Assembly: GCA_019358895.1 (NCBI GenBank)
Contig: JAHHIG010000032.1
Location: forward strand, 1 to 37,839
Length of the DNA stretch: 37,839 nt
Direction of reading: 5' to 3'
Source: Tildeniella nuda ZEHNDER 1965/U140
GTDB taxonomy: Bacteria; Cyanobacteriota; Cyanobacteriia; Leptolyngbyales; Leptolyngbyaceae
Each line of letters begins with the position of its first letter. Positions within the stretch are counted from its first letter, which is position 1. The position numbers were made by a program, and so were the translations under genes. The notes below the pieces were generated by a model. That model saw only the letters and a program-made list of their open reading frames with translations. It was not told the origin of the DNA and made no database searches. Of the stretch, positions 1-37,839 are shown piece by piece.

Positions 1-250
1 GTTTACCGTAATGAGTATGTCCGTATTTGATGATTTGAGTTGATTGGCACTTGGGACAGTTCATTGAGTCGATTGCGATGCTTGAAATTGCTGATTTACA
101 GTTTACCATTACTATGCATTACCACCCTCTTACTTTTGGGGATCAATAGAGTGTAGTCATGTGTTTGGCATGGATCCTTGTTAAAGCAAACCGAGCGAGT
201 TCGATTTGGGTCATACCCAGTTGAAAATCTACAGAAGGGGAGCTTCTTAA

Positions 251-1714
251 ATGACGGCTGATTTTCCAATCAATGAATGTCCAATTAATCAGAGTGTGCA
301 TGGCTTAAAGAAAGAGTGTCTTTCCTACGGCGAAGTGCTAGCGCAATCAGTCTCAGTGATTGCGCCGACCACTGTTCCAGCGGCAGTGTTGAGTTTTGCC
401 TATGGTGCAGCGGGTATGGGTACCTGGTTGAGCTTTTTACTGGCGATGATCGGGTTATTGTTTGTGGGCATCAACGTGAACCAATTTGCTCGTCGATCGG
501 CATCTCCCGGTTCGCTCTACTCCTACATTGTTAAGGGTTTAGGACCAACAGCGGGCATTCTTTGTGCTTTGGGTCTCGTGCTGGCGTATCTCTTTACGGG
601 TATGTCAACGCTGTGTGGGTTTGCCATTTTTGGTCAGACGCTGCTGGGGCATTTGGGTATTCACACTCACACGTTGACGCTGTTTGTGGTGGGAGTGGGA
701 ACTGCTTGGTATGTCGCATCTAAAGATATTCAGCTTTCCGCCAAACTGATGTTGCTGTTGGAAGCCGTGTCGATCGCCCTCATTTTGACGCTAGGGATCA
801 TCATTTGGGCACACAAAGGGTTTGCGATCGATGTCTCTCAACTGACCCTCAAAGGTGCAACCCCTGGCGGCATTACGATGGGCATTGTGCTGGCAGTGTT
901 TGGGTTTTCGGGCTTTGAAAGTGCCACTACGTTGGGTGATGAGGCACAGCAACCGCTCAAAACAATTCCCAAAGCGGTGAAGCAAAGCACCATCTGGGCA
1001 GGTTTATTCTTCATCGTCATGACTTACATTGAGGTGTTGGGCTTTAGCGGCGCATCGGCTGACTTAGCTCAAACTGAAGCCCCCTTAGACTTCTTGGCAC
1101 ATCAAGCCGGGGTTGATTTTCTGGGATTTTTAATCAGCATTGGTGCATTGTTGAGCTTCTTTGTCTGCACTCTGGGCTGTATCAATCCGGCAGCGCGGGT
1201 GTTATTTCTGCTGGCGCGTCATGGTCTCTTTCATCAATCGTTGGGTACTACCCATGCCGCAAACTTGACTCCTGACACTGCGATCGGACTGGTTTCTTTG
1301 CTGACGTTTCTGGTTCCTGCTGCTGTGCATTTGTTCGGTGTCTCCACGTTTGCCAGCCAAGGCTACTTTGGAACGATTTGCACTCTTGGCTTTTTGTTGG
1401 TTTACGTGCTGGTGTCGATCGCCGCGCCAGTCTATCTCTATCGCCTGAGAAAATTGCGTCCGCTGGATGTGCTGTTCTCGCTGCTAGCAGTGGGTTTCAT
1501 GCTGCTGCCCATTCTTGGCACGATCGGTATTCCCGGTAGCACGATGTTCCCCGTCCCAGAAGCACCTGTCAGCACTTTTCCTTACTTGTTCTTACTGTAC
1601 CTGGCGGTTGGCTGTGGCTGGTTTTTCTATCAACGCGTGCGATCGCCCAGAATGGCAAGTCGAATGCAACAGGCTGTCGAAGAAATCCATGTCCGCTACA
1701 GCGATGTCAATTAG
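251..1714 (+). CDS. APC-family amino acid permease
   Basis: Integral membrane protein of 487 aa, probably an amino acid/polyamine transporter of the APC superfamily in the cytoplasmic membrane. About twelve hydrophobic segments are visible from residue 40 to 470. The first carries the VIAPTTVPAAV stretch and is followed by a glycine-rich FAYGAAGMGTW turn, as in APC helix 1. The segment around residues 215-230 (VFGFSGFESATTLGDEA) matches the APC signature in helix 6 with its conserved FxGFE. Length is usual for the family. The ATG start is preceded by a purine-rich AGAAGGGGAG about 9 nt upstream. It leads a rightward cluster with the CadD-like transporter and a secreted protein. The substrate cannot be told from sequence. 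Confidence 0.85.
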   Translation: MTADFPINECPINQSVHGLKKECLSYGEVLAQSVSVIAPTTVPAAVLSFAYGAAGMGTWLSFLLAMIGLLFVGINVNQFARRSASPGSLYSYIVKGLGPTAGILCALGLVLAYLFTGMSTLCGFAIFGQTLLGHLGIHTHTLTLFVVGVGTAWYVASKDIQLSAKLMLLLEAVSIALILTLGIIIWAHKGFAIDVSQLTLKGATPGGITMGIVLAVFGFSGFESATTLGDEAQQPLKTIPKAVKQSTIWAGLFFIVMTYIEVLGFSGASADLAQTEAPLDFLAHQAGVDFLGFLISIGALLSFFVCTLGCINPAARVLFLLARHGLFHQSLGTTHAANLTPDTAIGLVSLLTFLVPAAVHLFGVSTFASQGYFGTICTLGFLLVYVLVSIAAPVYLYRLRKLRPLDVLFSLLAVGFMLLPILGTIGIPGSTMFPVPEAPVSTFPYLFLLYLAVGCGWFFYQRVRSPRMASRMQQAVEEIHVRYSDVN

Positions 1715-1811
1715 TCTGATTGTCTTAGTCATGACTTCCCAGTCCCTAAAGAATAGATAGTCAACGACTGATCATCAACAATGCAACGAATTATTCAACC
1801 CTATCCATCAC

Positions 1812-2555
1812 ATGAATGAAATTCTCACAGCGATATCTACTGGATTGACTGCCTTCACTGCCACCAACCTGGATGATATTGTGATTCTGATGCTGTTTTT
1901 CTCGCAGGTCAATCACCTCTTTCGCAAACGGCAGATTGTCATGGGACAGTATTTGGGCTTTGGGGCTTTGGTACTGGCAAGTCTACCGGGGTTCTTTAGC
2001 AGTGTGCTGTTTCCACGCCCGTGGATTGGCTTACTAGGGTTGGTACCGATCGCGATCGGGCTAACTCGCTTACTCGACTCTGATACTGACGATGCTGAAG
2101 CTGACACATCTGTTGAACCCTCTGCACAAGGTCGATTGAGTGGCGTACTGTCACCCCAAACGTATAGCGTGGCAGCCATTACCTTTGCCAATGGCGGCGA
2201 CAATATTGGCATTTATGTCCCACTGTTCGCCAGCACCACCTGGTCAGGTTTGCTGGTGGTGCTAACCGTTTTCTTCTCCATGGTCGGTGTGTGGTGCTAC
2301 ACCGCGTACCGTCTAGCGGCTGTACCCGCGATCGCTGCCTCACTGACCCGCTATGGCAATCAACTCGTTCCCTTTGTGCTGATTGGCTTGGGGGCGTTGA
2401 TTCTCATTGATAGCCACACGCTAGAAGACCGGGGGTTAGCCGTGCTGACGCTGGTACTTAGCGGTATGGTCTTGCTGCATTTGATTAGAACGATTGGACA
2501 GGCTCCAGCGATGGCTGGAAATGATGAATTGACCTCTAATTCACGCATTTTGTAA
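1812..2555 (+). CDS. CadD-family cadmium resistance / cation transporter
   Basis: Membrane protein of 247 aa resembling the CadD/LysE-like cadmium resistance transporter family. Two hallmark acidic motifs lie in membrane helices: TNLDDIVILMLFF near residues 20-31 and FANGGDNIGIYVP near residues 125-137. About six hydrophobic segments are visible, with a charged acidic loop at residues 92-108. Family members export Cd2+ or related cations; the exact substrate is inferred only from family. It lies 97 nt after the permease and 20 nt before a secreted protein, so the three are probably co-transcribed. Confidence 0.8.
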   Translation: MNEILTAISTGLTAFTATNLDDIVILMLFFSQVNHLFRKRQIVMGQYLGFGALVLASLPGFFSSVLFPRPWIGLLGLVPIAIGLTRLLDSDTDDAEADTSVEPSAQGRLSGVLSPQTYSVAAITFANGGDNIGIYVPLFASTTWSGLLVVLTVFFSMVGVWCYTAYRLAAVPAIAASLTRYGNQLVPFVLIGLGALILIDSHTLEDRGLAVLTLVLSGMVLLHLIRTIGQAPAMAGNDELTSNSRIL

Positions 2556-2575
2556 ATTTAAACAGGAGAACAACT

Positions 2576-3199
2576 ATGATCCGAAGAATGTTAGTGGCGT
2601 TGGTGCTGTTGGTTAACTTGCTGTTGGTTAACGCGATGATTGCTCAACCCGTTTGGGCTGATCCACCAAAATTGACAGCGACTCCCGAATACACAGAAGT
2701 GACGGAGGCGATCGACCATCTGTTGCAAGCAAAAGCAACGCCAGATCAATCAGAATTGCGACCCGAAGAGATTGAGCAGCAGTTGGGTGAGCTAAAACTG
2801 CAAAAGTATATTCTGGAAAGCGCCACCGACTGGGCACAATGCCGCAATGCCACTGGCAAAACTCTAGCGGTTTACGCTCACAAAGGGAAAAGTGCTGCAC
2901 CAGCGCTCTATTACCTTGGTGATGGACAAACAACCGACGATGATTGGAATTGTGATGGGATCTATCTACCCACTGGGACGAAAGTAGCCGGATTACCCAT
3001 TACTCCATTGACTGAACCTCTAGCCTTGAAAGTCACCAGCGGTGCACACTTTGTTGCCAAAGCAAATCCCACAGGCGACCTCGAATTTAACTTAAATCCA
3101 GCCAAGATGTTCAAAGCAGGGGAGGGAAATCTCTCTATCCCGGATCTCACACAGTCAGCGATCGAGTCCACTAAGCCCAATGCATCGGTTGAAGATTAG
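2576..3199 (+). CDS. secreted protein of unknown function
   Basis: Protein of 207 aa with a clear Sec signal peptide: basic MIRR, a hydrophobic LVALVLLVNLLLVNAM core and a probable cleavage after VWA near residue 29. The mature part is soluble, with two cysteines (in AQCRN and WNCDG) that could form a disulfide in the periplasm. AACAGGAGAACAACT just upstream of the ATG is a good ribosome binding site. I do not recognise a family. It directly follows the CadD-like transporter, which suggests, without proof, a periplasmic partner of that transporter. Confidence 0.7.
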   Translation: MIRRMLVALVLLVNLLLVNAMIAQPVWADPPKLTATPEYTEVTEAIDHLLQAKATPDQSELRPEEIEQQLGELKLQKYILESATDWAQCRNATGKTLAVYAHKGKSAAPALYYLGDGQTTDDDWNCDGIYLPTGTKVAGLPITPLTEPLALKVTSGAHFVAKANPTGDLEFNLNPAKMFKAGEGNLSIPDLTQSAIESTKPNASVED

Positions 3200-3218
3200 T
3201 CTCTCAGCTTAAATGGAA

Positions 3219-3290
3219 AGCTTGGCTAGGGGCAAGTTTACCGATTCGTGGTGATAATCGCATTGGTAAACCTGCCTCTAGTAAAGGCTT
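3219..3290. terminator. imperfect hairpin between convergent genes, likely bidirectional terminator
   Basis: The arm CTAGGGGCAAGTTTACC (3226-3242) pairs with GGTAAACCTGCCTCTAG (3265-3281) with two mismatches in 17, around a 22-nt loop. Partial pairing continues outward (AAAGC against GGCTTT). It sits between a rightward gene ending at 3199 and a leftward gene ending at 3374, where a shared terminator is expected. There is no long T tract, so a small palindromic repeat is an alternative. Confidence 0.4.
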
Positions 3291-3373
3291 TACTCATAAG
3301 TTTTCAATAACCCGCCGCTCGTAACCTCAAACTCCCGCAGATAACCTGTTGGTAGTCAGGTTGATTGGGCTTG

Positions 3374-4111
3374 TTAGCCATCGTCGCCGTTTCGCCTTAT
3401 TTCGCGTTCAACGATCTCCTTGATAAACTCACGAACTTCCTTCTCCAGACTGGTAGCCCGTTGTTTCAATTGTTCATAAATCTCAATCTCATCTCCCTCC
3501 CACATAAGGTCTATTCGTCTGACCTGGCGCATGGCAATATACGTGTAGTTTTCGGGGTATGCCCAGTAGCATGACAAGCAAATGGACTTTTCCTTGAGAT
3601 GATTCCAATTCTCACAATGCTCACATGACCAGGACTTAGCTCGATTTGCAGAGCCACAGAGCAGCATAAAGCTTTCTGGCTCTAGCTCCGGCTCTCCATC
3701 GACTTCAAAGGGAACACAATGATCGATCTGTAATTCACGATCGCTCATTTCCTCTAGATAGATGAAGCACTTACACCCATACCTCCTGATCAACTCATCT
3801 TTGATCTGCTTGGACAAACCTGTCCTGCCAGAGAACCTAAAAAACCTCGCCTTGCTAACATCTCCAAATCTGTAAGCTGCTATTCTTCTTCCGTCACTGC
3901 CTGTAACGCGGAAAGTATCCAGAGGAATTCCATGTTCTCGAACATCTCTAGCGGCTCTTGGCGGATGATTGTAGCCATATCTTTCCTTCAGATCTTCCGT
4001 TGTAATAAAACCATGCTGCAGAATGTGATCAATCACAGCTTTTGGTCTTTTAGCGGTTACTGATTGACAAAGTTGGATGAAATCATCGGGCAAGTGCTGA
4101 GAACTGTCCAT
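3374..4111 (-). CDS. HNH restriction endonuclease of a type II R-M system
   Basis: Protein of 245 aa, probably the cutting partner of the adjacent methylase. Residues 20-90 look like a helical DNA-binding region. An HNH (beta-beta-alpha metal) nuclease core follows: cysteines at 113 and 115, the QIDHCVPF motif with D130 and H131, and N156 in CGSANRAKSW. A zinc-knuckle set C163, C166, C178 and C181 comes next, then a charged helical tail. The start overlaps the end of the methylase gene by 29 nt, so the two are translationally linked with the methylase first. The specificity is unknown. The pair is richer in A+T than its neighbours, which fits acquisition by transfer. The nuclease role is inferred from the HNH motif and the gene pairing. 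Confidence 0.75.
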   Translation of the reverse strand: MDSSQHLPDDFIQLCQSVTAKRPKAVIDHILQHGFITTEDLKERYGYNHPPRAARDVREHGIPLDTFRVTGSDGRRIAAYRFGDVSKARFFRFSGRTGLSKQIKDELIRRYGCKCFIYLEEMSDRELQIDHCVPFEVDGEPELEPESFMLLCGSANRAKSWSCEHCENWNHLKEKSICLSCYWAYPENYTYIAMRQVRRIDLMWEGDEIEIYEQLKQRATSLEKEVREFIKEIVEREIRRNGDDG

Positions 4112-5021
4112 GCTTTTCTAGAAGCGTAAGCTGTTTCGGTACTCTGCTAACATAACTCTCTAGCTCCGAAAAGCATTCATGTTGTAAATTTGGTGACAAG
4201 TACAGAGATTCTATTGTGATCTCCTCTCTGCCGAGCAATGTTGCTTGTGACGATCGACCGACTTCAATCTCAATTTTCTTTAGTCCTAGCTCTTCAGGTA
4301 AAGGCGTTCCAAAAGATTTGCTACCGCGTTTGCCGTCGTAACTGATTGCAAAACCGATTCCACGTTTATTTAAGTCTTCTAGAGCCAAAACAAAATCATC
4401 AAAATGAATGCCAGAGAAGTATCTTGAATCTCTATTCCCACATACACCCTGATAGGGAGGATCCATGTAGATGAAATCACTACTTTCTGCCATAGCTAAG
4501 ACTTCTCTATAGTCAAGGTCTGTAAATTTGCATTTACCTTTCAATAAAATAGAGACTCCCTCAATATTTTTCCTCATCTTGTCAGGATGAGTTCCTTTCC
4601 GCCTGTTGTCAGGACTTTGGTTAAATAAACCTTCTGAGTTATACCGAACCGATCCTTTAACACATCGAGCCAACAAATATAAAAAAAGCTTGGGGTCGTT
4701 TGTTTTGTTAAAATTTTCTCTGACCTCAAAATAATGTCTTGCAGCGTCCTGATGTTGAGCATTCCATACATCTGTATATGCATGTATTATTTCATTGGGT
4801 CTTTCTACAATTAGCTCAAATAATTCAACAAGAGGCTTATTCAAATCGTTAAGCCAAAACCTTTGCGAGATGTTTCTAGAGGCAACCGCTACACTCACCG
4901 CTGCTGTGCCTGCAAAAGGCTCGATAAACCGTTCTACTCTAGTAGGTAAGAACCTTAGAATGTCTGACACGAGATTCCTTTTACTACCCTGATACTGAAC
5001 TGGGTGCGGTAAACTAGCCAT
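4083..5021 (-). CDS. D12-class (Dam-like) DNA adenine methyltransferase
   Basis: N6-adenine DNA methyltransferase of 312 aa that would protect host sites from the linked HNH nuclease using S-adenosylmethionine. The order of motifs is that of the alpha/D12 class: YQGSKRN near residue 10, the SAM-binding FIEPFAGTAAVS at 32-43, then the catalytic DPPY at 187-190 in YMDPPYQGVCG. Length is typical of Dam-like enzymes. The ATG at 5021 has no strong Shine-Dalgarno. It is the first gene of the pair, an order that lets modification precede cutting. Confidence 0.88.
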   Translation of the reverse strand: MASLPHPVQYQGSKRNLVSDILRFLPTRVERFIEPFAGTAAVSVAVASRNISQRFWLNDLNKPLVELFELIVERPNEIIHAYTDVWNAQHQDAARHYFEVRENFNKTNDPKLFLYLLARCVKGSVRYNSEGLFNQSPDNRRKGTHPDKMRKNIEGVSILLKGKCKFTDLDYREVLAMAESSDFIYMDPPYQGVCGNRDSRYFSGIHFDDFVLALEDLNKRGIGFAISYDGKRGSKSFGTPLPEELGLKKIEIEVGRSSQATLLGREEITIESLYLSPNLQHECFSELESYVSRVPKQLTLLEKHGQFSALAR

Positions 5022-5181
5022 TTCTAAAGAAATAAGAACAAATGATCTTGGTTAGTCTACCACAGAGAAAAGAAGCCTTACTTAGCTAAAGAATATTATT
5101 CATGAACCATAACTGACAGCTGAGATGGCTAACAATCTATTCAAACGTTTTATCTGGTTCGACTGAAAATGAGGGGTAGTT

Positions 5182-5616
5182 ATGCATTTATTTTTCAAAC
5201 CAATGAACACGGATACCGAGAAATCAGAGCTTGCCAAGCAGCGTAATCCCAACCGGGTTCGTGATCACCTGGCGAATGAACGAACGTATTTAGCCTGGAT
5301 GCGGAGCGCGATCGCGCTGATGGGCTTTGGTGTGCTGATTGTCCGCCTCCGTATTCTGCGTCCGCCTTTAGCACCGCAAGCACCTGGAGCCGGATGGCGC
5401 TTAGGTTTGGTGTTCGCCGTTGTCGGGCTATTGGCAGTCTTACTATCGGTGCAGCATTATTTTGCCGTACGCGATCATATTGAAGAGGATACCTACGAAC
5501 CGCCCGATCGCTGGGTCATTCTGTCAAGCGTCGCTGTAGTATCGCTGGGAATCGGCGTAATTTATTACGTGTTCACGATTCCGCTAGAGTCCTTGAATTC
5601 AGTCTTGATTGAGTAG
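5182..5616 (+). CDS. DUF202 (YidH-like) membrane protein
   Basis: Small membrane protein of 144 aa. The NxVRDHLANERTYLAWMRSAIALMGFGVLIVRL stretch (about residues 24-57, given here in outline) is the hallmark of the DUF202 family, in which NERTxLAWxR precedes the first helix. Two further hydrophobic helices lie near residues 74-92 and 112-133. The start at 5182 is supported by GAGGGG 7 nt upstream; an internal ATG at 5203 is a weaker alternative. The function of the family is not established. It is flanked by unrelated genes. Confidence 0.8.
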   Translation: MHLFFKPMNTDTEKSELAKQRNPNRVRDHLANERTYLAWMRSAIALMGFGVLIVRLRILRPPLAPQAPGAGWRLGLVFAVVGLLAVLLSVQHYFAVRDHIEEDTYEPPDRWVILSSVAVVSLGIGVIYYVFTIPLESLNSVLIE

Positions 5617-5961
5617 GCTGCTTACAGAATCCTGTCTTTGATCAGTCTAAGCATTAATAATTACTGGCGTTGCTGCATAGCCGTATGAAGCAATAAATTC
5701 GCCCTCACCCAAACGGCAAGGGAACAAGAATTCAAGCTCCCTTCTCCTTGGGGTAAGGGCTTGGAAAAGGGCACTATACCATTTCACTAAACGTGGCTAC
5801 ACAGGCAAGCTTCGGCTGGCGGTCAGCGGTCAGCGGTCAGCCGCAAAAACGAATCTGTAGGGCGATTTTATAGAATTGGTATTATTCCGCCATTCAGCAG
5901 CGCTGTGATTGCTAAGAAAAGCAACTGCAAGTACAGAAACCAGATGGATTGGAGTCCCCTT
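5617..5961. repeat. intergenic region with degenerate repeat and GGTCAGC heptamers
   Basis: No gene is apparent between the two convergent genes. The stretch holds a degenerate CCCTCACCC...GGGTAAGGGC inverted block (about 5701-5762) of a type common between cyanobacterial genes. It is followed by three tandem copies of the heptamer GGTCAGC at 5821-5841, one of the short tandem repeat families found elsewhere in the window. Confidence 0.6.
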
Positions 5962-7032
5962 TCATTCGGTCAGTGCGGCTTCTTTTGCCAGGAGAGCCTG
6001 TTTGCGATCGCGCCCCCACCGATAGCCCCTGAGACTACCATCGCTGCCGACAACTCGATGACAGGGGATTGCAACGGCGATGTGATTGCTGGCGCAAGCA
6101 TTCGCCACTGCCCGTACTGCTTTGGGTTTGCCGATGCTCCTAGCGACTTCTGTATAGCTGACGGTTGTACCCGGCGCGATCGTCTGAAGCGTCTGCCACA
6201 CCTGCTGCTGAAAAGCCGTGCCCTGAATATCCAAGGGCAGATCAACTGCTTGCTGAGGAGCCTCAATGAGACTGAGAACCTGCTCAACCCAGGTCTCAAA
6301 GGCGCGATCGCCCGCACAGAAGTGAGCGTTTGGAAAATCAGCCCGAAGTTGGGTCGTGAGCACCTCAGCATTGTCGTCAAAGGCGATCGCGCAGATCCCC
6401 TTAGCGGTGGCTGCGACCAGCACCCAACCTAACCAGCAGGGCTGCACAGCATAGCGAATCTCAATGCCGCTTGCCCCCTGTTGGTATTGAGATGGAGTCA
6501 TCCCCAACAGGGATGCCGACTGGTCGTAGAAGTTGCTGCTGGTCTCAAAGCCAGCTTCGTAGATTGCTTGGGTCACAGTGTCATGCTCCTGTAAATGTTG
6601 CCGAACTCGCTTAGCTCGATGGGCAGTCGCGTACTGTTTAGGGGTGATCCCCACAACTGCCTTGAAGATGCGGTGAAAATGGAACGAACTCAGTCCGGCG
6701 AGCTGTGCCATCGTAGCCAACGATAGCGGTGTATCTGATGTTTTAATGTGTTGGCAGACCGCAGCAATGACCTCAGATTGTTGCTGCTGTGGGGATGTCG
6801 ATCGAGGATTACAGCGCTTGCAAGGGCGAAAGCCAGCCGCTTCAGCCTCAACACAGCGATCGAAAAATAAGACGTTTGCTCGTTTGGGTTGCCGCGATGA
6901 ACAGGTCGGACGGCAATAGATCCCTGTGGTTTTGACGGCGTAAAAAAACGTTCCGTCAGCACTGGGAAGGCGGTGTACGATCGCATCCCAGCGCTCAGAG
7001 TCAGTTGAGGTAGTATTCATTTTGGTCATCAT
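5962..7032 (-). CDS. ada: Ada-like bifunctional transcriptional activator / O6-alkylguanine-DNA alkyltransferase
   Basis: Protein of about 356 aa that senses and repairs alkylated DNA. Order: an Ada N-terminal zinc domain with GIYCRPTC and FRPCKRC supplying the four cysteines, the first being the methyl-phosphotriester acceptor in Ada; an AraC-type helix-turn-helix region (about residues 85-185, with SSFHFHRIFKAVVGITPKQY); and a C-terminal methylguanine methyltransferase with the acceptor motif IPCHRVV near residue 325. All catalytic cysteines are present. I start at the ATG at 7032, preceded by GTGGAG; a GTG 15 nt upstream is possible but lies on that ribosome binding site. In E. coli, methylated Ada activates its own gene; autoregulation here is inferred. 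Confidence 0.9.
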   Translation of the reverse strand: MMTKMNTTSTDSERWDAIVHRLPSADGTFFYAVKTTGIYCRPTCSSRQPKRANVLFFDRCVEAEAAGFRPCKRCNPRSTSPQQQQSEVIAAVCQHIKTSDTPLSLATMAQLAGLSSFHFHRIFKAVVGITPKQYATAHRAKRVRQHLQEHDTVTQAIYEAGFETSSNFYDQSASLLGMTPSQYQQGASGIEIRYAVQPCWLGWVLVAATAKGICAIAFDDNAEVLTTQLRADFPNAHFCAGDRAFETWVEQVLSLIEAPQQAVDLPLDIQGTAFQQQVWQTLQTIAPGTTVSYTEVARSIGKPKAVRAVANACASNHIAVAIPCHRVVGSDGSLRGYRWGRDRKQALLAKEAALTE

Positions 7033-7165
7033 GACTCTATTCTCCACAAAGCAAACGCTTGCGGCTAGCGGTTTCTTGCGGTGTAATTTGTGAGCGGTAG
7101 CTTGTGAACACGTCTTTTGCTTTGACGCTCTGGGACACTGTAAAAGACCATTTGCGTGCGCTAGA

Positions 7166-8089
7166 TCAGTTGAAGATACTGAGGTTTAGCGTTTGGGTCA
7201 GTTGTTCGAGCAGGAAGAGTCCGGCGATCGAATTGCCTGTAGCATCCAGTGTCGGGCTGTAGCAGGCGATCGCGCCTTGTCCCGGCACGATGGACAGCAA
7301 GGCACCACTCACACCCGATTTGATGGGTAGCCCAATGCGGACTGCAAAGCGACCAGATGCTTCATATAAACCGCAGGTCAGCATCAGGGCATTCACAGCA
7401 CGTTGGTTGATTGGCTGGATGGCGTTAGGTTGGGCGAGTAATAGCCCAACCTGTGCTAAATCTGCGACGGTGCCAGAGAGACAGCAAATGTGATTGTAGG
7501 TATCAAGGGCAGTTTCGACGTGATCGATAGAGCCTGCTCGAAGAAGTACTTCCCCGATCGCCCGATTTGCCTCATTTCGTAGCGATCGCACCGATGTCAG
7601 CATGGCAGTATCCAATACAAAACGGCTACCTGCTGTCTGGTTGAGCCACAGCCGTAGCGCTTCACTCCGTTCGGATCCGTTCGACCCAGGTAGCATTGAG
7701 GCAAGGGCGATCGCGCCACTATTGAGCATGGGGTTGCGTGGAAACCCGCGATCGGCGTTCAACTGTGCCAGCGAGTGGAACGACTGCTCGGACGGATCAA
7801 TCCCTACACGATCGAACACCGTATCCCATCCCAACTGTTCCAGCAGAAATAGCAGCAGTAGAGGCTTGACCACACTCATCAACGCAAACGGCTGGTCGAT
7901 CGCACCAGCAAAATACTCCTGTCCTGCTACTGTTTGTATACCCACAGCCACTAATTGAGCATTTGCCTGCGCCAGTAAAGGAATATAGTCCGGCAAGCGC
8001 CCCGTGTGAGCATAGACCTGCGCCTGCGCCACCCAGCTTTCTAACTGAGTTTGAGTTAAGGCTGTGAGTGGTGTAGAAGGAGCGTTCAA
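7166..8089 (-). CDS. glsA: glutaminase (GlsA family)
   Basis: Enzyme of about 307 aa that hydrolyses glutamine to glutamate and ammonia. It belongs to the serine-dependent beta-lactamase/glutaminase fold. The catalytic SxxK motif is in LMSVVKPLLL near residues 70-79. NPMLNSGAIAL near residue 120 matches the family block NPMINAGAIA, and the C-terminal KSGVSGALLSIVPGQGAIACYSP block is also typical. Length agrees with family members only if translation starts at the TTG at 8089, for which no ribosome binding site is clear. Repeats just upstream may have eroded the start. Runs leftward behind the AtzH-like gene. Confidence 0.88.
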   Translation of the reverse strand: MNAPSTPLTALTQTQLESWVAQAQVYAHTGRLPDYIPLLAQANAQLVAVGIQTVAGQEYFAGAIDQPFALMSVVKPLLLLFLLEQLGWDTVFDRVGIDPSEQSFHSLAQLNADRGFPRNPMLNSGAIALASMLPGSNGSERSEALRLWLNQTAGSRFVLDTAMLTSVRSLRNEANRAIGEVLLRAGSIDHVETALDTYNHICCLSGTVADLAQVGLLLAQPNAIQPINQRAVNALMLTCGLYEASGRFAVRIGLPIKSGVSGALLSIVPGQGAIACYSPTLDATGNSIAGLFLLEQLTQTLNLSIFN

Positions 8090-8094
8090 GAGGG

Positions 8095-8146
<52 letters not shown>

Positions 8147-8228
8147 AGAATTGGTTGAGAACTGACAGTCGTCTTTATCTCCTCACCTCTCACCATGCTT
8201 CCGCCTCCCTACTCTCCACTCTCCACCT

Positions 8229-8615
8229 CTACTCTGGTAGCAGCGACACATGGGCTGAAACAATCTTCCATCCTTGAGGCAATTTGCGCCAGACCTGACT
8301 TTGCCTGCCAGCACGAGGTTTGCCGTCTGTGGGGCGTTGAAATTCTAGCGTGACGATCGCGGTATCAGCATCAAACGTCACAACCTTGAGGTTAGCAATG
8401 TCTCGCGCCAGGTTTTTTGTTGGGCGACCTTGCCGAAAGGCTTTAATCGCCTCCATGCCATACAGATTTTCGGTTGCGCCAAACCGCAGCACCTCAGGCG
8501 AATCCCAAAACAGTGCGTCTAGCGTAGCAATATCGTTTTCGACCAGCGCTTTTTCGTAGGTCAGGTAGAGTGCGGTAAGTTCAGCGACGATCGCGGGATC
8601 GTTAATTGGGGACAT
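8229..8615 (-). CDS. AtzH-like / HpxZ-family protein (DUF3225)
   Basis: Protein of 128 aa with an NTF2-like fold. INDPAIVAELTALY, ALFWDSPEVLRFGATENLYG and GRQSQVWRKLPQGWKIVSAHVS match the AtzH-like family (HpxZ of oxalurate catabolism and AtzH, partner of cyanurate-pathway amidases). I chose the ATG at 8615 because the family begins exactly at this MSPINDP; longer upstream frames run through repeat DNA and the hydrolase gene. No amidase of the AtzG/AtzE or HpxW/HpxY type lies nearby, so its role here is unclear. It may be a solitary accessory protein. Confidence 0.8.
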   Translation of the reverse strand: MSPINDPAIVAELTALYLTYEKALVENDIATLDALFWDSPEVLRFGATENLYGMEAIKAFRQGRPTKNLARDIANLKVVTFDADTAIVTLEFQRPTDGKPRAGRQSQVWRKLPQGWKIVSAHVSLLPE

Positions 8616-8634
8616 TCGGGAAGGAAAAATAAAG

Positions 8635-8707
8635 GATGAAGGATAAAAGTTTTGAGTTTTGAGTTGGGTTTGACGGCTGATGGCTGATGGCTGACCGCTG
8701 ACCGCTT
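8635..8707. repeat. mixed short tandem repeats between leftward genes
   Basis: A string of short repeats separates the hydrolase stop from the AtzH-like start: AAAGGATGAAGGATAAAAG, two GTTTTGA units, then GGCTGAT heptamers and GACCGCT. The same modules recur inside the citramalate synthase gene (AGTTTTGAGTT) and probably inside thiO (AAAGGATAAAGG). Confidence 0.7.
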
Positions 8708-9592
8708 CTACCTGCCAAACGCCAAAATTTGCTCTGCTGTCACTTGAGGTTGCTCCAGATGGGGAACATGACCACATTGTTTGATCCAAACGAGTTTGCT
8801 GTGAGCGATCGCCTGTTGAAATTTGGCAGCATCCTGTATGCCCAAAATCTTGTCGGAGTCGCCCCACAAAATGAGGGTTGGCTGATCGATCGCAGCAATT
8901 TTGTCTGCTAGAAAATTATAGCCGCCGCTTTTGGTAAACGAAATGAGCGCTTGCTGCCAGTTAGCGCACTTGAGATGCAAGGCACCGCACAGCAGCGAAT
9001 CTGGTGAAACGAAGCTGGAGTCGTAGTATGCCTGGAGGCTGACGTTGCGTCGCACACGAGGGCTGCGGAGAAAGCTGGCTGCTAGTTCACCCAGCGGCGG
9101 AAAGAGAAAACGAGCGATCGCGGGACCACGCGCAAAACCCGCACTGTCGATCAAAACTAGCTTCTCTACAGCATCGGGATAGGTCAGCGCAAAGTTGATC
9201 GCAGCCGCTCCACCCATTGACGCACCCACCAAAATGACAGGTCGAGCAATTACTGTTTTCCAAAATTGGTAAAGATGGGTTTTAATAGCAACTGGGCTGA
9301 AAGAACTACCAGCAGGGCGATCGGTGAAGCCAAAGCCAAGCAAATCAATGCCCCAGATTTCGTGCGTTTCTGCTAAGAGCGGCAGCAGACGGCGAAACTC
9401 AAACATAGAGCTATCAAAGCCATGCAGCAACACGATCGGTGTGCCACCTGAGCCTTGGTGAACGTACGCGGTTGGAATGGGTAATGCCTGGAGCGGAGTG
9501 GCAATGTCTGTACGATCGATGCTCTGTGCGAGAGCGATCGACGCTGCTTCGGTTAGTTGGGCGCTTTCGGGCGGCAGAAAACTAGCAATCAT
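8708..9592 (-). CDS. alpha/beta-fold hydrolase
   Basis: Soluble hydrolase of about 294 aa. The fold is shown by the oxyanion block VLLHGFDSSMFEFRRL, the nucleophile elbow LVGASMGGAAA with the catalytic serine, the acid in ILWGDSDKIL and the catalytic histidine in QCGHVPHLEQP near the C-terminus. This is the usual order for the family. The start is taken at the ATG at 9592 (MIASFLPP). The longer frame upstream reads through an AACCAAC repeat and overlaps the divergent DUF427 gene, so it is unlikely. The substrate is unknown. Confidence 0.85.
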   Translation of the reverse strand: MIASFLPPESAQLTEAASIALAQSIDRTDIATPLQALPIPTAYVHQGSGGTPIVLLHGFDSSMFEFRRLLPLLAETHEIWGIDLLGFGFTDRPAGSSFSPVAIKTHLYQFWKTVIARPVILVGASMGGAAAINFALTYPDAVEKLVLIDSAGFARGPAIARFLFPPLGELAASFLRSPRVRRNVSLQAYYDSSFVSPDSLLCGALHLKCANWQQALISFTKSGGYNFLADKIAAIDQPTLILWGDSDKILGIQDAAKFQQAIAHSKLVWIKQCGHVPHLEQPQVTAEQILAFGR

Positions 9593-9602
9593 GCCGCTCA
9601 GT

Positions 9603-9640
9603 TTATAGCTAAAAACCAACAACCAACAACTAACAACTAT
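9603..9640. repeat. AACCAAC-type heptamer repeat
   Basis: AAACCAACAACCAACAACTAAC is an approximate run of the heptamer AACCAAC in the short space between the divergent hydrolase and DUF427 genes. It is another member of the heptamer repeat strings in this window. Confidence 0.6.
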
Positions 9641-9704
9641 CTTCACCTTGCAGCCAATCCCAGAGTTCGTTAGGCTTTTGATGACGTTGTTAGATAACAA
9701 ACTG

Positions 9705-9989
9705 ATGCCGAAAGCAATTTGGAATGGTGCTGTCTTAGCCGAGAGCGATCGGTGTGAAGTGGTCGAAGGCAATCAATACTTTCCGCCTGATTCCATCCAT
9801 AGCGAGTATTTCAAAGAGAGCAACACCCACACGGGCTGCCCATGGAAAGGTACTGCCAGCTACTACACGATCGAAGTAGACGGCAAAACCAATCCCGACG
9901 CTGCCTGGTACTACCCCACCCCTAAAGATGCCGCTAAAAACATCACTGGCTACATCGCTTTCTGGAAGGGTGTGAAGGTAGAGTCCTAG
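9705..9989 (+). CDS. DUF427 domain protein
   Basis: Small soluble protein of 94 aa that is essentially one DUF427 domain. MPKAIWNGAVLAESD, the central VEGNQYFPPDSI, THTGCPWKGTASYY and the C-terminal AWYYPTPKDAAKNITGYIAFWKGV are all family blocks. The ATG at 9705 gives the usual family length; longer upstream frames would run into the repeat. The biochemical role of the family is not settled. The gene converges with citramalate synthase, only 7 nt separating the ends. Confidence 0.88.
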   Translation: MPKAIWNGAVLAESDRCEVVEGNQYFPPDSIHSEYFKESNTHTGCPWKGTASYYTIEVDGKTNPDAAWYYPTPKDAAKNITGYIAFWKGVKVES

Positions 9990-9996
9990 TCAAGCT

Positions 9997-11787
9997 TCAG
10001 GCTGTTGTGGAAGTAGAAAGCGCTATTGTTGCTTGATGTTGTAGCAATAGTCCATACTCCAAGCCTTCCACTACAGCCAGGTAGGATGCTTCCAGAATAT
10101 TGCCGGAGACACCAACCGTCGTCCAGCGTTGATGTCCGTTGCTGGACTCAATCAGTACCCGCGTTTTGGCAGACGTGCCCGCTGCACCATCGAGAATTCG
10201 CACTTTGTAATCCGTCAGGTGAAACGTGCCAATTTCGGGATAGAAGCTAATCAGCGCTTTCCGCAAGGCAGCATCCAGTGCCGAAACGGGTCCATTCCCC
10301 TCAGCGGCTTCGAGAATGTCTTTGCCATCCACTGCCAGTTTGACGGTTGCTAGAGACGTGGTGCGATCGCTCCCCGCTTCTGCCAACAAACTGTAGTGAA
10401 CCTGAAAACCCTTCACCTCAAAAGGCTTCTGGCGTTGTCCCAGTGCTTCGCGCATGAGTAGTTCAAAGCTTGCCTCAGCCGCTTCAAACTGATACCCTTC
10501 GCTCTCCAGATCCTTAAGACGGTTGAGGATGTGGCGGCAGGTCGGGTCTTGTTTATTTAGCTCAATGCCAAAGCTCCGGGCTTTTGCCAGGATATTGCTC
10601 AAACCCGATTGGTCAGAAATTACAATGCGGCGACGGTTGCCCACCTGTTCGGGCTGCATATGCTCGTAGGTCAGTGGGTTTCGCTCGACAGCGCTGACGT
10701 GAATGCCGCCTTTATGAGCAAAGGCAGATAAGCCCACGAAGGGCGCATGATCGTCAGGGGCAAGATTGACAACCTCACTCACAAAGCGGCTTGTTTCAGT
10801 CAGTTGCCCCAGTTGCTCAGGTGAAATACAGGTAAAGCCCAGTTTTGCTTGCAGATTGGGAATTAACGAGCACAAATTAGCGTTGCCGCAGCGCTCGCCA
10901 TAGCCATTTATTGTACCCTGCACCATACGAACGCCCTGCATCACGGCAGCAAGAGCGTTAGCAACAGCCGTTTCGGAGTCGTTGTGAGTGTGAATGCCGA
11001 AGCGAGGGGAGTGGAGAGTAGGGAGTAGGGTGTGGGGTGTGGGGTGTGGGGTGTGGGGTGTGGGGTGTGGGGTGTGGGGAAGAGTTTTGAGTTGAGCCGC
11101 CCCTGCTTCCCCTGCCTCCTGCCTTCTGCCTTCTGCCTTCTGCCTCCTGCCTTCTACCTCCTCCAATACGGGAAAATCAAGCGCCTGAATCACTTCCTGC
11201 ACCACTCGCGCAATTTCGTGAGGCAACGTGCCGCCGTTGGTATCGCAGAAGACGAGCCATTCCGCACCAGCAGCGATCGCCACTCTCAATGTTTCCAGGG
11301 CATACGCCTGGTTGTGCTTGTAACCATCAAACCAATGTTCGGCATCGTAAATGACGCGGCGACCATTAGCGCGGAGGTATGCGATCGTGTCCTGAATCAT
11401 TGCCAGGTTCTCACCCAGCGTCGTCTTCAGTCCTTCTATAACGTGGAGATCCCAGGACTTGCCAAAAATGGTCACCCAGCGCGTGCCTGCTGCCAGGATC
11501 GGTTGCAGCATGGGGTCGTCTGCCGCTGCCATGCCCGGACGACGAGTGGAGCAAAACGCAACCAGTTCCGCTTGAGTCAGCGGTTTCTCCTGTAGCTGCC
11601 AAAAAAACTGCACATCTTTGGGATTTGCCCCGGGCCAGCCCCCTTCAATAAATGGCACGCCCAAGCGATCGAGCTGTCGCGCAATCCGCAACTTATCTTC
11701 CAGGGAAAGCGACAAGCCTTCTCGTTGGGAACCATCACGCAGTGTCGTGTCGTAGATCCAGATCTGGCGAGAGGTGTCTGAGGTCAT
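9997..11787 (-). CDS. cimA: citramalate synthase with an in-frame repeat insertion
   Basis: Enzyme of 596 aa of the DRE-TIM/HMGL family that condenses pyruvate and acetyl-CoA to citramalate, the first step of the threonine-independent isoleucine route. IYDTTLRDGSQREGLSLS at residues 11-28 carries the DRE-type active site, HTHND at 266-270 supplies the metal-binding histidines, and GYGERCGNANL follows. The C-terminal third is the LeuA-type regulatory dimerisation domain, where isoleucine feedback would act. Residues about 209-262 are an odd low-complexity stretch (EGRRQKAEGRRQEAG, then TPHPTPHTPHPTPH) just before the HTHND block. It is encoded by heptamer repeats like those in the intergenic DNA. 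The family normally lacks it. The frame is kept, so the enzyme is probably still made. Confidence 0.9.
   Translation of the reverse strand: MTSDTSRQIWIYDTTLRDGSQREGLSLSLEDKLRIARQLDRLGVPFIEGGWPGANPKDVQFFWQLQEKPLTQAELVAFCSTRRPGMAAADDPMLQPILAAGTRWVTIFGKSWDLHVIEGLKTTLGENLAMIQDTIAYLRANGRRVIYDAEHWFDGYKHNQAYALETLRVAIAAGAEWLVFCDTNGGTLPHEIARVVQEVIQALDFPVLEEVEGRRQKAEGRRQEAGEAGAAQLKTLPHTPHPTPHTPHPTPHTLLPTLHSPRFGIHTHNDSETAVANALAAVMQGVRMVQGTINGYGERCGNANLCSLIPNLQAKLGFTCISPEQLGQLTETSRFVSEVVNLAPDDHAPFVGLSAFAHKGGIHVSAVERNPLTYEHMQPEQVGNRRRIVISDQSGLSNILAKARSFGIELNKQDPTCRHILNRLKDLESEGYQFEAAEASFELLMREALGQRQKPFEVKGFQVHYSLLAEAGSDRTTSLATVKLAVDGKDILEAAEGNGPVSALDAALRKALISFYPEIGTFHLTDYKVRILDGAAGTSAKTRVLIESSNGHQRWTTVGVSGNILEASYLAVVEGLEYGLLLQHQATIALSTSTTA
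11003..11163. repeat. heptamer repeat string inside the cimA coding region
   Basis: On the plus strand, the heptamer GTGGGGT repeats about eight times at 11033-11080. After AGTTTTGAGTTGAGCC comes a run of CCTTCTG/CCTCCTG heptamers at about 11110-11160. Both modules also occur between genes in this window (12656-12682 and 14961-14981). The insert is about 160 nt, keeps the cimA frame and contains no stop in that frame. Confidence 0.85.
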
Positions 11788-12055
11788 GGGGAGGCAACTG
11801 GAGAATTTGAGCCGATAGAAAACTATTCTAAGGAACTGTTAGACCGATCGGTGGGATCACCCGTGAAAATCCAATGCCCTGAGAGCGATAGGCGATCGTA
11901 TAGCTATAGTCACTAGGTAAACCCCTGGCTGGGGGCAAAGCCAACACACCCTTTAATTTCAACGTCCTAACTTTTATAGCGACAGCTATACCTTCACGCT
12001 ACAGGAGGAGAGTAAACAAAGAGAAAAATACCACAATGGAGATGACAAATCAGAA
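11788..12055. other. divergent intergenic region, no gene seen
   Basis: This space separates the leftward citramalate synthase from the rightward ferredoxin and should hold promoters for both. A small GC hairpin CCCCTGGCTGGGGG lies near 11921-11935. CAGGAGGAGAG near 12002-12012 is purine rich but 40 nt from the ferredoxin start. I can assign no defined regulatory site. Confidence 0.4.
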
Positions 12056-12415
12056 ATGGGGTCAACTGCAATGCCGACGATTACAGCCGAGGGTAAAACA
12101 TTTACCTGCGAGAATGGTGCAAACTTGCGTGAGGCGTTGCTGAAAAACGGAATTGATGTCTACAACGGTGCCGCTTCAGTGGTTAACTGCTACGGGCATG
12201 GCACCTGTGGGACGTGTGCTGTACGAATTGAGGGCGCGGTTTCAGCGATGGAGTGGTTGGAGAAAGCACGTCTTTCGTTGCCGCCACACTCTCCCGATCA
12301 CGGTCGTCGCCTCTCTTGTCAGGTAAAAGTGATGGGTGACATCTCAGTGACAAAGTACGATGGTTTCTGGGGGCAAGACGATCGCGTAGTGTGGACTCCA
12401 GAACGAGCGATCTGA
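12056..12415 (+). CDS. plant-type [2Fe-2S] ferredoxin-like protein
   Basis: Electron-transfer protein of about 119 aa. The cluster ligands are visible in NCYGHGTCGTC (three cysteines of the CxxxxCxxC type) at about residues 44-54 and a fourth cysteine in RRLSCQV near residue 90. The TFTCENGANLREALLKNGI segment is the typical beta-grasp strand and helix before the cluster. An internal ATG at 12071 (MPTITAEG) fits the family start better and would give 114 aa; the ribosome binding site does not decide between them. Its redox partner is not identifiable from neighbours. Confidence 0.88.
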   Translation: MGSTAMPTITAEGKTFTCENGANLREALLKNGIDVYNGAASVVNCYGHGTCGTCAVRIEGAVSAMEWLEKARLSLPPHSPDHGRRLSCQVKVMGDISVTKYDGFWGQDDRVVWTPERAI

Positions 12416-12534
12416 CCTGGCGATGACCGAATCCTCATGCTGTTGGTACGGGCGATCGCATGTAGGTTCACTGCTTGATTAGACCGATTGAACCAGGTTT
12501 CCCTGCAAAGTCGGGCAGTCGCAGGAACGAGCTC

Positions 12535-12565
12535 GATGCAACAGCAGCGGTTCTACTGTTGCGTC
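12535..12565 (+). terminator. hairpin downstream of the ferredoxin gene
   Basis: GATGCAACAG (12535-12544) pairs with CTGTTGCGTC (12556-12565) with one mismatch around an 11-nt loop, 120 nt after the ferredoxin stop. There is no T run, so this is only a possible terminator. The rest of 12416-12750 shows no gene; a GTGGGGT heptamer string lies at 12656-12682. Confidence 0.25.
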
Positions 12566-12655
12566 TCAGCTATCCGCTTCTGTAGCTATCTGCCGTATCG
12601 CAACTTAACTTACAGCCGTTGTTAGATCAATAAGCCACAGCCTAATCAAGATGGG

Positions 12656-12682
12656 TATGGGGTGTGGGGTGTAGGGTGTGGC
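12656..12682. repeat. GTGGGGT heptamer repeat
   Basis: GGGTATGGGGTGTGGGGTG and the following TAGGGTGTGG form three to four imperfect copies of the same heptamer that interrupts cimA. Here it lies in a non-coding leader upstream of the small membrane protein at 12751. Confidence 0.7.
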
Positions 12683-12750
12683 GAATGCAAATGAAAACCG
12701 CTGTAGTATTAGGGTACAGCTGGAGTAGAAGCAGCTCTAGAGAGAACGTT

Positions 12751-13023
12751 ATGACTCGATTAGTAATTGCCATTCTCATTTTATTTGCTGTTTTGATTGG
12801 GCTAAAAGCAACCAACTCCTCCTTGTGGCAGCGCAATTTATTTAGTCAGCTCAACAGTGCTCCTCCAGAAACCCGTAATACGGGCTTTAGTAGCGATTCA
12901 ACGGGAGCTGCTCCTACCAACAACGCTGGTGCTTCAACGACCCTGACTACACCTAGCCAGGTCAGCGCCGATACCACTCCCTTGCCGTCTAGACCGTTGC
13001 AAGCAGTTCCTGGTGCGTGGTAA
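12751..13023 (+). CDS. small membrane-anchored protein of unknown function
   Basis: Protein of 90 aa with one N-terminal hydrophobic helix (VIAILILFAVLIGL, residues 4-17) and a Ser/Thr/Pro/Ala-rich tail likely outside the membrane. The ATG at 12751 is chosen because it opens directly on the helix after AGAGAGAACGTT; a frame start 87 nt upstream reads through repeat DNA. The stop lies 10 nt before the thiO start, suggesting co-transcription. I do not recognise a family. Confidence 0.55.
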   Translation: MTRLVIAILILFAVLIGLKATNSSLWQRNLFSQLNSAPPETRNTGFSSDSTGAAPTNNAGASTTLTTPSQVSADTTPLPSRPLQAVPGAW

Positions 13024-13033
13024 GTCATCGGAA

Positions 13034-14140
13034 ATGGCAGCAGCGGATGTCTTGATCATTGGTGGGGGCGCGATCGGTCTGGCGATCGCCCTCGAACTTC
13101 AATTATGTGGAGCGTCTGTCACCGTTCTTTCCCGCGATTTTGCTCAAGCAGCCAGCCATGCCGCTGCTGGTATGCTTGCCCCACAGGCAGAAATGATTGC
13201 TACGGGTGCCATGCGGGAACTTTGCTTGCTGAGCCGATCGCTCTACCCCGACTGGACACAAAAGCTGGAAGCACTGACAGGCTTATCAACCGGGTATTGG
13301 GCGTGTGGCATCCTGGCACCGATGTATAGAAAGGATAAAGGCGAAAGGATAAAGGATGAAACAACCGATTCATCTGTGATCATGCAGCCTTCAGAGTTTC
13401 TCGATCGCACTGCGATCCATCAGCACCAACCTGGCTTAAGTCAAGAAGTTAGCGGCGGTTGGTGGTATCCCGATGATGCTCAGGTGGATAATCGTTTGCT
13501 CACAAAAGCTTTGTGGACAGCCGTGCGTGAGGTTGGCGTTGACCTGAGAGAAGGGGTGTCTGTAGAAACGATTCTGCAACAGAATCAGCGAATTACAGGT
13601 GTGCAAACCTCAAGTGGCATCATGCAGTCAGAGCAGTATGTCCTGGCGACAGGAGCATGGTCTCAGACGTTGCTGTCCATTCCAGTGACTCCCAGGAAAG
13701 GGCAAATGCTGTCAGTGCGTGTACCCGCAGGACAACAGGAACTGCCGTTGCAAACCGTCTTGTTTGGCAGTGAGATCTACATTGTGCCGCGACGCGATGG
13801 ACGGATTGTGATCGGTGCCACTAGCGAAGGGGTTGGCTTCACACCCAACAATACACCCGAAGGCGTGCAAATGTTGCTGGAGCGGGCAACTCGCCTCTAC
13901 CCAGCCTTGCGGCAATTTCCACTGCAAGAAACCTGGTGGGGTTTTCGACCAGCTACGCCAGATGAACTGCCCCTATTGGGCGCAAGCCCTTATGACAATT
14001 TGACGCTGGCAACGGGGCACTACCGCAACGGCATTTTGTTAGCTCCCATAACGGCTCAACTGCTTGCCGATCGCCTCTGGCATCAGCACTCTCACCCACT
14101 ACTAGATGCTTTCCACTGGTTGCGCTTTAAGGTTGAATAG
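13034..14140 (+). CDS. thiO: FAD-dependent glycine oxidase ThiO
   Basis: Flavoenzyme of about 368 aa of the DadA/ThiO oxidoreductase family. It oxidises glycine to the dehydroglycine used for the thiazole of thiamine. The FAD Rossmann motif is DVLIIGGGAIGLAIALEL at residues 5-22. ASHAAAGMLAPQAE near residues 44-57 is the ThiO signature around the flavin. WWGFRPATPDELPLLGASP and TGHYRNGILLAPIT near the C-terminus are also typical. The ATG at 13034 follows the upstream stop; a GTG at 13013 would overlap it. Residues near 98-115 (YRKDKGERIKDETTD) are hydrophilic and look like a repeat-derived insert (AAAGGATAAAGG modules). No thiG follows directly. Confidence 0.85.
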   Translation: MAAADVLIIGGGAIGLAIALELQLCGASVTVLSRDFAQAASHAAAGMLAPQAEMIATGAMRELCLLSRSLYPDWTQKLEALTGLSTGYWACGILAPMYRKDKGERIKDETTDSSVIMQPSEFLDRTAIHQHQPGLSQEVSGGWWYPDDAQVDNRLLTKALWTAVREVGVDLREGVSVETILQQNQRITGVQTSSGIMQSEQYVLATGAWSQTLLSIPVTPRKGQMLSVRVPAGQQELPLQTVLFGSEIYIVPRRDGRIVIGATSEGVGFTPNNTPEGVQMLLERATRLYPALRQFPLQETWWGFRPATPDELPLLGASPYDNLTLATGHYRNGILLAPITAQLLADRLWHQHSHPLLDAFHWLRFKVE

Positions 14141-14197
14141 AGTTGGCTTGATTTATGACAAGCTTTAGCGATAGCCAAGCCGTTTGAGCGCAGGGAC

Positions 14198-14470
14198 ATG
14201 AAACATGCTGACGATCGATCGCTGGATAACCTGACAGAACTACTGACCGCCATTCGCACTGTGGCAGGGTTGACGGAAAAGAAGCGTGGCATTTTCTACC
14301 GTAAAGCGCAGGCGTTTCTCCACTTCCACGATGACCCCACTGGGCTGTTTGCCGACCTGAGACAAGGGGCTGATTGGGAGCGCTTTCCAGTCAATACTCC
14401 AGAGGAACAGGCGCAACTCCTTGCCCGCTTGTCAGTCATTGCATCTGTGAAAAAACCAAATGGTGAATGA
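14198..14470 (+). CDS. small conserved protein of unknown function
   Basis: Soluble protein of 90 aa without membrane segments or cysteines. The core GIFYRKAQAFLHFHDDPTG followed by LFADLR and a WERFPV block looks like a small conserved cyanobacterial family I have seen as hypothetical. The function is unknown. It lies 57 nt after thiO on the same strand and may be co-transcribed. Confidence 0.65.
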   Translation: MKHADDRSLDNLTELLTAIRTVAGLTEKKRGIFYRKAQAFLHFHDDPTGLFADLRQGADWERFPVNTPEEQAQLLARLSVIASVKKPNGE

Positions 14471-14504
14471 CACGATCGCTGGCTGACGAAACGAGACCAG
14501 CCAT

Positions 14505-14780
14505 CTACAATTCGCTTAACTCTTGATTCCCGATTTGCAACGACTCACAAGCAATGCGATCGGACAAAATCGCGCTTGCCATGGTACCTGTATGAATTTC
14601 GAGTTGAGCAGCGGGTACCGCTTCAAACAAGAGCCGCTGCCCTGGAAACACAACGCGCTCAAAATACCAGTTTGGGATATTGCTGATGCGTACAATTTGA
14701 ATCCGACTGGAAACATTGGCATAGCAGCAAACAATGCCGTCATGGTCAGCCGCTAGAGGATCTAAAATCTGAGCCATCAT
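14505..14780 (-). CDS. DUF1830 family protein
   Basis: Protein of 91 aa matching the cyanobacterial DUF1830 family: AQILDPL at the start, then CCYANVSSRIQIVRI, NIPNWYFERVVFPGQRLLFEA and QLEIHTG(T)MASAILSD. The order and length are those of the family. No function is established. The ATG pair at 14780/14777 gives alternative starts one codon apart. Confidence 0.82.
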   Translation of the reverse strand: MMAQILDPLAADHDGIVCCYANVSSRIQIVRISNIPNWYFERVVFPGQRLLFEAVPAAQLEIHTGTMASAILSDRIACESLQIGNQELSEL

Positions 14781-14874
14781 TGTTGCCCTTTACTACGAAG
14801 ATTTTAGCTGAGTGGGGCGAGAAGCCCTAACTTCCCTAAGAGCTTGCTAAAAAATAACTGCACACGTTTGGATT

Positions 14875-14982
14875 AGCTATCAGCTATCAGCTATCACCTT
14901 TTCGCTGACGACTGACGGCTGACAGCTACAGACCATGCTGTTATTTCTGTACAACTCTTGCCTCCTGCCTCCTGCCTCCTGC
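14875..14982. repeat. AGCTATC and CCTCCTG heptamer repeats at the glgX 3' end
   Basis: Three exact AGCTATC units fill 14875-14895, GACGACTGACGGCTGACAG follows, and three exact CCTCCTG units fill 14961-14981. The last ones abut the stop codon of the leftward glgX gene. These are the same heptamer families seen inside cimA and around other genes. Confidence 0.8.
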
Positions 14983-17046
14983 CTAACCGGCTTGCGCCAT
15001 CAGCACAACCGACGATCGCGCCTCCACAGGATATTTTTTGCGCCTGACCTGGGTTGCGTCTGTTGGGTCTGCAATATCTTGCGGTGGTGGCAGAGCTGTA
15101 TCGATGATTGTGTACCACCGTTCTCCTTGACCAAGCGGCGGCAATTCAAACGTGAGCGGCTCCCAATAGGCATTAAGCATGACGTGAAAATGTTCGGCAG
15201 CTTCTGGATGGCGCAAGGTGAACGCAAGGCAGTGAGAATGTTCGCCCCAGTCGGGTTTGCCCAACTCAGTGCTATGCCAAACGATGTGTGGCTTCTGGCT
15301 GGCGTAGGTGACTTCGAGCAGCCGCTCTTGCCGAAAGATTTCGAGCGATTGGGTAAAGTGAATCAGTTTTTGGACAAATCGCAGTAGCCCCGCTTCTCGT
15401 TGCAGACTGCTCCAGTCAAACCAACTCAGTTCATTGTCTTGACAGTAGCCGTTGTTGTTGCCTAGCTGCGATCGCCGCACCTCGTCGCCCATCGAAAGCA
15501 TGGGTGTACCCTGGGCAAAAAAGAGAATCGTGAGGCAATTCCTGATTTGCTTTTGGCGCATTGCATCGATCGCAGGGTCAATCGTGGGTCCCTCTACGCC
15601 ACAGTTCCAGCTATGGTTGTCGTTAGAGCCATCACGGCTATCTTCTTTGTTCGCTTCGTTGTGCTTTTCGTTGTAAGACATCAGGTCATTCAACGTGAAG
15701 CCATCGTGGCAGGTGACAAAGTTGATGCTGCGACTCGGCTCTCGATCGAGCTGAGGATAAATATCGGGGCTGCCAAGTAAGCGATTTGCCAGCGTTGCCA
15801 CGGTATTGCTGTCGCCTTTGATGAAGCGGCGAACATCATCACGAAACGGTCCGTTCCATTCGGCAAAGCGATCGCCAATGAAAGAACCAACCTGATAAAG
15901 CCCTGCGGCATCCCAGGCTTCGGCAATAATCTTGGTGCCTGCCAGAATCGGATGAGACTCGATCGTCCAGAGAATCGGCGGATCTTCCAAGGGTTGCCCG
16001 GAACGGCTACGCGACAGCACGGACGCTAAATCAAAGCGGAACCCATCAATATGCATATCTGCCACCCAATAGAGCAGACTTTCCAGAATCATGCGCCCCA
16101 CAATGTCATGGTTTGCCTTCAGCGTGTTGCCGCAGCCGCTGTAGTTACTGTAAAACTCCTGGTCTGGCTCCAGAATGTAATACGCCGCATTTTCCAAGCC
16201 TTTGAAAGAGAGTGTGGGACCATCTTCATTGCCCTCTGCTGTGTGGTTAAACACCACGTCAAGAATGACTTCAATGCCTGCCTGGTGCAGTGCCTTCACC
16301 ATGTCACGAAATTCGTCTACAGGACCGAGTGGGTCACGCCGCGAACTGTAGCCCGTGTGTGGCGCAAAAAAGGCGATCGTGCTGTAGCCCCAATAGTTCG
16401 TCAACCCAGGCTGCACATCTTGTTCATCAAACTGGTGGACGGGCAGCAACTCTACCGCTGTCACGCCCAGTTGCTTTAGATACGGAATCTTCTCGATCAG
16501 CCCTGCGTAAGTGCCTCGCTTCTCTGGCGACACACCGGAATTAGGATTGCGCGTGAAGCCGCCCACATGCATCTCATAAATGACGCTATCGGCATGGGGA
16601 ATACTCAACGGTAAATCGCCTTCCCAATCGTAAGCGCTCGTATCAACCACCACGCCTCGTAGCGCCTGAGCACAATTATCACCAGGATGCATTGCCGCTT
16701 CACGGCTGTAATGTGCCCACCCTACAACGGCTTTCGCATACGGATCGAGCAAGACTTTGTTGCAATCAAACCGATGCCCTTGTTCTGGTGCAAACGGACC
16801 ATCCACTCGGTAGGCATAGACTTGCCCTGCACCGATGCCCGGAACGAAGACGTGCCAGTAGTAGAACGTCTTATTTTGTTTAGGATGCAGCGTAATGACA
16901 CGTGCAGGCTTGGGATCGTCGGCTTGATCAAACAAAAGCAACTCTAATGCCTTACCACTTTTAGAAAAGATGGCAAAATTAACGCCATCGGGGTAGGCTG
17001 TTGCACCCAATGGGAAACTACGACCCGGCAAAACTTCAGACTGCAT
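14983..17046 (-). CDS. glgX: glycogen debranching enzyme GlgX (isoamylase type)
   Basis: Cytoplasmic enzyme of 687 aa that cleaves alpha-1,6 branches of glycogen. An N-terminal beta domain (PLGATAYPDGVNFAIFS) is followed by a GH13 barrel. Visible GH13 regions: DVVFNHTAEG (region I), DGFRFDLASVL with the nucleophile Asp (region II), IIAEAWDAAG with the acid Glu (region III) and FVTCHDGFTLNDL with the third Asp (region IV). The ATG at 17046 (MQSEVLPGRSFPLG) fits the family start. An upstream in-frame ATG at 17127 would add 27 residues unlike the family. Confidence 0.92.
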   Translation of the reverse strand: MQSEVLPGRSFPLGATAYPDGVNFAIFSKSGKALELLLFDQADDPKPARVITLHPKQNKTFYYWHVFVPGIGAGQVYAYRVDGPFAPEQGHRFDCNKVLLDPYAKAVVGWAHYSREAAMHPGDNCAQALRGVVVDTSAYDWEGDLPLSIPHADSVIYEMHVGGFTRNPNSGVSPEKRGTYAGLIEKIPYLKQLGVTAVELLPVHQFDEQDVQPGLTNYWGYSTIAFFAPHTGYSSRRDPLGPVDEFRDMVKALHQAGIEVILDVVFNHTAEGNEDGPTLSFKGLENAAYYILEPDQEFYSNYSGCGNTLKANHDIVGRMILESLLYWVADMHIDGFRFDLASVLSRSRSGQPLEDPPILWTIESHPILAGTKIIAEAWDAAGLYQVGSFIGDRFAEWNGPFRDDVRRFIKGDSNTVATLANRLLGSPDIYPQLDREPSRSINFVTCHDGFTLNDLMSYNEKHNEANKEDSRDGSNDNHSWNCGVEGPTIDPAIDAMRQKQIRNCLTILFFAQGTPMLSMGDEVRRSQLGNNNGYCQDNELSWFDWSSLQREAGLLRFVQKLIHFTQSLEIFRQERLLEVTYASQKPHIVWHSTELGKPDWGEHSHCLAFTLRHPEAAEHFHVMLNAYWEPLTFELPPLGQGERWYTIIDTALPPPQDIADPTDATQVRRKKYPVEARSSVVLMAQAG

Positions 17047-17125
17047 GACGTTGAATTGGTAGAAAATGCTTGAAAAGAGACCAACAGTGAGGTGAGTATC
17101 CAAAAGTCGGGAGGCAGAACTTGAC

Positions 17126-17236
17126 ACAGAAACCGGGTTTCTTCAAGAGCATCTGCCACTGCGCTTCCAGGCTGCGCCGAGGAACCCGGTTGCTCGCAGG
17201 CTGGGCTAACCGCTGATGGCTGATAGCTGACCGCTA
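17126..17236. repeat. AAACCGGGTTT palindrome and GGCTGAT heptamers
   Basis: AGAAACCGGGTTTCT at 17128-17142 is a 7+1+7 palindrome and a related GGAACCCGGTTGCT lies at 17181-17194. Together they form a larger imperfect inverted repeat of a type dispersed in cyanobacterial genomes. A GCTGATGGCTGATAGCTGACC heptamer-like string (20-nt core at about 17212-17231) follows, ending at the protease gene. Confidence 0.6.
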
Positions 17237-18436
17237 ATTGCCCTGACTAGACTCCCTCACAGGCAAAGGTTCTGGCTTCACGGTCAGGGTCTGCTTCTGC
17301 CCGTTGCGATCGACGATGATCTGAAGTGGCTTGCCAATCGCCGCTGCCTCCATCTGCTGCTGCACTTGCTGTGCCGTTTGAATGGCGGTGCCGTTGATGC
17401 TAGCAAGAATATCGCCCGATCGTATGCCTCCCCGTGCTGCCGGAGAATTGGACTGGACAGCAATAATTAACACACCCTGATCCTGATTAATTTTGAAACC
17501 CGCATTGCTCTGATTAATTTCGTTGCGGATTTCGGGGGTCAATTCCGCCATCTTGACACCCAGGTAGGGGTGTTCTGCCTTGCCAGTCGTGACAATCTGC
17601 TCAGCCACCCGTGAGGCAGTCGCGATCGGAATGGCAAACCCCAGCCCAGCCGCTCCCTGGATGATGGCAGAGTTGATACCGATCACTTCTCCTTCGGCAT
17701 TAATCAACGGTCCACCAGAGTTCCCTGGATTGATCGCCGCATCAGTTTGAATAAAATCTACCCGCTCAGCGGACACACCCACATCGGCAGCCGATCGCCC
17801 CGTCGCGCTGATAATACCTTGCGTCACTGTAAAGCTAAGACCGAGGGGATTACCAATGGCGATCGCGGCTTGCCCCGGCAAGAGATTATCTGAATTGCCC
17901 AATTTTGCGATCGGTAGGTTTTGAGCGTTAATTTTCACCACCGCAACATCCGTCGTTGGGTCAGTTCCTACAACTGTCCCTTTGAACCGTCGCCCATCTT
18001 TCAGCACTACCGTCACGCTGTCGGTACCCTGCACCACGTGAGCATTTGTCAACACACGCCCATCAGCGGTGGTAATAAAGCCAGAGCCTGTCCCTCGTTG
18101 GACTCGCTGCGTCTGCGGCTCCTGCCGACCAAAAAACCGCTCAAAACCAGGGTCGCCAAACGACTGCCCGACGGTACGAGTCGAATCAATCCGCACTACG
18201 GCAGGTCCGACTCTCTGCACAATCTGAGCGACATAATCCAGGCTCGTCAATTTGGGTGGTGCCAGAGGTGCTGTTGCAGGGCTGCTTTGTAGAGGCGACA
18301 CCGATTCCGAGGGGGTAGGAGCACTGCCCAATTCAGGGCGAACGATGCCACAGCCAGCGCTACTGCTCACCAGCAGCATTGCTAGGCAAAAGATAGGTTG
18401 GTAAAGGCGATCGCCTTGGCGCGGAAATATTTTCAT
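17234..18436 (-). CDS. HtrA/Deg-type (HhoA-like) trypsin-like serine protease with PDZ domain, lipoprotein
   Basis: Protease/chaperone of 400 aa acting outside the cytoplasmic membrane on damaged proteins. The N-terminus has a hydrophobic signal ending in the lipobox SSAGC with C29 as the lipidation site. The trypsin domain carries the full triad: H133 in TNAHVV, D163 in TTDVAVV and S240 in NPGNSGGP. A single PDZ domain follows (about residues 295-385, with YLGVKM, GVLIIAVQSNSPAARGGI and GDILASING). Length matches cyanobacterial HhoA/HhoB/HtrA proteins; which of the three it represents cannot be decided here. Confidence 0.92.
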   Translation of the reverse strand: MKIFPRQGDRLYQPIFCLAMLLVSSSAGCGIVRPELGSAPTPSESVSPLQSSPATAPLAPPKLTSLDYVAQIVQRVGPAVVRIDSTRTVGQSFGDPGFERFFGRQEPQTQRVQRGTGSGFITTADGRVLTNAHVVQGTDSVTVVLKDGRRFKGTVVGTDPTTDVAVVKINAQNLPIAKLGNSDNLLPGQAAIAIGNPLGLSFTVTQGIISATGRSAADVGVSAERVDFIQTDAAINPGNSGGPLINAEGEVIGINSAIIQGAAGLGFAIPIATASRVAEQIVTTGKAEHPYLGVKMAELTPEIRNEINQSNAGFKINQDQGVLIIAVQSNSPAARGGIRSGDILASINGTAIQTAQQVQQQMEAAAIGKPLQIIVDRNGQKQTLTVKPEPLPVRESSQGN

Positions 18437-18583
18437 ACAACCGATCTTACCGCTTCGCCTTCTTCTTACCGCGTTGATTTCTCTCGATCGCCCTTCCTAC
18501 GCAAAGCTCATTAGCCTTGCGTCTGCTGGAAGAGCAGGATGGAGTCAAGTCGCATCATTACTTTTACGTGACGACCTCTCTTT

Positions 18584-19456
18584 CTAACGAATGCTCTGAC
18601 GACGTGCAGCGTTTTGGCGATCGCGTTCTACCCATTCTGCATCGGTGAGATGAGGGGTTGTCTGCAAACGAGCGATCGCCCAAGCATTGTATTCAGGATT
18701 GCTGTCGCAGCCCAGCCACTTTCTACCCGATTGCTCTGCTACAACCAGGACTGTCCCAGAGCCAGAGAAGGGATCAAGGACAGTGTCGCCACGATCGGAC
18801 GCAGCAAAAACTAACCGACGAATCAGTTCCTCCGGCTTTTGCGTTGGATGCTTTGTCTTCTCAGCCATCCCGTTACAGATTGTTGGAATTTCGATTACGT
18901 CCTTTGGCTTTGCGCCCATCGGATGGGGTGTCCATTGGTCGCGCGGTTTGCCGTTGCCGTACTGACTCGTCGTCGCCTGTGGGTGCACAGGATACTTCAG
19001 CGTGTGCTTACCGTAAGGAATCCGAATGCTGTCGATGTTGATCTTGGCGCTGACACTCTTTCGCAACAGCAGAATACTCTCGTGAGAACGTCCCCAATCG
19101 TTGCCCAGGTTCGCTTTGTTTTTGTAGTGCCACACCAGCCAGCGACAAGCCTGAAAATAACGCAGAGAGGGGCGTTTCAGGTCTGCCAGAACTTCAGAAA
19201 AGCCCATGATGTAGAGACAGCCAGACGGTTTGAGAATCCTGGCTGCCTGTTGAATCCATTGCAGCGACCAGTCAATATAGTTGTCTTGTGATGCAAAGGT
19301 ATCCCAGTCTGCTTTTTTCAGGTTGTAAGGCGGATCGGCAAGTACGAGATCAACTGAGCCATCGTCCACTGTCGCTAACCATTGCAACGAATCGCCACAA
19401 AATAAGCTGCCATTAGCGGTTTGATGAGCGATCGTCACACCTTCAACTAAAACCAT
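18584..19456 (-). CDS. solitary beta-class DNA methyltransferase
   Basis: SAM-dependent amino-methyltransferase of 290 aa. The catalytic ADPPYNL motif (residues 40-46) comes before the SAM-binding DPFSGSGT motif (about residues 228-235), which defines the beta class. HPTQKPEELIRRLV between them is the usual pre-motif I block. DPPY enzymes mostly methylate adenine N6, but some conserved cyanobacterial orphans of this class are N4-cytosine enzymes, so the base is not settled. No restriction gene lies beside it, so it is likely an orphan methylase with a housekeeping or regulatory role. Confidence 0.85.
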   Translation of the reverse strand: MVLVEGVTIAHQTANGSLFCGDSLQWLATVDDGSVDLVLADPPYNLKKADWDTFASQDNYIDWSLQWIQQAARILKPSGCLYIMGFSEVLADLKRPSLRYFQACRWLVWHYKNKANLGNDWGRSHESILLLRKSVSAKINIDSIRIPYGKHTLKYPVHPQATTSQYGNGKPRDQWTPHPMGAKPKDVIEIPTICNGMAEKTKHPTQKPEELIRRLVFAASDRGDTVLDPFSGSGTVLVVAEQSGRKWLGCDSNPEYNAWAIARLQTTPHLTDAEWVERDRQNAARRQSIR

Positions 19457-19486
19457 TGGCTGTCATGCATCTTATACTTACAGACG

Positions 19487-20134
19487 TTAACAAGGAGGTA
19501 GTTTCTGATCCGCGCTTGATCGCCGATCAAAGTACAGGTAAGCCCCTGATTCGCCTTGTTTATTCGTAATCACTATTGTGCCTTCATCAAGCCAAGCCAA
19601 GACCGTTTGAGCTTCAGAAATTACCTGTGGAAGAAGAGAACCTAATAGTTGATGCTGTTCTTCGTGACTTAATCCCTGCCAATCATCTGAAGAATAATTA
19701 GTTGGAGGAACTCTTATGTGAAGACCATATCCCAGACCAAGAGTATCTAAAAAATAGTATCCATCACAATACAGCTCATAGAGCTGAGATAGGGCGATCG
19801 GTAGGTTTTGATCGTGTTCTAACACAGCCATTAGAAGTTTCCTGAGCTTCCATGTCTCATACTCACCAGCGTCAATGTATCGCTTCAGAATTTCATCGGT
19901 TTCGTACTTGCTGCTTCGCTTTGAAAAGTCTAATGAGATTAGTTTTAGATAATCGTCGTTGGTCAAACCATTTTCCAGATCATTGGTTGCGTACACCCAT
20001 TGTTCAAAGGTTGCGAGACACTCTTCGCCGTCAAGAAACTTAAAGATCTTAATCTTCAAGTCATTTGGTAAAAGCGGTTCTGTTTGTTGCCATCTCTCAC
20101 CTATTGGAGTTTTGCCGTAAAAAGGTTGGCTCAT
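19487..20134 (-). CDS. hypothetical protein, possibly immunity-type
   Basis: Soluble acidic protein of 215 aa. The segment FEQWVYATNDLENGLTNDDY with LKLISLDFSKRSS (about residues 40-73) resembles small bacterial proteins often found as putative immunity or Smi1-adjacent proteins, in which a FExWvY...LE block precedes an LIxLDY block. That resemblance is from memory and weak. No toxin is seen next to it. It lies 31 nt upstream of the methylase on the same strand. Confidence 0.6.
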   Translation of the reverse strand: MSQPFYGKTPIGERWQQTEPLLPNDLKIKIFKFLDGEECLATFEQWVYATNDLENGLTNDDYLKLISLDFSKRSSKYETDEILKRYIDAGEYETWKLRKLLMAVLEHDQNLPIALSQLYELYCDGYYFLDTLGLGYGLHIRVPPTNYSSDDWQGLSHEEQHQLLGSLLPQVISEAQTVLAWLDEGTIVITNKQGESGAYLYFDRRSSADQKLPPC

Positions 20135-20588
20135 TGTCTCAAGCGTTGAAAAATAAATTATTTGGTATCGCTCACACTACCTCTTGAACAGCATTCGCTT
20201 CCTGCATATTTTGGAGATTTGGTAGCATTCTTCCGTCCGATCGCGGCTTTTTCAAGCTTTCTAAGCGATACTTTTCTGCTTTGAGTCTTTACTCATCCCC
20301 CATCACTAATCAAAACAATGTGAACTGAGCAACTGCTAATAGTTCACCAGCCTTGTTTTTGCTTAGTCAATATTTCGCTTGCGTTTCGCCATAGTTGCCT
20401 GCTAGTAAATTTCCTTCACTCTGCTGAGCTAGCTTTAAAAGCCCGTGATATAGGAAAAGCCTGACACCCGTTTGATACCTAAAGTTGAATGCCCCTTCTG
20501 AAACTCTTTAGTTTCGTCGATTTAAGACAACCATAGTATGGTTCAAATCAGCGTCCGACAAAAGGTGGAATATTGGCTGAAATCGGAA
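20135..20588. other. intergenic region without a recognisable gene
   Basis: About 450 bp between the hypothetical gene and the tRNA. I find no open frame with coding character, no tandem repeat and no clear hairpin. It must contain the promoter of the leftward hypothetical gene. Confidence 0.4.
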
Positions 20589-20660
<72 letters not shown>

Positions 20661-20779
20661 GAGAGCTTAGAAATTGTACTGCGATCTGTGTTCTGTTGAA
20701 CAAGGCAGAGTAGAGATTCTAGCAGATTACAGCCAGCTTTTGGCAGAATGAGTACTGTTTTTCCTTGGCACGGTGAGCA

Positions 20780-21589
20780 TCAATCTTGACTCAACTCTGT
20801 GCCGTCTGGCATGGTTGTGCGACAGAGCTTAGCTCCGTTCAACTCAACCCCTTGAAACTCAGCCCACCGAAGGTCGGCATCCTGCAAATCAGCGTCCCAC
20901 AGTTCGGCTCGCCATAGTTCGGCTCCCCGGAGATTTGCCTTCTGTAAATTGGTCTCTCGCAGATTGGCTCCCGACAGGTCAGCGTCGCGCAAATTTGCCT
21001 CTTGCAGATTGGCTGCGTGGAGGTTCGCTCCACGCAAATTCGCTTGTTGGAGGTTCGCTCCGCATAAGTTTGCCCCTGATAGGTTGGCAGCTTGCAAGTC
21101 AGCATCTTGTAGGTTGGACCTTTCGAGATTAGCCTCCTGCAAATCAGCCTTAGGCAAACCAATCCTGGCTAAATTGGCACCAGAGGCATCTAACCCGCGT
21201 AACGAAACGCTGTCTTTATGAAGATCTTGAAGGGCGATCCGGCGAGCATAGCTGGTGGAGACATTTGCTGCTGCGGCGTTGTCAATGACACGCCACGCTT
21301 CATAATGCTTTTGGGCTCTACGATCGGGCGCTTCTTTCAAATAAAGAATGATCGCGACAACCACTGCAATCGATTGCGTCTGAGCGAAAATGGCTTTAAT
21401 GGTTTCGCGAGCGATCAGGTCTTGAAACGAACGGATTTGGATGTCATCCTCAGCCCACAGCGCTAATGCTGCCAGGAAAACAACAGCTACCATGATCGCC
21501 AGCCAGGTGGGAATGGACTGGACAGTTCGTTCCAGTTGACGTGTGAGCTGAGAGGGTTTCCCTTTCATCCGTCCGTTACGGTCAGTCAT
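20780..21589 (-). CDS. membrane-anchored pentapeptide-repeat protein
   Basis: Protein of 269 aa. Two hydrophobic segments (WLAIMVAVVFLAALALWA at about 29-46 and SIAVVVAIILYL at about 73-84) anchor it. From about residue 133 to the end runs a long right-handed beta-helix domain of some 24 pentapeptides of the A(N/D)LXX type (repeats such as ANLQE, ADLSG, ANLRG). Such proteins are abundant in cyanobacteria. Their molecular role is mostly unknown. It lies between the tRNA and the P-loop ATPase and reads the same way as both. Confidence 0.85.
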   Translation of the reverse strand: MTDRNGRMKGKPSQLTRQLERTVQSIPTWLAIMVAVVFLAALALWAEDDIQIRSFQDLIARETIKAIFAQTQSIAVVVAIILYLKEAPDRRAQKHYEAWRVIDNAAAANVSTSYARRIALQDLHKDSVSLRGLDASGANLARIGLPKADLQEANLERSNLQDADLQAANLSGANLCGANLQQANLRGANLHAANLQEANLRDADLSGANLRETNLQKANLRGAELWRAELWDADLQDADLRWAEFQGVELNGAKLCRTTMPDGTELSQD

Positions 21590-21631
21590 CCTTTACCTTA
21601 GAACCGATCAATGAATGCATCAGCTTAGCAC

Positions 21632-23086
21632 TCAATCTTTTAAGCTCAAAAAAATGTCAAAGGCAGGATGAACTCGAAACTTCTTGATATTCTCTAGATT
21701 GACCGTTGGTAGCTCGTAGTGTCCCAGATACGTCCCTTTTTTGGTTGCATCATTCCCCGCTTCTGGTATCCAAACTTTCAAGAAGCCAATCTGCCAGAGC
21801 ACTTTCTTCAGTTCCAGGTAATCCATTTCGGCAACCCAGTCTGTGGCGCGATCGACATGCACTTCACCACAAACCATGGAGAGCAGTAAATAATCCAGAT
21901 CGTTTTTTTCAAAGCAGCAGCTCTTTCCTCTAAACACCTCAAACACGTCTAACAAATGAGGGTATTGAAATCTGTATTCTGAAGCTAAATCCTTCGTTTT
22001 TTGCTCAGAGTAAATTTCCTCGGCTGCCATAATAGCAAACTCATCGATCTTTTTGGTGCCCGAATAATATTCTCCGCACAGTTTGCAAAATTGCAGTAGC
22101 TCTCTAGGACGTAGTTGCGTTCTGCCGATGATATAGTCCGTAGAGTCCTCAAACTTAGAATCTAACTTAGAGGTAAAAACTGATTTCCAACGGTTTAACG
22201 TATCTAATCTAGACGTTTCGGGAAACGAATGGGCAATTCTTAAACCAATGAGTTCAAGTAACTCATTTTTACCCCAACGAATGACCTCAACATCTTCTCT
22301 AATTTTTTGAGCGTCATCGTAGATTTGAGGAATATTATCAAAGAGTTCCTGGCGAATGGAAACATAGACTCGAAGTCCAGGGCTAATCAGGTTGATTTTT
22401 TGAGTGGCTTGAAATAGCCCTGCAATAAAATATTTAGCATCTTCCGAATCGTCCCACCCCTTGTCTAGCTCATCAATTAAGACCTTCATTCTTGATTTTT
22501 CTAAAACTTTCTTCAAGCTAGGAGTTAGACTTTTGATTTCTTCTAAACTGTAGAGCGCTTGAAGATTTCTTGACTTTGCAGCGCTTTCGTGGGCATCTAA
22601 TTTAACGGTCTCTAGTTTTTTCAGGTAACTAACCAGAACGCCGATCGGACTCAGCCCTTTCATGCTGGAGTCAGCATTGACGTAATTGTAAATATCGCGT
22701 TGAGGTCCCAATAGTAAGCCGCGCTTATTCTCGACGATTTTATTGAAAATGAGATTATAGAGAAGATATTGCCATGCTACTGAATAGGAACTCTGTTTAC
22801 CCCAAGAACCTTCATTCTCACGCTTCAAGTATTCCGACAGTAATTCGTAAGAATATTCTTCTGGCGATAGCTCTAAAACTAAATGTCCTTTCTTCGCTTC
22901 TGTCGAAGCAATATATTTAAAGATTGCACTCTTGCCAGTCCCTCGATTGCCAACCAAAATCGTCTTTTTGCTGTTCAGAAATTTTTGATACGTCGAGTTC
23001 TGATAGAAATATTCTGATAAACCGACTGTGATATCTCTTTCTGCGGAATCAGAACCAAGATTTAACTTCTGAATGTCTACCAGCAT
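21632..23086 (-). CDS. P-loop ATPase, Sll1717 family
   Basis: ATPase of 484 aa. The Walker A motif GNRGTGKS is at residues 46-53, and a Walker B-like MKVLIDELDKGWDD lies near residues 202-215. The order and the helical C-terminal half match the Sll1717-type STAND-like P-loop ATPases of cyanobacteria. These are often found as isolated genes or near defence genes; their function is not established. Codon use and A+T richness differ somewhat from neighbouring housekeeping genes. It ends 42 nt before the pentapeptide gene on the same strand and starts 86 nt from the radC remnant. Confidence 0.75.
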   Translation of the reverse strand: MLVDIQKLNLGSDSAERDITVGLSEYFYQNSTYQKFLNSKKTILVGNRGTGKSAIFKYIASTEAKKGHLVLELSPEEYSYELLSEYLKRENEGSWGKQSSYSVAWQYLLYNLIFNKIVENKRGLLLGPQRDIYNYVNADSSMKGLSPIGVLVSYLKKLETVKLDAHESAAKSRNLQALYSLEEIKSLTPSLKKVLEKSRMKVLIDELDKGWDDSEDAKYFIAGLFQATQKINLISPGLRVYVSIRQELFDNIPQIYDDAQKIREDVEVIRWGKNELLELIGLRIAHSFPETSRLDTLNRWKSVFTSKLDSKFEDSTDYIIGRTQLRPRELLQFCKLCGEYYSGTKKIDEFAIMAAEEIYSEQKTKDLASEYRFQYPHLLDVFEVFRGKSCCFEKNDLDYLLLSMVCGEVHVDRATDWVAEMDYLELKKVLWQIGFLKVWIPEAGNDATKKGTYLGHYELPTVNLENIKKFRVHPAFDIFLSLKD

Positions 23087-23171
23087 AGTTGATTCAGGCT
23101 TATTGACTATAGCTGAATTGTTTAATTCTCACATACAAAGAATTTGATGTCCAGTTACCGACGGAAACGCA

Positions 23172-23387
23172 CTAATCCTCTTGAGGGCACTCGCTCCATA
23201 AATTGCTCGTCTGGCGCAGGCTCAGAAAATCACCATTGCCCAGGATGAGATGGTCAAGTAAGGGAATGCCCAAAAAGTCGGCACCCGAAAGCAATTGGCG
23301 TGTGAGGCTAATGTCTTCGTTGCTAGGTTCAACATTGCCAGAAGGATGGTTATGCGCCACGATCACCCATGTAGGCGCTAAACCCAA
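23172..23387 (-). pseudogene. radC: radC C-terminal fragment, interrupted by the mobile element
   Basis: About 70 codons of the RadC C-terminal JAMM domain. [18 protein letters not shown] has the metal-binding HxHPSG...D signature, and [18 protein letters not shown] plus SECPQ form the usual RadC ending. RadC proteins are normally about 220-245 aa; the N-terminal helix-hairpin-helix part and the first half of the domain are missing. Going upstream on the minus strand, similarity fades just before PTWVIVAH, around 23368-23385, and 26 nt beyond 23387 the recombinase gene starts on the other strand. The frame has no proper start. I infer that the missing half lies at the other end of the element. 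Confidence 0.85.
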
Positions 23388-23412
23388 ACCACTTTTGTGG
23401 TATCTTGCTGGA

Positions 23413-24813
23413 ATGCTCCAACTTGAGTATACAGACGGCTATTGCCGCGTCAGCACCCAAAAACAAGCGACCTACGGCAGCGGGCTCGATCGCTACCGTG
23501 AAGATTTGGCGCGTTATGGAGTACCGGACGATCGTATCTTCTCTGATATTGAATCAGGCAGTTCTGAAAGCCGCGCTGCTTACAATCAAGTGCTGCAAAG
23601 AGTGAGGGATGGCATTACAAAGCAAGTAATTGTCCCCTGCTTTGACCGCTTCACCCGATCACCGATTGGCTGGGAAGAGGCGATCAAAGATTTCAGGCGA
23701 TATGGAGCCAAACTAATCGCACTGTCAGGTGGAGCGGTTGACTTTAATTCGCCAGAGGGGATATACCGCAGTCGGATGGACGCGATCGCGGCTGCTTATG
23801 TCAAAGAAAAGAATCAGTATGCCGCCCTGAGGGGATGGGAGCGTACACGCAGACTCAACAAAGCCGTCAACCCACCATTCGGTATGGCAGTTGAAAAAGG
23901 ACGCTACATTATCAACCGTGGCGAGTACTGGCAGGGTGGCAAGATTGATGAGGTTGCCCTAGAAGTTGTTCAGACCTTTCTAGCGGTTGGCACTCAACGC
24001 GGTACAGTGCAAAAACTGTGCGCAAAGTATGGTCTTCGTAAACCTGGCAGTAAATGGGCTGAAGATTTTCCGCGCGATCGCGACAAATTAGTCGGCTGGC
24101 TACAAAATCCCGTCCTGCGTGGCTATACTGCCTACTTTGGGAACAGAGGACGTGAGCGGTTGATTTGCTATGACGACCCACACGAAGCCTTAATAGATCA
24201 GCAGACAGCAATGCAGATCGATCGCTTGTTGTCTGCAAAGTCCCGTAAAATGCTGCCTGTTCAGGCTACTACATCAGTGATGAGTGGCTTAGTGTTTTGC
24301 GAATGTGGCTCAAGCTGTATGCGTCGCCGGCAATGGTTTTACTGCATCAACGCTTATGACAATCCTCACGTTGAGGAGCGCTGCAAACTGAGGCATGGCG
24401 TAAAAGCATCGGCATGTGAGCAAGCGGCAATTTGGGCAATCGTGACTCAAGCTGAATATGTTGCAGGCTTGGCTGAAGCAACGGTTCAAGAAGACAACCC
24501 AGAAGCGATCGCCCTCAAATTGAAACTTGAAAAACTTGGCGATGACCCTGATTTTGAAGATTCCCGGCAGGCGCTTAAGCAACGCATCCAAAGTTTAGAA
24601 CATCTGCAACGGCAGTCAGTGGTTAGCCTGCATAGCAAACGAGAGGCATTGATCGCTGTAGGCTCCGATCCTGCGTTTTGGGTCAGCCTAGACGATTTAG
24701 AAAAACGGTTTGTTTTCACCCAACTGATCGATCGCGTCGTCAAAAGCCGTGATCGTATTTTGTATGTAGATCTAGCAGATGGCTTAGGCAGCATTGCTTT
24801 TCAACAGTTCTAG
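23413..24813 (+). CDS. XisF-like large serine recombinase (integrase/excisionase)
   Basis: Site-specific recombinase of about 466 aa. The resolvase domain opens with [11 protein letters not shown], containing the catalytic serine in [16 protein letters not shown] is the DRxxR block and a long helix follows (about residues 125-155). The recombinase domain begins at NPPFGM. A zinc ribbon lies at about residues 300-335 (FCECGSSC then later cysteines), with a coiled-coil stretch (about 370-410) and a C-terminal tail. GYCRVST is like XisF of the Anabaena fdxN element. The ATG at 23413 is chosen because it opens on the catalytic domain; the longer frame to 23203 is merely antisense to radC. It begins about 40 bp from the junction, the usual place for such a gene, and presumably integrated the element and could excise it. 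Confidence 0.88.
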
Positions 24814-24960
24814 CACTTCCGTAATCTGCTCTTGCGAAACGTTGCCCTGGATTGCTAGGATTTCAAGTTTAGCAATCGCCTGCTCTTTAGCTTGCTGCTT
24901 TTCGTCCCAGTCAAGCATTTTAGATTTAATTGTTCCCCAGTTTACTTGTTTAGCGGTCAT
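24784..24960 (-). CDS. small helical protein (58 aa)
   Basis: Open frame of 58 codons, MTAKQVNWGTIKSKML at the start and [10 protein letters not shown] at the end, with a lysine/glutamine/glutamate-rich centre typical of a short alpha-helical or coiled protein. It is the last leftward gene of the element operon and overlaps the 3' end of the convergent recombinase by 30 nt. Only 5 nt separate its start from the preceding gene's stop. No family recognised. Support is the coding-like composition and the continuous packing. Confidence 0.55.
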   Translation of the reverse strand: MTAKQVNWGTIKSKMLDWDEKQQAKEQAIAKLEILAIQGNVSQEQITEVLELLKSNAA

Positions 24961-24965
24961 CTGCC

Positions 24966-25178
24966 TTATCCCTTTGTAGTTGTCGTGTGCTTACCTGTCT
25001 CGCGGAGTTGCTCGATCGCTGCCTCCCTTGCCGCCATCAATGCATCCCGTTGCCCTAGTCCCAATGAATCGTTAAGCAAAGCTGTGGTGGTGTCGCTGAG
25101 AATGGAGTAGAGATCGCGCGGTAGTGCCTCCTGCCATGCCTCTAACTCGTATGCCGCCATCAGTTGTTCAAATGACAT
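24966..25178 (-). CDS. small phage protein of unknown function
   Basis: Protein of 70 aa, acidic and helical, beginning MSFEQLMAAYELEAW. The ATG at 25178 gives an 11-nt overlap with the preceding gene and follows AGAAGAAGACG. A TTG at 25211 in the same frame is less likely. No known domain. It belongs to the leftward operon. Confidence 0.6.
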   Translation of the reverse strand: MSFEQLMAAYELEAWQEALPRDLYSILSDTTTALLNDSLGLGQRDALMAAREAAIEQLRETGKHTTTTKG

Positions 25179-25416
25179 TTGATTCGTCTTCTTCTGTGCT
25201 AGTGCGTTCAACTATCCAAAGACCCCAAAGCTTATGCGCTTGTCGTTTGAAACCGAGATTTGATAACTCTTGATCAAGTCGATCTAATGACCCGTAGGGA
25301 ATCACAGCGATCGCCATTACAGGCGGATTGGCAGGGTAGTTCCAATGGAGCCAGTGGCGCACAAAACAACTATTGCTCAGTCTCTGAACCACCTTCAGAA
25401 AAGCGTTTAGAGTCAT
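25168..25416 (-). CDS. small phage protein of unknown function
   Basis: Protein of 82 aa containing FVRHWLHWNYPANPP and a C-terminal KLWGLWIVERT strand-like segment. The ATG overlaps the stop of the preceding gene as ATGA. No family recognised. Confidence 0.6.
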   Translation of the reverse strand: MTLNAFLKVVQRLSNSCFVRHWLHWNYPANPPVMAIAVIPYGSLDRLDQELSNLGFKRQAHKLWGLWIVERTSTEEDESNVI

Positions 25417-25931
25417 GACCGTTCCCCTGCAAGGTTTTCATCACGCCACACTCTCGCTGCGTTAGTCAATGCATGTGCCCCAAGCTTCTGCCCTCGCTCC
25501 TCCAACCAAGCGGCGAAGCCTTCACTCGCCTGCGCGATCGCCTCTTCCCGTGTTTGCTTCCCTGCCTTAAGCGCGATCGCTTCACTGATCAATTCCTTGA
25601 TGGTGCTGCGATTTTCGCCAGTCTCTAAATCCATCAAGCAGCAGTGGTAACCAGCCTCCATCCATTGCTTCTCTTCGTCACTGGCAGGCGCGATCGGGCT
25701 TTCCCTTTTGGGTTCAGTAGCGCGATCGACTATGGTTTGCCAGTAGTTTTCGCTCAATGCGTCCGGCGAGCCGTCGATCTCTCCTTCCTCCAGTGCTTGG
25801 TCTGGTAGGTGCAACGGGAATGCTTTAGCAAGGATTCGTTTAGGTGCATAGACATCACGCCAGAGGTGGGCAGCCAAAATCACGCCTGTAAGTGTCCAAG
25901 TGCCCAGCATGAGCAGGCAGAATTTATCCAT
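25413..25931 (-). CDS. single-span membrane protein of unknown function
   Basis: Protein of 172 aa starting MDKFCLLMLGTWTLTGVILAAHLW, which forms one N-terminal membrane helix, followed by a soluble charged domain rich in Glu, Lys and Ala. The ATG at 25931 lies 2 nt after the dCTP-deaminase-like stop. A longer reading from a TTG at 26066 would run entirely over that gene and is rejected. No known domain seen. Confidence 0.65.
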   Translation of the reverse strand: MDKFCLLMLGTWTLTGVILAAHLWRDVYAPKRILAKAFPLHLPDQALEEGEIDGSPDALSENYWQTIVDRATEPKRESPIAPASDEEKQWMEAGYHCCLMDLETGENRSTIKELISEAIALKAGKQTREEAIAQASEGFAAWLEERGQKLGAHALTNAARVWRDENLAGERS

Positions 25932-25933
25932 GA

Positions 25934-26422
25934 TTACCCTTTTGATACTTGAGCAACAGCGTCCTTGTTGTAACGTCCAGTGATTTTGTAGCTTCTCAAT
26001 GGTCGTTCTGTGGCATGAAAAAAGACCTGCCCAATCTTGAAGCCGGGATAAATAATCAACGGGCAAAACCGTCGATTATTCTTAATCTCCAAAGTCAATT
26101 TGCTACCATTCCAACCGTTATCAAGCCAAACGGCTAATGCTTGATCAAACCCTTCTCTAGCGCGAGACGACTTTAAACGAAACTCGCCGCAAATTGTTTC
26201 TGGGATGTTAAATGTTTCAAGTGTGCTGATCAGAAGAAATTCACCAGGAGATATTGCGTACTCACTAACGAGCGATCGCGGCTCCATACCATTCATATTC
26301 TCAACAACGATCGTGTTACCTACTCGCACATCTAATGAAGCAGGATTTAACAGAGTCTCGTCAAATGGATCGATCATTCCTTGCAGGCAAAGAGAATGGA
26401 TTTGATAGTCAACTAGAGGCAT
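25934..26422 (-). CDS. dCTP deaminase-like protein (Dcd/DUT superfamily)
   Basis: Protein of 162 aa of the trimeric dUTPase/dCTP deaminase fold. NPASLDVRVG near residue 26, FRLKSSRAREGF near residue 81 (the SSxAR block of Dcd) and WLDNGWNGSKLTLEIKN near residue 98 are conserved; in the last, the final Glu corresponds to the catalytic Glu of Dcd. PGFKIGQVFFH and a C-terminal RYNKDAVAQVSKG, like the flexible nucleotide-closing tail, complete it. It would supply dUMP/dTTP precursors for element replication. It is slightly shorter than E. coli Dcd. Confidence 0.78.
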   Translation of the reverse strand: MPLVDYQIHSLCLQGMIDPFDETLLNPASLDVRVGNTIVVENMNGMEPRSLVSEYAISPGEFLLISTLETFNIPETICGEFRLKSSRAREGFDQALAVWLDNGWNGSKLTLEIKNNRRFCPLIIYPGFKIGQVFFHATERPLRSYKITGRYNKDAVAQVSKG

Positions 26423-26720
26423 GTTTAGCTTTCCCTACTGTGGATTGTTTTGAGGCGTATTCCAAGCGTCGATCGCCTGCACAATCAAAGCATCGATCGT
26501 CCTCTTTAAGTTCTGAGTCTCCAAGCAATGCTTCTAGCATTTTGACAATGACATTTTTGCTTGATGGCTGAAATGATTCGCTAGACAAAAGAGCATGGGC
26601 TTCTTTGATATTTGCTTCTCTACCTTCTGTCGTTAGATGCAAAAGAATGACAGGGTTAAGCGATCGACTGAGATGCCTAAAGTTAAGGACTTCGTTAGTA
26701 ATTGATGTGGTTTGGGTCAT
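26409..26720 (-). CDS. phage protein of unknown function
   Basis: Protein of 103 aa, mostly helical, with an isolated CFDC pair near residues 77-80. It overlaps the dCTP-deaminase-like start by 14 nt. ATG at 26720. No family recognised. Confidence 0.6.
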   Translation of the reverse strand: MTQTTSITNEVLNFRHLSRSLNPVILLHLTTEGREANIKEAHALLSSESFQPSSKNVIVKMLEALLGDSELKEDDRCFDCAGDRRLEYASKQSTVGKAKHASS

Positions 26721-26731
26721 GGGGTATAGCT

Positions 26732-26959
26732 TTATTCAATGACAAATACAAGTTTGTCTGAAAACGGTGTCAAGGGACGATTGGTTAACCGTGTTTTTTC
26801 TTGGTCAGTAAAACCGAGATAGAACTCCTCCAAACCCCTTGATTGCGGTGTGGTGACATCAGAGTAATCAGGGTTTGGTGAACATGGGTAGACTATTTCT
26901 AGATCGCCATGTTCGCTGTGTACTTCTTGTAATTTCGTCATTAGTTCTGACAATTTCAT
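26732..26959 (-). CDS. small phage protein of unknown function
   Basis: Protein of 75 aa starting MKLSELMTKLQEVHSEHGD, followed by LEIVYPCSP. The pattern of a short helix then xGDLEIVY is common in small phage proteins of unknown role. AGGAG lies 9 nt upstream of the ATG, a strong ribosome binding site. Confidence 0.65.
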   Translation of the reverse strand: MKLSELMTKLQEVHSEHGDLEIVYPCSPNPDYSDVTTPQSRGLEEFYLGFTDQEKTRLTNRPLTPFSDKLVFVIE

Positions 26960-27080
26960 GCGAGATCGCTCCTGTTGTAATTTTTCTTGACTGTGCTAAT
27001 TCGCACTTAAGTTGGTAGATGAGTTTTGCCCAGAGGTAGCGATCGCGCAACTCAAAGGGGCATTCTGATAGTTGGTTCAT
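26868..27080 (-). CDS. small phage protein, probably frameshifted at its 3' end
   Basis: The frame starts with ATGA overlapping the stop of the ASCH-type gene and reads MNQLSECPFELRDRYLWAKLIYQL, a coding-like helical start. It then continues 92 nt into the next gene, unlike any other pair in the operon. Reading one base back in the AAGAAAAATT run (near 26983) would give a protein ending in a TGA that forms the usual ATGA overlap with the next start at 26959. I infer a one-base loss or a -1 shift. As written the product is 70 aa. Confidence 0.5.
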   Translation of the reverse strand: MNQLSECPFELRDRYLWAKLIYQLKCELAQSRKITTGAISHEIVRTNDEITRSTQRTWRSRNSLPMFTKP

Positions 27081-27769
27081 ACCGCTTCCTCTAGCCGTCT
27101 GAATGAAACAATCCAGACGAAAGGATTAGAATCCCACGGATGCTTTTCAGCGTTGATAGAATCCCAAAGCGACATAAATGAAGCAGTAGCACTGGTGCGT
27201 TTGTCATGCCCTGTAGCGTGGTCTGCACAATTGCCGTAGCACTTCCAACCGTCGCCGTCTCGCTCAACACCTTCAGCAATCGCGTCTGATTCACTGATAT
27301 CTTTGAGTCGTTGCACGCGAATATCTGTCACTTCGAGGACGAGTCGACAAACAGAACGCGGCATGAAGATTGACGGCTTCCATCCTGCTGTATTGCAATC
27401 AGGTTCTGGGACTGATTTACCACAGCGATATTTCATGTCTGCACGATAGGCAAAGCACTCGTGCGTTTCAGACAAGGCTGATCGCCAAGTCTCACGGCAC
27501 CAAAGCCGATCGCATGTCTGCCCGTATGGGCATTTCAGATCAGATCGAAAACTAGACTTAACTCGGTGCCCGTCGCTGTAGTAGAACTCCATCCAACACT
27601 GAACGTCTTGGTCAAATGTAAAACCGTCAAAATTCCCAATCGATGAAATGCGGGGCCGAGGCTTAATCACCCGTCTCGTCTGCGTCTTCCGTCCCTCCAA
27701 AATGGCTCTTACCATTGCTCCAGAAAATAAAATCGGTCGTTCCTTAATTGCTAAAAGTTGTTGAGTCAT
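27077..27769 (-). CDS. ASCH-type phage protein
   Basis: Protein of 230 aa. RPILFSGAMVRAILEGRKTQTRRVIKPRP at about residues 12-40 (outlined) is the well known opening of a prophage family with an ASCH/PUA-like fold, likely RNA or nucleotide binding. LWCRETW, FMPRSVCRLVLEVTDIRVQRLKDISESDAIAEG and FMSLWDSIN are the other family blocks. The function in phages is unproven. It overlaps both neighbours by ATGA junctions. Confidence 0.8.
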   Translation of the reverse strand: MTQQLLAIKERPILFSGAMVRAILEGRKTQTRRVIKPRPRISSIGNFDGFTFDQDVQCWMEFYYSDGHRVKSSFRSDLKCPYGQTCDRLWCRETWRSALSETHECFAYRADMKYRCGKSVPEPDCNTAGWKPSIFMPRSVCRLVLEVTDIRVQRLKDISESDAIAEGVERDGDGWKCYGNCADHATGHDKRTSATASFMSLWDSINAEKHPWDSNPFVWIVSFRRLEEAV

Positions 27770-28275
27770 GCTGCTTCCTTCTCCTGTTGCTGTTTCAAAA
27801 CCAATCGATTGAACTCTCTTTTGGGGTCAATCTTTTCCGGGTAGCGCTTAATCTCTACCAACCCATCGTTAAGCAATTGCTGTGCGATCGCTTCTGCTTT
27901 TGCTGGTGTCACAGCCAATAATTTTGGCAATCGTGAAAGGTGGATTGATTGCCACTTGAGATGCCCTAATAACTGCTGTTTCTTGCTTGGTGGCTGGGGC
28001 AAAGTTGCCTGTATCGGCGCGGCTAATTGTTGCTCTGCTTTGGATGGTCTAGGTGCACTACCAACCTGAGCGATCGCGGCTTCATAGGCAGCAAGAGCCT
28101 CTTGAGCATCAGCAGTTTCTTTGTTGAAATAACTGTTATGGACACAAGCCTCTCGCAAGATTGACTTACGATCGGGCATGGGCGTTTTGGTGGCAAGCGC
28201 CTTTGCTTGAGCATTGGCGATCGTCTGCATGACAACCTTGTGATGCTTAGCCGTGAATTTTTGCAGCTCCTGCAC
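27766..28275 (-). CDS. C-terminal part of a frameshifted, internally duplicated protein
   Basis: This frame encodes the second half of a protein whose first half is read from 28463. It can start by itself only at a GTG (28275) without a ribosome binding site. Residues from QELQKFTAKHH to AALAAYEAAI-like positions repeat the pattern of the upstream part. The C-terminal third contains a winged-helix-like region (HLKWQSIHLSRLPKLL, AKAEAIAQQLLNDGLVEIKRYP). Its stop overlaps the ASCH-type gene start by ATGA. Confidence 0.6.
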   Translation of the reverse strand: MQELQKFTAKHHKVVMQTIANAQAKALATKTPMPDRKSILREACVHNSYFNKETADAQEALAAYEAAIAQVGSAPRPSKAEQQLAAPIQATLPQPPSKKQQLLGHLKWQSIHLSRLPKLLAVTPAKAEAIAQQLLNDGLVEIKRYPEKIDPKREFNRLVLKQQQEKEAA

Positions 28276-28463
28276 GGCTTTTCATACGCTTCTCTGGCAG
28301 CAACAGATGGGGCTGTGCCATAGCAAAAGTATTTATCACTCACACCAGCTAACTTACAAACTTGATACTGGCGGATTTTGTAAGTACCGCTAGCGATCGC
28401 TGTTTGCTTGGCTTGAGCGATCGCCTCTAAAACTCGCTCTTGTGGGGTTGATTGTGTGTTCAT
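28023..28463 (-). CDS. N-terminal part of the frameshifted, internally duplicated protein
   Basis: From the ATG at 28463 (ATGA overlap with the upstream gene) the first 62 codons are coding-like: ERVLEAIAQAKQTAIASG, RQYQVCKLAGVSDKYF (helix-turn-helix-like) and AAREAYEK. After GAAAAG near 28280 the frame becomes basic and low in quality, while the -1 frame continues as AVQELQKF. With one extra A the two frames join into a single protein of about 231 aa. I read the rest of this frame, to 28023, as out-of-frame translation. Confidence 0.6.
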   Translation of the reverse strand: MNTQSTPQERVLEAIAQAKQTAIASGTYKIRQYQVCKLAGVSDKYFCYGTAPSVAAREAYEKPCRSCKNSRLSITRLSCRRSPMLKQRRLPPKRPCPIVSQSCERLVSITVISTKKLLMLKRLLLPMKPRSLRLVVHLDHPKQSNN

Positions 28464-28747
28464 GATGCGTCCCTCGCACTACGATCGACCAAAACTTTAG
28501 TCATTGCCATATTTGTTTCAGGGGCTGGAAAACCACGCCAATTTGGTTCAAGCAGATCTAATGCATCAATAGTTTCATTCCACCAAGTCGTGCCGCAGAT
28601 ACTGTTTGGCTTGATGCCAAAAAACCTAGCAGCGTCACGATCAATTGCTGTGTAGCTGTAGCCTTTTATTTTTTTGCGAGTACGCAGCCGTGCCAATAAA
28701 TCAGCGGGCAATTGAACGGAACAAGTATCATTCATGGTGGTGGTCAT
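28460..28747 (-). CDS. small phage protein of unknown function
   Basis: Protein of 95 aa. LPADLLARLRTRKKIKGYSYTAIDRDAARFFGI suggests a small DNA-binding, possibly helix-turn-helix, N-terminal half, followed by a TWWNETIDALDLL segment. Starts at the ATG at 28747 or 28735. It overlaps the next gene by ATGA. Confidence 0.6.
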   Translation of the reverse strand: MTTTMNDTCSVQLPADLLARLRTRKKIKGYSYTAIDRDAARFFGIKPNSICGTTWWNETIDALDLLEPNWRGFPAPETNMAMTKVLVDRSARDAS

Positions 28748-28791
28748 AATTTTTGGGTTTGGCGGTTGGGTTGAAAGACGCGATCGCCTTT

Positions 28792-28959
28792 TTACTTTTC
28801 GATGCCAGGTGATTTCTGATAAAGCGCTTCCAGTTGTCTACGGTCTGCCTCAATGTCTGAAATCGCCTTGAGTTTGTTGGTCGTCTGCCAATAGCCGATC
28901 GCGGCTTGGCAAAAAGCGACGGTGGGGAGTGCGAGGAGGATGAGGAGTGCGATCGTCAT
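28792..28959 (-). CDS. small single-span membrane protein (55 aa)
   Basis: Frame of 55 codons. MTIALLILLALPTVAFCQAA forms one membrane helix, followed by a charged helix ending in YQKSPGIEK. The ATG overlaps the RusA stop as ATGA, exactly like neighbouring junctions, which supports it despite its size. In position and layout it resembles small phage membrane proteins such as Rz-like or holin-like peptides, but there is no evidence for such a role. Confidence 0.65.
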   Translation of the reverse strand: MTIALLILLALPTVAFCQAAIGYWQTTNKLKAISDIEADRRQLEALYQKSPGIEK

Positions 28960-29423
28960 GCGGCACCTCCAATGTTGGAATTAGCGCGAATAGTTTGAGG
29001 TATTGCAGCGCCAACCACGACAGGGAACCGAATGATTTCACGCAAGGGGCGATCGCTTACCGTGACCGTTACGCACTCCTCCTCAAGCTTTCTACCCACC
29101 TTCACAGCAGGGCGAAAGAACGGTGTCACAGCCTGCACCACTGAGAAGCTGTCATCAGCGATCGTGCCTGCATCTTTCAGCCCGTCGAGGATGAACTTGG
29201 CTGATGCCACCGTGTTATCCCAATCGCGTGATGTATAGCGCTGTAAGACAAAATCAAGGGTGATCCACACGTCAGCAGAGAACTGATGGGAACCACTGGC
29301 AGCCCTGGCTACAGCAGCGGACCATTGATCTTTCGTGCGGGCGCTTTTTGTCCAGTGCGATCGCGCCTGGTTGATCTGTTCGTTCAGTGTCGGTGGTAAA
29401 GGGATGGAAAATTGTGTAATCAC
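28956..29423 (-). CDS. rusA: RusA-like Holliday junction resolvase
   Basis: Endonuclease of 155 aa that cuts recombination intermediates. SRDWDNTVASAKFILDGL (about residues 64-81) and the following DAGTIADDS carry the conserved aspartates of the RusA family (RDxDN..K.ilDgL...i.DD). The start is a GTG at 29423 overlapping the previous stop as GTGA. Family members are common in lambdoid and other prophages. Confidence 0.88.
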   Translation of the reverse strand: MITQFSIPLPPTLNEQINQARSHWTKSARTKDQWSAAVARAASGSHQFSADVWITLDFVLQRYTSRDWDNTVASAKFILDGLKDAGTIADDSFSVVQAVTPFFRPAVKVGRKLEEECVTVTVSDRPLREIIRFPVVVGAAIPQTIRANSNIGGAA

Positions 29424-29620
29424 GCTGCTAAATCCTCCTGCCTATAATCCCAATGCGTCAGACAGTAGCCATCACCGTCATTGTCAAAATGCACTGGCTG
29501 ATTTTTGCAATGCTCATCGCCGCAGCAGTGCATGTGTGAACGAATACCGTCAGCGGTTTCCGGCTCATCTGCAAATGTCTCGTCAAGCCAATCACTTAAA
29601 AGCTGTTCTAGTGGTTCCAT
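29420..29620 (-). CDS. small Cys/His-rich protein, probable zinc binder
   Basis: Protein of 66 aa with an acidic N-terminal helix (MEPLEQLLSDWLDETFADEP) and a C-terminal set HMHCCGDEHCK, then VHF and GYCLTHW, which could bind one zinc. The ATG at 29620 has a strong GGAGG 7 nt upstream. A TTG further upstream is less likely. It slightly overlaps the RusA gene; the polymerase gene ends 11 nt upstream. Confidence 0.65.
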   Translation of the reverse strand: MEPLEQLLSDWLDETFADEPETADGIRSHMHCCGDEHCKNQPVHFDNDGDGYCLTHWDYRQEDLAA

Positions 29621-29631
29621 AAAGCCTCCAA

Positions 29632-31626
29632 TTACTTCTCTGACCAATCACTACAGACAACGCTCTCAGCGCTGTACGGATTTTCGTAAGCGGGAATGCT
29701 GCGAACAAAATAGGCAAGTGCAGACTGCATTGCCAGCCAAACGGCATAGCCTGCTGCTTCTGCGTGTTCTTCCTTGCAAAGGCAATTCAATTCATCGTGG
29801 TTAATGTTGCAAAGCCTCAAGCCCCATTCAGGGTTAACCTCAGCCGCTAACCGGATTTGGTGCATCGCAGTTTTGATGCTGTCAGCCTCAACTGTCATCC
29901 AAGCAACCATCACGGCATCAGTCGGTTTAGCACCACCGTAGCCACCCTCTTTAGCCTCCCAAATGGGCAGGAACACACGCCGACCGGATAGCCCTACAGC
30001 CCATGTGTAGGGAAGTTTGCACCCTTCAAACCACACTTTGTCTGTACGGATGGAACGCTTAACGCGATCGTGATACTGCTTGACTCCTGAAAAGCTAGCT
30101 TGCAGCAAGTCAATGATGCTCTGGGCAAACTCAACCGTGCAACGGAAACCACCAATCTCAACAGTGGCAGCAGTTTTCTTAGCACCAGCCCCATTCAGCC
30201 AACCATAGAACACGTTTTTAGCAATGTTCCGTAGTGTGGTAGCTAATTTCCCTTCAGCGTCCTTTTGCTTGCGGATCGCGCTGATTTGCTCACGGGTCCA
30301 GTTGCGGTCTGCTAGGGTAGAAAGCTTGGCAGCGACGATCGCATGAACATCCACATCATCGATATAGCTCGCTTGGAACAACTTATCGCCTGTCGTTTCA
30401 GCCGCAATCCGGGCATGGGCAGCCGAGTAATCTACTACCAGAAGTTTGTAACCAGCAGGCGGACGAAAGAGCGATCGCACCGGTGGCAAATGCAAGACTG
30501 CTACTTCAGGACAGGCTTTTGATGGATTAGGGGGGTTCTGGAGGTTAACCGATGGCACTCCGTTAGACTTGCCTGACGTACTCCTACCTCGCCCTTGTGG
30601 AGCGCATTGGCGGTAGCCACCCCTGATGGCTCCGTCTCGGTAAGCGAGTTTGCAGTTCGCTAAATAATCCAGGTAGGCACCGATCGACCGGGTAGCCAGT
30701 AGTGATGAAATAACAGGGTGCGATCGATGTGGGTTCAGCGCTTCCTTATCAGTCTTATCGACGTTGATACTGAGCTTTTCACGAATTGCTGGTGGCAGTT
30801 TGGCGTTGTCATCCACTGACAGACCGGGGAACGTGGCATTGAATGGCTTAGCTATTTCGTCCGCTGCTGACTGGTATTGCTGCGTAATATTTTCAAGTGC
30901 GGTGCGATCGGCGGGGAAGCCGTACACGCTCATCTCAGCAAACGCTGGCAACGCCCCAAACTCTGCAAGGCAAGTGTTAGATAACCCTTGCTCTGTACAC
31001 ATTAGCCCCAGCTTCTGCCACACCTTAAACAACACGGTGGTGTCGTAGGCTGCATAATTTAGCTGTTCGTTGGTTAGCGCCCAGCCCCAGTCCGATCGCT
31101 GCTGTGACTGATCAATCTCAAACCCCAGCCGCTCACAGACTGCTTTCAAGCTATGGCGGTACTGCTCAATGCCTGCCCAGTAAATCTGAGACAACAGCAT
31201 GGTATCGGCACACTTCCAAGGTTTGAAGCCGTAGAGCTTGATCAGCCACTGAAGATCAAAGTTCAGGTTGTGCCCTACAGTCCACTGGTCTTTAGATTCA
31301 ACGCTGGCTTTGAGTTGAGCAAAGAAACCAAGTGACTCTAGACGACTGATGAGAGTAGCGCGATCGTCTTCCCAACCGCCTAAATCAGCAATCAGGCAAG
31401 AGCCATCACGTAAACCAACCTGAATGGTACGGATTAGCCCTTTCCAGGGGTCTAACCCATCCATCTCGCCTTCGCCATAGGTTTCAATGTCTACGGCTAC
31501 CGCTGTAGCATCTGACCAAACATCAATGAACTTAGCTATCTGTCTGGTGCTGGCTGTACGACTGTAGATGATGCCACTGTTAAGCGGCACGTCTGCAAAC
31601 AGTAAGGAGTGTTGGTGGGTCAGCAT
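29632..31626 (-). CDS. family A DNA polymerase with 3'-5' exonuclease domain
   Basis: Replicative-type polymerase of 664 aa. An N-terminal DnaQ-like proofreading domain has AVDIETYGE (D46 and E48), GHNLNFDLQWL and YAAYDTT, giving a full exonuclease set. The polymerase domain carries motif A DYSAAHARIAAETTGD (about residue 395), motif B RNIAKNVFYGWLNGAG (about 470) and motif C NINHDELN (about 609). Motif A is unusual: the Glu of the canonical DYSQIELR is replaced by His. At the position of the Phe of E. coli Pol I motif B there is Tyr. No 5' nuclease domain is present. The ATG at 31626 overlaps the primase stop as TAATG. It would copy the element DNA. Confidence 0.88.
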   Translation of the reverse strand: MLTHQHSLLFADVPLNSGIIYSRTASTRQIAKFIDVWSDATAVAVDIETYGEGEMDGLDPWKGLIRTIQVGLRDGSCLIADLGGWEDDRATLISRLESLGFFAQLKASVESKDQWTVGHNLNFDLQWLIKLYGFKPWKCADTMLLSQIYWAGIEQYRHSLKAVCERLGFEIDQSQQRSDWGWALTNEQLNYAAYDTTVLFKVWQKLGLMCTEQGLSNTCLAEFGALPAFAEMSVYGFPADRTALENITQQYQSAADEIAKPFNATFPGLSVDDNAKLPPAIREKLSINVDKTDKEALNPHRSHPVISSLLATRSIGAYLDYLANCKLAYRDGAIRGGYRQCAPQGRGRSTSGKSNGVPSVNLQNPPNPSKACPEVAVLHLPPVRSLFRPPAGYKLLVVDYSAAHARIAAETTGDKLFQASYIDDVDVHAIVAAKLSTLADRNWTREQISAIRKQKDAEGKLATTLRNIAKNVFYGWLNGAGAKKTAATVEIGGFRCTVEFAQSIIDLLQASFSGVKQYHDRVKRSIRTDKVWFEGCKLPYTWAVGLSGRRVFLPIWEAKEGGYGGAKPTDAVMVAWMTVEADSIKTAMHQIRLAAEVNPEWGLRLCNINHDELNCLCKEEHAEAAGYAVWLAMQSALAYFVRSIPAYENPYSAESVVCSDWSEK

Positions 31627-34550
31627 TAAGCCCAACCTCCTTCCTGCATAGCTTCGTACTCATCCCATAGCAACAAATCACTCAGATTAATCTCGGTATT
31701 AACCATCTCTAGGCGTGCTTTGACGGAGCTATAAAGCCGTGTGATTTGAGCACCCTTGCTGTTTACCCATGCTGTAGCAGAGTCGGGATTGACCAAAGCA
31801 ACGCGATCGCCAACCTTAAACCGACCTATTGAAACCACTTCTTGAGCAGGGATTGTCTTACCTTGTGGCTTGGCTGCTTTAGGCAATGTTTGAGTGCTAA
31901 CTGTCACATTTGGCTGAGTTGCTTTATCTTCTGACCCCTCCCCCCCCGTCACTTCCTGAGAAGATGTTTCTGAATCAGCTGAAAATGGCTCTGTGTATGA
32001 AGAAAAATTATTCGCAGATTCTTCCCAAGCTTCTTCCCACTGTTCTTCGTTATTCGCAGTGAGAATAGTTTGCGAATAGTTTTGTGAATAAATTTCTCCT
32101 TGCTCTGTATAGGTTTCAGCGTTTTTAGAAGATGTTCTCATTAGATCACTAGGGGGGGTGTCCCCTTCATCATCTAAACCACTAACTGTCACACCTTCAG
32201 GCAGCGCATAAACCCACCTTCGTTTGTCAGTAGACGATCGCCGCCGTGTAATTTGTCTAGATTCTTCCATCCGATCAAGAACCCTATAGAGTTCTTTACC
32301 CATGTTTAAGCGATCGTTGATTTCAGAAAACTCCATGCCTTTTGGTGCGATCGCAGCTAGCACTTTAAGAACCGATCGAGCCTTTGTCTTAAAGGAACTT
32401 TCAGAGCCATCTTCATCAAGCAATGTGTAGATGCCAAGCGTTCCCCACTCTTGCCGCTGATTGATGGTGATCTTGACCTTGAACTCCTGCACTTCACGAC
32501 CTTTGACCAGTTCCAATAAACGGAAAGGGTTAGCGGGGTTTTGTTGATCAACGCGATCGAGCGTGTAGCAACCCCAGAAAGCAGCAGGTATACGAGCAGA
32601 GCCAGAGATTTTGTTAATGCCTCTAGCTAGTGGGTCCTTGTTCGCGTGGTGTGTGAGCACCCCAGATGCCCCGTAACGGCTCAACAACCCTTTAAGCTTG
32701 TAGAGATAGCGTGCAAACTCAGGGTCTTTCTCAGAGACACCGACATTCATGCAAATAGTGGTTACTGAGTCGATAAAGACTACATCCGGTCGCCAGTCTT
32801 CTAGTTCTTCTTCCAGGTCCGAGAGGTTTGTAATGTCAAGATCAGTCCACACCTTAAAGTTTTCAAGTTTGAGCATATCTACACCACGTAGCTTTAAGCG
32901 TCGCATGGTGGAATGCTCCGACTCATCACAACTGATAAACAGTACCTTGCACTCTTTAGCGGCTTGCTCTTCTAAAAATGTGCCTTTGCTTAAAGCAGCG
33001 TGAATCATGTCTGCTAGTAAATTTGTCTTACCAGCACCAGCAGGGGCAGATAAAAGAATGGACTCACCAGCAGGCAAAAAGCGTGAGATTAGGAAGTTGA
33101 GAGCTTCACTGCCTTTGCTGAAAAAGTCTAGACCTGAGTAGCGGCTTTGCTTGACTGGGTGGTTATCGGCTTCCAGTTTGATAATTTGCTCAGTGAAATC
33201 CTGCTTAGTGATGCGATGTACCGCGCAAACTTCGCTACGCATGATCAAACGCATGATCGGGTCAGGTTCTTGCAGGTATCGCTGTAGTTCCAGCTTTAAA
33301 CGATTGGCTCTGCCTGCGATCGTATTGTCGGCTGTCTTTTCGCTAGGCACATCAGCGGGTTTATCCGTTTCTGCCTCAACTTTTGCTGCCTGTGCTCTGG
33401 CTTCTTTCGCTTCCTTAAGCGACTGCTTGACTGCATCGGGGCAATGCTGCTCAAATACGTTGCGATCGAGCTTCAGTATCCGTAGCCAGTTACCTTCTTC
33501 ATTGCCGCCCGCGTGTTCGCTACTGCTGTGGCATTCAGTCGGGCTGATTGTCTTCAGAATGCGCTCCCATTTGCCATCATCCTGCCCGTTGTCGATGCGC
33601 TGCCATGCGACGGCTGCTAAGTCTTCTGTGGTGCCACTATACGCAAGCTGATAGCGTCGGCAGAAGTTCTCCCAGCCGTACCATTCTTGTGCTGCTCTGG
33701 TTAGTGCTGCTGAGCGATCGTCGCCCTCTAGCTTTCCTTGCAGCAAGTCTTTAGAAAACTGGTTGCCTAACTCTCCCAGACGGAGGGCACCAGGCACATA
33801 AGCAGTACGGTTAATGGTGCGATCGCTAACCGTTTGATCTCGCTGCCTAACTGGGTAAATACCCAAGTCTTCCAGCGACTCAATGAAAACTGGCTCGTCA
33901 CGGTGGTAGTTGATGTATGGGGTGCCGGATGGTCCCACAGTCGGAGCCAAAACCGTAAAGCGCCCAGCTCCTAAAACTTGTCCGCGCTGTTTGCCGCCAG
34001 TCTCTAGAGCAAAGTTTGTATAGCCCGGTGCCTGGTCAAGCTTGACTGCTAAACGGAAACCGCCAGAGTGTGTCTTTTCCCACCACGAAGACTGTAAAGC
34101 CTCATGTGTATTGAGAATGCCGTAGAACCAAGTATCAAGTTCATCCTGGTTGCCATCAAAGTCTTTCAGGTCAGGGTCAATCCAGTAAGTATCATTCCAG
34201 CCGCCCAGAGTCCCTACGCCGTTGATTGGGTTGGCAAACCAGCGGCTAAGGTCTTCACGAGTCGGTAACTGGTCTTGGAACTTATTGTGGTTAACTAGCC
34301 GTGGGTTACCGTCGCGATCGATGTAGCTTGGATTCTTACCAGTGAAAGCAGGAATCGGATTGCCGTCTGCATCACGCTTGATTGCACCATCTTTTGTTTT
34401 AGCAGGGAATTTGCTATGATCTTGAAATGGTGCGACTGGTAAGGCTGGATAACCATTTGCGACTAACCAACGCACAACTATCTTGACTTCGTTATTGCCT
34501 TGAGCGGGTTGCTTAGCGAACCCTAAACCTGATACTTTTTGTTCAACCAT
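31626..34550 (-). CDS. primase-polymerase / RecA-fold helicase fusion protein
   Basis: Replication initiator of about 974 aa. The N-terminal 250 residues resemble a bifunctional primase-polymerase (prim-pol) domain: WLVANGYPALPVAPF, GVGTLGGWNDTYWIDPDLKDFDG with acidic metal ligands, and HSGGFRLAVKL. Near residues 505-512 is Walker A APAGAGKT, and VVFIDSVTT near 590 is Walker B, followed by GVLTHHANKDP as in RepA/RecA-like (AAA_25) helicases. The C-terminus has a winged-helix-like stretch and a long acidic Ser/Thr-rich linker. I start at the ATG at 34550 (MVEQKVSG) because the next 5' segment is a duplicated copy read out of frame. It would open and prime DNA for the polymerase behind it. Confidence 0.82.
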   Translation of the reverse strand: MVEQKVSGLGFAKQPAQGNNEVKIVVRWLVANGYPALPVAPFQDHSKFPAKTKDGAIKRDADGNPIPAFTGKNPSYIDRDGNPRLVNHNKFQDQLPTREDLSRWFANPINGVGTLGGWNDTYWIDPDLKDFDGNQDELDTWFYGILNTHEALQSSWWEKTHSGGFRLAVKLDQAPGYTNFALETGGKQRGQVLGAGRFTVLAPTVGPSGTPYINYHRDEPVFIESLEDLGIYPVRQRDQTVSDRTINRTAYVPGALRLGELGNQFSKDLLQGKLEGDDRSAALTRAAQEWYGWENFCRRYQLAYSGTTEDLAAVAWQRIDNGQDDGKWERILKTISPTECHSSSEHAGGNEEGNWLRILKLDRNVFEQHCPDAVKQSLKEAKEARAQAAKVEAETDKPADVPSEKTADNTIAGRANRLKLELQRYLQEPDPIMRLIMRSEVCAVHRITKQDFTEQIIKLEADNHPVKQSRYSGLDFFSKGSEALNFLISRFLPAGESILLSAPAGAGKTNLLADMIHAALSKGTFLEEQAAKECKVLFISCDESEHSTMRRLKLRGVDMLKLENFKVWTDLDITNLSDLEEELEDWRPDVVFIDSVTTICMNVGVSEKDPEFARYLYKLKGLLSRYGASGVLTHHANKDPLARGINKISGSARIPAAFWGCYTLDRVDQQNPANPFRLLELVKGREVQEFKVKITINQRQEWGTLGIYTLLDEDGSESSFKTKARSVLKVLAAIAPKGMEFSEINDRLNMGKELYRVLDRMEESRQITRRRSSTDKRRWVYALPEGVTVSGLDDEGDTPPSDLMRTSSKNAETYTEQGEIYSQNYSQTILTANNEEQWEEAWEESANNFSSYTEPFSADSETSSQEVTGGEGSEDKATQPNVTVSTQTLPKAAKPQGKTIPAQEVVSIGRFKVGDRVALVNPDSATAWVNSKGAQITRLYSSVKARLEMVNTEINLSDLLLWDEYEAMQEGGWA

Positions 34551-34732
34551 TTGGATGTACCTATGTTTTAGCAGGGAATTTGCTATGATCTTGAAATGGT
34601 GCGACTGGTAAGGCTGGATAACCATTTGCGACTAACCAACGCACAACTATCTTGACTTCGTTATTGCCTTGAGCGGGTTGCTTAGCGAACCCTAAACCTG
34701 ATACTTTTTGTTCAACCATTTGGATGTACCTA
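34395..34732. repeat. exact 169-bp tandem duplication over the 5' end of the primase gene
   Basis: Positions 34395-34563 and 34564-34732 are identical over 169 bp; the match stops exactly at both outer ends. Each copy contains the ATG and the first 51 codons of the primase-polymerase gene plus the AGGTACATCCAA leader. Because 169 is not a multiple of 3, the upstream copy cannot be read in frame into the gene. Confidence 0.95.
34561..34719 (-). pseudogene. truncated duplicate of the primase 5' end (52-codon leader frame)
   Basis: The upstream repeat copy encodes MVEQKVSGLG to FPAKT, identical to the start of the primase-polymerase, then hits TAG at the duplication joint. The stop is 10 nt before the intact start at 34550. 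It could be translated as a short peptide and couple to, or compete with, the real start. I infer a recent duplication or an assembly artefact rather than a functional gene. Confidence 0.6.
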
Positions 34733-34767
34733 GAAAGACGACGAATGGGGGACTGGCGTAGTTAGTG

Positions 34768-35670
34768 CTACGCCTTTTTCTTCAGTTGAAGTGCTCTAGA
34801 CTTTGCTGCCGCAATGCCAGCGATCGGCAACGGTTGCAAGTGGCTACGCTCAATCAGTTCTGCGTTAGCTTGCCATTTGCCTTCTGGCGTTTTGACCAAA
34901 CCATGATTATTAGCAGCACCAAGTAGACCAGCGATCGATCGCTTGCCTTGAGGCGTTGCTTTTAATGCCCGTTGAATCTCCTGGGTAGAAAGAGCACCCC
35001 AGATTTCCAGCGATCGATAAAACGATGACCGTAAGATGCTGTTACCGTATGTGCGCTCTACGGTCTTAAATGTCTCTTGTGTGTAACCAATCTGCACCTT
35101 CAGCGCTTGGTGGGCGATCGCTTTAGCTGTTAGCTGCCTGTAAGTGATGCTGTCTGTGCAAGCTTCTTCTTCTCGCTGCCACGACTCATCTTTAAGTGGC
35201 TTTAGCAAATAGCGGATTGTTAACCCGTCACCATAGGTCGGATCGTCTATGTCAAACTCAACGTCGTCACCGCTTGAGTCATACACTAACTGACATTCCC
35301 CGACCCTCACCCACCCTGTCGGGTAAATCACAGCTACGTCTGCAATGCGATCGCCAATCGGGTATTCAAATGTGACTTCGGCTTCGCTAACATCTGCTAT
35401 GTCTGCTCGGAATGATTCTGCGATTAGTTGTTTGCCGCGTAGATGCTCAACAGATTCAGGGTGGTAGTTAAAATTCGTTCTTGGTGCCGTCTTGTGAACA
35501 AAGTGAAGCGTAAAGCCTCCTCTGTCACGAACAAAAACGGGTGTGTCGCAATCTGGAAAGGGTGAGATTAGCTGGTCTTTCTGGTATTTCATGCGGATTG
35601 CGTGCCCTGAATCAAAATCAGATGCCGCAATCCGCTCACCAGTGCCAGCGACTCTGGCAGTGAGTACCAT
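34768..35670 (-). CDS. CoiA-like protein with PD-(D/E)XK-type nuclease motif
   Basis: Protein of 300 aa. LHFVHKTAP near residue 55, ESVEHLRGKQLIAESF near 72 and IGDRIADVAV followed by VRVGECQL near 107-129 match the CoiA pattern (HFAHK, EHLxxKxLIAE, RADVxx...ExQ), with the Asp and GExQ as PD-(D/E)XK nuclease residues. CoiA acts in natural transformation, probably on recombination intermediates. The C-terminal part has a helix-turn-helix-like region (ALSTQEIQRALKATPQGKR). GAGGAGG just upstream of the ATG is a strong ribosome binding site. In this place it probably serves phage recombination or replication; that is inference. Confidence 0.68.
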   Translation of the reverse strand: MVLTARVAGTGERIAASDFDSGHAIRMKYQKDQLISPFPDCDTPVFVRDRGGFTLHFVHKTAPRTNFNYHPESVEHLRGKQLIAESFRADIADVSEAEVTFEYPIGDRIADVAVIYPTGWVRVGECQLVYDSSGDDVEFDIDDPTYGDGLTIRYLLKPLKDESWQREEEACTDSITYRQLTAKAIAHQALKVQIGYTQETFKTVERTYGNSILRSSFYRSLEIWGALSTQEIQRALKATPQGKRSIAGLLGAANNHGLVKTPEGKWQANAELIERSHLQPLPIAGIAAAKSRALQLKKKA

Positions 35671-37050
35671 TTATTCCTCCTCATCAAAATCTGCATATTC
35701 GTCAGGAATCGCCGCTTCAACCTCGATCGCATCCTCTCCCTCATCATCCAAAGATGGCGGCGATACTTTGACCGTGCCAAGCTCCAGAATGCGATCGCGG
35801 ATTGACTGCATTACCTGAGCTTCAATACCTGGAAGCTGCGCGATCGTGCTCCATTTGTCGGGCTTGCGTAGCCACTCTTGCGCTAAGTTAACTTGCTCGA
35901 TCGTAGCGGCTTTTACTAACAGCCCTTGAAACTTTTCTAAGACTTTATCGCCTTCGTTTTGAGCAGACGCAGTTGCTTGTTTCTTAGGCTTTGCTTTTGG
36001 CTTTTCAACTGCTACGTAATCAGCCGCTAAACCTTCAGCTTCAGTTATAGCATCGGGCGGCATATTGCCTTGTGAAACTTCATCACGCACCACATCGATC
36101 GCGCTTGCAATTTGCAAAGTGTTGGTAGCATTCTTGATCTGTCGCTCAGTCTGCCCCCAGATTGAAGTTTCTTGATAGCCTTGCATCACAGGGATATTGC
36201 CACCAATGAGCGCGATCGCGTCGGCTCCTCCCCCTAGCCGTTGTACTTCTTTGATTGCCATGAATTTCTGCAGTGTGGCTAACCATTCAGGGTCTTCGGA
36301 AAGGGATAAAGCCCAATAGGAACCCTTCGATCGTGCGCCTGTCTGGTTGTAAACCGTTTTGCCGTTTACAGTGCCCTTCTCGGCATTAGGTCGCATGATT
36401 TTCTTCTCTACTCTGGTGAGCGTGTAGGGAATAAAACCATACGTCCAGGGTGATGGTACAGGGCTTACGTCTAATGCTCCATACTGTTTGTATAAAGCGC
36501 ATAGTTGAGCGTGTAAACCTGTTAGATTATGAGTGCCTGAAACGCTCATCATCCACGCTTTTGTGGCACCCATACCAGCGGCGTAGAGTTCACGGACGTA
36601 GAAGAAAAATCGACCGTTACCTTTGCCACAAGTAGCGCATTCAGGCTCATCACCTTTCAAGCAAGGCTCGTTAACGTCCTTCCGCTCAAACGCAATTTTC
36701 TGCTCACCTTTCAGCCCCTTGTAAGGGGTTTGGCACATCTTCTGGACAATCCGCTCCCCGTTGCAACGGTGCTGGAATCCTTGAGCCGTGTAGGACTCGT
36801 ACCAGGTGTGGTAGCACTCATCTGGCGTAGCATAGGGCAGAAAGATGTTTAACTTATCGGGTCGATCGCTGCCGTAGTGCTCTTTGAAGATGCCGCGAGT
36901 GCGATCGTTGCACTCAATGCGAAACTTCTCACCCAATGTCTTGCCAGCGCTGTTGTCCGTTTTGGCATCGCCAACCCACACACGCCCGACTACATCTAGG
37001 TTGATCGTCTCTTGCGCTGTAGCTACATCCGTTTTGCCTAAAATTGGCAT
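35671..37050 (-). CDS. gp3/RDF-like metal-binding protein (candidate recombination directionality factor)
   Basis: Protein of 459 aa. The first 200 residues resemble the actinophage phiC31/phiBT1 gp3-type family (often named hydrolase or metal-binding protein): FRIECNDRTRGIFKEHYG, KLNIFLPYATP, YESYTAQGFQHRCNGE (C96), then C130, C138 and C141 forming a probable zinc site, GRFFFYVREL, and an MSVSGTHNL block. The C-terminus has a Lys/Ala/Pro-rich linker and an acidic tail ending DFDEEE. In phiC31 this family turns the serine integrase to excision. Here it sits in the replication operon, abutting the CoiA-like gene, so a replication role is also possible. Assignment is by remembered pattern only. 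Confidence 0.6.
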   Translation of the reverse strand: MPILGKTDVATAQETINLDVVGRVWVGDAKTDNSAGKTLGEKFRIECNDRTRGIFKEHYGSDRPDKLNIFLPYATPDECYHTWYESYTAQGFQHRCNGERIVQKMCQTPYKGLKGEQKIAFERKDVNEPCLKGDEPECATCGKGNGRFFFYVRELYAAGMGATKAWMMSVSGTHNLTGLHAQLCALYKQYGALDVSPVPSPWTYGFIPYTLTRVEKKIMRPNAEKGTVNGKTVYNQTGARSKGSYWALSLSEDPEWLATLQKFMAIKEVQRLGGGADAIALIGGNIPVMQGYQETSIWGQTERQIKNATNTLQIASAIDVVRDEVSQGNMPPDAITEAEGLAADYVAVEKPKAKPKKQATASAQNEGDKVLEKFQGLLVKAATIEQVNLAQEWLRKPDKWSTIAQLPGIEAQVMQSIRDRILELGTVKVSPPSLDDEGEDAIEVEAAIPDEYADFDEEE

Positions 37051-37081
37051 TGCTCTGATCCTCGTAAGGTTGATAGATTGC

Positions 37082-37378
37082 TTAAAAATTAATCTGGGTT
37101 AAAATTGCTCCACTCTCAAGCACGAACTCGTCTGCACTGAGCGGATAGCTAAAGTTCGGAGAGCAATCAATGTGGTAGTACTCTCTGCCAAAAGCTTTAG
37201 ATCGGAAGCAGTGCGTATTGGAGTGAGCCGATCGCCCCATATACTGACAATCATCAAAAATCTCTTGCCAGCGTTCAGGGTCTTGCGTTGCTTGTAAGCG
37301 ATCGCGCAGCGCACCCCACATCAGCCACCATTCAGGGTGGTACTGATTGATCCATTCAGTTTGTGTTGCTGTAGGCAT
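37082..37378 (-). CDS. small phage protein of unknown function
   Basis: Protein of 98 aa, Trp- and Tyr-rich, beginning MPTATQTEWINQYHPEWWL. Two cysteines lie in FDDCQYM and NTHCFRS. I prefer the ATG at 37378; a GTG at 37441 would add a hydrophobic leader resembling a signal peptide but has no ribosome binding site. No family recognised. Confidence 0.6.
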   Translation of the reverse strand: MPTATQTEWINQYHPEWWLMWGALRDRLQATQDPERWQEIFDDCQYMGRSAHSNTHCFRSKAFGREYYHIDCSPNFSYPLSADEFVLESGAILTQINF

Positions 37379-37450
37379 GGCTTTTAGAGGTAAAGAGTGA
37401 AGAGAAGAAAGGGCGATCGCACCTGCTAAGGCCCGGTACACACAAGGAAA

Positions 37451-37839
37451 CTAGGCGGTTACTTTCGCGCTCAAATCGATTTCGCCGCTCTGCACTTGCT
37501 TGAGGAATGCGATCGCCTTATCGTTATTCGCAAAAAACAAGCTTGTAAATTCAGGAATCGGCACTGCCAAACATGCAGCAGCATTCCATCCGATAATTGG
37601 CTCTAATGTTTTAGCGGTTTGATCCAAGGTGCAGACCCAACCCGCTAAACAGTGAGTTGTTTCGCAGACGTGTACTGAATCCATTTGCAGCTTTAAGTTA
37701 TCAACTAAGACAATCTCTGCAATTTGTTTCACTAGCTCTACTGAATAAGCAGATTTCTTGCCAATACCGATCGCACCACTCAGGTTGGCACCACGCAGGT
37801 TGGCACCACTCAGGTTGGCACCACGCAGGTTGGCACCAC
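37451..37839 (-). CDS. pentapeptide-repeat protein with Cys-His C-terminal domain, 5' end beyond the window
   Basis: The frame stays open to the right edge. Upstream residues read GANLR, GANLS, GANLR, GANLS, GA (pentapeptide repeats encoded by a 15-bp unit), then GIGKKSAYSVELVKQIAEIV and a C-terminal domain with VCETTHCLAGWVC. The CxTxHCxAGW pattern is widespread in small phage proteins of unknown function. A GTG at 37732 would be a wrong start, since it would cut off the repeats in the same frame. First gene of the visible operon. Confidence 0.75.
   Translation of the reverse strand, partial: GANLRGANLSGANLRGANLSGAIGIGKKSAYSVELVKQIAEIVLVDNLKLQMDSVHVCETTHCLAGWVCTLDQTAKTLEPIIGWNAAACLAVPIPEFTSLFFANNDKAIAFLKQVQSGEIDLSAKVTA

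Follow-up and report, generated by a model that had tools for sequence, protein, structure and literature searches.

A radC gene split by a prophage with a XisF-like serine integrase in a cyanobacterium of the family Leptolyngbyaceae

The split radC gene and its empty site

The window, a stretch of 37,839 nucleotides of Tildeniella nuda ZEHNDER 1965/U140 that makes up contig C33 of the genome (G000; window coordinates are given as bare numbers or as W), carries the C-terminal part of radC on the reverse strand and, next to it, a serine recombinase gene on the forward strand. The radC piece lies in an open reading frame at 23172-23387 (-) that matched positions 66-119 of the 121 in the Pfam RadC profile (E=4e-20). 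Of its 71 codons, 64 belong to RadC (residues 180-243, which with the stop codon span 23172..23366) and the first seven come from the element. The preliminary description had reported the last 70 or so codons of RadC with an intact HNHPSG JAMM motif and a natural C-terminus; the C-terminal remnant is confirmed with a count of 64 codons, the motif is kept, and the C-terminus agrees with that of intact RadC proteins from the same genus. Similarity to RadC, first described as ending near 23370, runs to 23366. This position is the edge of the 8-bp direct repeat GTGATCGT (23359..23366, -), which begins at radC codon 180. The recombinase gene points into the element and starts with an ATG at 23413, leaving 46 bp between it and the radC edge, where about 40 bp had been estimated.

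The other piece of the gene, encoding residues 1-182, is on contig C34 of the same genome (C34:70792-71337, -), where the 8-bp repeat recurs at C34:70793-70800. When the halves were joined in silico at this repeat, they formed a single open RadC frame of 243 aa, and the rejoined protein aligned over its whole length with the intact RadC proteins of all six genomes compared from the same genus (88-95% identical). Besides the two halves, a Pfam search found no further radC in the 6.08-Mb assembly of 38 contigs. The right end of C33 and the left end of C34 carry one 15-bp tandem repeat, identical over 67 bp, and a 33-base pattern of this repeat has no other occurrence in the assembly. We infer from this shared repeat, rather than from reads, that the two contigs are neighbours, so that the N-terminal half would lie beyond 37839 on the same strand. 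The preliminary description had placed it there, had expected an intact frame at a short direct repeat, and had named an intact radC elsewhere as an argument against its reading; the half and the frame were found, and a spare gene was not. The tandem repeat (window 37773-37839 and C34:1-199) is inside the prophage described below and reads by eye as pentapeptide repeats.

The site without the element was found in genome G034, where contig L074 contains W:20588-23368 followed by C34:70793-80000, in order and with a 10-bp overlap. The host flank on the C-terminal side (20588..23366, -) is collinear with this empty site at L074:705-3441, and similarity to C34 begins exactly at 70793 in five of five same-genus contigs compared. 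The element is about 85 kb long, with 14.5 kb in the window (23367..37839) and 70.8 kb on C34 (C34:1-70800), the number of tandem repeats being uncertain, and both junctions assembled in the integrated form only. Two claims, the interruption of radC by a site-specific element and the possibility of rebuilding the gene at a short repeat, were thus borne out by intact halves that rejoin in frame in silico and by the collinear empty site. Downstream of radC, the region 20780-23086 contains a weak ORC-CDC6-like gene and a pentapeptide-repeat gene, and DNA similar to this gene pair is present in three of the five same-genus contigs compared.

The integrase and the prophage genes

The recombinase gene (23413..24813, +) encodes a protein of 466 aa in which a Resolvase catalytic domain (PF00239, E=2e-17) is followed by a Recombinase domain (PF07508, E=8e-6). 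Large serine integrases are roughly 450-600 aa long, and the protein has their domains and size. Its profile also matched the structure of the A118 integrase (E=3e-6). By eye, a Cys-rich segment follows the recombinase domain. Against the NCBIfam model for XisF (NF041201) it scored 288.5 bits (E=1e-85), below the equivalog cut-off of 375 bits. By this score the protein is XisF-like, as it had been called, and not XisF itself. Two close relatives, discussed below, also scored below 375 bits (324.8 bits in G028 and 291.0 bits in G024).

The preliminary description had seen a gene-interrupting element; this holds, and its kind can now be corrected to a prophage of about 85 kb. A simple ORF caller gave 118 ORFs of at least 60 aa in the element, and 15 of the 30 proteins scanned matched a PHROG family. 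In the window these include a dCTP deaminase-like protein of nucleotide metabolism (25934..26422, -; phrog_1663, E=3e-42), a RusA-like Holliday junction resolvase (28956..29423, -; phrog_1682, E=1e-15), a DNA polymerase (29632..31626, -; phrog_17, E=1e-60) whose relatives in Nodularia phage are annotated as DNA polymerase A, and a primase/helicase-like replication protein (31626..34625, -; phrog_19, E=1e-12, and phrog_239, E=8e-11). On C34, PHROG matches identified a large terminase (C34:55971-57452), a tape measure protein (C34:37550-46480; scanned as a 2160-aa part of a 2976-aa ORF), a ParA-like partition protein (C34:11072-12055) and an antirepressor-like protein (C34:26512-27396). HNH endonucleases and a peptidase were also matched. 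Terminase, tail, replication and integration genes are therefore present in one unit, as in a prophage. Among the 30 proteins (of 118) compared with PHROGs, neither a capsid nor a portal protein could be recognised; such proteins may be divergent or belong to the remaining ORFs, and the activity of the phage is for this reason only inferred.

The protein encoded at 35671-37050 (-) is a candidate recombination directionality factor. It matched the Pfam Gp3-like domain (PF18897, E=4e-9, 37 bits against a cut-off of 23.6) and had no match in PHROGs, NCBIfam or PDB sequences, so that one moderate Pfam match points to this assignment. Like Gp3 of phiC31 and phiBT1, it is encoded away from the integrase gene and beside replication genes, but it has 459 aa while Gp3 has about 250 aa according to the available part of PMC5311408. 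The same text lists Gp3 as the directionality factor of phiC31 and XisI as that of the Anabaena/Nostoc system.

Several viral sequences resemble parts of the element. The 11,479 bp of C34 that were compared with the IMG/VR viral contig 3300035002_000022 (70,214 bp) showed 100% identity, and no serine recombinase was found in this contig. Nodularia phage vB_NpeS-2AV2 has a serine recombinase 31% identical over 94% and a DNA polymerase 26% identical over 96%, but its genome is larger (139 kb). A scan of the viral database with the integrase gave only relatives with 30% identity. Apart from the terminase that is 100% identical, the closest terminases (83-86%) are on two viral contigs with diverged serine recombinases (L092-L094, L173, L174); one of these recombinases has 469 aa and is 22% identical to the integrase, and the other is divided between ORFs of 302 aa and 159 aa (23-25%). 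Since the terminases are so similar and the recombinases only 22-25% identical, integrases seem to have been swapped among phages of this terminase group. No radC piece was found in the viral records with the 83-86% terminases, which are fragmentary and were searched without a positive control.

Related elements and their attachment sites

Among 42 genomes of the family, radC is uninterrupted in 34 (a single match covering at least 237 of the 243 residues). It is split at this codon with an integrase inside in three (G000, G024, G028), broken otherwise in G009, G010 and G026, and absent from the matches in G004; in G041 the match is a radC piece that runs to a contig end. In a draw of 386 genomes of the phylum, which did not include G024 and G041, a radC match was obtained in 137, and this split was confined to G000 and G028. 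Second, diverged copies of RadC (55-57% identical and nearly full length) were noticed in G017 (C2:130065-130763) and G210 (C3:118283-119002); these lie on other contigs, each genome having an intact radC as well.

Close relatives of the integrase (48-53%) were found in three of the 41 other family genomes (G024, G028 and G041), the next protein by score being 28% identical. Profile searches of the order (the same 42 genomes) and of the 386 phylum genomes gave no further member of the group. The nearest integrases outside the family are two in G131, with 326 and 304 bits compared with 826-854 for the four, and G131 carries an uninterrupted radC. Contig C3 of G131 has four XisF-like recombinases (L053, L064, L065, L066), and two of the three that were scanned exceed the XisF cut-off. 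In a tree of 13 of the 18 sequences chosen, in which one G131 sequence (G131b) is partial, the four radC-type integrases clustered in one clade (support 1.000) made up of the pairs G000 and G041 (0.986) and G024 and G028 (0.994).

In G024 and G028, radC is split on a single contig with the integrase gene just inside. These elements had been expected to be phages, and plasmid-type genes were seen instead. They are 30.7 kb (G028, C124, L036-L037) and 35.2 kb long (G024, C10, L039-L041), and among the 10 proteins scanned in each there are primases of the D5 or VapE type. The G028 element encodes a Fic protein and an actin-like partition protein with a 63% relative in the G024 element, and the latter has a HindVP restriction enzyme adjoining a cytosine methylase. 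With these primase, partition, restriction-methylation and Fic genes, the two elements look plasmid-like. In an all-against-all search, the G000 element had nothing in common with them beyond the integrase and an HNH match of 28 residues. The G041 contigs have FtsK-like, methylase-like and M23-peptidase-like genes (10 proteins scanned).

All four elements point to the same position in radC. The crossover is predicted at the dinucleotide GT at 23365-23366, the first two bases of codon 180, and in four of four elements a single RadC codon offers a place for it at its first two bases (Val GT in G000, and Ala GC, Ala GC and Ile AT in the relatives). This codon directly precedes Ile/Val-Val-Ala-His-Asn-His-Pro-Ser-Gly (Ile-Val-Ala-His-Asn-His-Pro-Ser-Gly in G000). 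It is codon 180 in G000 and G028 and codon 178 in G024, where the part of radC upstream is shorter by two residues. The three split genes rejoin to open frames in silico, and the integrase gene points inward in all three, from the side of the C-terminal half in G000 and of the N-terminal half in G024 and G028.

We rebuilt attP from the element ends in G000, G024 and G028 and read it directly in G041. In the window, the predicted element-side half of the attachment site (attR, the arm derived from attP) occupies 23367..23412 together with the leader of the recombinase gene. When 60 centres were tested in each attP, the best centre of an inverted repeat was the core dinucleotide in four of four cases, with 13, 17, 14 and 21 of 25 positions pairing and a mean over all centres of 6.3-6.7. 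The core of attB did not stand out for symmetry (6 of 18 there, 9-10 at the best centre). An inverted repeat in attP that is centred on a crossover dinucleotide identical in attB is the arrangement of a serine integrase att site. The XisF-like integrase would thus recombine this attP with attB in radC through a 2-bp crossover, leaving in the integrated state at best a RadC truncated before the JAMM motif. Excision by the same integrase, probably aided by the Gp3-like protein (35671-37050), would restore radC exactly. As chemistry, gene rebuilding is supported.

G041 gives a further view of the two forms. Its radC is uninterrupted across the site on contig C434 (L042), and another contig, C275 (L043), carries the integrase gene and the attP-like inverted repeat. 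The last 119 bp of C275 and of C214 (L070) are identical, and this stretch stops at ATCC, the point where attP and the predicted attL diverge in the orientation of G000. C434 ends 119 bp before the point where attB and attL diverge. Such ends suggest a fork in an assembly graph with k of about 119, and integrated and excised DNA probably coexist in the G041 sample. This was one of the two forks expected; the fork on the attR side was not seen, and the bin yielded no contig with the N-terminal half. Strains that carry the element, mixed with strains that lack it, would leave the same picture in the contigs. With this apparent 119-bp signature at contig ends, public bins could be searched for active elements in general.

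Possible roles and relation to known elements

Taken together, the element is very probably a temperate phage of about 85 kb of a Leptolyngbyaceae cyanobacterium that integrated into radC by means of its XisF-like integrase. Truncation of RadC in the lysogen may be a mere cost of lysogeny, may help the phage by damping the recombination of incoming DNA, or may act as a switch for the host.

Among the uses that go beyond a cost, help for the phage is a possibility that we regard as doubtful. Transformed DNA able to delete the element would be integrated into the chromosome less often once radC is lost, and in this intragenomic conflict the element would have chosen radC for that effect. The available part of PMC4774983 argues in this way for mobile elements in comFA and comM and names radC as another target. 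It fits that a radC-directed integrase is common to different element types, phage and plasmid-like. On the other hand, the same text notes that RadC is not always apparently essential for transformation, and the stability of the target is also a simple explanation for the choice of conserved codons.

A role as a reversible switch for host and phage, with non-lytic excision when RadC is needed, is unlikely. The comK and sigK elements are examples of such active lysogeny, and to our knowledge no condition is known in which cyanobacteria need RadC. The exact restoration of the frame in silico, the lack of a spare radC in the assembly and the probable coexistence of integrated and excised forms in G041 would all be expected of a switch, and so would continued selection on the split gene. 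The dN/dS of the split G000 radC against G034-G038 is 0.016-0.034 (not computable for G039), compared with 0.024-0.047 for pairs of intact radC genes of the same genus (13 of 15 computable). It is 0.034 both for G028 against G027 and for G024 against G018, and intact pairs in the genus of G024 gave 0.010-0.095 (21 pairs). Relaxed selection on the split gene was not seen in this test, which is weak since dS is mostly near or above 1. These values fit selection through excision and equally a recent insertion, which predicts the same intactness. Moreover, carriage looks sporadic and not maintained (three of 42 genomes split in the family, two of 137 radC-bearing genomes in the phylum draw).

The architecture had also been likened to that of the fdxN element of Anabaena. 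As in fdxN/XisF-type elements, a host gene is split, and a serine recombinase encoded by the element, just inside one end and pointing inward, would rebuild it on excision; nearly all the interruption elements surveyed in the accessible text of PMC4874684 have a recombinase so placed. The average length given there is 41.5 kb, and radC is not among the 25 interrupted ortholog groups in that part of the survey. It differs from fdxN elements in that it can be recognised as a prophage, that its candidate directionality factor is Gp3-like, and that its integrase scores below 375 bits for XisF. The target is radC and not a nitrogen-fixation gene, and in the 96%-complete G000 genome the best nifH match had 225 bits against a cut-off of 394, so nifH was not found above the cut-off. 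A heterocyst-type element is disfavoured by this result, and Leptolyngbyaceae are non-heterocystous. A Pfam scan of 35 of the 118 element proteins gave no XisH or XisI domain. The likeness in architecture stands, but a heterocyst programme like that of fdxN probably has no part here, and a developmental element excised in a specialised cell type is very improbable. An artefact, or a decayed C-terminal remnant with an unrelated N-terminal piece, is in substance refuted by the empty site: the halves are on separate contigs, but they match in frame at 8 bp without stops, the empty site is collinear, and radC is split at the same codon on single contigs in two independent cases (G024 and G028).

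The preliminary description had regarded integration into radC by this type of recombinase as undescribed, and this is weakened by precedents in two groups. Transposons of the Tn554 family have tyrosine-type tnpA, tnpB and tnpC, and the integrase of Listeria A118-type prophages is a serine integrase that sits in comK. In its available part, PMC8846945 describes radC as an insertion hotspot of the Tn554 family, and transposons of this family or similar ones in radC also appear in the accessible text of PMC6066798 and PMC11769447. These share with the present element the site-specific insertion into radC, but they carry tnpA, tnpB, tnpC and resistance genes (Tn6674 has 12.9 kb in PMC8846945), while a serine integrase and a prophage are found here. 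In Enterococcus faecalis, radC contains a prophage with an integrase that has its orthologue in a Listeria prophage, and a Bacillus subtilis prophage in radC, known earlier, is mentioned beside it (PMC4774983, available part). Insertion of a prophage into radC is thus already known, and probably by a serine integrase. The Enterococcus case resembles ours in being a prophage in radC, and the A118 integrase structure matched our integrase profile; it differs in bacterial phylum and integrase lineage. In the literature searched, which included few subscription journals, neither radC with a serine recombinase in cyanobacteria nor active lysogeny of radC was found, and a precedent for this integrase lineage and host group as a radC inserter did not appear.

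It is well supported that the prophage in the split radC is real and a member of a known insertion type, and it adds a cyanobacterial family to the groups whose mobile elements pick radC. We consider improbable a wider scheme in which a XisF-like lineage, shared by the phages and plasmid-like elements of one family, has specialised on the catalytic motif of RadC, its elements leave and re-enter radC in living populations as a reversible switch, and phage integrases of this sort gave rise to the heterocyst interruption elements. The points of note are the link between XisF and a phage, the recurrence of one codon across element types, and the snapshot of G041. The four matched pairs of attP and attB, with three core dinucleotides and one clade of cyanobacterial integrases, are suited to testing and possibly to use as integration tools. 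The hypothesis that interruption elements are phage remnants is mentioned in the accessible text of PMC4874684. Here, a recombinase like XisF, whose family is known from heterocyst gene rearrangement, is tied to an element that can be recognised as a prophage, in a genome that has no nifH above the cut-off, and this bears on that old idea.
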